From Cantharellus purpuraceus (taxonomy: Eukaryota; Basidiomycota; Agaricomycetes; Cantharellales; Hydnaceae): a stretch of DNA of 64,000 nt. A program made the translations under genes and the position numbers. This document shows, piece by piece, positions 1 through 64,000 of the stretch (positions are counted from its first letter, which is position 1; every line of letters starts with the position of its first letter). The notes under the pieces are model-generated. The model worked only from the letters and a program-made list of their open reading frames with translations, ran no database searches and was not told the DNA's origin. Location: contig JALBUN010000036.1 of NCBI GenBank assembly GCA_025174535.1, positions 34,856-98,855 of the forward strand, in the 5' to 3' direction.

Positions 1-177
1 GGCTGAGTTTTGCATGGAATATTCCCGAAAAAATATGAAAAAATAGAGAATATTTGAATAAGTCCATTTCAGATACAAGCACCAAATATATGCTGATATT
101 TAGGAATGGAAAAGCAAAGTATAGCACATTAGTGCTGCATAAATAGGATTTGATAGGGAAAAGGTGGTTCCCATACA
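1..177 (-). mobile_element. LTR X, reversed terminal fragment
   Basis: This is the reverse complement of the first ~175 bases of the 1.4-kb LTR family seen whole at 17691-19114 and split at 10663-29259. The inner end is CCATACA, the complement of the family's TGTATGG start, and directly after it (from about 178) a gypsy integrase frame begins. It is therefore an X-family LTR inserted in reverse orientation into element A. The other end lies outside the window. Confidence 0.85.
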
Positions 178-1482
178 ACTATCATGATCACCTAATTTCT
201 GGCCATTTCAGGCAAAACCACACACAAGGGTTAATCCAACAGGACTATGTATGGCCAAAAATGCAAGAGTATATTCAACACTACTGTAACTCTTGTACCA
301 CGTGTATACGCTCAAAATTGCAAAGGCACAAACCCTATGGAATGCTTAAGCAACTTCTGGTTCTGAAGCAACTGTGGAACTCCATCTCCATGGATTTCAT
401 AGAGAAGCTCCCCCCATCACTCAGATATGACACCATACTTGTGATTGTCAACAGGTTCACTCAACAGGTTCACTAAACAGTCACTATTAATTCTGACACA
501 TGACTCCATCACCTCCATCTTACTAGCTAAGTTGTTCATTCTCCACATGTTCTCTAAACATGGAGTTCCATCGCATGTCACATGTGATTGGGGCTCAGAG
601 TTCATGTCCTCCTTCTTCTGCACATTAGAAAAGGCTCTCAACATGAAGCTTCATTTCATCTCTGGATACCATCCTGAGGGAGATGGACAAACAGAACGAA
701 TGAATCAGTCCCTGGAACAATATCTCCAAGTCTATTGCAACTATCAACAAGACAACTGGGCTGATCTACTTCTGATAGCAGAGTTTGCCTACAACAATGC
801 CCTGAATGCAACTACTGGCATCTCTCCATTCTTTGCTAATAAAGGTTACCATCCAAACATCTCCATCCACCCAGAGAAGGAACTCACCTCCACCAAAGCC
901 CACCAATTTGTAACTGGCCTTGACTGACTACACCAACATCTCTGAGAAGCCATCTCTGATGCCCAGAAACAATACCGAGTCTCTGTGGACTGACATTGTA
1001 TCCTGGCTCTGGACCTACAGATTGGAGATAAAGTATTCATCAAGGCCAAACACTTCTGGACCACCTGTCCATTGAAGAAACTCTCTGAGAAATACTTAGG
1101 TCCTTATGAGGTCATCACTCACACAGGCAGTAGGTCCTTCACCCTCTGACTCCCTGACCACTTCCAAGCAGTTCACCTGGTCTTCCATATATCAATGCTC
1201 AAACCTGCTACTACAAACAAGATTCCTGGTCACACCCAATCTCTGCCCCCTCTGATCATCATCAAAGGAGATAATGAATATGAGATATCTGAGATCCTGG
1301 ACTTGAAGATTGATCATCAGTACAAGTGCAAGCTCCAGTACCTAGTCAAATGGACTGGATATAAAGGCACCAATGAAGAGTCCTCATGGATCTCTGCATC
1401 TGAACTCAATCACACATCTAAATCCGTCTCTGATTTTCACTCTGCTTATCCAGACAAACCTGGTCCTCTTACAAATCTTTAA
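178..1482 (+). pseudogene. Integrase-chromodomain end of pol (element A), broken
   Basis: The H2C2 finger (HDHL...C..C, about 185-310) is followed by the integrase core: first catalytic Asp in SMDFIEKLPP, second in a DWGSEF block (Y has DRGSEF, a CGG-to-TGG change), and the Glu region near HPEGDGQTERMNQ. A chromodomain (EYEISEILDLK ... YLVKWTGY) ends at 1482. Breaks seen: a short tandem duplication with a stop near 450-476, a TGA at about 925, and further stops at 994 and 1149. A functional integrase would insert cDNA, with the chromodomain steering it to marked chromatin; this copy cannot be translated through. Confidence 0.85.
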
Positions 1483-1826
1483 GTTCTATCCCTGACTCTG
1501 ATCCTATTATTCCACATCATTGTTTTATTATGAATTCACAGAGAAAAGTCACAAGTCTACCTGACCTCTGAAAAACCTCACTCCAACCCACTTTTTCTCC
1601 TTCAAATTGCAAGTCAAAACTTCCACTATTCTCAAATTCATTCTGAAATATTACAATCAAAATCAAAGTCATTTTTTTAGTTATACATCATGCTTCCTTT
1701 TTCCCTTCCCCTTGTCTACCTCAGCCTCTGTCTCTGACCTGTCTCTGACTCATCGTCACTCTCCACATCCAACACCCAATCCTTCTCATCCCCCATGTCT
1801 GAATCCTCATCTAGGGGGACCATGAA
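1483..1826 (+). other. Non-coding spacer of element A
   Basis: AT-rich sequence downstream of the chromodomain stop, homologous to 20914-21190 of element Y. The right end reads on the minus strand as the acidic C-terminus of the antisense accessory ORF, which resumes after W at 9577. I see no independent gene here. Confidence 0.6.
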
Positions 1827-2096
1827 TGTAAGTACCCAAGGTACTTAATTACCATAGTATATAAGTATAATTGATATATACAGCATTCTCTTAAGGAACA
1901 TTGTCCTCTTGGTAGATGTATGTGCCCATAGGGTGCATATGTATAGTTATTATGTAAGCCAGTGGACCCAGTATATGTGTGGATCCACTTATAGTAGATA
2001 GAACTTAGTTAACTACAACACTGTACAAACACATCACCCAACCAATATACTTGGTTGAGTTCTGTGCAATGGTATGAACTAAGACACCCATTTACA
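1827..2096 (+). repeat. 5' LTR of W
   Basis: 270 bp, TG...CA ends, partner of 9307-9576. It contains inverted repeats itself, for example AAGTACC-CAA-GGTACTT at 1830-1846 and AACCAA...TTGGTT near 2040-2056. Confidence 0.92.
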
Positions 2097-2963
2097 CTTT
2101 TTTGAACTTCCAAAGGAAGAATCAAGTGATTCTTTCTCATTATTGAAGTTTTCTAGTCAATACTAGAAAACCAGCTATTGCTGGTGTACAGATGTATATC
2201 AACCCCCCCAGTCGCTCATTTAAGTGAGCAACTAGTAGACTAACTTAGTTAGTCTACAAAGATAGAAGAAAAGAGTCATCATAATGATGACTCGCAGTAG
2301 AGTGAGTTGTGCTGGCAGCACCCAGGACATCATAAATGATGAATGGCAGCACATAGCCAGTAGCAGAAGCTCCCGTGAAGGGGAGCTAGACCCTAGAGAA
2401 GTCACAGGGACTTCTTGTAAGGAAGACTCTAGAAGAGAGTTGCCGCAATTGTGAGATCACACAGATGATCACACAATAGATCATCTGTCAAACAAGAACC
2501 CTTCATCAAGTGGTTCTTTGATTAGAGAAGAAAGGAGGAGACAGTCATTAACTGTCTCCAATGTTTCTAAAGGAAAGGAACATGCTCAATATATGAGCAT
2601 GTAGAAGTAGCAATACTTCTACTAGGGAATCATGCAGCACAGAGCAGCATGAAACCCACAGGTCAATTGCAAGATTGACCAAACAACTCATGCATAATCA
2701 ACATGAGATGAAGAGCATTAGTGAAGCTAGTGCTCAGGTAGCTAAGATGGCTGCTGAAGCAGGGCATGCTGCCACTACTATGGGGCAGCAAATAGCAGAG
2801 CTAGGAATGATGTTAAAATTGCTCCAAGAGAACTCTGAGCAATGCAAGTCATGTTGCCAAAGATCAGATTCTACAAGAATCTGAATCCAGAGAGTCTGGA
2901 TCTCCCCAGGGTGAGAGGATCCAACCGAATGATCAGTTAGACAGAGGAAATGAAATTCCCCTA
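2097..2963 (+). repeat. Leader of W: dense array of short hairpins
   Basis: Between 2107 and 2680 I find about 20 short inverted repeats, nearly end to end. Examples (stem/loop): 2107-2119 (5/3), 2119-2132 (5/4), 2149-2170 (9/4), 2171-2184 (5/4), 2214-2229 (5/6), 2235-2257 (10/3), 2273-2293 (10/1), 2309-2321 (5/3), 2368-2387 (7/6), 2461-2488 (10/8), 2537-2559 (9/5), 2581-2601 (8/5). A short ORF at 2675-2884 shows coiled-coil-like heptads but no recognised domain. A tRNA primer-binding site is not evident next to the LTR. Confidence 0.85.
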
Positions 2964-4347
2964 ATGGAGGGAATCAGAGACCCAGTAATCCCTGTGAGGC
3001 AAGGATTACTGATCCAGATTGAAGAGGAAACTCCTCAATCTATGGCAAAGGAGCTCAATCAAGAGATCGAGCTATGGAAATTACAAGAAGTTGAGGCTTC
3101 TCATAAACACAGGTTAGCCCTCAAATGGAAGGCTAAACATGCAGAGCAGGAGCTCAGCCAGCTGTTTAGAGAGCAGCGGCCCCAGCAAGAGCTCAATGTG
3201 GCTGTCGATTTAAACCAACAGTTGCAACATGCACTGAACAGTTATCAGTGTGTACAAGTGGTGGGCCTTTCAGGAGACACCCACCATGAGCAACAAGATA
3301 CCCCAATGGGTACCTCAAGAAGATGTTCCCCATAACAGGGAACAATCAGTGCCATTGACCCTAGAAGGTCAAGGCATACCAGATCAATTAGACACAATTG
3401 ATCCTATCAATGGTATTACTCACATGGTGCAAGTAGCCATAGTCAATAATAGAGATACAGACCCAGAGAAGTCTGTACTTGCCAAGGTGGGCATTAAAGT
3501 ATCACCTCCTGAGCAATATGCAGGAGGTGCAGATCTCAAAGAGTTTGAGATCTTTGTAGCAGGTATGCTACAATGGCTGAAGATGAATAACCTCCTAGGG
3601 CCATCAAGTACAAAGTTTCAACTATTGTACTTAGGCACTCGCCTTAAAGGCAAGGCCCAGGAATGGTTCTACAGGAATGTAGAACACTACAACAGGGCAG
3701 TCCAAGACTGGACCCTGGAAACTGCAATCCAAGAATTGCAGCATAGATTCCTACACACCCTGATGCATCATCATGCATCAGATAAATTTGACTCTGTAAT
3801 ACAGGGTCAAAGGACCATTCATGAATTAATGAACAACCTAGATAAGTATGCAGGTCACATGATAATGCCACCAGATGCATACACATACAGGAAGAGGTTT
3901 GTAACTGCAATGTGTGAACCTCTGAGATAAGAAGTCCTCAAGAAGGGCTTCAATGCTGAGTTTAGCAGTATCAAGCAGTTGTATGGAATGGCTCAAATGA
4001 TAGAGGAAGCAACATGATACCACCATGGTATGCAACACCCAGAGAACATGACTAATGCATCCTCCTCAACCCATAGACCAGTAGTCAATAGAACTACTGG
4101 TATGATGAATACAGGGAGTCGACCCATGCCCCATGGATGTGTGTATATGGCTCCCAACACATACTCACAACAAGTGAGTGCATCAAGGCTGGAACCCCAT
4201 AATGGAAGCTCTGGGTCCAATTCCAACAATTACCCCTTTAAGGGTAATTATCAATTGAAGCTACCAGCACATGTGAGTGGTGATCGATCAAACAACATTA
4301 CCAGTAACATTGTGTGCTACAAATGTGGCCAGACAGGTCACATGTGA
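2964..4347 (+). pseudogene. gag of W (capsid-like region and zinc knuckle), broken
   Basis: After a coiled-coil N-terminal part (2964-3335), the frame from 3250 carries a Retrotrans_gag-like domain (F...WLKMNNL, LKGKAQEWFYRNVEHY, LQHRFLHTLM). It stops at 3928 and resumes in frame as KGFNAEFSSIKQLYGM. A CCHC knuckle CYKCGQTGHM lies near 4315-4360, with a TGA between its His and last Cys. Gag would form the particle and bind the RNA. The coding sequence is itself made of inverted repeats, e.g. 2983-3011 (stem 9), 3503-3529 (stem 9, loop 9), 3531-3553 (stem 10, loop 3), 3554-3573 (stem 7). Confidence 0.75.
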
Positions 4348-4789
4348 CCCAGCTGCCCCAAACTAAAGGGCAATGTTAAGCTCAGCTGTGGTCTGAAAGA
4401 ACATGTCCTCACACATAGTGGAGGACAATGTAGATGGATGATCCCAAGGACCATCTAGAGGAAAAAATACCAGCTATAGAAGTAGCTGATGAATGGGATG
4501 AGGAAGTTGCCCCATACAAATGGGACGACCAAGATGATGCCCCCAAAAAGGAGGCTACACCAATGTATTGCTCTAATGCAATACAAATTTGACCCAATGA
4601 TCAAATTCCACCGAAACACACCTATGCAGTGCATTTCTGTAGTGCAACAAGATTCCCAACAAGCAGGGAATCACAACAGCTACATATAGCTGCTGTCAGC
4701 ATTGACAGATCAGCCAAACCTATGTATAATCATAGGAGCCGATAGAAGTCAACAGTGTGACCTGATAGACTGTACATAGACAATAAAAC

Positions 4790-5095
4790 AATCTCTGGGT
4801 ATTGGGAGATTGGTGGAACACTTGCTCACTGTCTATTAGACAGTGGGAGCAAGGGGATAATGATATCCCCTGAATTCACATGCATGACAGGTATGAAAAC
4901 CTTCATGCTAGAGCAACCCATCACACTGCAATTAGCATGCATTGGGAGCAGGGGTACCATAAATTATGATACTCACACTACCATTTGCGCTAAACTCCAA
5001 CATAAGCTCAACAATGGGGTTTACTCTATTTGAGCTTAACCACAGGTATATGCCTAGAATAGGCATGCCCATGAACAATGACAACAAGTTCAAGG
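4790..5095 (+). pseudogene. Retropepsin remnant of W
   Basis: A frame around 4818-5000 reads LAHCLLDSGSKGIMISPEF, with the aspartic-protease DSG signature, followed by MTGMKTF and a hydrophobic strand. This is the usual position and motif of a gypsy retropepsin. The flanking frame has stops. Perfect inverted repeats lie across the active-site region (4827-4845, stem 8, loop 3; 4853-4870, stem 7, loop 4). Confidence 0.6.
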
Positions 5096-5099
5096 GTGT

Positions 5100-5515
5100 C
5101 AAATGATTCACACAGCAGGCTCAAATGAACCTGCTAGCAGCGCACAATGTGATTATAGAAAGTCATGTCGTTCAGACATTTCATGCCAATAAGAAATGTC
5201 AGGAAGGTTCAACCTTCCAGAGGTGACAAAGTCTACCTCTCAACAAAAAACTTGACTCTACCTAAGGGTAGGACCAGCAAACTAGTGCCCAAGTATATTG
5301 GGCCCTATAAAGTAATCGAAGCCCATAATAAAGCTTCAATGGTGACACTGGAACTGCCACCAGAACTGACTAGTAGGCACATTATGCCTACATTCCATGT
5401 CAGTCTCATTCAACCGTATGTGCTGAATGATGAGATGAGATTCCCAAAATGGGAAGCAAAGTCATTTTATGACTTTGGGAACAATGACAAGCAGGAGTGG
5501 CTCATTGATGGATAA
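5100..5515 (+). pseudogene. Integrase C-terminal (GPY/F-type) domain remnant of W
   Basis: The block GDKVYLSTKNLTLPKGR, LVPKYIGPYKVIEAHN and RHIMPTFHVSLIQPY is the C-terminal domain of chromovirus integrase. It follows the protease by only ~100 bp, so reverse transcriptase, RNase H and integrase core have been deleted. Usable frame runs from about 5110; the ATG at 5165 is internal. Hairpins continue, e.g. 5175-5200 (stem 8) and 5202-5218 (stem 8, loop 1). Confidence 0.85.
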
Positions 5516-6388
5516 GCAATAAAGAAATTGAATTTCAAGTTCTATAGATGTTGGGAGATGTCACCTGGGAACCTTACACATTGTAAGGACCTAGAAGCTC
5601 TAGACGATTATTTGGAGCTTTGAGGGGTGACTCAAGTGCAAGAACTACCTCATAGATGGTAGTTCTCAGAGAGACAGAGCTGCAAAGATCTAATGGGGCT
5701 CAAGGGGGAGAAGTGGACCTACCAATAAAGGTAGCTCCTAGTGGGATGCAACAAAGAGCTACCATCAATGACAGTAGCTCAATGAGGGGAGGAGGGACTA
5801 CCTCAATTAATGGTAGTTCCTAGATAAGGATAGAGCTACCATAACAACAGGCAGCTCAATGGTAGAAAAAACTTCTCCCATAGGGGGCAGTTCACCATCA
5901 TGCTACTTATAGTAGCATGAAAGGGGTAAGTGATAATTAATTGCATTACACCCATGTGACATAGTCACTGGAAAAATTCTCAATAAAGAATTTTTGAGCT
6001 CAGCCATAAAAGGCTAGCAGTGTTTCTTTGAACCACCACAACCCCCCCTCCATCAAAATGTTATCCCTCAGAAGGGAGGTGATGGATGCTCAAGATGAGC
6101 ATCCAATGGAAGTTGAACAAACTTCCACAGTGGCAGTACCTGCAATGAGTGCTGCAGATATGATCAGAGGTCATCAAGATGAGATGACCTGGAAAATCAG
6201 CGGATGGCATGGTGGTGCTGCCATCCATCACCCTCCATCACCCTCATGGGTGCAACAAGTGCAACACATATGTATCACACTTAATCAAGGCCCAAAATGG
6301 AGGCCAACTATATCTTTCCACCACTTTGGTAGAAAGAGCATTAAGAGTTGCATGGCTGTGACTTATACATGACATTGAAGATGATGTC
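5516..6388 (+). other. W internal region with repeated hairpins, no clear gene
   Basis: Between the integrase remnant and the next ORF are many hairpins built around variants of a GTAGCTC/GGTAGTTC theme (e.g. 5641-5666, stem 9, loop 8). An open frame at 6028-6372 (MNHHNPPSIKMLS...) has no recognised domain. Confidence 0.5.
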
Positions 6389-6781
6389 ATGACACCTTAT
6401 CGTGAAGACTATGATAAGATGTACAAAGATAACTTGGACCTGTTTGTGCAGGTCCAAGAACTCAAAGGACTTCTCAACAATGAGAAGTCTGAAGTAACTT
6501 GTCTCAGAGACAAGTTAAAAACACTGAAGGAGGCTGCTGATAGAGCATCTTCTACATTCAAAACCAAGCTCACGACAGTGCACTTGGCCCCAGTAGCATT
6601 GCTATCATGTGCTACAGCAGGCAAATCATTGCCTGCCATTATGCCATCACAACCTGTGGCTTCATCGTCACAGGAAATGATTGATCTCACCAAAGAGAAT
6701 GATCTCCTGAGCAAATTGCCTTGGGTCAACCCTCGAGAGTCAAGATTGGGACAACACCAATCCAATCTGGGAGGGATATGA
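6389..6781 (+). CDS. Coiled-coil ORF in W, unknown function
   Basis: A 130-residue open frame. Residues 10-60 look like a coiled coil (LDLFVQVQELKGLLNNEKSE, LRDKLKTLKEAADRAS), followed by an Ala/Ser/Pro-rich tail. The frame seems to continue in broken form to about 7210 (AEEAQHMNYCKCWDN-like reading, WFDICDMVSVHLWN). I do not recognise the family. It may be an accessory ORF carried by this non-autonomous element. Confidence 0.35.
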   Translation: MTPYREDYDKMYKDNLDLFVQVQELKGLLNNEKSEVTCLRDKLKTLKEAADRASSTFKTKLTTVHLAPVALLSCATAGKSLPAIMPSQPVASSSQEMIDLTKENDLLSKLPWVNPRESRLGQHQSNLGGI

Positions 6782-7210
6782 CCATGATCATGGTCTCCTC
6801 CTGGCTAGCATTCCCAAGGGTGCTAAGCAACTGGGCAAACTTTTTGAGTTTGCCCTATCCAAAATCAAAGCTGAGATTGATCAGCTTTGAAAAGAATATA
6901 TGGCTAGTGATGCCAGCTGTACCTTAAAAGACCCAGCATAGAAGACACTGGAAGAAGCCCAGCATATGAATTATTGCAAATGCTGGGACAATTTCAGGCA
7001 TGCTCTCAAGCATGCAAATGTGGGGAAATCATTCTCCAAATGGGCACCATGGTTCATGACTGCAGCTGACCCTCCCAGAGCAGTCACTGGCCACCTGCTG
7101 TGACCTCTGGGCAAGTCTGCCCCTATCAGGGCAGACTGGTTTGACATCTGCGATATGGTGTCAGTTCACTTATGGAATAGATCCTATAAGCCTGCATGCA
7201 ACGGTCCTAG

Positions 7211-8344
7211 CAAACAGACAGTGTGTAATGCAGTTGTTCAGCACACCAAAGAACAATCGGGTCGAGGGGTAGGGGCAGCACTGAGTAACAGAAAGTGGAA
7301 TAGTGCTCTGTGGTTGGAGGAGGATGGGGAGCGAAAAGGACAGCCCAGATGGTTGATCGTGCTCTGTGACTGGATGACAATGGAGAGCCCGGTTGGGAGG
7401 TATGTGAAAGCTGGTTTCAGGAGAAGCAACCTCTCAGTGGTGGAGGGAAATCTGATCATTGAACCAAGGTGCTTTGTCTCAGTGTAGAGATGATGGATTG
7501 TGATATAGAGATGATATAGAGTGTAGAGCGTAGACTTAGAGCGTGGACTTTGACTTTAGAGTGTTGGCTGAAAACTTGTTAATTGATCTCAAAGGCAAAA
7601 ACTAGCGCCCTTTTATATACAAATCCCCAGGGCACAACGACACAATATGAGGAGCAAATGATGCGATATGATGCAAGAAATGCTGATCAAGCCAGCTGAT
7701 GAAGCGAGTGAAGTTGAACTACTAATGGGGAAATCATGGAGAAATGAAGCGACAGATAGGGGTAATCTTTGTAAGAATAGGGGGTGATGAGTAATAAAAG
7801 AACCAGAAATAGAACAAGGATGAGTAAGTCGTGTATGAATGAATTAAAAGATGAAACAGGGGTGAGTCATATAAAAGAACAATAGAAACATCCACCAATA
7901 CCATCTTCCCTACGGCTCCGAAGGTAAATTGACCCTGAGTCACATGAGGACTTCAGTCAGCATCCACAACAAATACTCCTTATTGTCTTAGTGATACGTC
8001 TCCATATGGTATCCTGTTCCAAGGATATTCGGTCCCTTTGCCTGACACGATGTAACCTGAGTTGGATTGAAGTGGGAGGATAGGTCAGTGATGGCGACTG
8101 AAATTCTACCTCACATTCAACTCTTCTATCTGTGTTATGATATAGAGGCAAAATGCCAAGGAATGTATATGGTTCAATGGAATTGTGAAAGAATATAGGA
8201 TCACCAATGACATAAGAGAGACATGGTGGGGATCTTGGACGTTGAAAGAGTTTGGGAAGTATTTTGACATGTGGAGGTGGCTTAACATGCCTGTGGAGCT
8301 CAGCGTATTTTTGATAGTCGTCTGTGTCCAGAGACCAGTGTGAC
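7211..8344 (-). mobile_element. Fragment of a Z-like gypsy element inserted in W (LTR plus 3' ORF)
   Basis: The W hairpin pattern stops at about 7210 and returns after about 8345. In between lies sequence rich in GATAGGGG-like motifs as in Z's LTR. A minus-strand ORF at 8352-7957 matches the 3' ORF of Z (12647-12210): both share a YVIGDP/HYIGDP block, PYTF and a W..R....R terminus. The LTR-like part probably ends near 7946 (GAGTCACA read on plus). I could not find a matching target duplication, so ends are approximate. Confidence 0.55.
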
Positions 8345-9231
8345 ATAGACACTGGTGGAGTTGGACTGTCAGAGTGTTTCGATGTACGTCCTCAATGCAT
8401 CCTGGCTTGTCAATGGACACTCTGGAGTTTGTATCGCTCCATAAAAAGGCATTGGCCATGCCATTTGCAGAATGGACTGTACCAATGTGCAGAGTCATCA
8501 AAAGAATGACTCTGCTGGCTCGCGCTGATAACACACGTCTTATCATCACTCTACCAACCACACTGGTAGACACACTTGCCCTCATACAGGGGTGGCAAGT
8601 AAACCCTAATGGGGTCCCCCTGGCCATCTGACAGGAGTCAGATGGTACTATGAACTTGTCCAATGTGGACATCTGGATGTGGCTGCAAAAGGCCACTCCC
8701 AAGAAGGGTTCTTCTGCATTCAAGAAGAACCTCTGGACTATGTTCCAGAATCCCAGCCACTGGGAATTATTGACCAGTGGCCAAAAGTTCTCACCAACTC
8801 TTGGTGACACCTTTTGCACTTCAGTCACTGGAGTGTATGATTGGGGGAATTGCTCCCCTGAAGAACATACTGAATTAGAGCTTGCACTCTGGTTTGGGCA
8901 ATTGGGAGGCATCACCCTCAATCGTGCTGCTATATTAGAGGAGTTTGCTAAACACATTGCCTCTGGAGCAGCTTTTAACCAGCCCACTAGGGTTGGTAAG
9001 CAAAAGCAGGAGACTCAGGGAGTCTCCCAAGCAGCTCATAAGGCTGCTAAATGCTCTCTTGCTAAGCATTTAGGTCACGATCAACTTAATTGTGAACTCA
9101 ATCAGGATGCTGTAGCAATTGCATCCTCATCCATTCAAGTGGATGAGGATACCACAACCACATTGGGGATGACTGAGAGCCATCCTCCTCTGGAACCATA
9201 TGAACAAGACAACCATATGGACACTGGCTAG
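8345..9231 (+). pseudogene. 3' accessory ORF of W, unknown function, broken
   Basis: Frame from about 8353 (FRCTSSMHPGLSMDTLEF...) to a TGA at 8629, then on in the same frame from 8632 (ESDGTMNLSNVDIWMWLQKA...) to 9231. The protein has conserved-looking Trp/Phe-rich segments (SAFKKNLWTMFQNPSHW, VYDWGNCSPEEHTELELALW) but no domain I can name. The 3' end contains inverted repeats such as 8707-8731 (stem 9, loop 7) and 9123-9150 (stem 10, loop 8). Confidence 0.45.
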
Positions 9232-9306
9232 TCAGAACAGCTTCATAAGGAGCTGGATGATTAAGAATTACTGAATGAGAATGTGTCTCATTCAAAAAGG
9301 AGAGGG

Positions 9307-9576
9307 TGTAAGTACCCAAGGTACTTACTTACTATAGTATATAAGTATAATTGATATATGCAGCATTCCCTTAAGGAATGTTGTCCTCTTGATAGATGTA
9401 TGCACCTATAGGGTGCATATGTATAGTTATTATGTAAGCCAGTGGACCCAGTATATGTGTGGGTCCACTTATAGTAGATAGAACTTAGTTAACTACCACA
9501 CTGTACAAACACATCACCCAACCAATATACTTAGTTGAGTCCTGTGCAACAATGTGAACTAAGACACCCATTTACA
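9307..9576 (+). repeat. 3' LTR of W
   Basis: 270 bp, TG...CA ends, preceded by the purine tract AAAAAGGAGAGGG and followed by the target duplicate ATGAA (9577-9581). Its hairpins are often more perfect than in the 5' LTR, e.g. TATGCACC...GGTGCATA and GTGGACCC...GGGTCCAC. Confidence 0.92.
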
Positions 9577-10662
9577 ATGAATTTCTGCAGTTGATGCAAC
9601 TCAGCAGTCCATTGACCCTCCAGAACCTCCTTCCATTTCATCGTCTTGACCAAATCCACTAACAACCCCTCTATTCACTGGAGATGCTCTGACTGAAGGT
9701 TAATCAGCTGGATAAGCTGGCCCACAGTACTGTTGGGCATGAAGACATGCCTCATACCTGCACCAGTCATTGCTCCCTCTGATCCAACACTGCTACCTCC
9801 AGCTGCCACAGCACCCATTGCTATCTGCTGACTTTTGGTCAGACAACCTTCTGATTCTTTCTCTGCCCCTCCTTGTACCACTGGTCAGGGCTTGGCACTC
9901 TGACTTCAGAGATTGAACTTGCCATCAATCCTACACCCTCCTTTCCAACCCCAACAATGATCACAAGACCAAAGTCAGTGAGTCAGACCAGTGGGGCATA
10001 TACACTCCACACCCACATCATGGCACAAGTTGCATATTACACCAGGTCTGCTGAATGGCTCTGTTAGAGCCAGAGGGTGGTCTGCTCCTTTTTGACATGG
10101 CCTCCAAGTTTCTCTCTCCTCCTCCTTGTCCTACTGCTCTGCTGTAGCCTTCTCCATCTCACACTTATGAAGCTGGATTGCTGACCTAGCGACATACACC
10201 TCCTTCTTATGAGTTGCTAATACACAATCCTCTGCCTTGTGCCATATGACCCTCTGATCTGCCTCCCACTTCTCTGTATCAGCACTCAGGTATGCCTTCA
10301 ACAAGAAGACCATGACCTTGAGATTCTTCTTGGTAGTAGCAGCATATAGCTCTGTCCATTTGTGAGCTTCAACCACAGCTACCCAGGCCATCTCCTTGTA
10401 ACAATTTGAGGCTGGGTCAGGCTCCATATCTGTCCCAACATCCACACCCACCTCAGGCTCTGCATTTGTGTCAAGCTCCATGTCCACATTGGGATCCACC
10501 TTCACTTCCACCTTCTCCACCTCTGCTGCATCATCCTCTTCAGCTGCACCCACTGCAAACAATGGTCATGGTTGCAAACAAACCGGCAAGTCTACTGGTG
10601 GGGTAGATGTCAGATGGGTCAACTCCATCCATGTGACCAAGATAATGGTGACCTTGAAGGTC
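9577..10662 (-). pseudogene. Antisense Zn2Cys6/coiled-coil accessory ORF of element A, decayed
   Basis: The minus-strand reading is homologous to the ORF at 22758-21076 in Y. The N-terminal part is lost at the X1 insertion. Surviving frames (10562-10131 and 9881-9675) keep the acidic region, the Ala/Lys helix and the Ser/Gly-rich tail. Between them the six cysteines of the C-X2-C-X6-C-X12-C-X2-C-X6-C cluster survive despite stops around them. The TGA that follows the KP motif is at the same place as in Y. Confidence 0.7.
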
Positions 10663-11784
10663 TGTATGGGAACCACCTTTTCCCTATCAAATCCTATTTA
10701 TGCAGCACTAATGTGCTATACTTTGCTTTTCCATTCCTAAATATCAGCATATATTTGGTGCTTGTACCTGGAATGGACTTATCAAATTCTCTATTTTTTC
10801 ATATTTTTTTGGGAATATTCCATGCAGAACTCAGCCCAGAATGATTTATTTCTGCTGTGCTACAGTTGTGGACCCATAGGTGCCCACAAACCTTCACACA
10901 GCCGGCTCTCCCCCTTTGGACCAGGCATTTGGCCTGAATTCAAGCTCAGATGTCTATGATCAATAAATATTCTGTAACTTGACAACCACAGCCTCTCAGG
11001 GCACTATTTTCCATGGAGATCATCATCTGAGATGTGGCTATCCATGACTGTCCAAACCAGTGCAGAAAACAGGGTGGACACCCTTCTTTTTGCCTGATCA
11101 GTGCCTAGTTCAGGGATCAGATCAGGTGATTGCCTTGGAATATTCTACCCCTTTCTAACATTCTAGCTGTTTCCTTCTATTATTAGATAGAACATTGCAG
11201 AACCATTATTCAGCTCCTGATCAGTGTTAGCACAGTGATCAGAACCTGTGATTGGCTTGGAATATTCTACCCCTTTCCTCCACCTTCCACAACCTTTCAG
11301 TAGTTTCCATCTATTAATAGGTAGAATATTCCAGAAGCATTAGTCAGCCCCTGTAAATACAATATATAAGGAGGCCATTCTGCCTCTGAAAGAATAACAT
11401 ATCATCATATTCTACCCATCTTCTGCACCCCAGTGTGACTGGAGTGACATACAGTGTCATCCTCTATCTCAGTAACTGTTGATTACCAGTTCAAGGATCT
11501 TTTACAGTTGTGTAACTGTACTTGATTGCACTTGAAGTAGTGATATTCCTGCTTTGGGTGTGAGTGTAGCATCTGCCTCACATGACTATGAATCTACAGG
11601 ATGAGATTGTCTGCCAATAGTCCTGTCATTAGTGCTCTTGTTTAAGTAACTAGTGTGCACTGCCTTTGCAGAGCATTAGAAGCTTGAACTCGTGTGAAGC
11701 AGTTGCTAGACTACTTCACACATTGCTGTTACTCACTTCAGAGTGTCACTGGTTGGATGGTTGGATTCATCCACCTACTTCCTC

Positions 11785-12156
11785 TGTGAGGGCGACGCTG
11801 ATGACAAGGCCACAACAACAAGATACTCAATAGATGAGAGCTGATAAGAGATAATGCCAGCTGGTACAGCAGATATCCTCAGTCTATACAGCTGTTTCTG
11901 ATAAATACATGGGACTTACCTGGTACAGCAGATATCCTCAGAGATTAAGCTGAGGGGATCACACTGCACCAAGGCAAGTCTTTATACTAAATGATGGAGA
12001 CGGATAGGAGAACCAAGATAGGGGAATAATAGAGAGGAAGGATAGGGGAAGTGATAGGGGCAATGAAATAGGGGAGATGCACCCTGACAGGCTGTGCTGA
12101 TAGGGGCGTCAAGAGAAAATACTAAAAATAGAATATGACTCATTTGAACCCTGACA
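11785..12156 (-). repeat. 3' LTR of Z
   Basis: 372 bp; partner of 27946-28317. On the minus strand it begins TGTCAGGG right after a G-run polypurine tract at 12157-12170. It contains repeated GATAGGGG motifs and a direct internal repeat GGTACAGCAGATATCCTCAG. Confidence 0.92.
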
Positions 12157-12170
12157 TCACCCCCCTCTTA
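12157..12170 (-). other. Polypurine tract of Z
   Basis: Minus strand reads TAAGAGGGGGGTGA immediately before the LTR start TGTCAGGG. This is the standard primer site for plus-strand DNA synthesis in LTR elements. Confidence 0.75.
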
Positions 12171-12209
12171 ATGCATGTTGTCTCGATATGCACTATTGTC
12201 CCGTCCATC

Positions 12210-12647
12210 TCAAGAGAGACACACCCTGAAGCACTCTGCAAGGTCCCTTCTCACTCTCTGCCAAAGTAGAGCCCATGATGAGTGTTGATGGTGATTCTTC
12301 TCTGCCTTGGGGTAAAGTGGGATGGTGAACTCTCTGGGGGATATGAGATCGTCTGTGCTGAAAACCGCTCCAAGTATCATCTCCCCTCCCTCATAGGTGA
12401 CTTTACCGGCGAGCCCTTGGAAGGTGTATGGTATGTCATAGTTGCTGATGAATAGAGGGTCCCCAATGTAGTGTGTCTGGTGTCTTGATGGATTACAATG
12501 CCAGAAGGGGAAATGAACTTGTGGAGGTGGAGATGGGAGGTTATAATCCTCTACAGCACATGCAGTATCCCTTGAGTCAACTGACCAAGTGATTGATGGG
12601 TAGGAACGGAGTGAGCATAGAGGGGTGGATTCAGACTGGTAAGGCAT
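12210..12647 (-). CDS. 3' accessory ORF of Z, unknown function
   Basis: A 145-residue minus-strand ORF between the chromodomain and the 3' LTR. It has a Pro-rich middle (PSPPPQVHFPFW), a THYIGDPLF block and a basic C-terminus (LWQRVRRDLAECFRV). A diverged homologue sits in the fragment inserted in W (8352-7957) at the same relative place, so it is a conserved feature of this gypsy lineage. No known domain is recognised. Confidence 0.55.
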   Translation of the reverse strand: MPYQSESTPLCSLRSYPSITWSVDSRDTACAVEDYNLPSPPPQVHFPFWHCNPSRHQTHYIGDPLFISNYDIPYTFQGLAGKVTYEGGEMILGAVFSTDDLISPREFTIPLYPKAEKNHHQHSSWALLWQRVRRDLAECFRVCLS

Positions 12648-12753
12648 GGTGGGTTGGGTAGTGAACGGTAATGGTTTTACTGAGGAAGGGGAAGTGGATT
12701 CACTGGCTTATATATGGTTAGTGGAATTTCGGCATGGATGAATTTGGTGAGTG

Positions 12754-13257
12754 CTAAGCTTCACTGTGCCTATTCTGCGGCTCTGAAATGTGTCCAATAC
12801 CACATGTTGGGTTCCTGCCAGCTGTCCAATCAAAGAGGACCTGTTTGGGAGGTTCTGTGAAGTTCTCAAAGCGTCTGAAGGGAAGAGCCGCATAGGTGGC
12901 TGCTGAAATACACCTTGGGGCTTCAGGATTCTCCCAATGGAAGTCTGCAATGCACCTTCTAGCCCCACTGGCATCCTTAGCTGGGATCCAGAGGTCATCA
13001 GCAGCTCCATAGCCCTTCCAATGCACCAGGTATTCCAGTCTTCCTCGGAAAACTCTGCTGTCAAGGATCTTCTCAACTTCGTATTCCTGTACTCCATCTC
13101 GAATGACTGGAGGTGGTGGAGGAGATGACTGGCGTTCAGGGATGGGATCCTTTTCATAAGGACGGAGTAAGACAACAGAGAACACTGGATGAGTGTGACC
13201 AAAGATTGGAGGAAGTTGTCGGCCATAGGCATTTTGCAAGACCACCTTATTAATCAC
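12754..13257 (-). pseudogene. Integrase C-terminus and chromodomain of Z
   Basis: The frame carries VINKVVLQNAYGRQLPP (the end of the GPY domain), PVFSVVLLRPY, then a chromodomain: YEVEKILDSRVFRGRLEYLV, HWKGYGAADDLWIPA and an FHWENP end. Chromodomains direct integration to specific chromatin. It is the downstream part of the broken pol gene. Confidence 0.85.
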
Positions 13258-13265
13258 ATATGGTC

Positions 13266-14111
13266 CTAACCATTTGTGATCAAGTTTCTTGGTTGGATGG
13301 GTGGTGGTGATATTTTGTGCATTGAGCCAGACCTTGTCACCAAGCTTGTATACTGGGGCTGCTTGCCGATGGGCATCATAGAATCATGCCATATCATCTG
13401 CTGCCTTTTCCAGGGTGGAGCGAGCCTCAGTGGTGGCCATCTCCATATGCTCAGTGAATTCTTCCAGTGCTTCAAGTCATGTCTCTCAGATTGGCTCTAG
13501 CCCAAGCCTTGGGTGTTGGCCTGTATCAAGCATGAAGGGGGTTGATTGCATGGAGGAGTGGATGCAGTTGTTGTATGTGAATTCAGCAAGAGGAACCCAC
13601 TCAATCCAGTCATCCTAGCACTGATTGACAAAAAGCCTCAAGTATTGTTCAATTTCTTGATTGACCCTTTCTGTCTGACCATCAGTTTGTGGATGGTATG
13701 CTGTGGATGCTACAACCTTGATCCCCAAAAGCTTATTGAGCTCACGCATAAATTGAGAGACAAACTGGGTGCTGTGGTCACTGATGATCTCCTCAGGAAA
13801 GCTGTGGTGTTTCCACACATGGTCTCGGAAAAGTCATGCAACTCCTATGGGGTTGATGTCAGAGGTGGTAGGGATAACATGTGCTCATTTGGAAAGATGG
13901 TCCACAACGACAAGGAGTGCATCATAGCCATGACTGATCAGTAGCTCTACAATAAGGTCAACAGATATCACTTGCCACCTCTGATCTGGGACACGATTAG
14001 GCAGGAGTTTATCCATAGGAGGAGCAGGGAAAGTTTTTGTCTGATTGCAGAGGTCACATCCCTTAACGTATTTGGCAATGTATTGTCCAAATCCAGGCCA
14101 CCAGTAGCTGC
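13266..14111 (-). pseudogene. Integrase core of Z (part after the Y insertion)
   Basis: Reading 14111 downwards: YWWPGFGQYIAKYVKGCDLC (end of the H2C2 finger), DLIVELLISHGYDALLVVVD (first catalytic Asp in an SVDL context), an EEIISDHSTQFVSQFM block with the second Asp, and YHPQTDGQTERVNQEIEQYL with the Glu. Stops (e.g. after FVNQC near 13615, and at 13495 and 13380) inactivate it. The first part of the integrase lies beyond element Y at 23440-23899. Confidence 0.8.
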
Positions 14112-14116
14112 GGGAT

Positions 14117-14630
14117 TGTTATGACTATATTCATTAACGCCCAGATCCCCATCCGATCCCCTCAGATCCCCGCGCATATGGAATCTATACTCCATTTGGA
14201 AACCGCTATGTCTCCATTTTCCTGTCCGATTGTCACCGCCGATTCCGCCCATCCGTCTCCAGTTCCGATTGATGCATCAGCATCACCATAGGAACCCAGA
14301 CATCCATCCCCATCAGACTCGGACATACTCATGTAAGGCCGTCAGCCTTGGAGACCCATCACCGGAGTAATTATTATTAGATTTCAAATATGTATTTAAG
14401 TTGCCAACTGGGGACTCCATTCCCCAGTTTGAATATCGAATCACGCCTAGCTCCTAAGTCTGATCCTAACTCTGTAAGTCATACTCCATCTCCAAAATCT
14501 CGGACACTGGTATTAGTGAGGGTGCAGCACATAAGCTGAAGCCAAGTCCGTTCCAACCCCCACGACGTGCTCCGACTCCGACCCAACCTCCGACCCAAAC
14601 TCCGACCCCAATCGGACCTAGTGCGTAACA
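14117..14630 (+). repeat. 5' LTR of Y
   Basis: 514 bp; TG...CA ends; partner of 22921-23434. It contains runs of a CCGACCCAA-type repeat near its 3' end, where most CpG differences between the two LTRs fall. Confidence 0.93.
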
Positions 14631-14662
14631 GTATATTCGAACTGCCATACTCACTCCTACCA

Positions 14663-15810
14663 ATGCCACGATCCACTGCCAATTCTGAATGCACACGAAT
14701 CGTTGAGGGACCCGCCCCCAGCATCGACACCATCCCTGAGGTCATCGAAGAACCAACGGACCACATAGAGGCCGTCAATGAAGAAGACAACACCCCGCCC
14801 TCTCCAAATCTGGCACAAGCCATCTCCCTGCTCACCAGCAGCATCCATAACTCACAAGCCCCTAAGTCCCGGACCAAGGTCCGAGAACCTGACCCATTTG
14901 ATGGCTCTGATCCACGCAAACTCCAGCCGTTCTTGGTGCAATGCCGGTTGAATTTCCACAATCACCCCGACGCATTCACATCCGATCGGGCGAAGGTTAC
15001 CTTCGCCATATCCTATCTCAAGGGCACCGCACTGGACTACTTCGAGCCAGCACTCATGGACGACTCCAATGACCCCATATGGTCAGAGGACTACTCTGAC
15101 TTCATCTCCGAACTTCGGACCAATTTCGGTCCTTACAACCCCAAGGCCGATGCCGAGAATGAACTTGATTGACTTCAGATGAAGGAAAATCACAAAATCG
15201 CAAAATACATTGTGAGTTTCCAGCAGCTAGCTCTGAAAGTCCAATGGGGCGATGCCGCACTCCGACGCCAATTTTACATTGGACTCCCATCCCGTATCAA
15301 GGACGAGATATCAGGCGTCAGTAAGCTGGATACTTTGGCTACCCTCCGCAAGCTCGCCCAATCCATCGACGCCCGTTATTGGGAACATCAATCTGAAGTC
15401 TCCCGCAAAAATTCGGCCAACAACAAATTGGACAAATCATTGGACAAGACCCCAAAGTCCAACAAAGGGTCTGATAAGCAGGCCACCGCCAATTCAGGCC
15501 AGAAGTCAAACACTGGTAATGCTGCCACTTCCAGTTCCGGTCAGAACAATTCGGCACCAGCAATAACTCTGGAGCTCACAAGAATACTCCGGACCTCTCC
15601 ACCAAGCTGGGAAAGGCTGGAAAACTTACCCAGCAGGAACACCAGCGCCGCATGGACAACAACCTCTGTCTGTTCTGCGGAAAGCCTGGTCACCAAGCCA
15701 AGGATTGCAACAAGGCAACCTCGTCTGCAGCAAAGGCAAAGGGCCATGCCACCAACGCCATGACGGACAAGTCCAATGCTAAAGCAACGGACCAAAAAAA
15801 ATAGTAAGCA
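14663..15810 (+). pseudogene. gag of Y, broken
   Basis: Starts MPRSTANSECTRIVEGPAPS, 33 bp after the 5' LTR. The capsid-like region (REPDPFDGSDPRKLQPFLVQ ... AKVTFAISYLKGTALDYF ... FISELRTNFGPYNPKADAEN) is closed by a TGA at 15170-15172. The frame continues to about 15570, then shifts. A CCHC knuckle CLFCGKPGHQAKDC lies near 15668-15710. One stop and one frameshift therefore separate domains that are each well preserved. Confidence 0.85.
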
Positions 15811-15939
15811 GTCCTATAGCCTCCGTATGGGCTGAGGGCTGCGTTGGTACTCCCCGTACGGCAAACAAGGTCCACCTGAACGCATCTGCTCTTTCCCACT
15901 CCAACTCCCTTACCCTCCTCATCCACTCCGACTCTATTC

Positions 15940-17690
15940 CTGATACCACTATTCATGCCTTAATTGACTCCAGTTCTACTCATTGTTTCCTCGATTTCTC
16001 TTTTTCCGATTTACATAAACTCCATACATACACCATAACTCCGATATCACTCCGATTATTTGACGGCACTACTAATGCTGTTATTTCACGAGCTATAGAT
16101 TTGTCTATCCGTTTTTCTGTCAGAGAAATCCAGAACCTTACATTCTATGTTACTCCGCTTGACTCCAGCTGTTCTGTGGTTCTCGGACATAACTGGCTCA
16201 CCCGCTACAATCTGTTGATTGACTGGGCATTGGGTCATATCACATTCCGTTCTCCAGCACAGGCTGTGTCATCCCCGACATCACCAGCAACTTTAGGTGC
16301 GAAATTATCTTCCGCCTCCGCTGACTCCACTCCGATAGATACTCCGTCTACCCCTCCGTTCATATCGATGGTGGACGCTATGGTCTTCACCAGACTAAGC
16401 AAACTGGACGGTTCTCACACATTCCAGGTTCACCTCTCCGATCCAATATTCCTCGCTGCTCGTTCCACCCGATCCACTCCACCAGACCTCTCTATGGTTC
16501 CCAAGGAGTATCATGAGTTCGCCGACATGTTCAGCAAGTCTAAAGCCAACTCCCTAGCAGAACACCAACCATACAATCTCAAGATCGAACTGGACGACAA
16601 CTCCACCCCTCCGCTTGGCCCTATCTACTCACTATCACAAAAAGAGCTATTGGCCCTCCGAACATTCATAGATGAGAACTTGGCCACAGGCTTCATCCGC
16701 CCATCCCTATCTCCTCATGGAGCTCCAGTCCTATTTGTCCGCAAAAAGGACGGATCACTCCATCTATGCGTCGACTTCCGTGGACTCAACAAAATCACCA
16801 AGAAAGACCAATACCTGATACCCCGCACTGCGAACCTACTCAAGAGTCCTTGAAAGGCTAAGATCTACTCCAAAATAGATCTCCGACATGCCTACCATCT
16901 AGTCCGTATCCGAGAAGGCAACGAATGGAAAACGACCTTCCACACATGATATGGATCTTTTGAGTGGTGCGTCATGCCCTTCGGTCTAACCAATGCTCTG
17001 GCCGCCTTCCAGAGGTTCATGAATGATATCTTCGCCAACCTTCTCGATGTGACTGTCCTCGTTTACTTAGACGACATTCTGGTATATTCAGACAACGAAG
17101 AAGAACATCGGACACATGTCTGAGAGGTACTCCTACATCTCTGAAAGCATGGCCTCTTCGCCTGCGCTGACAAATGCGAATTTCACTCCAACTCGGTTGA
17201 ATACCTAGGCTATATCCTCTCCCCGGCAGAGTTAACAATGTCCGATGACAAAATCAGAGCCATACAGGAATGGCCAGAACCTCGGAAAGTCAAGGACATA
17301 CAGTCCTTCCTCGGGTTTGCCAACTTCTACCGCCGCTTTATTCACGGCTACTCCGATATCACTGTTCCGCTCACCCGACTCACTAGGAAGGGTATCCAAT
17401 GGAATTTCACTGACGAATGTAGACAGAGTTTTGAGACCTTGAAAAAGGCCTTTACTTCCGCTCCGATACTGACTCATTGGATTCCAGATGTTCCCATCCT
17501 ATTAGAGACCGACGCCTCCGACTATGCACTTGCCGCGATCCTGTCCATCATCTCCCCGGACGATGGACAAGTCCACCTGATCGCTTTTCACTCGCGTACA
17601 TTCACACCCCCCAAACTGAACTATGACGTCCATGACAAAGAGCTCCTTGCCATATATGAAGCCTTCCGGATATGGAGACACTACCTTGAG
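15940..17690 (+). pseudogene. Protease-RT-RNase H (first part) of Y pol, broken
   Basis: A retropepsin-like stretch reads [14 protein letters not shown], where the usual D-S/T-G triad is D-S-S, and later [14 protein letters not shown] follows: [33 protein letters not shown], then the catalytic [10 protein letters not shown] with both aspartates present. RNase H starts LLETDASDYALAAILS. Stops occur near 16851, 16947, 17121 and 17141. The frame is then cut at HYLE by the X2 insertion at 17690/17691. Confidence 0.85.
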
Positions 17691-19114
17691 TGTATGGGAA
17701 CCACCTTTTCCCTATCAAATTCCATTTATGCAGCACCAATGTGCTATTCTTTGCTTTTCCATTCCTAAATATCAGCATATATTTGATGCTTGTACCTGGA
17801 ATGGACTTATTCAAATATTCTCTATTTTTCCATATTTTTTTGGGAATATTCCATGCAGAACTCAGCTCAGAATGATTTATTTCTGCTGTGCTACAGTTGT
17901 GGACCCATAGGTGCCCACAAACCTTCGCACAGCTGGCTCTCCCCTTTTGGACCAGGCATTTGGCCTGAATTCAAGCTCAGATGTCTCTGATCAATAAATA
18001 TTCTCTAACTTAACAACCACAGCCTCTCAGGGCACTATTTTCCATGCAGATCATCACCTGAGATGTGGCTATCCATGGCTGTCCAAACCAGTGCAGAAAA
18101 CAGGGTGGACACCCTTCTTTTTGCCTGATCAGTGCCTAGCTCAGGGATCAGATCAGCTGATGGGTGATCAAATCAGGTGATTGCCTTGGAATATTCTACC
18201 CCTTTCCATAACATTCTAGCTGTTTCCTTCTATTATTAGATAGAACTTTCCAGAACCATTATTCAGCTCCTGATCAGTGTTAGTGCTGTGATCAGATCCT
18301 GTGATTGGCTTGGAATATTCTACCCCTTTCTTCCACCTTCCACAACCTTCCAGTAGTTTCCATCTATTAATAGGTAGAATATTCCAGAAGCATTAGTCAG
18401 CCCCTGTAAATACAATATATAAGGAGGCCATTCTGCCTCTGAAAGAATAACATATCATCATATTCTACCCATCTTCTGCACACCAGTGTGACTAGAGTGA
18501 CATACAGTGTCATCCTCTATCTCAGTAACTGTTGATTACCAGTTCAAGGATCTTTTACAGTTGTGTAACTGTACTTGATTGCACTTGATATTCCTGCTTT
18601 GGGCATGAGTGTAGTATCTGCCTCACGTGACTACGAATCTACAGGGTGAGATTGTCTGTCGATAGTCCTGCCATTAGTGCTCTTGTTTAAGTAACTAGTG
18701 TGTACTGCCTTTGCAGAGCATTAGAAGCTTGAACTCGTGTGAAGCAGTTGCTAGACTACTTCACACATCGCTGTTACCCACTTCTGAGTGCCACTGGTTG
18801 GACAGTTGGATTCATCCACCTACTTCCTTTAGCCTCTAAGTGCATTCCCCTCTTTTTGGAATATCTGGACCCCTAAGCGTCCATGAACTCTAGACTCTGG
18901 AAGTCTTATTCATTTCTTGCTGCTAAGAAACGTATTACCTTTCTGCGTATAGTCTGCATTGACCAATACAAAGGATTGTAACCAAAGTACAAACGTTAAA
19001 TTGTTTCTGGAGTTGTGCTGCAGCAGGGTTTGATATTCTTCTCAGCTGTTCATTCACAGAATTGTGGTGATTTAGAGTTTGCCCTAACACCATAATTTTG
19101 CGGGTTCCAAAACA
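17691..19114 (+). mobile_element. Solo LTR X2 inside Y
   Basis: 1,424 bp, TGTATGGGAACC...GTTCCAAAACA, flanked by TTGAG at 17686-17690 and 19115-19119. The RNase H frame of Y breaks off at HYLE and resumes after the insert as [20 protein letters not shown]. No internal retrotransposon genes are present, so it is a solo LTR left by recombination. A TATA-like TATATAA at 18416-18422 could be the LTR promoter. Short ORFs inside are shared with X1 but have no coding character. Confidence 0.92.
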
Positions 19115-19119
19115 TTGAG

Positions 19120-20913
19120 GGTCCCTCCGATCTGGTAGACATCATAACAGACCACAAGAACTTGGAATACTTCTCCACAACGAAACTGCTCACTCGGAGA
19201 CAGGTCCGATGGTCCAAGTACCTATCTCAGTTCAACCTCATTATCTGTTTCCATCCTGGTTGACTCTGAGCAAAGCCTGACGTGTTAACTAGACGATGGG
19301 ACGTCTACCCTAAAGAGGGAAATAGCAACTATGCCACTGTAAACCCCCACAACTTTCATCCTGTGTTTACTAACGAGCAGCTGGCATCGTCCCTACGAGC
19401 ATCCACCCTCATGACTCCCACCCTCTGAGCTGTCACCATTATGGACATCGACCAACTCCGCTCCGACATCCACTCATCACTCCGATCTGATCCTGTTGCG
19501 GTTAAACACTTGGACAACCCTTCCGATCTGAAATGGTCACTTGACCCCGAAGGACACCTCCAACACAATGACCGGATATACATCCCCGACACCAACGGCC
19601 TCCGACTCCAAGTTTTGCAGTATTATCATGATCACCCGATCTCCGGCCACTTTGGGCAAAATCGCACACAAGGATTAATCCGATGAGACTACATATGGCC
19701 AAAAATGTGGGAATACATTCAACACTACTGTAACTCCTGCACCACATGTATGCGCTCAAAATCGCAAAGGCACAAACCCTACGGAACGCTCAAACAACTT
19801 CCGATCCCAGAGCAACCATGGAACTCCATCTCCATGGATTTCATAGAGAAGCTCCCCCCATCACTCGGATATGACACCATACTCGTGATTGTCGACAGGT
19901 TCACCAAACAGTTCCTATTCATTCTGACGCATGACACCATCACCTCCGCCTCACTAGCTAAATTGTTCATTCTCCACATATTCTCTAAACACGGAGTCCC
20001 ATCACATGTCACGTCCGATCGGGGTTCGGAGTTTGTGTCCTCCTTCTTCCGCACATTAGGAAAGGCTCTCGACATGAAGCTCCATTTTACCTCCAGATAC
20101 CACCCTGAAGGAGACGGACAAATGGAACGAATGAATCAGTCCCTGGAACAATATCTCCAAATCTATTGTAACTATCAATAAGACAACTGGGCTGGTCTAC
20201 TTCCGATCGCAGAGTTTGCCTACAACAACACTCCAAATGCGACTACCGGCATCTCTCCGTTCTTTGCTAATAAAGGCTACCATCCGAACATCTCTGTCCA
20301 CCCCGAGAAGGAACTTGCCTCCACCAAAGCCCACCAATTCATAACCGACCTCGATCAACTACACCAACATCTCCGAGAGACCATCTCCGATGCTCAGAAA
20401 CAATATCAAGTCTCCGCAGACCGACACCGCATTCCGGCTCTGGACCTGCAAATCGGAGACAAAGTATTCGTTAAGGCTGAACACTTCCGGACCACCCATC
20501 CATCAAAGAAACTCTCCGAGAAATACTTAGGTCCTTATGAGGTCATTGCTCGCACGGGCAGCAGGTCTTTCACCCTCTGCCTCCCAGACCACTTCCGAGC
20601 AGTTCATCCAGTCTTCCATATATCAATGCTCGAACCTGCTACTATGAACGAGATCTCCAGTCGCATGCAACCCCCACCTCCCCCGATCATCATTGAAGGA
20701 GACAATGAATATGAGATCTCGGAGATCCTGGACTTGAAGATCGACCGTCGATACAAGTGCAAGCTCCAGTACTTAGTCAAATGGACTGGATACGAAGGCA
20801 CTGATGAAGAGTCTTCATGGATCTCCGCATCCGAACTCGATCACGCATCCGAATCCATCTCCGATTTTCACTCTGCTTATCCAGACAAACCTGGCCCTCT
20901 TTTGAATCTTTAA
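19120..20913 (+). pseudogene. RNase H (end), integrase and chromodomain of Y, broken
   Basis: RNase H end: [10 protein letters not shown]...[15 protein letters not shown]. Integrase: H2C2 finger (HDHPISGHFGQNRTQGLI...YCNSCTTC), core with SMDFIEKLPPS, SDRGSEFVSSFFRTLG and HPEGDG-MERMNQSLEQ (all catalytic positions visible), GPY domain (LGPYEVIARTGSRSFTL), chromodomain (EYEISEILDLKIDRRYKCKL, VKWTGYEGTDEESSW) ending at a TAA at 20911. Stops at 19261, 19426, 19684 and 20179 inactivate it. It keeps far more CpG than copy A. Confidence 0.87.
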
Positions 20914-21075
20914 GTTCGATTACTAATGCTAATTCTATTATTTTGCATCACCACTTTATTACAAGTCAAGGGAAATTACCAGCCTGCTCAAAAAAAAAAA
21001 AAAAAACTCCAAAGGAATATCACTCCACCTCATTCTTTCTCCATTCTGAAATTTATAATCATTTTCATCCTTATC
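20914..21075 (+). other. Spacer between chromodomain and antisense ORF in Y
   Basis: AT-rich non-coding sequence with an A homopolymer of about 18 at 20990-21007. The two genes of Y point towards each other across it. Nothing else is recognisable. Confidence 0.5.
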
Positions 21076-22758
21076 TTATACATCACATTTCCTTTTCCCC
21101 TTTTCCTTATCTACCTCAGGCTCCATCTCCGACTCCTCATCACTCTCTACATCCAACACCCAATCCTTCTCATCTCCCATGTCCGAATCCTCATCCAACG
21201 GGGCCATGAACTTCTGCAACCGACGTAACTCGGCTGTCCGACGACCCTCCAGAACCTCCTTCCATTTCATCGTCCTCACCAAGTCTACTAACAACCCCTC
21301 CGTCCGCCGAAGGTGCTCCAACTGCAGGTTAACAAGCCTGATAAGCTGGCCCACGGTGCTATTGGGCGCAGAGATGCGCCCTGTACCTGCACCGGTCGTT
21401 GCCCCTTCCGACCCGACGCCACTACCCCCAGCTGCTACAGCACCCGTCTCAGTCCGCCTCTTTTTGGTCAGACGACCCTCCGATTCCTTCTCTGCCCCTC
21501 CTTGTACCACTAGTCAAGGCTTGATGCTCCGACTCCAGGGATCAAACTTTCCATTGACCCTACACCCTCCTTTCTGACCCCGACAATGATCGCAGGACCG
21601 AAGGTGGCGAGTTGGGCCGGTAGGCCACACGCACTCCACACCCACATCATGACATAAGTTGCAAGTTATGCCAGGTCCGCCAAATGGCTCCGTTGCAGCC
21701 AGAGCCTTGGGTGGTCTGCCCCTCCTCACTGCGGCCTCCAAGCATTCCCTCTCCTCCTCCTTGTCCTGCTGTTCTGCTGCCGCCTTCTCCATCTCACGCT
21801 TGTGAAGCTGGATCGCTGACCTCGCGACACGCAGCTCCTTCTTATGGGTCGCCAACACGCGACTCTCTGCCTTGCACCATATGACCCTCCGGTCCGCCTC
21901 CCGCTTCTCTGTATCAGCACTCGGGTAGGCCTTCAGTGAAAAGATCATGACGTCGAGGTTCTTCTTGGTGGTAGCGGCATAGAGCTCCGCTCTTTTGCGA
22001 GCCTCGACCGCAGCTACCCAAGCCATCTCCTTGTAAGAATTCGAAGTAGGATCCAGCTCCGCATCCGTCCCAACATCCACACCTGCGTCAGGCTCCGCAT
22101 TTGTGTCGAGCTCCATATTGGCATTGGGATCCGCTTCCACCTCCGCCCTCTCCACCTCCACCGCATCGTCTTCCTCAGCTGCCCCCGACTCAAATAAGGG
22201 CCGTGCCCGCGGACGTAATGGCGAGTCCTCCGCAGTGACCGTCCTTGAACGAGTCGCCTCTGTCCGTGTAACGGAGATGATGGTGACTTCCGGGGTCCCT
22301 GGCCGTATGGGCACGCTTGGACTTCCTGGGTGGCTGGTCTTCCCTGCCCCGGTCACCTCCTCCTCTACCTCCATGGCCGCCTCTAACTCGTGCGCCTGCT
22401 CCTCCACTTCCTTCAGTCTCGCAGCCTCCATCGCTGTCGCAAGTTCCTTCACCTTGCGGGCCCTCTCTGCCTTCGCTTCCTCCTCTTTCCTTCTCCGTTC
22501 CGTTTTCGCTGCTTCTTTCCATCGTTCCTCCTCCTCCTCCTTCCATCTCCATTCCGCCTCCTCCTCCTCCTTCCACCTCCGTTCTGCCTCCTCCTCCTTC
22601 CGTCTCCGTTCCACCTCCTCCTCCTCCTTCTGTCTCCGTTCTGCCTCCTCCTCCTCCTTCCGTCTCCATTCTGCTTCCTCCTCCTCTTTCCGTTTCTGCT
22701 CCTCTTCCTCTTCCTTCTGTCAGGCCAAGAGCAACTGCTCCAGCTCGGCCACACTCAT
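21076..22758 (-). CDS. Antisense coiled-coil protein with Zn2Cys6 cluster (element Y)
   Basis: Starts MSVAELEQLLLA at 22758; a TGA follows at once, then QKEEEE and a long E/K/R-rich segment of repeated RRKEEEEAE-type units (charged coiled coil or single helix). Next come an acidic region, an Ala/Lys helix (KEMAWVAAVEARKRAELYAA) and CNLCHDVGVEC...CDHCRGQKGGC. This fits C-X2-C-X6-C-X12-C-X2-C-X6-C, the fungal Gal4-type Zn2Cys6 spacing. A TGA after KP (21514-21516) is followed in the same frame by a Gly/Ser-rich and acidic tail to 21076. The family is a DNA-binding type; its role in the retrotransposon is unknown. It is encoded opposite to gag-pol and reads away from the 3' LTR, so that LTR could drive it. 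Confidence 0.7.
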
Positions 22759-22920
22759 GCTTGCCAAAGGGTTTGACATTGTTGAGGATAAGACCTCAAT
22801 CATGCCCCTCCTTTTATATGTCTCCAGACCCCCAGTATAACTCCGACTGTGCCCAATCGTCTCACCTATTCAATCCACGGACATGAGGCCTCAGGGGCTC
22901 AGCCTTAAATGGAGAGATAC

Positions 22921-23434
22921 TGTTATGACTATATTCATTAATGCCCAGATCCCCGTCCGATCCCCTCAGATCCCCACGCATATGAAATCTATACTCCATT
23001 TGGAAACCGCTACGTCTCCATTTTCCTGTCCGATTGTCACCGCCGATTCCACCCATCCGTCTCCAGTTCCGATTGATGCATCAGCATCACCATAGGAACC
23101 CAGACATCCGTCCCCATCAGACTCGGACATACTCATGTAAGGCCGTCAGCCTCGGAGACCCATCACTGGAGTAATTATTATTAGATTTCAAATATGTATT
23201 TAAGTTGCCAACTGGGGACTCCATTCCCCAGTTTGAATATCGAATCACGCCTAGCTCCTAAGTCTGATCCTAACTCTGTAAGTCATACTCCGTCTCCGAA
23301 ATCTCGGACACCGGTATTAGTGAGGGCGCAGCACATAAGCTGAAGCCAAGTCCGTTCCAACCCCCACAACGTGCTCCGACTCCAACCCAACCTCCAACCC
23401 AAACTCCAACCCCAATCGGACCTAGTGCGTAACA
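22921..23434 (+). repeat. 3' LTR of Y
   Basis: 514 bp, partner of 14117-14630, followed by the target duplicate GGGAT at 23435-23439. The upstream sequence ATGGAGAGATAC is the likely, rather weak, polypurine tract. Confidence 0.93.
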
Positions 23435-23439
23435 GGGAT

Positions 23440-24870
23440 ACAAGTTCTGTTGTTCTCCAGCGACCAGGGTGACCTGTAATGTGAGTATCATGGTGTGCCC
23501 TTACAATGTCATGGCGCAATTTGGGTCAAGAGGGACATATACCTTGCCACAATAGAGGACAAGTCCATTCTCCTCGGTCCATTCCTGTCCTCGTAAATTC
23601 CAAGAGGGACCAAGTTCCTTAAGAGCCTTCACAACCTTTTCATCTCTGTTGGTGCAGTTCCGCACATGTTCCAGGAATATGTCTCCTTCTCCTGTGATCA
23701 TTTGAGCTCCTGGCCCTGGATAGGTGGATGTCACATCGATGTGGAACAGCTCAGGGCCAAGAAAAACCTGGTTCTGATTATCTTCCTCCCCCCACTTATG
23801 ATCTACACGTTGTGAGAGGGCATCAGGTTTGGCTGAATGTCATCCAGGACGGTGGATCAGTTCAAAGTCAAAACAAGAAAGGTATAGTGACCAGCGAGCT
23901 TATCGACGATTGAGATTCTGAGCTGTACAGAAATATATGAGGTTTTGATGGTCATTAAGGATTTCAATCTTGTATTTGGTCCCTTCCAAGATGTGGCGCC
24001 ATTCTTCTAGTCCATGGATGACTGAGAGCAATTCCTTATCATGGATGGCATAGTTGCGCTCTGCATCTGAAAGGCTCTTGGATACAAAACCTACCAGCCT
24101 CCATTTCTCATTGTCACAGAGTTGAGATAGAACAGCACCTGTTGCATATGCTGAAGCATCTGTCTCTAGTCGAAAATGCTTGGTTTGATCTGGGAGGACA
24201 AGGATTGGAGTTGACGTGACAAGCTGCTTGAGTTTATCAAAGGCTTCTTGTTCTGGGCCATCGGGTATCCAGGACCACTGTGTATCTGCCTTTGTTAACC
24301 GATTCAGAGGCTTTGCAATATGTGAGAAGTCCTCAATGAAGCGACGGTAGAAATTGATGAAACCCAAGAAGGATTTGACTTCTGTCACATTGTGTGGTGT
24401 GGGCCAGTCTCTGACTCCAGCCACCTTAACTGGGTCCATAGCTACCTGTCCCTGTGAGAGAATCAATCCAAGATAATCTACCTTCTGTTGCATGAAAAGG
24501 CATTTATCTGGTTTGAGGTACAGGTAGTTGGCCTGAAGAATTTCAAGGACAGATTGCACGATTGCGCAGTGTTGTTCTAGGGATTCAGTGAAAATGAGGA
24601 TGTTGTCCATGAACACTACCATAGTGCCATCATCAATGAGGTCCTTGAAAATGTCATTCATCATCGTCTGAAAGGTTGCTGGGCTGTTTGTGAGACCAAA
24701 GAACATGACCAGGGGTTCAAATAGACCACAATTGGTTTGAAAGGCTGCCTTCCACTCATCGCCCTCTTTCATTGTTATATCCCCATCAGATGTCAAGCTT
24801 GGTAAAGTACTTGGCATTGGCTGCGGCAATTTTATTCATGATGTCCAGTACCAGGGGTAGTGGGTAGGCG
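23440..24870 (-). pseudogene. RT (second part), RNase H and integrase N-terminus of Z, broken
   Basis: Reading downwards from 24870: YPLPLVLDIMNKIAAANAKY, KLDI then a stop, WKAAFQTNCGLFEPLVMFFG, and VVFMDNILIFTES at the RT active site, where the usual Y-x-D-D is F-M-D-N. RNase H (LETDASAYATGAVLSQL, HDKELLSVIHGLEEWRHILE) ends in a stop near 23900. The integrase N-terminal part follows (DVTSTYPGPGAQMITGEGD, HDIVRAHHDTHITGHPGRW) and is cut by Y inside the H2C2 finger. Confidence 0.85.
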
Positions 24871-24875
24871 TTCTT

Positions 24876-25641
24876 TGTTATTTGAATAGTGTAAATAATT
24901 GCTTTGCTGGAGTGTAGTGATGAGCAGAAGTCGAATAGAAAGTGGAGCAGTGGTGGGAACTGGATGTATGCGTAGTCGAATTGAAGATATACTTGAGTAG
25001 TATCTTCCTACGAAGTTTGATGGGATTTGGTGTGATCTTCGTCTAGATATTGACAATTTGAGCAGGGATCAGGAGCAGATGACTCGAACAAGAGTAAATG
25101 CTTGATAGAAAAATAGCCAGTTATTGTATGGCTTCGTAATTCGAGATTCGAGTTGGATATGCAATATTCTAATAGAATATGCAAAAGCTAATAGAAATAC
25201 GCGTTCGTTCTGGAGATATTCCAGATACGAATAGATTCAGACACACAGACAGAAACAGGTGAGAGGAAATTCTCTAGTCTGTTCAAGTGCATTACAGATG
25301 TGATTTATATATGATAATAAGTCCTATGAATGAGTGAAGTCATTCGTAAATGTCCTGAGTCAATGATGGGATGGATGATGAGATGATGATGGGGGAAGTG
25401 TCCATGATGATGAAATGATGAAAATAAAAGCGAAAATAATGTCCAGGAAGTTCTGGAACTCACAGGGGCTTCTCCTGTTCCCTATTCCATTCCTGTAACC
25501 GTCCTCCTTTACCCCCTTTGTCCCTCAAAACCTCCTGAGCCTCCTATATGCTCCTGTTCCCCCCCTGTCCCCTGTAATCCCCCTCTCCTCTCCCTTCTCC
25601 CCAGAAGTCCGGCAGCTAGATGTCCGGCAGCTGGAACAACA
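24876..25641. mobile_element. Solo LTR V inside RT of Z
   Basis: 766 bp, TGTTATTTGAATAG...GGAACAACA, flanked by TTCTT at 24871-24875 and 25642-25646. The Z reading frame KLNDITIKN...YPLPL continues across it. It has no genes; the right half is rich in GATGATGA and then C-rich. It looks like a solo LTR of a further family not otherwise present in the window. Confidence 0.85.
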
Positions 25642-25646
25642 TTCTT

Positions 25647-26560
25647 GATTGTGATATCATTCAGCTTGCGGTAGTCTTGCACAAAACAAAGATTGCCATC
25701 CTTCTTCTTCACAAAAAAGACAGGAGATGCCATGGGTGACTTGGAAGGACGTATACGATGATTCCATAGGTTCTCCTCAAGGAATGCGTCCAACTCCTTC
25801 TGCTCATTTGGGGACATTGGATAGACCTTTGTGCTGAAGGGTTGCACTCCTGGAGTGAGTTCAATAGCGTGGTCCCACAGTTTTCGAGGTGGAAGTTGGT
25901 CAAAGGACTCCTTTGCAAAAACATCCTTAAATCCCCAGTACGCCTTTGGGACAATCTCCTCAAAGGTTTTGACTGGAGTAGATTCTGCAGTCTTCTGTGT
26001 GAGCCGTTGAGAAACTGTTGAACCAGCATAGATATTCTCCAAGTCTTCTTCTACAAATATAACAAACGTTCAGTCTCCCTCGTATTGGGGTTGCTTGTGT
26101 GAGTTCTTGCCATTTGAAGGAGTTGTGCCAAGCAAATGCTCTTTATGTTCTGGTACTTCTCCACATGAATCAGGGCAGCGAGTCATCTGTACCTTTCCTG
26201 TACACCAGTCTACCTCTGGGTTGTGCTTCACGAGCCAGGTGTGCCCAACAATTATGCCAAAGGTTCCCAGGCTTGTGACTGAAAATGTGGCATGTTCGGT
26301 ATGGGTCCCATATGTGCAGATGAGATTGACTTCTTCCTTGATTGAACCTGCTTCATTTGGGGTCCCATCAATATTATAAACAGGTATGGCACATGGTAGA
26401 GGGCACGTTCAAAGTTTCTCTGCTTTGACATATTCTGCATCAATGAACATTCCTGTAGCACCACTATCAAGGAGTGCATCTACTGCTAGAGGGTATCCAG
26501 TGTCTACCAAGTGGATTTTCATGGGAATTCTTGTACATCAACGGATGTCTGCAGATCAAA
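25647..26560 (-). pseudogene. Protease and start of RT of Z, broken
   Basis: Downwards: a retropepsin reading with VDALLDSGATGMFID (intact DSG triad) and TFGIIVGHTWLVKHNPEVDW; then RT N-terminus KAYWGFKDVFAKESFDQLPP, PGVQPFSTKVYPMSPNEQKE, ASPVFFVKKKDGNLCFVQDY and RKLNDITIKN, ended by the V insertion. Stops near 26409 and 26071 break the frame. Confidence 0.8.
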
Positions 26561-26734
26561 GGTAGAGACGAGGAGGGTCATCATGTTTAGCTGGAAGTTG
26601 AGAAGGGGTTTCAGGCATGGCTGTTTTGGTTTCAGTCTGATGGACAAGGGGGTGTGCATGTAACATATCGCTTGTGAGCCCTACAGTACATTATTCAAGA
26701 ACTGAAAACCAATTTGTCAGGCAGGGCATGCTCT

Positions 26735-27811
26735 TCACTGCTGACTGGCCTGAAAATCCTGCTTCTCCTCTTGCTTTGGAATTACTGCCTTCTGCGCTTC
26801 TTCCTTGGCCTTCAGTGCAGCTGCTACTGACTCTGATATCATGCCGGCAATTGCTGTTTGTGTGAGATCAGCTCGGATATGTTCCTTGCATGGTTCAGGG
26901 CATGCTGGGGATATATGGCCACGCTTTCCACAGTTATAGCACATCCGAGTCTCAATGCGATGGCAGTTGGAGTCAATATCCATAGGTGCAGCACCATTAG
27001 AGATTGCCAAGGTAGTTGGTACAGAGATGACCGGAGTGCTGTGAGGGCGGGATGGGGTAGAGCGAGCAGGAGTGAGGGAAGTCTGAGCACATCTCACTTC
27101 TAGAAGACGACGGTGGTTGCAGTCAATTTGGCAGGCCACTTCCTTCTATGCCTTGAGATCAGATGGGAGGGATGGCTGTGCATGGATCTTGTCAAGAATC
27201 ATTGCAGGGAGCCCTTGGGCATAGGCATCTTCCAGTGCTGCATCATTAAACCCAGTCCTTCCTGCTAGTATCTCAAACTGTGCCATGTATTCATTTGCTG
27301 ACATGCCAGGTGTCATCCTAAGATTGTGTAACTTTGTTCATGCTGTTTGGGAGCGGTCAGGGTCCCCAAAAGCATTCTCCACCTGCTTAATGAATTCCTC
27401 CAAGGTGGAGAGTGGTGAGGTCCTGCCAATGACTGCCTGTGTCTCATTGTGCACCCATACTTCAGCAGAACCTCCCATCATAAAAGAGAGGGCATAGAGG
27501 ATCTTGGTCCGCTCATCTGGGAAAGATGTAGGCTGGACTGCAATGGCAAGCCTGATAGAGAGAATGAAACCTTCCATCTCTGCACGATCTCCATTGAATT
27601 TGGCTGGTTCAGCTGCCCTTATTGGGCGAATGGATGACAATGCAGGAGGAGGTGTGGGAAATGAGGTGGTCTGAGAGATGGTCTGTGCTGCAGCGATGGC
27701 AGCAGCAGTGGCAGCATCCACTAGGTTGTTCTGGACATTGGTGAACTGGCTCTGGAGGTGCTGGTTCTGGAGTTGCAGCTGCTGGAGCTGCTGTGCCTGG
27801 GTGTTGAGCAA
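26735..27811 (-). pseudogene. gag of Z, broken
   Basis: Starts MLNTQAQQLQQLQLQNQHLQ (Gln-rich coiled coil), then PAKFNGDRAEMEGFILSIRL, a capsid core (ALSFMMGGSAEVWVHNETQA, FIKQVENAFGDPDRSQTA), a stop at 27338, a resumed LHNLRMTPGMSANEYMAQFE, and a CCHC knuckle CYNCGKRGHISPAC near 26940-26900. The linker between protein and knuckle is broken by a stop at 27140. Confidence 0.8.
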
Positions 27812-27945
27812 TGCTCACAGAAAGCCACCACTTTCACCTAGAGTGTCCCAATAGGCTTCAGGGAGCTGATTGGTCATGGTATCGGTGAAGAGGTTAATAG
27901 GGAAAGTGTTATGAGGTGTGGGGTCATCTTGTGAGCTTGATCTTC

Positions 27946-28317
27946 TGTGAGGGCAATGCTGATGATGAGGCCACAACAACAAGATACTCAATAGATGAGA
28001 GCTGATAAGAGATAATGCCAGCTGGTACAGCAGATATCCTCAGTCTATACAGCTGTTTCTGATAAATACATGGGACTTACCTGGTACAGCAGATATCCTC
28101 AGAGATCAAGCTGAGGGGATCACACTGCACCAAGGCAAGTCTTTATACTAAATGATGGAGACGGATAGGAGAACCAAGATAGGGGAATAATAGAGAGGAA
28201 GGATAGGGGAAGTGATAGGGGCAATGAAATAGGGGAGATGCACCCTGACAGGCTGTGCTGATAGGGGCGTCAAGAGAAAATACTAAAAATAGAATATGAC
28301 TCATTTGAACCCTGACA
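27946..28317 (-). repeat. 5' LTR of Z
   Basis: 372 bp, partner of 11785-12156, followed on plus by the target duplicate TCCTC (28318-28322). I see only about five differences between the two LTRs. Confidence 0.92.
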
Positions 28318-28332
28318 TCCTCTAGCCTCTAA

Positions 28333-28981
28333 GACACTTGTTCAGAAATACAACAAATATGTATATACAACCTATTTTCCTCAAATTTTACACAACACAC
28401 TTAGATTAAAACTTATTTTCATATTTCAACATGATTCTCAAATTTTACACAACACACTTAGATTAAAACTTATTTTTATATTTCAACATGATTCTCAAAT
28501 TTTACACAATATACTAGATTAAAAACATATTTTGATATTTTGGTATAATTCTCAAAAATAATTGTTTTTTCCCCATTTAGTGGTGGCAACTCTCTTGAGG
28601 GAACATCCAAATATCATTGATTCTTTCTTATACAATACTTGTAACATAATTTGAACTATCTTTAATCCCCACCTGGTATTTGTATATCTAAGATGCTTGT
28701 TTGGAAGGATGCTGTTATACAATATTCTGATGTATACAAGATGTACATCAGAATATATGAGATATCCATGTAAATGATTATGTTCATCTCATTTAAATAT
28801 CTTATCTTTTAAAGTTTATTAAAATATAGAATATATGTGTATATTTATGAAAATTTCACACATCCAAAATCTTTTAAGATATCTAAATTGTAACTCCCTG
28901 GCTTTATGTATCATTGAAATTCTGATGTATATGAGATATACATCAGAATATTGTATACTGACATGATTCCAAACAAGTGTC
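28333..28981. mobile_element. MITE (TAA target, PIF/Harbinger-like) inside X1
   Basis: Terminal inverted repeats GACACTTGTT and AACAAGTGTC, flanked by TAA (28330-28332, 28982-28984). The intact X2 LTR reads CTCTAAGTGC here, giving the empty site. A second terminal-repeat-like sequence (GATGCTTGTTTGGAAGGATG) begins at 28691 and pairs over ~48 bp with the right end, so a 291-bp unit (28691-28981) may be the core. No ORF of note. The 3-bp TWA duplication points to PIF/Harbinger, by family knowledge. Confidence 0.8.
28380..28550. repeat. Three 57-bp tandem repeats in the MITE
   Basis: CTCAAATTTTACACAA starts at 28380, 28437 and 28494, giving three units of 57 bp. The first two are nearly identical and the third is diverged. 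Very AT-rich. Confidence 0.85.
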
Positions 28982-29259
28982 TAAGTGCATTCCCCTCTTT
29001 TTGGAATATCTGGACCCCTAAGCGTCCATGAACCCTAGACTCTGGAAGTCTTATTCATTCCCTACTGCTAAGAAATGTATTACCTTTATGTGTATCGTCT
29101 GCATTGACCATTACAATGGATTGTAACCAAAGTACAAATGTTAAATCATTTCTGGAGTTGTGCTGCAGTAGGATTTGATATTCTTCTCAGCTGTTCATTC
29201 ACAGAATTGTGGTGATTTAGAGTTTGCCCTAACACCATAATTTTGCGGGTTCTAAAACA

Positions 29260-29860
29260 GCCTACCAGACACCATCTTCAGTATCAATCACTGGTGATCC
29301 CAAAATAAAAATGCAATATGACAAATATGAGAAACTTATTGTTGTAGTGCAAGGTGTAGAGCTCATCAAATTGCCTGGTGACATCCCCTTTGTCAATGCT
29401 TCTGACATGACAACCCTTCACTGCCTCCACTGTCTCTTAACAGCATTGACATTGGGCAATATTGAGAAGTGCTGCTGCTAGGTTACCCTATCAAGTGAGG
29501 AGTGGAAAAAGTGACAGACAGCATACTATGAGAATGAGCCCACACCAAAGAAGTGCCAGTGCAAATCTAAGGCCCAGGATGACAACAGTGCTGATGGCTC
29601 AGATGACACTGAGGATGAGGACAAGAGTAATAAAAAGACCAGACTTGCCAGGAAGAAACAAGCAACTAACAAAGATATGCCAATGGGTAAAGAAAACAAC
29701 AGAGATGCTGAGCTAGTGGGGAAGAGAAACCATAAGGGAAATGGAACAGGAAAAGGTGTGAGGAAGGAAAAAGGACAGGAGGTGGCTGCTGGAAATCTGA
29801 AACAAACCCCCTTCACTCCCATAAATGCCAGCAGAATGTCTGGAACATCTTGATTTGCTA
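29260..29860 (+). pseudogene. Degenerate repeat-associated ORF, unknown function
   Basis: Frames read KMQYDKYEKLIVVVQGVELI then KLPGDIPFVNASDMTTLHCL, and downstream a basic stretch rich in KK/RK. This resembles the C-terminal end of hypothetical proteins that are repeated in many Agaricomycete genomes (a G..L.GWP.DIPF.NPS motif), which I know only as uncharacterised. CpG is depleted and frames shift, so it is decayed. It forms the right flank of X1 and has no homology to the left flank. Confidence 0.5.
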
Positions 29861-29924
29861 GGTACAGAACCCAGCAGTAGATTCACATTAAAAATGGAAT
29901 GTTTTCAGTTCTTGGAGCTATGCT

Positions 29925-30215
29925 TGTAATCGTTGTCAGCCACGATGAGCATGTGTGAGTGCACAGCAATCCCAACACCATATTCATGTTCAACTATTCA
30001 GTGCATACTTTTTGTATATATTTAATAGTATATTGATACGACAGCCATGCTCATCATTAGCCGCAATGAGCAGGGGTGAGCGCACAGCAATGCCGGCACC
30101 GTAGTCACGTTCTTTGAGAGGATTAGGTACATATATTTTTGTATATTTAAGTGCATATTTTACATGTCATCGTGCTCGTCGTTGCCGATGATGAGCACAA
30201 GTGTGTGGGTGATGC
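29925..30215. repeat. Diverged direct repeats at the repeat/gene-space boundary
   Basis: A theme of CGATGAGCA...GTGAGTGCACAGCAAT followed by TTTTTGTATAT recurs three times (near 29940, 30065 and 30185), with a spacing of about 125 bp. The second copy keeps CpGs (GAGCGCACAGCAATGCCGGC) where the first has TpG/CpA. No coding signal. Nothing gene-like is supported from here to 30,790 apart from the palindrome at 30375. Confidence 0.5.
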
Positions 30216-30374
30216 GGCCAGTGCTCCGCCGCTGTGTTGTGCCCTGCCATGCCGATGCGAAGTGTTGAAATTGTTGAGTGCCGACAAGCCGGGTTTGATG
30301 ACGCATCTCACCTAAACACCTCGCATTTTTTGTGTAATAACTGGCGGGGCAGACCCACCACCAATGAAATATCA

Positions 30375-30414
30375 AGTTAGAGGCGGACCACACATGTGTG
30401 GTCCACGTCTAACT
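30375..30414. repeat. 40-bp near-perfect palindrome
   Basis: Centre at 30394/30395; the inner 20 bases GGACCACACATGTGTGGTCC are perfect and the arms extend as AGTTAGA...TCTAACT with a few mismatches. There is no spacer. It lies ~400 bp upstream of the hydrolase gene in otherwise unassigned DNA. It could be a binding site, a fold-back element or a cruciform-prone sequence. Confidence 0.8.
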
Positions 30415-30799
30415 GGCTTCGAAATTGGCGCCATACAGGTGGGTGCCCTGACACGTGTCGATTTTCACTGGGAAATCTCTTTCGCATCTTCACACGACTC
30501 TTGTGTGTCCAAAGTTTGACGCCGGTCAGCATCAGCTTCCAAAACCTTGGTAATACAGTATGTAGGTATGTATCACCTGACCGTGATTGCATTCTGCTAT
30601 GCGCATGCCTCCCCTGAAAAGTGCTCTTTGCTATGGAATCACTCTGTTCACCTCGGCTAGAGGTGCGGATGGTCTCAGTGACATTATTGGCGTATGTCAT
30701 GCTCACTGTATATTATACAACATCCCGTTGATGAGCATGCAAGCCTTCATGGTCTCCAGTGATCTTATGGAAACCATGTCCTGAGGCTTCTCCCTTCGA

Positions 30800-33306
30800 A
30801 TGCGGGTCATTCCAGGTTTTCTTTTATTGAGTCTCATGGTGACACTATCTCTGAAGCTATTGTGCAAGGTGCCGCTTGACTATGCACATCCTGAAGTGGG
30901 GAGTGCAACCCTTGCGCTCGCCCGGCTGAGAGCCACCAGATACCCTCGACATGGCACCATATTCACTAATCCAGGTATGTAGTCGCCGGGTGCCGTAGAA
31001 GAGTGAAAAGTTGACCAAGAACTAGGCGGACCTGGAAACAGCGGAGTCCAATTTCTACTTGGTAGAGCTGGCAAAATAATTAGCACAATTACTGATGGTA
31101 GTTACGACATCGTAAGTGCGTACATTGAATGCCCAAGTTCTCATGTGGGGCACGATGGATTTATCGCCTTGAATATCAGGCTGGGATCCACGAGGCGTGG
31201 GACAGAGCAGGTGCGTTGGCTCAGTGAACTATTTCTGCTATGTTTATGTTTGGCTTCATCGATGACCCAGCCCTCAAATTTCTTGCGGATTTACGTCACT
31301 GGATACTTACGATTCATTTCTTGAAAACACTACTTCAATGGTTGGATTCGAAGCTCAAGGAAATTTCATTGACCAGGATGATATCCATGCTTTTTTTGCA
31401 AAGGTAAAAGAGACAGACGCCAAGCTTTTGCAGATGGGGCAAAGATGTTTAGTGACGGACGGTGGTTTCCTAAAGTATATGGGCACGGTGAGATTGACTT
31501 TACTATGCCAGACAAACCCTTATGTCACTTTGTCAGGCGGCCGTGGTGCGAGACATGGTTTCTCTCTCAGATTCCATTGATGGAGCCGGTATGCCGATAA
31601 ACTACTGGGGCTTCAGGTCAGCATCCTTCACATGGTAATAGTCTACGTTCTATCAACAGTGCTATTAGTTATGGCACTGTAATAGGAAACTATTTTGTAA
31701 ACAGTATGTACAAGGTTCAACTTCTTACGGCGTCGTCCCAAGTTAATCATTATTTAGTGTTCCCCCATGTAGGTTGCGATGCACTTTCCTCTTCTGACCT
31801 TCTGATTGAGAACCCTCCTAGCGCGTTGGCCGTGTTGTATTCGATGGTGTAGTCGATTCCATAACGCAAGACATTCACTGCCATTGCCATGGTCGGATGA
31901 CATGCTGATTTCCCGATCGTAGATGGGCGACTATGCCAACTTACAAAGTCTGTTTTATCACTGTTTCTAATCAGACGTGTCCTGACAACGACGCGTTGAG
32001 GAATAGATTTTTGCTGGTGCGGACTCGTGCATTTTACTCCTAGTCTAGTCGCTAATTTGATGAAATATTGCTCGCTTATCCCAGGTTCCTTGTCTGGTTC
32101 AGAATCCGCTTTGGAAGGGTTCGCAGAAAAGTGTTCCGAAGCTGGGCCGAGGAATTGCGCAATGGGACAGGAGTTTTCCACAGCCACGTCTATTCTACAG
32201 ATTATGCGAGACCTCATCAATGTGCGTATAGGAGCTTTCTTGAACTCTTTACTCATATTGCTTCTGCTGCTGAAATAGAAGGCGTACGAATTAAAGAAAG
32301 CGAATCGTTCTGAAACCACCTCGTTTGATATACGCGGTATGGTGTAGAACTTTACTCTCCAGAGCTTGTTCTAATGATTGTGTAGCGTTTTTGGAAAGCG
32401 AGCTGTACACACCATTAACATGGACTACGGAGCTGGTACCACAACTTGATGCTTGGAGGATGATGTTTGAGAATGCTACTATTGGCAATGCTACTGCTGA
32501 AGTTAGGGCGTCGCGCTCACGTCGAAGTTCTCGCAGGAGTACCAGTCAACTGCAAAACACTGTAGATCCTACTGTGCAGGCGGTGTTATCGTGGGTTTCC
32601 CCCAGGTGTCCCTAGACGACGGTGCTGAAGTCACCTTAGTGAACTGGTGATATCCTGTGTGGACAGTATTGACCAGGGGGATGTAACAACCAAACAGGTT
32701 TTCCAAGAGGTGGTCCGAGTCACGCATAATGTTGCACCAACCTGTTTGTTTCCTATCATCAAAACGTGTTCCTTGCTGACCCAATATATAGTTGGGGAGG
32801 TTACGCTCGTAACTGTGAGTTCGATTTTAACTAGTTTCTTGGATAGTTGACGTGTCATGCATAGGGCCAAATGTTCTGTCACCGCTTTCCCGTACGTGCA
32901 ATTGAACGGTTCACAGGTCCATTCAACCGGAATCTTGTCAACCCTATTATAGTCATTGGCAATAGGGTAGGCGTCATAATCACAGTGTTAAAGGGGCACT
33001 CACACAAGGGACTTGCAGGCAGACCCAGTTACGCCTGTGATGAATGCTCAAAAGATTGCCATGCGTCTAGGTTCGAGTGCTCGCCTCGTGGTACAGGATG
33101 GAATCGGAGTCAGTTGTCATGCCGTTCTTTCGATCGTCTGTATACACGGTTGACCTATTGAATAGCACACGTCGCTTGCAGAAAATTCAGATTGTACGCA
33201 GGCCGTGGTCCGCAACTACTTCATGAATGGAGAGGTATGTCCTTCAGAGGAAATTCTATTGCTTTCAGCTTATGCAACACACTTCAGCTACCGCCCGCTG
33301 GCCTAG
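30800..33306 (+). CDS. S33 alpha/beta-hydrolase, tripeptidyl-aminopeptidase-like, possibly inactivated
   Basis: Family of secreted fungal TAP-like peptidases. The exon start 30800 gives a hydrophobic N-terminus (MRVIPGFLLLSLMVTLSLKL), then VPLDYAHPEVGSATLAL and HGTIFTNPGGPGNSG (oxyanion loop, across an intron at 30975-31025). Next are YDIVSWDPRGVGQS (intron 31116-31179), GFEAQGNFIDQDDIHAFF, VVRDMVSLSDSIDGAGMPIN and YWGFSYGTVIGNYF, where the nucleophile Ser codon is split by the intron at 31617-31668. After NMFPHVG (31770) the expected continuation is missing until SESALEGFAEKCSEAGPRNC (32092). Later blocks: VTTKQVFQEVVRVTHNVAP, MFCHRFPVRAIERFTGPFNR, NPIIVIGN and a TAP-like C-terminus to the TAG at 33306. 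About ten short introns. The gap may be a disruption. Confidence 0.7.
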
Positions 33307-34101
33307 TTTGTAAAACGGACCAAGCATTGTTTCCCCCGAACAGAACTTTGATATCTGAGAATCCTCATGACCTTTAACCGACAATCTCTTTAGGTCTTGG
33401 GTCAGTTTATGCTGTAGATACCCAATCATGGCTTCAAATGTAGAGTAAGTTACTATTCCTCTGCCGTCCCAGCCACCACATATTGCAGCATGTAGCAGGC
33501 AATACGATTGTGACTTAAAAATCTCACGCATAGTTTGCGCGTGAAGCCGGAGGTCCACCGTTATATGTTGGTATGATGAAACTAGAACCCCGAATGACAT
33601 GCGTGAAGACGAGTAATTTACCAATGGATTTTTCCCACAGAGCATGAAGGGGGATTTGTGTGGAGTAAATACAGAAGATCGGCAGAGTTCGAGCATGGAA
33701 TGAACACCAGCCATCTCACATGTTAGAGTATGTGCTAGAGTGGCAGTACAGTTCAATAGCCATGGCAAGTCGGTGATGATGTCTATGACATGGGTAAGAT
33801 TCAAAGTTGCTAGTGAGCCGTGAATCATGGCGCGTTGCTCGTACCAGACAATCACAATAAATACAGTATGTAGAATCAAGTATGACATGACACGATGAGA
33901 ATGATATCCATGAACTGGGATAATAGGTCGGAACACAATGGTGGTGATAATAAAAATTTGTCGTGGCGTGGCGAAGTCCGTAATGCATCATGAGCAGTCA
34001 CACATTAAGGAACTGAAGAGGAATGTGACCGATACAGTGGAGGGAAAAGGCAAAGCGTTGAATCGTAAGCCATGAATGGGAATCGCGTCGCAAAGCAACA
34101 A
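33307..34101 (-). other. Interval with a 223-codon minus ORF of doubtful reality
   Basis: A minus-strand frame at 33936-33265 (MFRPIIPVHGYHSHRVMSYL...) is unusually long for chance, has a hydrophobic start and no recognised domain. It overlaps the hydrolase end in antisense. No homologous family is recognised. The rest of the interval up to the kinase stop at 34102 holds nothing I can name. Confidence 0.2.
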
Positions 34102-36434
34102 TCATGTTCTGTTGTTGGAATTGTAGTTGCGAACAGCGCGCACACCACAATCACGGGGGGCAAAATCTCCACACTTGATATGGGTCCTAACGTAAAAGAA
34201 GTGCCGGGTTAGATATGAGGAAATTCATGAATGAAGAAGGATAATGTGGATTCAAATGCGTGGGTGGGACGTCTACTCTGCAAACTTGAGAGACAAACAA
34301 AGTGCTAATTACTCACCTCAACCCACAATCGTCGCACTCTAGCACTGGTTTCCACCCTAACCTCTTCGAACAGAGATCACATCGCGCCACTAAAAGTCCG
34401 CTCGAGAAGAAAAAGTCGAAGGGGCTCCACAAAGGTGCTGCTGCAAGTGCGGTGACGCCATTGGAGTTTGCTGCAGCCATATTCTGGTTACTGGAGGTCT
34501 TCTGAACGGCAGGGCTGGTTGAAGATGAGGAGGGACCGGGAGAAGAAGGGACACCTGCGCCAATGCCAGTACCAGCACGTTTGGCACCAGGCTTTATCAA
34601 AGTAAAACGGTGTAGAAGCGCGGGTGGCGGTGAGGGTGACACCACCCGCTCCATCAGGCCAGTCGATAGTTCACCACACTCAACTCCCCCTAGACTGTCT
34701 ACTTGCGCACGCAAGGCGCTCCCACCAATGCCATCGCTCTCTACCGGTCCACGCACGGTGCTACCACCTTCAGTTGCGCCTGCAAGGCTGAACATGCTCC
34801 CTGTAGCGGTATGGAAACTATCGATGCTTAATAGGCTGTTCGTAATGCCGTGCCCAATCTCCGCGCGGACGGTGGTGGATGACTGTGTAATATCGACGAT
34901 GTCGTTCTCTAGGAGAGGAGGATGTACTGTTAGAATCGACGATCTTAAAGCACCTGTTGGGGCTGCGCGCACTACAGTGGTACTGTAGTCTGATGGGGTC
35001 GAAAATGACGAAGTAGTACGAGATGTGGGCTCCGAGAAAGAGGCCGTGTTGTGATTGAGAAGGGCCTCGTTCGCTGAAATCTGATGTTAGTCGCAGGATT
35101 GTAAAGTAGACAGAACAGCAAAGGACGGATGAAGAGAAGTGTTGTAAAGGTCCCGGCTAACAAAAACAGCCGACAGCTTACCGCTTTGCTCGTCGCTCCA
35201 GCCATTCCCCAGACCTAAGTCGACACTCCCCAACCCCAGAACAGCTTGCATCAGCTCTTCATCATCACTCTCACTCTCGCTGTGTACCTCCTTCACACTG
35301 ATTGTCTCGCCACCCCTCAGGTCATTCGCAACGCCAATCCCAAAGCTTGGAATGCGAGGGGCGGGACCTCTTCTCCTGCCGGCTGTTAAAAACTTGACAC
35401 TTCCAACATGACCATCATCCAACTCGGTCGGTCTCGCGAGCACCTCGAGTTCAATCCTCCTCAGACGTTCCAAAACATCTTTCACCAGTGGCCTCTCCGC
35501 TGGACTCTCCTTCAAGCAATCAAGCGCAAGGTCCACAAATGCTGGAGGGCACCCTGGACTCGCTCTGCTGCGCACCTCCGTGGAGTCAATGCCAAACCGG
35601 GGAGCACTCCTCGCAAAATGTGAGTCGTCTGCTAGTTGACGAGAGGCAATCTCAGAAAGGACAACGCCGAGGCTGAAAAGATCGGTTGGGAGGTCAAAAG
35701 GCGTTCCAAGGAGGATCTCGGGCGACATGTACGCGTCAGTGCCGCAGAAAGTGAGTCGCTTCGACTCGGAGGCATTCCGTGCGGCAATGCGAGCAAACCC
35801 AAAATCAGTGATTTTGAGGCGGAGATTTGCAGTGAGAAGCAGATTTTCCCCCTTCAGGTCGCGGTGAATACACTGTGAAATGTCAGACTTGGAGCGACCA
35901 GGGAAGGAGGCAGGCATACCTTGCGCGCGTGCAGGTAGGCAAGGGCACGACAGATATCAGTGGCAAAAGAAAGGCGCAGACGCCATGGAAATGGCTTTGT
36001 CTTGTCATGGATGTACAACCGCAGGTTGCCATTCTCGATGTACTCTGAGACGATGAAGATGCGGCCGTCAGGGGCTCGAGAGAGACCGAGGTAGAGGACG
36101 ACATTCGGATGGCGGGCCTCCTTCATGAGACGCCACTCCCTCTCAAAGTACTTTGCAACGTCGTACTCGGAGGAAGGAAGCACCTCCTTGATCGCGACAT
36201 CGATGCCGAGGTACGTTCCTTGTGTCGGTCAGCTCTCGGTTAACTAAAGCAAAGGCCACGAGCTGCTGCTGACCTTTGTAGACATTGCCAAAGGAACCTG
36301 ACCCAAGTTTTGTCCAATTTCCTTTGATATCCTGGGCACAGTTAGCACTCCTAACATACCCGTGCAATTCGGGCAACTCGGTCCCCTGCAGAACATACCT
36401 CGTAAGGAATGACATCGAAAGAAGACTCTGACAT
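34102..36434 (-). CDS. Protein kinase (TKL-like) with C-terminal C1-type zinc finger
   Basis: Six exons by my reading: 36434-36399, 36331-36274, 36218-35920, 35872-35182, 35073-34317, 34186-34102; the total is 1,926 nt, 641 residues in one frame. The kinase domain lies near residues 15-290: glycine loop LGSGSFGNVYKG, VAIKEV lysine, catalytic loop HRDLKGEN, DFGFARIA, and YMSPEILLGTP in place of APE. A long Ser/Thr/Pro-rich region follows, then CDLC...CDDC-GLRT-H-IK-C-GDFAPRD-C at the extreme C-terminus. This matches the C1 spacing CX2C...CX2CX4HX2CX7C, with the last part in its own exon. It is likely a cytoplasmic signalling kinase with a lipid- or protein-binding finger. Catalytic residues all look present. 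Confidence 0.88.
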
Positions 36435-37110
36435 GATAGCGAGAGCCCTCGTCGACCCTATCTACCTAATGTGGTCCGAGCGTGAGGATGCCAAGATAGG
36501 TTTACAGTAGGAGGCGCCGCTAGTTTTGCCAATGAGAGGAGGAGAGCGGACGGTCAAGTCATGATATCACGTGACTGGTCGCGTCTCCTAGCTCTCTCGT
36601 ACTTGACTTACATCTGTGCGTATATCAGGTCTAATTATAGCTCTTGTCTCACAACGCGACTCCGCTTCCGCTAAGTTCCTTTGCCTCTCCATCCCGCCAG
36701 CCAATCGCCATAGCCATTTTCACAGCCCGAGCAAGCAGGCCCCCCTCGCCTCGTGCATTCGCTTGTGCTCCGCGGTCTTGGACAACCTGCTGCTCCGGGC
36801 CGCTCCACTTTAGACAGACTTTGATGCTATGGCGAAGTATAAAGAAGTAGTGCTTTTAGCTCACACAAGCTGCTACACATACACCCAATGTCACCCGCAG
36901 AGCGTTGCGCAATCGCTTTGGCTAAGAGTCGTGTAGTTTGCTTTCCCAACACAGTTGAGGGCTGGCCTGGGTGACGAGTAGTGAATAAGCACTATGAAGC
37001 AGCAAAGGTTGAGTCAACAGCCTGGCTGAGAAGCTTACATCCTTTCGACGAGGATGGGCAGAAAGAGTTTGACACTTGTCATTTCTGTATGTTTCACCAT
37101 GCCCATCGAC
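36435..37110. other. Intergenic, upstream of the kinase
   Basis: Contains the kinase promoter side (the start codon is at 36434, minus). Short ORFs around 36616-36850 are C-rich and show no domain; I see no gene. A GATATCACGTGACT motif near 36563-36576 contains the E-box-like CACGTG, a possible regulator site. Confidence 0.4.
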
Positions 37111-37550
37111 ACCATTCATTGGTCACATGCTTGGAATGAATTTACGTTTTCTTGTGTCACTTGCCTATCCATGGTCAAAGAAAGGTCACCAGTTCTAGTA
37201 ATTGATATTGTGGATACACAAGCTGATGGAATTGTTATACCCAGAGCATTTTAGTTGCGATACTTGTCTTTGTCTTTGATGCATATTCTGATGCTGCATG
37301 CAAAGATGTGCGGAAACAGGCCAACATCATCATGGATGCATTAAGCACCCACATAAGCCGCGTCCTGCAGGCGAGAACTTGCTTGGGGAAGTCTCCAGGC
37401 AGTAAGTATACCTTAATCATGAGACTTGTCATTCATCTGATGCATTTTACAGATTTTGGGAATGAGGGCTCAAAACTGCTTCAAAAAACGCTGCACATCG
37501 ACTGGTTGAGGCCTTCCAAATTTGACACAGCCACTGGTGAGTAATCGTTC
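37110..37550 (+). pseudogene. Fungal sesquiterpene synthase remnant
   Basis: Pieces in shifting frames match the class I terpene cyclase family of mushrooms: FLVSLAYPW near 37145-37170, FVFDAYSDAACKDVRKQANI with IMDAL (the Asp-rich motif region, normally D-E-H-S-D, here DAYSD) at 37265-37345, then after a frameshift HPHKPRPAGENLLGEVSRQ at 37347-37400. After an intron-like gap comes FWE-stop-GLKTASKNAAHRLVEAF at 37450-37520, with a second stop further on. The downstream NSE/DTE metal-binding motif and C-terminus are not recognisable. An active enzyme would cyclise farnesyl diphosphate; this copy is dead. Confidence 0.7.
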
Positions 37551-38617
37551 CGACTAAGTATCGTTCTGATTCGGATCGATGTCAATCAGTGCAAGTGCGA
37601 CAAAGTGTCACTTTGCTCCAAATACCCTCAAACCTAGAGTCATGGAGGCGTTGATTCGAGATAGGAGGGACATAGCAAGTCGAAAGTGCAATTGAGATGC
37701 CAGAGTTATTGCCGTCGGCTGGGTGTAACGAAGTAGAAGCGAGACTTAAATAGTATACTCAGATGTTCAGGCAATAGACCAGTCCGAACGAGTACGTGTT
37801 CAGTCCCAAGAAAGGTGTCCTACATGCGAATGGTCCCACTAATAAGGGTTCTGTCCTTGTCTCAGTCCAATCCGGTGGACTGCGGTTACATATTGCCTGG
37901 AAACAAGGATCGAATGAAGTCCGACTTCGGCAGCTCCTTTCACTGGCCCGAGCTGGTACCACCAACTCAGATGAACTCCGAAAATGATCCAGATCTAGAG
38001 ACAGTTTAAGACTCTTGTGAGTCACCACACTGATCTTGTCAACAAAATGATTCTCTCACAGTTGAAAAATGACACTTACCAAATTAGGCTTGTCTGCTGT
38101 GCGGTAGCCTATGCCATAGACTCCATTTGTGGAACTAAGTGCCAACTTGAAGCTAGACGCCGTCTCTATGATGGAGGACACGAAAGGCGTCTTTATAATA
38201 CAAGCAAGCAACTCTGGCAATGCACGAATATATTTCGATGGTGCACCTGGCTGGCCACTCTGATCAGTGACATCTGGCTGCTGTTGACGAACGGGTGACA
38301 AATGATGGCAATACTGAAGGACAGGTGACAACGATCCTGGTAAGTTGGCATCTCACACTCATGTTGGTAGGTGATGCACGATCATTCTGCCGTCGACATC
38401 GCTCTCACACGCTCTCCAAAGTTGAGACGATGGCTCACTGTGGCCTTATGTGGACGGGAAGCATACATGTCACATCACAGACTTGTCATTAGCCATCTTC
38501 TCGTCCCACAGTTAACATTTGACAGACGCAGCCTTATAAGATGGGGCCCAACGCATTTGCGCTGTCCTAATAAACTGTCATTAACTCTCCCGCTTCGGGT
38601 GATTAGTCCCCTAACAA
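37551..38617. other. Unassigned interval
   Basis: It may contain further decayed sequence of the terpene synthase (a PRVMEALIRDRRDIASRK-like reading near 37632-37685) but nothing firm. Several GTGAGT/AG pairs hint at old introns. No complete gene is supported. Confidence 0.35.
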
Positions 38618-40084
38618 ATGTCACCCGAGGGTTACGCAGCCGCTGTGGGTAGTACCCCGTCCATCGTCACTACATGCAACGTCGGTGAGTGAACTACATC
38701 ATCACCTAGCCACTGCTCGCGACCTACGTTGTCCTTTGTAGTTGCGGCGTCTGTGTTCGTCCTATACGATCACCTCATCACTTTAGGGGACGAAGTGAGA
38801 CTCTTGATATATTGAATGTACTCCTTTGCTCAATCATCCACAGGTGGAACTCATATGGAGGTTGTAGCCACCCTTACTTATGTCTCTGATGCTGAAGGGT
38901 TATATTCTGGATCAGAGCGAAACTCACATGGGTCAGCATACTATTTTATCTTAATCGTTATTTGACGGTTGGAATCAGATTGTATGTGTCCTTCGTATCT
39001 CTCCTCTTCTGCGTATCTGATACACTTCTCAGGTCCCACCTGATATTTTGCTCTAATGTTTTCGGTGTGATACCACTATCGCCATCGGGCTGCTTCATTT
39101 GGCAGTGGTTTCAAATCATAACAGGCCAGATCCTGTTCCTGGATGTAGAGATCTTGCTCATCACACGAGGTCACCGTTCTGCTTGACTCAATTTTCAATG
39201 GGTTTACCTATTCATATGCAGTATTTGCATACTATGGGCGAAATAGAGCTTTACTCGTGTCCTTACTTTTCCTCCTGGCGGGAAACTTGGCCGCGATTAT
39301 TGGAATGGTTGCAACGTCACTGCCGCAGGCTCGTTTGGAATCTAACGACATGCCCGCGTACCATGCTGGTTCTTGCATTGGAAGCACGATCCCAATCAAA
39401 TTCTCCAGCTTTTGGTGCGTCATTATGTAGTCAAGTGGTATGATGGCGTCTGAGGTATCATTCTACCTGCCCAGGATTCTTCCCCTCATCACACACAGTA
39501 TCGTGACAATTCTCACGATCACGCGGTATTTCAAGACGAGAATAAGCCATGGACCCAGTCCTGCCCTGCTTACCATCTTCGTGAGGGACCACACTTGGGT
39601 TTTTATGGCAACATTTGGCAAGTTATAGCATCAGCTATCACATTTCTATTAATTGCTTCACAACAGCGGTCTCATTATGGACTATGCTTGCATGGCACTT
39701 TCCAGCCCCTCGTAGCCAGATTGCAATCACGTAGGCGCTTCACCCTTTCCAGGCGTGAGACTCAACTGATCGATGCAATTTGTCTGTTTAGCTGGAATTA
39801 CTCGGTGTTAGGATTTTGTGTGAATATGACTGTTCTCTCCTATCGCCCGTCTCCTCGCATTGTTGACATTCCCATTCAATCAGGGTTCACGCTTGATTTT
39901 AAATTTACGCGCGGCCGCCCTCGGTGGACTGAAAACCGATCCAACATATGTTATAAGTGATGTCAAGTTCAAACAATATGTAGACTCTGGGTCGTCGTCG
40001 GAGGGTTGCATGGACACTGAGAACACCGTCTTGACTATTGGTCCTAAAGATCTCATTGACTCTCATGTTGATGTTAGCCAATGA
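38618..40084 (+). CDS. DUF6533 seven-TM-like membrane protein (copy A)
   Basis: Start MSPEGYAAAVGSTPSIVTTC at 38618. Across short introns it reads VFVLYDHLITLGDE | VELIW R | AKLTWVSILFYLNRYLT (the DUF6533 signature), SGCFIWQWFQIITGQILFLD, RVFAYYGRNRALLVSLLFLL, AGNLAAIIGMVATSL, the ILPLITHSIVTILTI helix followed by LLTIFVRDHTWVFMATF, and GSRLILNLRAAALGG, with a Ser/Thr-rich tail ending IDSHVDVSQ at 40084. About eight exons; each frame joins at GT-AG sites. The family is a large group of uncharacterised Agaricomycete multi-pass proteins. Function unknown. Confidence 0.75.
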
Positions 40085-41006
40085 AGTCTGCCGTTCAACG
40101 TATCGTGCTCCTGCGTTATTTATGCTCGGTGGCGCATCCCTTCACAGGCAATTCACAATAACGAAGCCAGTGTCTCTGCAGATTCTTCCACCAACTGCTC
40201 TGGGGAGAGGCTGACCACATGCACAGGCATTGCACCCAACGCTGAAAGCTAACCTGGATCCCCTCCCTCAAGAACTGTCATTCACGACTATAGCCACCAG
40301 CTGTATTGATTCTGCATCATGTTGCTATGTTTGACTTGATCGCGTCCTTGGGGGGTTCCAGAGGACTGATGAGAAAACGTACTACTCCCTTGGGAAACTG
40401 AGCAGGAAATATGATACACCTCATCGCCACTCAAGATTAACTATGCCCTCAGCTATGATACAGAGGACAGCAATATGGTGAAGAGGCACCAGGGCCTGGA
40501 ATGAAGAACAGAGTACTCAAAGAACCAAGTGAAGACATCCTTCAGGACGCAAAATACAACTGATTCAGGACATAGATCTGATATATGACGCGATTACTTA
40601 ATGTGTCCTACACGGACGATAGGCTACTGCTGAGTCATACACAAGAATAACAAGAAGAAATTTAGTGTATCAACAACAAGAACGAGGAAGAGAAGGAGAG
40701 AGAGAAGACGGAGGTCCTGGAGAAACAGGGGGGGTTGACTTCAAGGAAGGTGAGTGCGTTGCCATTTCTGCACACCTGCAGGACGTCCTTGAGAATCCGG
40801 GAGTAACCGACAAGGTCGTTCTGCAGTGGCAGTGCCCAATGAGATACCGCAGATTGTGCACCACAGCCATGCATGTACCTTTACCCCTCTAGTTGCTCTA
40901 AGCACTGCCTTCATCCTCTACTATTCGTCTATGTTACGACGTAGATTCATGCCTGCACAACTTGAAGGTATGTAACACAAACAGAACCTAGCAGAGCAGT
41001 CCGCTT
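40085..41006. other. Unassigned interval upstream of the F-box-like gene
   Basis: An open frame at 40665-40892 (basic/Gly-rich, then VDFKEGECVAISAHLQDVLE) has no known domain and could be an exon of an unrecognised gene. No convincing start or splice structure. The rest shows nothing. Confidence 0.3.
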
Positions 41007-42203
41007 ATGCGTAGCTTCTATTTGGCACTAGCGCTCCCACGAGAGCTGTTCGACGACATACTATCTGACATTTTTTCAGATCACATCCATTGTCTTCTTG
41101 TGAAAACCGAAGTTCCTCTGTGGGATCCATTCCGCACATTACCACTCGTATCGCACGCCTTCCATGAATCATGTCAAACACTATTTCATCACATTTTCGG
41201 TCCTCTGGAAGATTACGAAACGTGAGCCTTCTTTTGATCGACCTGTACTTGTTCTTTGTTATGACGAAGTCCGAGAAGTATTCATGACATTCTCGACGAC
41301 TCTCTGACGTACTGGAATCAAGCAAACCAACCCCCTACACGGGCCAGGCCCGTGGACGACGTCCCAGAAGAAGAGTTGAAGAATAGCCTTATTCAGGTGT
41401 ACATATGTGCTGCCATTGCAAAGTCGTACCTCAACTTGGATGTGCTATGGCATCTCGAGCTGGAGCGAAAGCGAATCACTGGAGAGCTCGATGACGCTAA
41501 CTGCGACACACACTTCCCAGACGAAAATGATGATACGCCTCCTATTTTACACTCGAGGATGTTCAAGATGCGCGACGATAATATGCACAGGCTATTCCGC
41601 CCTTTGACTTTTGCAATAATACTGTGCGATCGTATTCGCCCGGAGAGGCTGGCATATATAGTAGCTGATTATTTGGCGGAAATGCTACCCTTTTATTCAA
41701 CGGGTGTGTTCTGACCTTCTCATTGAATTATCTGCTTTCACTCACGAACGGGGGGTTATTTAGCACCCATTATCCTCAAGTCAGCGCAGGATCTGGAGAC
41801 GTATGTTTCAGAAGAGTATAGGCTACCAGTGGGAATAGTAAGTTTAGGATTCTAAAAGTGAAGTCGCTCCATCCCTTAACAGACACAGGAAACTTTATCG
41901 AATTGGACACGTCAAGCACTGACCCTTGCAGACAGAACGAGAGAGCTGCTTAAGGAAATGCAGGAGATTGGCAAGTTGGTTCAATCTTTCAAGCGCAGTT
42001 CGTCGATACCATTACGAGTCTTAGAAGTAAGACCTTCATATTGCTATCATGCTTTATTTGATGTGCTCACTTTTAGGCGGTTGTAGGAAACTCACATTCT
42101 AGAGGCTCTTGATCAAGTCGCAACTGCAAATTGGGGCGAGGACACACCTAATCTAAACGAGCATGCCAGGGCCGTTAAAGTGACATTGCAGGCAGCCGAT
42201 TGA
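41007..42203 (+). CDS. F-box-like protein, 325 residues
   Basis: Five exons join in frame: 41007-41221, 41270-41703, 41764-41837, 41889-42026, 42087-42203 (978 nt). The N-terminus ALPRELFDDILSDIF...WDPFRTLPLVSHAFHESCQT fits the F-box-like pattern (LP.EL...IL, then a VS..F helix). F-box proteins bridge substrates to SCF ubiquitin ligases. The rest is helical, with LIQVYICAAIAKSYLNLDVL, RPLTFAIILCDRIRPERLAY and a C-terminal ALTLADRTRELLKEMQEIGK; no substrate-binding repeat is recognised. The large, variable F-box set of Agaricomycetes makes a specific assignment impossible. Confidence 0.72.
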
Positions 42204-42291
42204 GAAGAACCCTCATAACGAAGAACCTTCATAACACCACATACCCATAGTTACTTTCGAGTTCGGCTTTGTCAATTTGTTCACCGTGTCT

Positions 42292-43135
42292 TCAGTAAAA
42301 TTTCTTCTTGCATTTTGTACTTTTCACCTCGCTCCCTTGTTGCTCCCTTGTTGTTGGTCGTTCTTTAGCGGTGTTATGGCTGTGCAAGAGACTCCTTGCC
42401 TGCAGGAAAATATGGTCTTGTAGCGACCCGTCTCCGGAAATCAAATAATTGACGATAAGATGGGCCACCCTACGAGGGTAGATCATGCTGGACGCCTGCG
42501 TTGATGACATCCTTGGTCAGATCTTCATCAACGTCGTTAAACAAGATACGTTCCGTAAATATTTCTCAGATGGACATTCAAGTCACGTAACGGTCCTTTG
42601 ATAAGGGACCTGGAAGGATTGTCTTACACATGAATGGCGATGTATTGAACATTGATGGCACGAGGGGGAACTTTGTCGGCCTCCAGGCTTGCTTCGCTAA
42701 AGTCTCAAAGCCGCAGTTCTCCATTGGAGCACAACAGGAGATTCGAAGGTTTGATGTAGCCATGTATGATGCCCTTGCCGTGAAGTCGGGAGACAAGGGT
42801 ACAGAGCTGGTTTGTGGGTTCAACTTGTCACCATGAGAGACTAATGGGGAGGCCTGGCTGTGTTGTATAGATCTGGAAAGAGGAACGACGGGTTGTTCGT
42901 ATGGCAAGAGGATGCCACAGATTTTTTCATCTCGAAATATTCGACCAAGAGGAGTCACAGAATCACCAGCTAAAAGCATCATTCTGAGCCCTTTCTGCAG
43001 GACTTCGACTCCATCGTCGAAGAATTTTATTACGTATTTGTCTTGGACGATAGCGATGGTGCGGCGAGGGGGTAATATGCACAGCTTCCTAATAGTAGAC
43101 ATCGGCGAAGTTCTTATACATTGACCCACTGCCAA
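42292..43135 (-). pseudogene. Kinase-like protein, broken by stop and frameshift
   Basis: Reading downwards: KYVIKFFDDGVEVLQKGLRM, MLLAGDSVTPLGRIFRDEKI and CGILLPYEQPVVPLSRSI (N-lobe of an Agaricomycete kinase-like family), then, in another frame, LHGKGIIHGYIKPSNLLLCS NGELRL-stop-DFSEASLEAD (catalytic-loop HG.IKPSN and DF positions, TGA between Leu and Asp). After a further shift comes FNDVDEDLTKDVINAGVQHD near 42510. The usual HRD Asp is Tyr (HGY). With a nonsense codon and frame changes it is most likely a pseudogene, originally perhaps a pseudokinase. Confidence 0.6.
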
Positions 43136-43890
43136 ACGGCCCTGACTCAGCGGACGAGGATGCCACAGTGGACATTATGAACGTTCTCTCTCTGTCACTA
43201 GCGTTACATCTTCACTTCCATAAGACTTTCATAGCAGGCAAAAACTCACTGTCAGTCAGCGGAGTGGATATTTCAAGTAGGATAGTACAGCGTGTGACCT
43301 ACTCCCTGACACTGAAATATGGCCATCTTTCTTCAGTAAAACGCTCCGTTAGATAGAATAGATGCGAGTTTATATTTTCAATGGCCGGTATTTTGAACCT
43401 AAAATTCATTCCTTTTCGCGGGGTATCTTATATGTCTTACGTAGGATAGCATGCTGTCTACTCTCTAAGTACTTGCAGATGCCAACCACAACAAGCACAA
43501 TCATCTCCCCCCGGTAATTCGATGGATGTACTCCCGTGTTTTCAGTCCTCACTTTGTTCTTTTAATACTGTTTGTTATTCCTTATTAATTGGCAGTAAGT
43601 ATCATGGCTGAGCAATTTTGTGATCCACCAATGCTGGTGCTTGCGAGCAACTACCAAATCAAATGGCAACCCCGCCACTAGATGATTCTACAACCTGTTT
43701 TTTTCATTTTATTTTTTTATTTGTGTGTCCACGAAAGGAAGGGTCATGTCGTGGTCTGGCGGCAACATTGTGGATAAAAGGTGTCATTTGGTTCCAAAAC
43801 ATACCCTACGAGTACAATCGTATACCCTGGGCACCATGAAGGCACACAACGAAGTGAGTAGGATCTAGCATGTGCTATACTTCTAGTCAT
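43136..43890. other. Intergenic, no gene seen
   Basis: Short ORFs only, a T-rich stretch at 43700-43725, and no domain. It separates the kinase-like pseudogene and the DUF6533 copy B stop. Confidence 0.4.
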
Positions 43891-45591
43891 TCATGACAGC
43901 CGAATATCCGAAATGTGGACCTGTCGACTCTGATTGTCTCGATATGAAATTCCGAGACGCGGGTAACCCATCGACACGACTTGTGTCTCTTCTGTGAAAA
44001 ATCTCTTGCGCATGTTGAGAAGTAGGCGACTACCCATGACACACGGTACTGCAACGGACCAGCTGAAGCAATGATGAGTTCTTGATTGGATGAGGCAGCA
44101 GTGCAGAATTCAGACTCACCGCATAGCAAGGTCAAGCGTCAAACCCAACTTTACTGGCAGGGCCCAGGAAATGCAATTCGCCAATAGAGCCATGAACATT
44201 CTGACACATATGTTAAGTGCTAAACAGGATGACAGGGGTAAAAAGGACCAAAAGATCCTTACACCAGGAAGTAGAGGAAACTGTGTTGAAAATTAGTGAT
44301 ACAGTAATGGGATGATCAACAATCCATTAATGGATCGTACCTGTCTACAACAATCAGATGTAACAGCTTGGAGCCTGCCTCACGCTTGTAAATCCTCCAG
44401 CCTTTGTACAACATGAGGGACATGAGAATTGTTTCGAAGAGAAGCGGGGCAATCCAACAGAGAAAGAAGTGAGGTGGACGTGCGGTAGTTTGGCAGCCTG
44501 TTAAGCCCGTGACCCGCATCACCGTACCTGGGGAGTGGGTGATAAGTTTCAACAGAATTCTCGCATAAATTGCAGTGCTGACTTGCTGGCATTCCCAGGA
44601 CTGCAAGCAGCATCGAACTGATAACTACCCCCGACAAGAGCGCAAGCAATAGGAGAAGCAAAGCTCGATTGCGCTCATAAACTGCGTGTATCTTGGAAAG
44701 AGAGAAAGTAAGCCCAGTAACGACGGTTCAGGGAATAATGACGTGCTCGAATTATAAGGATAACTGTATCTCTGACGATGAGTAATAATATATGTACCAA
44801 ACATAGCTGGACCATACTTTCTGCACTGATTATAGCAATAACCTCCCTGTATTTAGAGTCAAGCGTCAGAGTGATCATGATGTTCGTGGAGAGTGGATAG
44901 GCTTGATACACGTATCTCATGGCTAAGGCCATGAACGTGTTCCTAAGCCTTCTAAGGAATGTCTACACTCACGAAATAAGTTCCCACCAATGTAAATTCT
45001 GGCAACTTGTTTTAAATGGCACTCAGATCATGCATATGAGTACAAGACAATCATGCTATGATACGCACAACTACAAAAATATTAGACGCTATGTGCAAGG
45101 GAGACACATTACAATCTCACCTGATACGATAGAGTGTCAAGAAACATTACTGGTGAATGCTGTTAGTGTAATCGTAGCAGGAGGACTATGTACACATACA
45201 GGTCGTGTCGAAAAGAAGGGTGAATAAGCCAAAGTATCGATTCTAAGAGAATTAGTTCGCGATAAGTATGATATGCATGAGATAGTAGGGATGTATAGCT
45301 GGTAACACGTACAAGAAAAAAAAGGGCTTTCCCAAATGACCAGCCGCGACGCCATACGAAATCGACCTGCAGCGAAGTATCTCAACGTCATTTTTTCTGT
45401 CACTCGGCGTTATACATGCCTCGTCATCGAACGTCAGAACTAAAGAAAATTGCGTTAGCCAAGGATTCAATATTGACCACAGTCATGCTCTGACCATAGT
45501 CATAGACAACTACAACGAGCGCCGCAACTGTGCCATACTTCGCCGGCGCATCTGTAGGCAAAGCTAATGAGAAAAGCGAGTTCCATGCCAT
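43891..45591 (-). CDS. DUF6533 seven-TM-like membrane protein (copy B)
   Basis: Start MAWNSLFSLALPTDAPAKYG at 45591, then TVAALVVVVYDY. After an intron comes VLTFDDE, then VDFVWRRGWSFGKALFFL; the intron between them starts GCATGT, a GC-AG intron. Next are NRYFGLFTLLFD, a helix near AESMVQLCLVHILLLIVRDT, VYAVYERNRALLLLLLALLS, and TGCQTTARPPHFFLCWIAPL with LFETILMSLMLYKGW and LLHLIVVD (the second hallmark of the family). It ends SWSVAVPCVMGSRLLLNMRK and a tail closing DIRLS at 43891. About ten exons. A tandem paralogue lies just upstream (46274-47820). Confidence 0.78.
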
Positions 45592-46273
45592 TTTTTTTAC
45601 TGACAGCCAGCGACGTAAGCTTCAATGTCAGTACTCATCTGAGAGACGGTAGAAAGTGAGGGAAGAGGTAATGGAGCTTTACCCTTATCACACAGATAGG
45701 TGTTTTAATATGAGAGAGAATGATCGCCCATTAGAAGACTGTCCAAGCGTGGTACATCCACTGTCATCGGCAGAAACATAAATCTGGCATGAGCACTGGA
45801 CATGGTGACTATTCTTGATAAGAACTTGAAGAACTCATACCTCTGGCAGTTGATCAATCCACCATTTTTAATTTCCAAGTCCAAAGCACTAGCCTTCACT
45901 CAGGTACTAACAGGCAGGTCATTTGCATCACGTGGGAGGCGGTGTCGAGGGAAAAAGCCAAAGTTAGTACACTCTACATAGGCCTCCATTGACCCAGGCC
46001 TCACGTTGATATGACTGTTGATCTGGCTGACCATGAGAACGACTTCATAGATTGACGTTCAATGCTCGACCAAATTTTGACCCTAATGGCCACATCACAT
46101 GTGGCACTGACCAGTCTTCGCACGCGCCAAACTGTAGGTATGCACATCCCACGTCTCTTGCTTTTGTCATGCCACGCGATGTCATGAGTCGTGTAGACCG
46201 CAGCTCACCCAAGGCTTGAACATAGCAGATTGAATATTGACATTTGATGTTTGTCACTTATGTAAATATAGAC

Positions 46274-47820
46274 TCAAAGGGTGGTTTCCATCGACGAATC
46301 TCCTGGCTTCTTGAAGAATCTTTCACGCAGGTTAAGAAGCAGGCGACTGCCCACTATACATGGTGCGGCAATTGTCCAGCTGACCATAAACTTGTCAGTC
46401 AAATGCATGAGAGGTCGATGTCGAACTTTAGACTCACTCCTCCAGTGTCATGTTTAGTCTTGCGGGCATAGCCCAGAGAATGCAATTCACCAGCAGGGCG
46501 ATCAAGATGCTGATGGAATTGTTTAGCGCAAGGCTGTACGACAGACTTCCAGACTTACCTCAGAAAGTAGAAAAGACTGTATGAAATTAGTGGATGTAAT
46601 CAAGAGCTTAAGAAAAGAGGACATGCCTGTCTCTAATGATCAGGTGTAATAAATTGTTGTTGTTTTTAATCCTGAAAATCGTCCAGCCCTTATACACCAT
46701 GAGGAACATCAAAATTGTTTCGAAGATAACCGAAGGGAGCCAAGAAATAAAGAACTTGGGTGAACGTGCTGAGGTGTTGCAACCCGTCAACCCGCTTACT
46801 CTCCCAACGGCAGCTGAGAACATGTGAGATGAGAAGGGTATCGAACAGTATGTGTCTCACGCTCAGGCTTTGGCATCGCCAATAACGGAATCAGTAAAGT
46901 AGCGGCTATGTCTGCCAGTAAGAGCAGAATCATCACTGTAAGCAATCTTCTGCTGTTTCCATAGACTGCGTGGATCTGAAAAGGGCGATGGAATGACTGT
47001 TACTAATTGTTTCTTAAGAAGAAAAATACATACCCGTGATATGAGGATGACTAAGTCCGTAATTGTCAGTATTGGATGCATATGACATGGGAGAATAAAT
47101 CATGTACTTTCTGCGCTGACGACAGCAATAAGCTCCCTGCATTCATTTGTTTTTTTTGTTCGTCAGAGGTAGACCAACGACTGCCAAGCAAAGTGTGGAC
47201 ATACGATGACATTTCCCACCACTGGAAACTTAGGCAACTAGTGTTTTTAAACCACCTCAGAGCACAGATGAGTTTTAAAGACGATGGCGATACATACAAC
47301 TTCAAAAAGATAAGAAGAATATTTAAAGAAGTAAACTATCATCTCACCTGAGGTGACGGAGAATCGAGAAACCTCACTAATTGCACATGCGTTGTTAATA
47401 CACTACAGCCGCATCCGCATTACGCAGCACAAAGCGTACCAATCACGTCAAAAATAAGCGCAATTAAGCCAAAGTAGCGATTCTGGAAGAAGAACTAGGC
47501 TATCAGGATGATTATGATGTCACCAGGAATATATACAAATGAATAGAGTCCCTTTCCAAAGGACCAGCTGCGTTTCCATACGAGTTCGACCTACAACAAG
47601 ATATGTTTTCAAGATCATTGCCGGGCAAGTTAAGTCAACACATGCCTCGGCATCAAATGTAAGGCCTACCAGTGCAGTGGTGTGTCAGCCAAGCCCGGAT
47701 AATAATAACTGCCGCCAACTGACCGTAGTCATAGACAACCACGGCAAGCGCCGCAACTGTCCCATACTTCGTAGGTGCAACTGTAAGTAAGGACAGTGAG
47801 AGGAGGATGACTGAAGACGG
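46274..47820 (-). CDS. DUF6533 seven-TM-like membrane protein (copy C), start codon missing
   Basis: Same exon layout as copy B: APTKYGTVAALAVVVYDY, LTFDAE | VELVWKRSWSFGKGLYSF (again a GCATGT intron), NRYFGLIALIFDVI | VRFLDSPSPQ, IHAVYGNSRRLLTVMILLLL, TGCNTSARSPKFFISWLPSV with IFETILMFLMVYKGW and LLHLIIRDR, and finally VSWTIAAPCIVGSRLLLNLR closing METTL at 46274. At the position of copy B's first Met there is CCG, with a TAG directly before it, so either translation starts on an unseen upstream exon or the copy is dead. The middle exon (~47060-47300) is more diverged. Confidence 0.7.
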
Positions 47821-48299
47821 CTAGTTCACCAACAGCCTGGGTTGGAAACTATGGCATCAGGATCCATTCTCGAGATGGTAGATTAATTGCAGGAGGAAGT
47901 TATTGGATCCCTACTGCAACCTTCCAGGCTTATATTTTTTTTCGCTATGAGTGACAATCATCAAGGAGTTGCTGGAATATCTCAGACGAGGTTGACTATA
48001 ATTATCAGAGGTCGACATCCGCTCCACGCATCATGATGAGGAAGACACAGGATTACACAATGCATTCCCAGTGCTAGGGCTACTTGGGCTAAGTATGGAA
48101 GCGATTAGGGTAAATACAGCAGAATAGATAGAAACAAGTATCTTCTACTAATACCTGACGCATGACGCGGTGCCTCCCAGATTGTTATCGTACAAGAAGC
48201 GCGGAAGGACAAAGAATAGAGGTGTGGCGGCAGGCGCGACACAGCTTGCCGGGGTGCCAATCTGCGGTGAGACGCCCGCTGGCATGGCTAGATCCGCTG

Positions 48300-48740
48300 G
48301 TGATCAAGTTGACCATCCGTTCTCACATAATGTAGCGATCAGCGCTTTTGCAGTTTCATGGACACGGCGACCAACAACAGTTCGGGGCAACACCATCTCA
48401 ACATATATCCATAGATTCCTTCACAGCAGGATCTCTCGTTTTCGAGCCAATATGGTTGCTTGCAGCATTGAGGCTGATCGAGCTCGTGATTGTAATCGGA
48501 GCTGCAATTGGACGAGCCATCAATGCATCATGACTGATATTAATAGATCATTTTTGAATAGATGCGACATCACAATCATCGTGTGAGTACAACATAGTGG
48601 TCTCGAATGCACCGTGCTCAATGAACCGCCAGATGTATTACCAACACCTCCCGGGGCTTACCAATGATACCCTAGGAACCTCCCATGCGCCCACCCACGA
48701 CGCTGTGATAGAGAGTGTGGCAATTCGGAAGCTGATGAGC
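48300..48740 (+). pseudogene. DUF6533-family remnant related to copy D
   Basis: Parts match the copy D gene at DNA level: GTGAGTACAACATAG...GTGCTCAAT...CCAGA (48580-48630) with 62870-62917, and CACCTCCCGGGG...CCCACCCACGACG.TGTGATAGAG (48640-48715) with 63534-63634. The two blocks are adjacent here but ~600 bp apart in copy D, so the middle is deleted. A tail like THDAVIES corresponds to HDAVMVEFGDP. No intact gene. Confidence 0.45.
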
Positions 48741-50009
48741 ATGTCGAAAGTGAATCATCGCGGAAGAGGCGGTTGTGCCTACGGATCCGGAGATCCCAAC
48801 AGGAACTATGGAGGACTTGGGGTAATCGTAGTCCTTGGTACCGGGCTCAGGCTGAACAGCCTCCTTCATGCTTGTAATGCTTCTGGCTTACGCCAAATTA
48901 TCATGGAGTCTGCATACATAGACAATCGCTTTGTTGCGTTGATGAAGGCAACATACCTCTTGCTTCAAACGCCGTCCTCGTCGCGAACATGACAGGACTT
49001 GGGATTATGGGAGTAGGACACAACAAGATTCAGACGGCCCTGGAGTTCTAATATCAAATTAAATCTCTAGAAGTTCACTTTGACTGACAATTCTATCTGG
49101 CTCTGGGATCAAAAACCGACTAATTCGTACACAAATTAGCAGGCCTAGAGGCTCAAATTTGGTCTGCATGCATAGGGGGATATAGGGGTCCTAGTGCACT
49201 TTTCACCTCCAAGGCTACTGCCATTCAAATGACACAGCAGGCTCGCAGCGGGTATATCATTGGTTTGTGCATGCCCAATCACCGTGAAAGTGATGAAATA
49301 ATTCTGGTATCAAGGCATTCATTGCCGCCAAATGAGGTAATATAAAGCCTCATTAGTGCGTACGATTCTCTTATAATTCGTCTTGCATAGCAGCTGCAAA
49401 CTGGCGTCCGTATTGCGTAGGCAAAAGACGAGCTTGACATAGTCGACAGGTATATTGCATCCCCCCCTTTCTTCCGGACTTTCTTGATTGCTGGCATAGC
49501 AGCATCACAGTCAACGCATATGCACCAAGCCTTGCCCGCACGCAGATCTGCAAATGCAGTCTGTCTAAGTCCCGCACATGCCTACTTTATCTTGCGAAGA
49601 GAAGACATTGACGAAACTCGTTAAAAGCGCAGTTTAGTCAATTCACACCCAGTCTGCTGCAACTAGGCCCAGTGAGAGTGTAGCCGCACTGGTGTCATTC
49701 GTAGCAAGAGAGGACTTTATTCATGCAGGGACATCTCAAACGGTCAGCCGGAAGTCGTCAAAGTGAGCGCTCGCGCCTTGCTTCAACTCTCTCCCTCTCA
49801 TCTGCTCCATCTTACTTGATCCAGGGTTTGTGGTCCACGTCTATGAGCTTTCGGAGACTCTGGCATCCACATATATGCAACCACATAAGTACACAACAGT
49901 GATACGACAATGCGATCAAGATACTTTTGCATTCTCGATCTTGACCACATGACCTGAGACCGCCATGATGGTGATGCATTCAAACAAGAAATTATAATTG
50001 AAGGGATTT
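48741..50009. other. Unassigned interval
   Basis: Several short ORFs on both strands (e.g. 49279-49577 minus, 49798-49983 minus) with no recognisable domain. It could hold more DUF6533 decay. I see no gene that can be supported. Confidence 0.3.
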
Positions 50010-52359
50010 CTAGGCGAGTTCGTCGCGACCATGTCCGGGAGTTGAAGAGCTCAGTGTCGAAGACGACTCTGGGACAAAGGAGATAAGCGCATACCTATCA
50101 AACCAAATAAGTCTCATCCAGATTCAGTCGCCAAATCAGAAATGGGACTTACTTTCCATTGACCCTCCACTTGGGATCCTCGACATCCAGGGCCTTCGCA
50201 CGGTCCTCGCTCAACCCAACGGCGACATCCGCCTTTAACGTACGAAGGGATAGTATGGGGAACAGCCCTGCCAGAGGCCCTACGGATGGTGAGAGCAAGA
50301 TATTCAGATCACTGGACTCAAGATTCATGTGGGGTATTATTACAGACCCAAAGCTGTTGAAAATGGTGTTGAAGGCGGCCACTTGACGTCTGCCGTAAGC
50401 CTGGTGATCTATTAGATCATGAAGAAGGGCATCACCACTGGAGGACATACTTGCGATAGCTGATAGTGTAGGTTCAGCACGAAGTTCAAGCCAGAATGGC
50501 AATTGTGGAGTATGCACAACTCACTTAAGATCCCCCTGAATATGTAAGTCAGCTCAAAATTACCTTCGAATGTAAAGGAAATTCCACCTTAAAGATAACC
50601 AGTGCACTACCCTTCAGCTCTCGCGTCAATTCCGGGGCTTCGGATGCCATGACTGCAAATGGAGATGGTGACGTCCAAAAATCGACCAAAGGGTTCGATG
50701 CACCGATCTCTGACTCGGGGGAAACAGAGAGCGAGAAACGGCCAGAGGCTAGATGCTCTTGCCAACGATTTGCAAGGAGCTCTAATTCGGCACGTTGGAT
50801 AGGAGAAGGCAAATAATCCTCAAAGAAAGAGCCATCGAGTAGTTGGCTAAAGATGGCGCGAAAATCGGCAGGAATGACATCCGAGACAAACCACGGAATG
50901 GTCTTGGGACTAATGGCGTATCAGAAGAGAGAACACGTTTTTGAAAGAGGACATAACTGGAAAACCACTCGATAAACATAAGGTGTACAAGTGATGAGGA
51001 AGTCGGCGAATAAAAGATCTGTGAATAGCTAAACCGTGACTTTGTAAATCTGGGACACGAGAGAGGAAGAGAGAGATTCAGGCACCTCAAAACCCGCTTG
51101 GTGTCGGTAGCTGTCAACTAACATGATTCGTAACAAAGCGCACTCTCTCACCATTATCAAGCACGATGTTTACTTTTCCATCCTTGATACTACTCAACTG
51201 TTTCCAAGCTGCAGCTGAGTTGTCTAAAAGGATGGAATCTTGACGCTCTTGCTGTGCCGCTCTTCCGACGGATTGAAGCTTCTGGATATCTTCATGTGTC
51301 AAATTTGTCAATAACGAGAGATCCTGTGAATTCAGTGTCATTCGTTTTAAACGGAGTAGGAAGCTAAGCGAACGGTTGCATTTCCCCTTTAAAATATGAT
51401 GAAAGAAATTAAAGCGTCAGGGGAGCCTACTATGTCCATTTAAGACGTACCATAGGCACATTTGCAACATCTCGTAGAACAGAACTTCCAACTTGGTTGT
51501 ATCTGACACGAGTGTCTGCTTCTCACTATTGAGCTCCGCGAACGTGTGGGCTAACTCTGTGACCAGAAGTCAACACCAGTGCCAGATACTACTGCAGTAC
51601 ACGCGAAAGATGACGCTTACGATAAACGGCGGATGCGCTCGATCTAAACGTTTGCTCTTTCTGGGTTCGAAAGGGATCGTAGCTTCGCCAACAGAAAGTC
51701 TGCGAGAAGTATGTGCGGATAAGGCGATACCTGAGACAATGGGACTTTTATACGTATAACAAGGGTAAAGGTTCGCTCACAAATAGCACCTGTTGGCATT
51801 TTAGTTCCCTGGAAGCTTGCATATAGGATTGTACATACTCAGCGTATAACCAAGGAGCTCTGAACCACGAATCCTTATCTCCTAGGTGAATAAGGAGCGA
51901 GTTGAATATCCTTATGTTAGGACCACTGTCGTCTGGCAAAATTCTGCTCGACAAGTAGGACAGTTATTGAGTCTGGCGGAAAATCTCTCCTCGCTCACTC
52001 TAACTCTCGATCACGGCCCATCTCGTATTTCAGTTTGCTCAGAGTTTGAATTATTATCTTTCCCTCCGCAACTTTCTCACGAATACGAGCTTCGTCCACA
52101 GCTCCGGAAGCAGGTGCCATATTTTCTTGGTAGATGTTGTCAATAATGCTTGTTAGGATTATAGGCCATCTCCTGGTCACTGTCTCGTAACTGTATCACA
52201 GTGAAATAATCGTGCAGAAAACTTTGATATCCCTTCACCTGAAACTAAATTATGGTGTTGGGTTCATCACTAAGAATTAGACAGTGTCACTTTATGTATG
52301 ACAGACCTGGTCTTGTCTGTAGGATCATAAGGTGGATACGGAGGCGTGTACTGTGGCAT
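50010..52359 (-). CDS. ARMT1/DUF89-family damage-control phosphatase
   Basis: Start MPQYTPPYPPYDPTDKT at 52359. After an intron: TRRWPIILTSIIDNIYQEN, IIIQTLSKLKYEMGRDRELE, GPNIRIFNSLLIHLGDKDSW and FRAPWLYAE. Later exons give TDLLFADFLI and TIPWFVSDVIPADFRAIFSQ (a strong DUF89 signature), a QRAELELLANRWQEHLASGR helix, ELKGSALVIFKGDL and GPLAGLFPILSLRTLKADVA followed by VEDPKWRVNGK. It ends YALISFVPESSSTLSSSTPG, TAG at 50010. The family comprises metal-dependent phosphatases acting on phospho-metabolites (fructose-1-phosphate in the yeast relative) or protein carboxyls. The region around 50400-50530 is hard to splice cleanly and may contain unresolved introns. Confidence 0.82.
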
Positions 52360-52925
52360 TCTATACGTAGGAGGGATGATCTACAGCAACTGGTTTGTAA
52401 CTGGTTCGAACCGGGCGCGTGTGCCTAAGTTCAGCCGCGCTTCCGGCAGACTGGCTAATCCCAGCGGAAGGGGAATTGACACTGTGACCTGTGACGCAAC
52501 GTAACCGTTACCTCCCTGTGAACGATATACCTCATAAAGAAATCAACAAATGCATACTTCACCCACCGTTACGAGTCGCGGCTTATGAAGGTGATACTGT
52601 CGACGGAGTGGGTGAAATGTGAGAGATCCAATCTCTTGGTTACTGTCATAGATTAGAGACCGGAGTCGTGACTGAGAATATTAACTTGCTATCTCCTTGG
52701 GGTGTTCCTCTCTTACATGGTGGGATTGTACTATATCTAATTGGGCCTGCCTTGTTGTCTGTCTGATTTGAAGTGTTCTCGGCACTGGTTTTCAAAATGT
52801 ATAAAACACTGATTCAGTGTCCGGTATTCCTGCAGTGCCTATTGACGGGCGCGTCTTCAAAGTTCAAGCACAGGCGTCAAGGCCTCATGGTGTGCACGGC
52901 CTCGTTATCTTAGGGTTCGGCGTCC
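52360..52925. other. Divergent promoter interval between ARMT1 and the HEAT gene
   Basis: 566 bp between two divergent starts. CCAAT- or TATA-type elements are not striking; ATGTATAAAAC at 52797-52807 contains a TATA-like core about 120 bp upstream of the HEAT gene start. A GGTTCGAACC near 52412 resembles a tRNA B-box but no tRNA folds. Confidence 0.4.
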
Positions 52926-55900
52926 ATGTCTGAACAAGTGAAGGTATGTAGCATTTCAGTACACACCCTATGGCTGATATTCACTGGTGTTGGCTATTAG
53001 CACGCGTCTGACTTGCCAGAGGCCGAATCCCAGAAACACAATCCTGGTGGTCTACGATACCGATCCTGCTTTCATCCCCTGACATTAGGCATACACTTTT
53101 CTCCATGCACCTCCGAGCAAGAGAAGGTCTGTAGCCCTGCGGTACATATCCGATTTCTGATACTCAATCGTGTTGGTCATTAGGCTGAGAGCCAGAAGCA
53201 TAACCCTGAAGGTTGGTGCTGATGGTGTCCTCATGACCTGACACTGTTGTTGAATATGTATAGGCACCCATAAACCTCCACCCAAGGATATCATTACCAC
53301 CGCCTCCGAGTCTGATCAGGCAGGAATCAGTAACAGTCCATATGCCTCATACTATCGTTCTGACGCACGCATCTGGTCACTCTATTTGAAAGAAACGGAG
53401 GCTGAAGACAAAGAATTGGTGTTACTATGGCAGAATGGCCTTGACTCTCTTTTGGTATTCGTGGGTGCAATTTTTCATCTGCACAAAGTCCAAGTCTGAT
53501 GTGCCTTAGGCCGGTCTGTTCGCTGGAATTCTGGCTGCATTCCTTATCGAAAGCCGGAAGCAATTGCAGGCAGATCCACAAAGTCTATTGCTACAGGAAA
53601 TCCTCTCTACTCTTCGGAACGATGCAAATGTATCCACGTCTTCTTTCCATCCATCCACGTCGTCCTTGTATGTGAACTATCTGTGGTTTTCCAGTTTAAC
53701 GTTTACCCTCATCGGTGCTCTTGCCGGAGTGCTCGCCAAAGGTTGGCTTGCAAAATACGCACCGGCATCTCCAGGGGTGTCTTCCAGCGATGCTTGTGAG
53801 CGTCATCTTCGCGCCATTGGGGCTTACAAATGGCACTTCAGTGCGGTCATCAATGGCATCCCGTTCCTGATCCAGCTTGCCCTCTTCCTGTTCTTTCCAG
53901 GGCTCGTCTTATTGATATTGGATAACAGCAGTGGAATTGGTTATACCATTCTTCTCTTGATCGTCTTCACTGCAGCTATCTATCTTTTGGGGACCGTCTT
54001 ACCGTGGTTTTCCCCTGGATGCCCATTTCAGACAACGATGTCTGACTTTATACCGGGGATGGCAGGAAATGCACGATACAAGAAAAATCGTGCTTCTTCT
54101 TACAGGATAGGAAAGCCGAACTCTAGCCAGCATTTGTCAGTCTGGGACGCCATTGCGGATCTTTGCCGTAAGCCAGGACAAATAGAACTCGAAGTGACTA
54201 TCCTGTCTTGGATCATCACAAACTCTACTGTAGAGGCTAATATTGAAGAGGCCGTCAGAGTTGTAGCAGGTATGCCTTCGGCACACTTCGACGCGTGGGG
54301 AGACACAGTTGCCAAGTCTGGAGTTGTGTCAGTACTTTGCGAGAGGTTCTCCCGATGCTTCAAGTTTTCACAGGATCTCCAAATGACGACAGATAATATC
54401 AATCAAGTTGAAGCTTATCTTTATGCTCTGCTCTCAGTCGCGAAGACAGACCCTAAGCCATGTCTCGAGTTGTTGGGACCCGGAAAACAATTGCACCGGT
54501 GGGATAATTTGCAGCCGTGCCTGCAGCCGCTGGCATTTTGTGTGCGAACAGAAATCCTACTCGCAGCGGAAAAAGATGATCATCATGAGGACTGGGAACA
54601 AACGAAGAGGAGCTTGAACTCGATGTGTCGAACCGGGTCACCTGCAAATTTGGTGAAGAAGTTGATGGATGCGGCAACTTGCAGTATCGAAAGAGGAGGC
54701 TATCGCTTACAAAGAACAGGCACGATTTTACTCTCTTTACTCGTGAAAATTGGGAACCCCTCACGGCAATTCGGATCATTGGTCACTAGCAACAACAGAG
54801 GTGTCATGGCTTCGTCGACAAAGAATGAACAGGATACAATAGCAAAGCTTTGTGCGTTGTTCAGAGACAGGGATGCTGACATCCGTGACGCAGCTTCACT
54901 CGGACTCACAAAACTGGGGAATTATGGTGTGCCATGGAAACCATGAGCTAAATAAGCAATGGAAACTGAAAGCAATGCCAGGTCAATTTCAAGACGTGAT
55001 CAAAAGTGCTGTCCCTCAGATCGTTGAGTTGCTGAAGGACAGTGACTGGGATGTCCGATTGGCTGGTGCAAGTGCATTGGACAAACTAGCTGAGCAACGT
55101 ATGTGATTGCGCCCATCATGCTCTTTGATGAAACTAATGTCTATGTCCAGCAATATTCCACGAGGCGATCAATGGTGCTATTCCTCAGATCATCGAGTCG
55201 CTCAAGGACCAGTATGGGCATGGCAGACTCGCTGGTGCAGATGTGATTAGGAAAATGGCTGAGCAACGTACGTGATGCTGTTTGCCATGCTCTTCGACGA
55301 GTTCAATATCCATATCTAGCCCCATTCTATGAAGCCATTAAGGGTGCCATTCCACAGATGATAGAATTGCTCAAGAACAGTAACGTGCATGTCAGTTTGG
55401 CCGCTAAAACAACAATTAATAAACTGGCTGAGCAACGTATGTGATGGTGCTCACCACACTCTTTGACAAGCTTATGTCTATGTCTAGCTGCATTCCACAG
55501 CAAGATCAAGGGTGTCATTCCTCAGATCATTGAGTGGCTCAAGGATAGTGACCCACATGTCCGATCGGCCGGTACAACTGCAATTGGGAAACTAGCTGAG
55601 CAACGTATGTGACCGTTCTCACATGATCTTTGATGAGCTTAGTTCCGTATCTAGCCGCATTCTATGACACGATCAAGAGTGCCATTCCTCAGGTCATCGA
55701 GTTGCTCAAGGACGATGACGTGTATGTCCGATCAGCTAGCACACGTGCAGTGTGCACGCTAGCTGAGAAGTGTATGTGATGGCGCTCACCGCGCTCTTTG
55801 ACGAGCTTATGTCCGTGTCTAGCCGCATTTCATGAGACGATCAAGAGTGCCGTTCCTCAGATCATCGAGTCGCTCGAGGATGAGGACTGGCAAGTCCAAT

Positions 55901-58900
55901 CAGCTAGTGCAAGTGCACTGGGCAGTCTGGCTGAGAAGTGTATGTGAGGATGCTCACCATGGCTTTTACGAGCTTATGTCCATATCTAGCCGCATTCCAC
56001 GAGACGATCAAGGGTTCTGTTCCTCAGATCATCGAGTTGCTCAACCACAGAGGCTGGAATGTCCAACGAGCCGCTCAAACTGCAATTGGTAAACTGGCTG
56101 AGCAACGTATGTGGTAGTGCTCACCACACTCTTTGACAAGCTTATGTCTGTGTCTAGCCGTATTCCATGAGACGATCAAGGGTGCCTTTCTGCACATCGT
56201 CAAATTGCTCAAGGACAGTGACTCGTATGTCCGATTGGCGGGTGCAACTGCAATTGGGAAACTAGCTGAGCAACGTATGTGATTGTACTCACCATGGTCT
56301 TTGCGAGCTTATGTCTGTATCTAGCTTTACCCCACGAGACGATCCAGAGTACCATCCCTCAGATCATCGAGTTGCTCAAGGACCAGGACTTGTCAGTCAG
56401 ATTGGCTGGTGCACATGTAATTGGGACACTGGCTGAGCAACGTACGTGTTGCCGTTTGCCACGCTCTTCGACAAATCAATATCCATTTCTAGCCGCATTC
56501 TGTGGCAGCATAGAAGATGTCATTCCTCAGATCATTGAGTGGCTCAGGGACAGCAACATGCGTGTCCGATCGACCGGTGCAACTATATTTGGGAAACTAG
56601 CTAAGCAACGTATGTGATGGTGCTCACCATGGTCTTTGACAAGCTTATGTCCGTGTCTAGCCGCGTTCCATGAGACGGTCAAAGGTTCCATTCCTGAGAT
56701 CATTGAGTTGCTCAAGGACAATGACTGGTCTGTCCGATCGGCTAGTGCAAGTACAGTGTGCACACTGGCTGAGAAGTGTATGTGATGATGCTCACCACGC
56801 CCTCTGACGAACTTATGTCTGTGTTTAGCCGCATTCCATGAGGCAATTAAGAGTGCTATTCATCAGGTCATTGAATTATTCAAGGACAGTAACCAGGATG
56901 TCCGGTCCGCTGCTACAAAGGCACTCGGCATTTTCGCCGGCCAAAGTAAAAGATCCTTTTTGTTCCTGGGACTTTCACGTCACTAACAATAATTTTAGTG
57001 GACATTTACTCACAGCTCAAGACAGATATGGTCAATTTGCATGCCCAGATTGTCCATGAAAACACTGCTGTCGCGAATGCAGCTGTCATTGTATTAAGAT
57101 CAATTGCTCAACGAAGTGGGCTTTTCCTGTTCGTAAAATCATTGTTTTGTCCTTGCTCATGCACAATGTAGCCGATCCAGTAACTTGGCTGGGACATGGT
57201 CTATCAGCATTTCTCGCCCAATCCTCCTCTTTATCGGTGGTTCCTAGAAGTTCATCACAATCACACATAGATGCTCGTGGTAAGTTCCCATTGTTAGTAT
57301 ATTGACCCTCTCACGGTGTTGTGTCGCAAGGGAGTTCATATAGTAATCCAATACTGGCCGCCTGCTTAAATGCCAATGGCAACAACTGCGAACTTCGTTA
57401 CAATGGGATCCAATGCCTCTCCTTATTGGTTTGCTACAGTATGTAATCCACAATTTGACCTCTCATACTGACACATCACATCTGCAGTCCGCAAAATCAC
57501 AGACCTTATTCCCCACTTCTCAACACAGATTATTGCACAGCTCCAATCTCAGCTGTCAGAACTGAGGTACAGTGCCACAGTGGCTATGGGTACATGCGCC
57601 AAATACAGTTTAGTGACAGTGCTTTTTCTTGGTGACGAGACTGATATTCATATCTAGTCGTATTCTATGAGACGACTAAGGGTTCTGTTCCTCAGATCAT
57701 CGAGTTGCTCAAGGACGGCGACCGGCAAGTCCAGCTAGCCGCTCAAACTGCAATTGGTAAACTGGCGGAGCAACGTATGTGATAATGGTCACCGCATTCT
57801 ATGTCGAGCTTATGTCTGTGTCTAGCCGTATTCCGTGAGACTATCAAAGGTGCCTTTCTTCACATCGTCGAATTGCTCAAGGACAGCAACTCGCGTGACC
57901 AATTGGCTGCAGTAATTGGTAAACTGGCTGAGCAACGTATGTGATGGTGCTCACCACGGTCTTTGACAAGCTTATGTCCGTGTCTAGCCGCGTTCCATGA
58001 GACGGTCAAAGGTTCCATTCCTCAGATCATTGACTTGCTCAAGGACAATGACTGGTCTGTCCGATTGGCCAGTGCAACTGCAATTGGAAAACTAGCTGAG
58101 CAACGTATGTCATGGTTCTCACCATGATCCTGATGAGCTTATGTTCGTGTCTAGCCGCATTCCATAAAATGATCAAGAGTGCCATTCCTCAGATCATTGA
58201 GTTGCTCAAGAATAAGTATTGGGACCCCGAATCAACTAATGCAACTACAATTGGAAAACTAGCTGAGCAACGTATGTGATGGCGCTCACCGCGCTCTTTG
58301 ACGAGCTTATGTCCGTATCTAGCCGCATTTTACGAGACGATCAAGGGTTCCGTTCCTCAGATCATCGAGTTGCTCAAGGACAGTAGCTTGCATGTCCGAT
58401 TGGCCGGTGCAACTACAATTGGAAAACTAGCTGAGCAATGTATGTGATGGTGCTTACCATGGTTTTTGACGAGCTTATGTCTGTTATAGCCTCATTCTAT
58501 GACACGATCAAGGGCGCCGTTCCTCAGATCATTGACTTGCTCAAGGACCCTGCTGTGCATGTCCGATTGGCCAGTGCAACTGCAATTGGAAAACTAGCTG
58601 AGCAACGTATGTCATGGTTCTCACCATGATCCTGATGAGCTTATGTTCGCGTCTAGCCACATTCCATAAGATGATCAAGAATGCCATTCCTCAGATCATT
58701 GAGTTGCTCAAGGATGGGTATTGGGACACCCGATCAACTAGTGCAGCTACAATTGGAAAACTAGCTGAGCAACGTATGTGATGGTGCTTACCATGATCTT
58801 TGACGAGCTTATGTCCGTATCTAGCTACATGCCATGAGGCGATCAAGAGTGCCATTCCTCAGATCATCGAGTTGCTCAACGATGAGGACCAGAGCGTCCG

Positions 58901-60244
58901 ATCAACTAGTGCAAGTGCACTAGGCAGTCTGGTTGGGCAACGTATGTGATTTTTTCACCATAGTCTTTGACGAGCTAATGTCGTATCTAGCTGTATTCCA
59001 CGAGACGATCAAGGGTGCCGTTCCTCAGATCATTGACTTGCTCAAGGACCGTGCTGTGCATGTCCGATTGGCCAGTGCAACTGCAATTGGAAAACTAGCT
59101 GAGCAACGTATGTCATGGTTCTCACCATGATCCTGATGAGCTTATGTTCGTGTCTAGCCGCATTCCATAAAATGATCAAGAGTGCCATTCCTCAGATCAT
59201 TGAGTTGCCCAAGGATGAGTATTGGGACCCCCAATCAACTAGTGCAACTACAATTGGAAAACTAGCTGAGCAACGTATGTGATGGCGCTCACCGCGCTCT
59301 TTGACGAGCTTATGTCCGTATCTAGCCGCATTTTCCGAGACGATCAAGGGTTCCGTTCCTCAGATCATCGAGTTGCTCAAGGTCAGTGGCGTGTCTGTCC
59401 CATTGGCCGGTGCAACTACAATTGGAAAACTAGCTGAGCAATGTATGTGATGGTGCTTACCACGGCTCCTGACGAGCTTATGTCTGTATATAGCCTCATT
59501 CTATGACACGATCAAGGGCGCCGTTCCTCATATTGTCGAATTGCTCAAGGACCGTGATTCAACTGTCCGGGCGGCTGCTACAAATGCAATTCTCAAACTG
59601 GCTGAACAAAGTCGATGTTTAGACTTGCCTGCAGACCAATTCCTGGATACTCTGCTTTCGTCCTTAACGTCGTTATTTAAGACCGATTCTCCATTCGCCC
59701 AGTCGAGTGCCATGGACTTGCTGGCCGAGCTGCCTGGTGACGGTCGGGTAATTCTCCTCAAATATAGTACCATTGCTGATGTTTTGCATTCAGCACTTGC
59801 AGGCCTTCCTGATAAACTTACCGCCTCAGATCTTCTGACTGTTCTGAAATGCAAAAATAGCACCGTCTCAGCCTCCGCCGCTCGCCTTTTTGGTGTACTT
59901 GCCACCCAGTCCCACATCAATTCCTCTTTTTGCACGGATCAGTTTTCGGCGGCCATTCTGAACGTCGTTTTTTATGCTTTCGCCAGCCTTGATCATATAG
60001 ACGTTGAATTTCAAGCATGTGGAACATCTATCCTCGGTGTTTTGATAGATCATCATAGTATGTTGGCATTTCTGCATCTACTGGTCTGATGAGTTACTTC
60101 TTCCTAGGTATTTTTAGGGATATAATTTCAGAGATTGGTGCTATTCGTGGATTTGTTCAGTCTTTTGCGAAAGATATTTCTCCTCGTCAGCAAGAACAGT
60201 TGCTATATTGCCTGCAGGAATTTGGTATTTTGACGACCTTGTAA
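52926..60244 (+). CDS. DUF6535 membrane domain fused to a long HEAT-repeat array
   Basis: Small 5' exons (start MSEQVK at 52926) include a duplicated AESQKHNPGG/AESQKHNPEG segment. The DUF6535 domain reads RIWSLYLKETEAEDKELVLL, WQNGLDSLLVFV | GLFAGILAAFLIESRKQLQA (intron 53462-53509), LTFTLIGALAGVLAKGWL, INGIPFLIQLALFLFFPG and LILLLIVFTAAIYLLGTVLP, i.e. several TM helices. A soluble helical region runs to 54926, then ~25 HEAT repeats (VPQIIDLLKD...VRLASATAIGKLAEQ), mostly one per 117-bp exon, then a non-repeat C-terminus (DLPADQFLDTLLSSLTSLFK ... CLQEFGILTTL, TAA at 60244). Probably a membrane-anchored scaffold. DUF6535 proteins are uncharacterised; the role is inferred from HEAT repeats being protein-binding solenoids. 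Confidence 0.85.
54982..59610 (+). repeat. Tandem exon-intron array: one HEAT repeat per 117-bp exon
   Basis: Exons of exactly 117 bp at 54982, 55151, 55320, 55488, 55655, 55823, 55990, 56158, 56325, 56493, 56661, 56829 and 56999; three odd exons (57172-57279, 57344-57438, 57488-57607); then 57658, 57826 (111 bp), 57988, 58155, 58323, 58490, 58657, 58825, 58991, 59158 and 59326; the last begins at 59494. Introns are 50-57 bp, start GTATGTGA or GTACGTG and end CTAG, and all are phase 1. The unit is thus ~168 bp of DNA and 39 residues. Units 19-28 show a higher-order period of three (~502 bp). Confidence 0.92.
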
Positions 60245-62091
60245 TGTTGCTTACAGCTCTGTATGTGATTATAAGGGTTTAGATGTGTATTTCCGATGGG
60301 ATCCGAATAGATCAGATTTATGTTCTTCATATATGCTCATATGATATCAGACCTCGTCCTACTATGTGTCCGATTGATCATAGTGCATACGATACAGTCA
60401 TTTATTCAATATGAGATAGTCTCCTTTTCATTAGAGCCATCTGAGCTCATCAGATATCGACCAACTCAGACGTCGTCCGACCTCATCCCTGTCATTTCTC
60501 ACTGGAGCTAAAGCTTTGGTAATAATTGGAATCAAGCTGCGCCCTCAGCTAACACCAGATCCTGCCGCTTCCATAATCATCTTTCAATATAATGCTTCTG
60601 CTGATATATCACAGAATTCAGAATGTCCCTATAAAGGCTGAATTTTCTCTGTGAACCCCGAAGATCGTTCCTAGGAGCCAGGGGATCGCATCTGAGTTCG
60701 GCGACCCTCGCGCGTGCGCTCATACAGCCGCTGTTCTCTGTTGGTATAGCTTATGCTAGAGTCACAGTCATCACTGACTTTCTCTACAGTTTGCAATATC
60801 ACATTAGCCTCTTGTACCACGACACCTCACTTAGTGTGTTCCCCCATATCTGACGTGCCACGCATACTGAATCAGACTTCAATTCATAGATGCACATGCT
60901 ATTGTCAACATAGTGGCAAAGAATTTAACTATAGACAAACGCCATAGTAGATGCGGCTCAGGCCCGATAATGCAGTCTTTCGTTTCTCGTTCCAGCTATC
61001 CTGACAGACATTCGAGCCGGGGAGTGGTTAGGGGGACAGAGTCAATCCCTCAATCCACTCACCGAACGAACTTTGGATTGTCGTGGCGTCACTCTTGTCA
61101 CTCTTTACGGCTTTGTCTCATCTTGCCTCGCCTGTCGAGCAAGCACCGATAATTATGCTTGTCCGAATACAGCTGCTAGCTGTGCTTTCAAAGGGGAGGT
61201 GGAATGCTGATGAGGAAGGTACGGAGGCAGAGTTGATCTGAACCACGCTATGCCCTCAGCTAGCACCATTTCCTGCTCCTTCCATGAATCGTCTTTCAAA
61301 TTTGCAATGCCATCCTGATATATCACGTGCTTCAGAATGCAATATAGCGGCTAAATTTGTCACAACACGAACAGGATCGCATCTGCGCTCGGCAACCCTC
61401 GCGCGGGCGCTCATACGGTCATTGTTCTCTGTTGGTATAGCTGATGCTAGACTCACAGACTCCACAGGCTTTCTCTACAGTTTGTCATATCACTTCGTCC
61501 TCTTGATTATTTACTCGAACGGAGGGGAATAGGTGTATTGTACTCTGTTTAGGGTACAAACGGATGAAAGATTAGGCGTTCTACATAGCTTCCACGACGC
61601 CTCACTTGCTATGTTTCCCCATATATGACGTGCCCCGTATACTGAATGCGCATGCTGTTGGCAACATAGTCCCAAAGACCCTAGCTACAGACAATGAAAT
61701 AGCTCAATTTGGGCAACATCAGTCAATAAATTGTGCCCAAATCTGCTGATTTACCCTGCTACCAGTAAGAAGGTCTTGTTTTCAGGTCTTTGACCTAATA
61801 GCTGAGATGAGGTGGTGCAGACAATTCCAATGTGATGCTTCCATAGGATGAAGTTACTGTGCCACATGCGCCTGGCCTTCTAACGAAACATCACTGGCCA
61901 TGAGGTCCAACTATTTTCAGCCTCATGGCTGTACCTCTAGCTATTTTATTTTGTTGATACCAAGATGTTACATACACAAATAGCACTCTTGGATTTCAGT
62001 ATATATATGAGCCCCTTGTAGTGTTCAACCCATCACATACTGGCATAGTCTAGTCCACTTGATATCTCCCTTTACATATCTTTCCATAGAC
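60245..62091. repeat. Intergenic with a ~400-bp diverged direct repeat
   Basis: The block 60541-60945 recurs at 61252-61695 in the same order: GCCCTCAGCTA..CACCA, TCGGC.ACCCTCGCGCG.GCGCTC, GTTCTCTGTTGGTATAGCT, TTTCTCTACAGTTTG, CCCCATAT.TGACGTGCC, and an end like CTA.AGACAA. Copies are offset by 711-750 bp and the second carries a small insertion. No open frame spans either copy; they may be non-coding gene remnants or an unclassified repeat. Confidence 0.6.
62000..62011 (+). promoter_or_regulatory. TATA-like box of DUF6533 copy D
   Basis: GTATATATATGA lies about 85 bp before the ATG at 62092, a usual distance for a fungal TATA element. No experimental support. Confidence 0.4.
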
Positions 62092-63799
62092 ATGGGATCT
62101 CAGACAGAACAGGCGGCAATTCAAGCAGCGCCAGATACGTGCGTCACTGGTTACTATATGGGCAGTCATTTTTGAGTTCATTGGTATCAACAGTATGGCT
62201 GTCAATTACACCTTCATAGCTGCGCTCGGTAAGCCCAACACTTGTGCGCGCAACCTAGCTAACAGCTTTCCGCTTGAAACAGCTCTCCTTTCCTATGACA
62301 CCTTTCTGACAATCTCATATGAGATTCAATATAATTGGAATAAAAATTTTAAATTGGGGACAGCCCTGTATTTTCTGGCGCGATACCCTATGCTACTCGC
62401 TAGAAATATTTGTGGCATTTTCCAATTTCACATCACAACAGGTCTGTTCCTGTTGACGACTTGCGTTCATGCACATAGATGACACCTGATGTAGTAAGTT
62501 CAAGGGCAATTATTGTAAAGCAGAAATTCATACAAATTAGAACATGTGATGGGTTTGTTCACTTTATGGATGTTATTTTCGTCCTCCCATTCGTCGGTAT
62601 TCAAGGTGATATGAGTTTTCTTTGCAGCAATGGATCATTGATGACACTAATTATGCAGGGCTTCTGCTAGCGCGGGCACATGCAGTTAGCGATCGCAAGA
62701 GGGCGGTATTGGGAGTCCTCGGAGTTCTCGGAGGTTGCGCCATCACATCGGAGCTGGTATGTGTATGTAGATATCTGCACTGTGGACATGCGTGACGATA
62801 CCCATCATAGATAGGCGCAATCTTGGATGGATGTGACGTCAGCAGTGCACAAGTCCACACTATCATCATGTGAGTGTAGCATAGTCTGAAATGAACTGCG
62901 CTCAATAATTGACCAGACGTAAGACACGTGAAAGTGATATTTATTTAGTTGATTCCCTGCTTTTAGTCAATGATGTGAACTCGATCGCGGGCATATTGTT
63001 TGACACAGTAGTGGTTGCTGTGACGCTCGCCGGCACACTTGGGACCTGGAAAGTCTACAAACGATCAGCATGGAACAAGCTATCTCTGACACATTTACTG
63101 GCCCGGCAAAGTAAGCCATGGTCCTCGTTACAGTAGAATTCTCACGGACAGACATGAATATCAGGTCTGATGAGATTCGGGTATTTCATCCCCTATCACT
63201 GTCAACAAATCCAGAATTGATTATTTTCAGATTTATGTTGACTCTCAGTCTTGCTAACACGATCTTGATCTTGGTATGTCAATATATTAATCTCTATGCC
63301 ATCGTTAATCGGATGCACTAGACCTTGAGAGTAGGCACATATCCATATCTGCTGCTGTGCCACTCCAACTTTTGCTTTAGCCTATACTTTCATCTGTCCT
63401 TGCACTTGTTCTGAACAGGTGAGTCGGAATACGGATTTTCAGACGTCTACTGCTAAAAATATACAGCTTATCGACAATTATCATCTGCCGGTTCCACCTC
63501 GACCTCCAAAGGAGAAATGCGCACCCCAACAGCACCACCTCCCGGGGAATCCCTACCATCTCCCTTGGTAGTTTCCATGCAGCCACCCAAGCATTCCATG
63601 CAGCCACCCAAGCATTCACGATGCCGTGATGGTAGAGTTTGGTGATCCCCTCGTCGATGACGGTGTTGAGACAGAAGCCTCGCGGGACGCAGTCGCGTCC
63701 ACAGACTCGGATACGCCGGCAGAGACAACAGAAAATGATATTGAGTTTGAAGAAACTCAGTTCCGGTCACAGGCAGCTGAAATTACTGTGGAGGTGTAG
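62092..63799 (+). CDS. DUF6533 seven-TM-like membrane protein (copy D)
   Basis: Exon 1 62092-62138 (MGSQTEQAAIQAAPD), exon 2 62194-62228 (MAVNYTFIAAL), exon 3 from 62283: LLSYDTFLTISYEIQYNWNK, NFKLGTALYFLARYPMLL, which is the DUF6533 signature with its exons phased as in the other copies. Later: LLLARAHAVSDRKRAVLGVL, a helix FDTVVVAVTLAGTLGTW followed by KVYKRSAWNKLSLTHLLARQ, FRFMLTLSLANTILILVCQY, and a Pro-rich then acidic tail (HDAVMVEFGDPLVDDGVETE ... QAAEITVEV) to the TAG at 63799. Several exon joints in the middle were not resolved. Uncharacterised family; likely a membrane protein. Confidence 0.7.
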
Positions 63800-64000
63800 T
63801 GACGGATTGTGAGTAAGTCTCCGTTATGTTCGGCTAGTTATGGACACGTTTACAGGAAACCATCATTTCCAGAACTCTCATACTACCATGTGACTAGGAG
63901 CACCGAGCATGGGGGAATTTGAATATGTATTCACATTAAACACTGGGACTGCCTACGAAATAACTTGATTTTTGAATATGTATGCGATATAATTGTTTTT
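63800..64000. other. Downstream flank, no gene seen
   Basis: Some 200 bp after the DUF6533 stop, AT-rich, with a repeated TTTGAATATGTAT at 63919-63931 and 63972-63984. No coding signal. Confidence 0.4.

Follow-up and report, generated by a model that had tools for sequence, protein, structure and literature searches.

Organization of the element

The window, by which we mean the whole 64,000-nucleotide stretch of Cantharellus purpuraceus DNA analysed here, carries W, which is an internally deleted member of a high-copy Ty3/Gypsy-type family. The features of W are listed below; all except the target-site duplication, the whole element and the insert are given on the forward strand.

1822-1826 and 9577-9581: left and right target-site duplication, ATGAA, 5 bp, read off the sequence
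1827-9576: W as a whole, a deleted Ty3/Gypsy-type LTR retrotransposon copy
1827-2096 (+): 5' LTR, TG...CA, 270 bp, placed by alignment among copies
2097-2506 (+): leader, 410 bp, the densest part of W, with 7 stems of at least 7 bp (17 per kb), 4 of these at least 9
2148-2171 (+): example hairpin with a stem of 10 bp and a loop of 4; among 39 copy rows aligned here, 92% have it perfect
2507-4434 (+): gag region, in several frames in this decayed copy, 21 stems of at least 7 bp; its sub-parts are N-terminal ORF pieces, capsid (3250-3930) and zinc knuckle (4030-4347)
4077-4101 (+): hairpin with a stem of 9 bp and a loop of 7; in copy L016 the corresponding hairpin was altered by a template-switch event
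4435-5164 (+): protease part and a deletion junction near 4984
5165-5515 (+): integrase C-terminal part with a Tf2-1-like SH3 domain (PF24626, 56.1 bits, cut-off 30)
5516-7152 (+): 3' region with ORFs 6028-6372 and 6389-6781, 19 stems of at least 7 bp, 10 of at least 9
7157-8347: foreign insert of about 1.19 kb (originally placed at 7211-8344), dispersed elsewhere and nearly hairpin-free
8348-9306 (+): 3' region after the insert, with ORFs 8374-8631 and 8650-9231, 11 stems of at least 7 bp
9123-9150 (+): example hairpin inside an ORF, 11-bp stem, loop 6
9307-9576 (+): 3' LTR

The two LTRs differ at 18 of 270 positions, and the 5' LTR itself holds 3 stems of at least 7 bp (11.1 per kb). In Pfam searches the gag region scored 25.4 bits with Ty3_capsid, under the cut-off of 29.1, and 22.3 with zf-CCHC, over the cut-off of 20.8; Ty3_capsid (PF19259) is carried by many among the 102 protein relatives listed. 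The ORFs at 5516-7152 gave zero Pfam matches over cut-off, and the part at 8348-9306 has one homologue (61% identity, 43% of the query covered). At the junction near 4984 the copies L015, L018 and L025 are longer by about 3.4, 1.7 and 2.9 kb, respectively, and the extra sequence of L015 includes RT, RNase H and integrase. The pol order PR-RT-RH-IN, absent as such from W, is found in L015 as separate ORF pieces, with Pfam scores of 22.0 for RVP_2 (cut-off 20.3), 27.6 for RVT_1 (just under its cut-off of 29.6), 54.1 for RT_RNaseH_2 and 32.5 for Integrase_H2C2. The insert unit, or a part of at least 150 bp, is present in 13 of the 20 loci retrieved. Rfam models gave zero matches at gathering score across 1500-9900, and among RT relatives none was confirmed in a viral contig.

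Across W and L015, the family resembles Ty3/Gypsy elements (Metaviridae) in its TG...CA LTRs, 5-bp duplication, capsid and zinc knuckle, and in having PR, RT, RNase H and integrase H2C2 and SH3-like domains in the usual order. It differs in carrying about 11 hairpins per kb throughout the element. W differs, too, in its long 3' region with ORFs and possibly in the primer site: a check of 2097-2126 after the 5' LTR for a TGG start or an LTR complement of at least 7 bases found neither.

Hairpin density

The original prediction was that W is built from small hairpins, coding parts included, and the counts bear this out. Scored as non-overlapping perfect stems with loops of 0-11 in W minus the insert (two parts joined, 6555 bp), hairpins number 105, 77, 52, 32 and 13 for stems of at least 6, 7, 8, 9 and 10 bp. 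At the same thresholds, 200 dinucleotide shuffles gave means of 18.4, 5.1, 1.4, 0.35 and 0.09, with maxima of 29, 13, 7, 4 and 2. W is also far above codon-preserving shuffles, a comparison proposed at the outset: its 13 ORF pieces (5178 bp) hold 52, 37 and 19 hairpins with stems of at least 7, 8 and 9 bp, against 7.8, 2.7 and 0.96. The twelve stems singled out by eye (2149, 2235, 2273, 2461, 2537, 2983, 3503, 3531, 5641, 8707, 9123 and 9272) are all perfect, 9-11 bp long and in place, the one given as 2149 beginning at 2148. The stretch 2107-2680 is dense as described, but the figure of about 20 inverted repeats was slightly high, a strict count giving 16, 14 and 11 hairpins with stems of at least 5, 6 and 7 bp (shuffles, 5.1, 1.4 and 0.4).

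Density is even, at 9.6-17 per kb across the eight regions tested. Typical hairpins have stems of about 7-11 bp, with a sharp drop in length beyond 10-11 bp, and loops of about 3-9. Loop lengths peak at 3-7 with few of 0-2, in line with what physical foldback demands. No loop motif was seen by eye across 119 hairpins or in a 3-mer tally made without a control. Loops are A-rich. Local folding energy, with pairs spanning at most 36 nt, has a z-score of about -7 in W and -6.8 in the RT region of L015, compared with -0.65 in control DNA and +0.94 in the insert. The pattern does end at the insert, which has 2 hairpins with stems of at least 6 bp and 0 at each threshold from 7 to 10. The remaining window DNA lies near shuffle level, with one small exception at 20001-30000, where 3 stems of at least 9 bp (shuffle maximum 1) and two long inverted repeats, near 28.7-28.9 kb, are found.

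Conservation across the family

The hairpin pattern is common to other family copies, including the RT-RNase H-integrase region missing from W, and hairpins are just as abundant in the RT region of fuller copies as in the family at large. Family DNA (122 kb) carries 11.4 hairpins per kb and the other DNA compared 1.04; the family mask included a small dispersed repeat (L015 7200-7525), and dropping this leaves 116,437 bp with 11.33 hairpins per kb. These counts leave out L001-L008, which are shorter stretches around first matches, and stems in the insert. Units of the insert type, 17,085 bp in total, hold 2 stems of at least 7 bp. In the suggested comparison with related gypsy elements, two Gypsy-type RT stretches (47-49% amino-acid identity) had no clear hairpin excess, with 1 and 2 stems of at least 7 bp against 0.85 and 0.95 in shuffles. 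Hairpin positions, which were to be checked in other copies, are kept in older relatives: of the mappable W hairpins of at least 8 bp, 21 of 23 keep at least 75% of their pairs in L033, 8 of 9 in L030 and 8 of 8 in L028. Hairpin potential at the protein level, scored for 14 proteins from 20 retrieved among the 102 listed, was weak and uninformative, eight W and L015 pieces giving 35 non-overlapping sites against about 23 when shuffled, relatives 88 against 68, and pieces of L054, which belongs to a family poor in hairpins, 4 and 7 against 4.0 and 4.8.

The original prediction also proposed separating compensatory from one-sided arm changes. We kept 54 rows for copy alignment, dropping rows with at most 300 aligned bases and both L018 rows (near-duplicates of L019), and repeated the copy comparisons with CpG columns masked. 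Among near copies (90% identical), stem pairs carry 53 double and 754 single changes; CpG-flagged columns, which make up 17% of cells, account for 44 and 398 of these, respectively. Because so many lie at CpG-decay sites, near-copy double changes are no evidence, and covariation among these copies was rejected as a sign of selection; once CpG columns are masked, double changes are hardly above expectation (9 vs 5.1). In four older relatives, masked, 9 double changes were found where 2.8 were expected, and all 9 are Watson-Crick, while slid-partner controls gave 1-6 changes with 0-2 Watson-Crick; this full agreement counts for less than it seems to, because two independent transitions at a pair always yield a Watson-Crick pair.

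Slower evolution of stems

Non-CpG divergence is lower in stems than outside in four of four relatives when stems are defined in W, and in three of three when they are defined in the relative, although in L029 the two are nearly equal (.084 vs.095). Third codon positions, CpG columns again masked, follow the same direction. With W-defined stems, 14 of 162 are changed in stems and 138 of 606 outside (p = 3e-5); with relative-defined stems, 17 of 146 and 139 of 641 (p = 0.006); and with the union of both sets, 30 of 238 and 122 of 523 (p = 0.0006). This codon test rests on only three older relatives from one genome, and p values, here and below, are uncorrected for tree or number of tests.

In near copies, counted in columns with a depth of at least 15, variants present in at least three copies show 24 transitions and 0 transversions in stems against 74 and 24 in loops plus outside (p = 0.004). 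For variants in exactly two copies (27:4 vs 69:19, p = 0.43) a transversion deficit is not shown, and single-copy variants give 120:49 vs 238:128 (p = 0.2). Near-copy stems are distinct from loops, but their difference from outside DNA is weak (p 0.02-0.23 at three or more copies).

Origin of the hairpins

Chance, low complexity or an assembly artefact has a negligible likelihood: nothing was found in its favour, two kinds of shuffle are exceeded so that the counts already refute it, and the hairpins occur at many loci on many contigs with stem sequences that differ among themselves. A purely mutational origin, in which hairpins are repeatedly created and perfected as the nascent strand folds back in reverse transcription or replication, with no selection in their favour, seems unlikely, even though the mechanism is documented for RNA genes, where template switching is described as making and maintaining hairpins (PMC8794818). 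The counterpart of 4077-4101 in L016 resembles those RNA hairpins, its loop being inverted (as read by eye) and its 9-bp stem extended in one step to 28 bp, a single mismatch included; judged from sequence, this private change is a clear template-switch mutation. Such an origin would also fit the presence of some compensatory pairs, the rough symmetry of G.U and A.C described below, and the indifference of the hairpins to codon register (16/10/26 in ORF hairpins, the register least served by synonymous change not being depleted). However, across the 122 kb of family DNA L016 provides the only clear event, and a scan for loop inversions gave 3 of 9306, with 0 of 8178 in reversed and 2 of 10152 in complement controls, and thus no excess; this rarity is weak evidence, because loop inversions are reported to be rare in RNA genes too (PMC8794818). 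In 43 private clusters of at least three changes, the sole form in which stem-perfecting multi-base changes were examined, stems were shortened in 12 and lengthened in 7. The sharp fall in stem length and the lack of transversions common to three or more copies also speak against it, and unbiased arm-to-arm copying does not predict slower stem evolution, which in this family goes beyond restored pairing and sets it apart from the RNA-gene hairpins as described in that report. Because stems and their third codon positions change more slowly and widely shared transversions are zero in stems, selection for structure is, of the two causes originally put forward, better supported than template switching.

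If selection is acting, the next consideration is the strand that folds. Selection confined to the sense RNA genome, by analogy with the genome-scale ordered RNA structure (GORS) of some RNA viruses, would account for the strong local folding and the signature at third codon positions, and the genomic RNA of an LTR retrotransposon normally holds the whole element; we nevertheless consider it rather unlikely. Such selection should favour G.U, but G.U and A.C states at stem pairs are about equal (shared, 11 vs 14, and 11:11 and 7:7 under stricter stem definitions; in further counts, 41 vs 33 and 16 vs 15), and the two strands have similar folding z-scores. In W, mismatches inside long stems are more often A.C (14) than G.U (3), as they are when W and the L015 stretch are scored together under looser rules (29 vs 11). 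A single-stranded DNA fold, selected either in the minus-strand cDNA or on the two strands alike, is a possible but tentative alternative. An A.C on the plus strand is a G.T on the minus strand, so the looser-rule surplus (control DNA, 15:11) and the strand-symmetric tolerance of G.U and A.C would suit it. Yet the A.C surplus is small beside a composition expectation of about 1.3:1, control DNA leans likewise under another rule (9:4), and other copies lean to A.C less or not at all (6:3, 8:5, 5:3, 8:4, 4:0 and 1:2). Inner-edge mismatches also fit decayed C-G closing pairs, and the minus-strand z is not lower.

On the whole, we think it probable that selection preserves the family hairpins, acting on the element while it is single-stranded in its life cycle. 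The hairpins are dense, widely spread and conserved in position, their stems change more slowly, third codon positions included, and widely shared stem transversions are zero. On this view the whole sequence, from LTRs and leader through gag and pol to the 3' ORFs, would have become a closely packed series of small local hairpins, chiefly from point mutations as raw material, with an occasional template switch creating or lengthening a stem in one step, as in L016. The packaged RNA and/or single-stranded cDNA would likely be kept compact and locally self-paired, which may give protection against nucleases, annealing to other copies or RNA silencing, while short stems would stay below the length that triggers dsRNA processing.

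Relation to known systems and significance

The family is like GORS in having structure across the whole coding genome and folding energy far below shuffles. It differs in being a retrotransposon, in the dominance of short perfect local stems, in the absence of a G.U preference and in being about equal on both strands. Packaging, persistence and escape from RNA sensing are the roles named for the ordered structure of RNA viruses. Yeast Ty3, of the same superfamily as W, has a genomic RNA for which SHAPE-MaP indicates a folded core and 5'-end palindromes for dimer formation (PMC11381356); the abstract of that study reports no element-wide hairpin tiling, the comparison being by description. The view that no similar element has been described stands uncontradicted, as no hairpin-tiled LTR retrotransposon appears among the literature matches listed, from searches partly aimed at the question.

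The copies also carry a warning: covariation among decaying repeats can mislead, because CpG decay on both arms gives seemingly compensatory pairs. It is conceivable, though we consider it doubtful, that this retrotransposon lineage has evolved a third information layer across all its genes, made of short hairpins in unbroken succession. Selection might act on that layer in single strands, either of both polarities or of the minus-strand cDNA, making each nucleic-acid stage of the life cycle fold locally. If true, this would parallel at the DNA level what persistent viruses show in their ordered RNA genomes, with template-switch mutation as a partial source. With its many natural copies, the family allows selection for small hairpins over coding sequence to be quantified relative to CpG decay and template switching, and it lets one ask directly whether retroelement cDNA, besides RNA, is selected to fold and whether folding aids escape from silencing.

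Results

The LTR retrotransposon copy W is densely set with small hairpins, in coding sequence as well as elsewhere. Its features in the window are as follows.

1827-9576: W, flanked by a 5-bp target duplication (ATGAA), with LTRs of 270 bp each, between which 18 of the 270 sites differ
gag: zinc knuckle and a capsid match (capsid below the Pfam cut-off)
integrase end: SH3-like
5516-7152 and 8348-9306: long, ORF-bearing 3' region
7157-8347: foreign insert, a 1.19-kb dispersed unit, copies of which, complete or partial, occur at 13 of 20 compared loci

A scripted count of perfect, non-overlapping stems with loops of 0-11 bases found 108, 78, 53, 32 and 13 stems of at least 6, 7, 8, 9 and 10 bp in W, against 22.6, 6.4, 2.2, 0.4 and 0.1 in ten shuffles. 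The excess was unchanged when W without the insert was compared with 200 shuffles, and in 13 ORF pieces it far exceeded codon-preserving shuffles (52 observed versus 7.8 for stems of at least 7 bp; 19 versus 0.96 for at least 9 bp). All 12 stems listed in the original prediction are present, and the pattern ends at the insert, as had been proposed, the hairpin count there being about that of chance. The remainder of the window is also mostly near chance, apart from 20001-30000, where 3 stems of at least 9 bp were found against a shuffle maximum of 1.

A small A+T-rich dispersed stretch with 13-14 bp inverted repeats was observed at window 28722-28949, in loci L011, L030, L032 and L038, and at 7217-7453 of the fuller copy L015, within its RT-region stretch.

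RT, RNase H and the integrase core are missing from W; L015 carries all three, spread over separate ORF pieces, at a position equivalent to W 4984. Directly downstream of the 5' LTR (2097-2126), neither a TGG-type primer site nor an LTR complement of at least 7 bases was seen. ORF 8650-9231 has one homologue among the protein-database matches listed. The family is large: the genome (40.15 Mb, 50 contigs) holds at least 41 matches to the W leader (best 40 of 404 candidates scored) and at least 150 to gag (best 150 of 198 scored). Two copies, L018 on contig C12 and L019 on contig C2, share 99.9% identity across 3772 aligned positions and probably represent one segmental duplication.

Across loci L009-L055 and the window, family DNA (122,012 bp) contained 1387 stems of at least 7 bp, or 11.4 per kb (11.33 with the small dispersed repeat inside L015 excluded), and 577 of at least 9 bp. 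The corresponding counts were 205 and 38 in other DNA (196,433 bp) and 2 and 0 in insert-type units (17,085 bp). Density was 9.6-17 per kb in eight tested regions of the element and 10.9-13.5 in the RT-region stretches of L015, L018 and L025. Older copies (L030, L033 and a minus-strand piece of L028), about 80-85% identical to W where aligned, are also hairpin-rich. Two relatives in the same genome (RT protein identity 49% and 47%) had 1 stem of at least 7 bp in a 1500-bp stretch and 2 in one of 1000 bp (shuffles, 0.85 and 0.95). Because both are near shuffle level, the trait seems to belong to the W lineage, on the basis of these two relatives.

Discussion

The evolution of the stems fits selection on pairing superimposed on coding. 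With CpG columns masked, divergence was lower in stems than outside in all four older relatives, and again in three of three comparisons using relative-defined stems.

Divergence from W in older relatives (W-defined stems; stems, outside)
L033:.049,.106
L030:.108,.149
L028:.067,.162
L029:.084,.095

At third codon positions (four ORF pieces; three older relatives, one genome), divergence was.086,.116 or.126 in stems versus.228,.217 or.233 outside, depending on the sequence used to define stems. Double changes in stem pairs of the four relatives numbered 9 against 2.8 expected, all of them Watson-Crick; because any two transitions at a pair yield a Watson-Crick pair again, the count carries more weight than the Watson-Crick fraction.

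At L028 1-920 (minus strand), a 12-bp ORF hairpin lies where W 9058-9088 has a different one; the two differ by single-base changes dispersed over both arms, of which many were judged by eye to be synonymous.

Among copies about 90% identical, apparent stem compensation was rejected as evidence, since CpG decay in both arms imitates it: 44 of 53 double and 398 of 754 single changes at stem pairs fell in CpG-flagged columns. CpG/TpG/CpA interchange is heavy at sites shared by many copies (e.g., columns 2459-2490 and 4562-4587), as if host CpG methylation acted in repeats, and creates false covariation in stems. With flagged columns masked, single-copy variants were even over stems, loops and outside. 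By p values that treat related rows as independent and are corrected neither for phylogeny nor for multiple testing, variants in at least three copies were fewer in stems (34/780) than in loops (28/246; p = 0.0002), not clearly below outside (56/992; p = 0.23, or 0.12 and 0.02 under stricter stem definitions), and showed transition:transversion counts of 24:0 in stems versus 74:24 elsewhere (p = 0.004). Exactly-two-copy variants had no transversion deficit in stems (27:4 versus 69:19).

Arm-to-arm copying alone does not fit these results, as such copying would keep the total rate and would not spare transversions. Template switching itself does occur, as one clear case shows: a private mutation at L016:6778-6840 (W 4020-4110), in which the loop of the hairpin at W 4077-4101 is inverted and the stem extended to 28 bp with one mismatch. 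However, loop inversions are generally no more frequent than in controls.

As for the strand that folds, G.U and A.C states in stem pairs are about balanced, which we read as against folding of sense RNA only. Internal A.C:G.U mismatches were 14:3 in W and 29:11 for W and the L015 stretch together (expected about 1.3:1); control DNA gave 15:11, or 9:4 under another rule. A.C on the plus strand means G.T on the minus strand, and we take the excess as at most a faint hint that minus-strand cDNA or both strands fold.

The nearest systems found are genome-scale ordered RNA structure (PMC3950689), template-switch hairpins (PMC8794818) and the Ty3 RNA map (PMC11381356); the literature matches listed, which covered few subscription papers and preprints, included no hairpin-tiled LTR retrotransposon. 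For the W family, the hairpins may serve in compaction, protection or escape from silencing.
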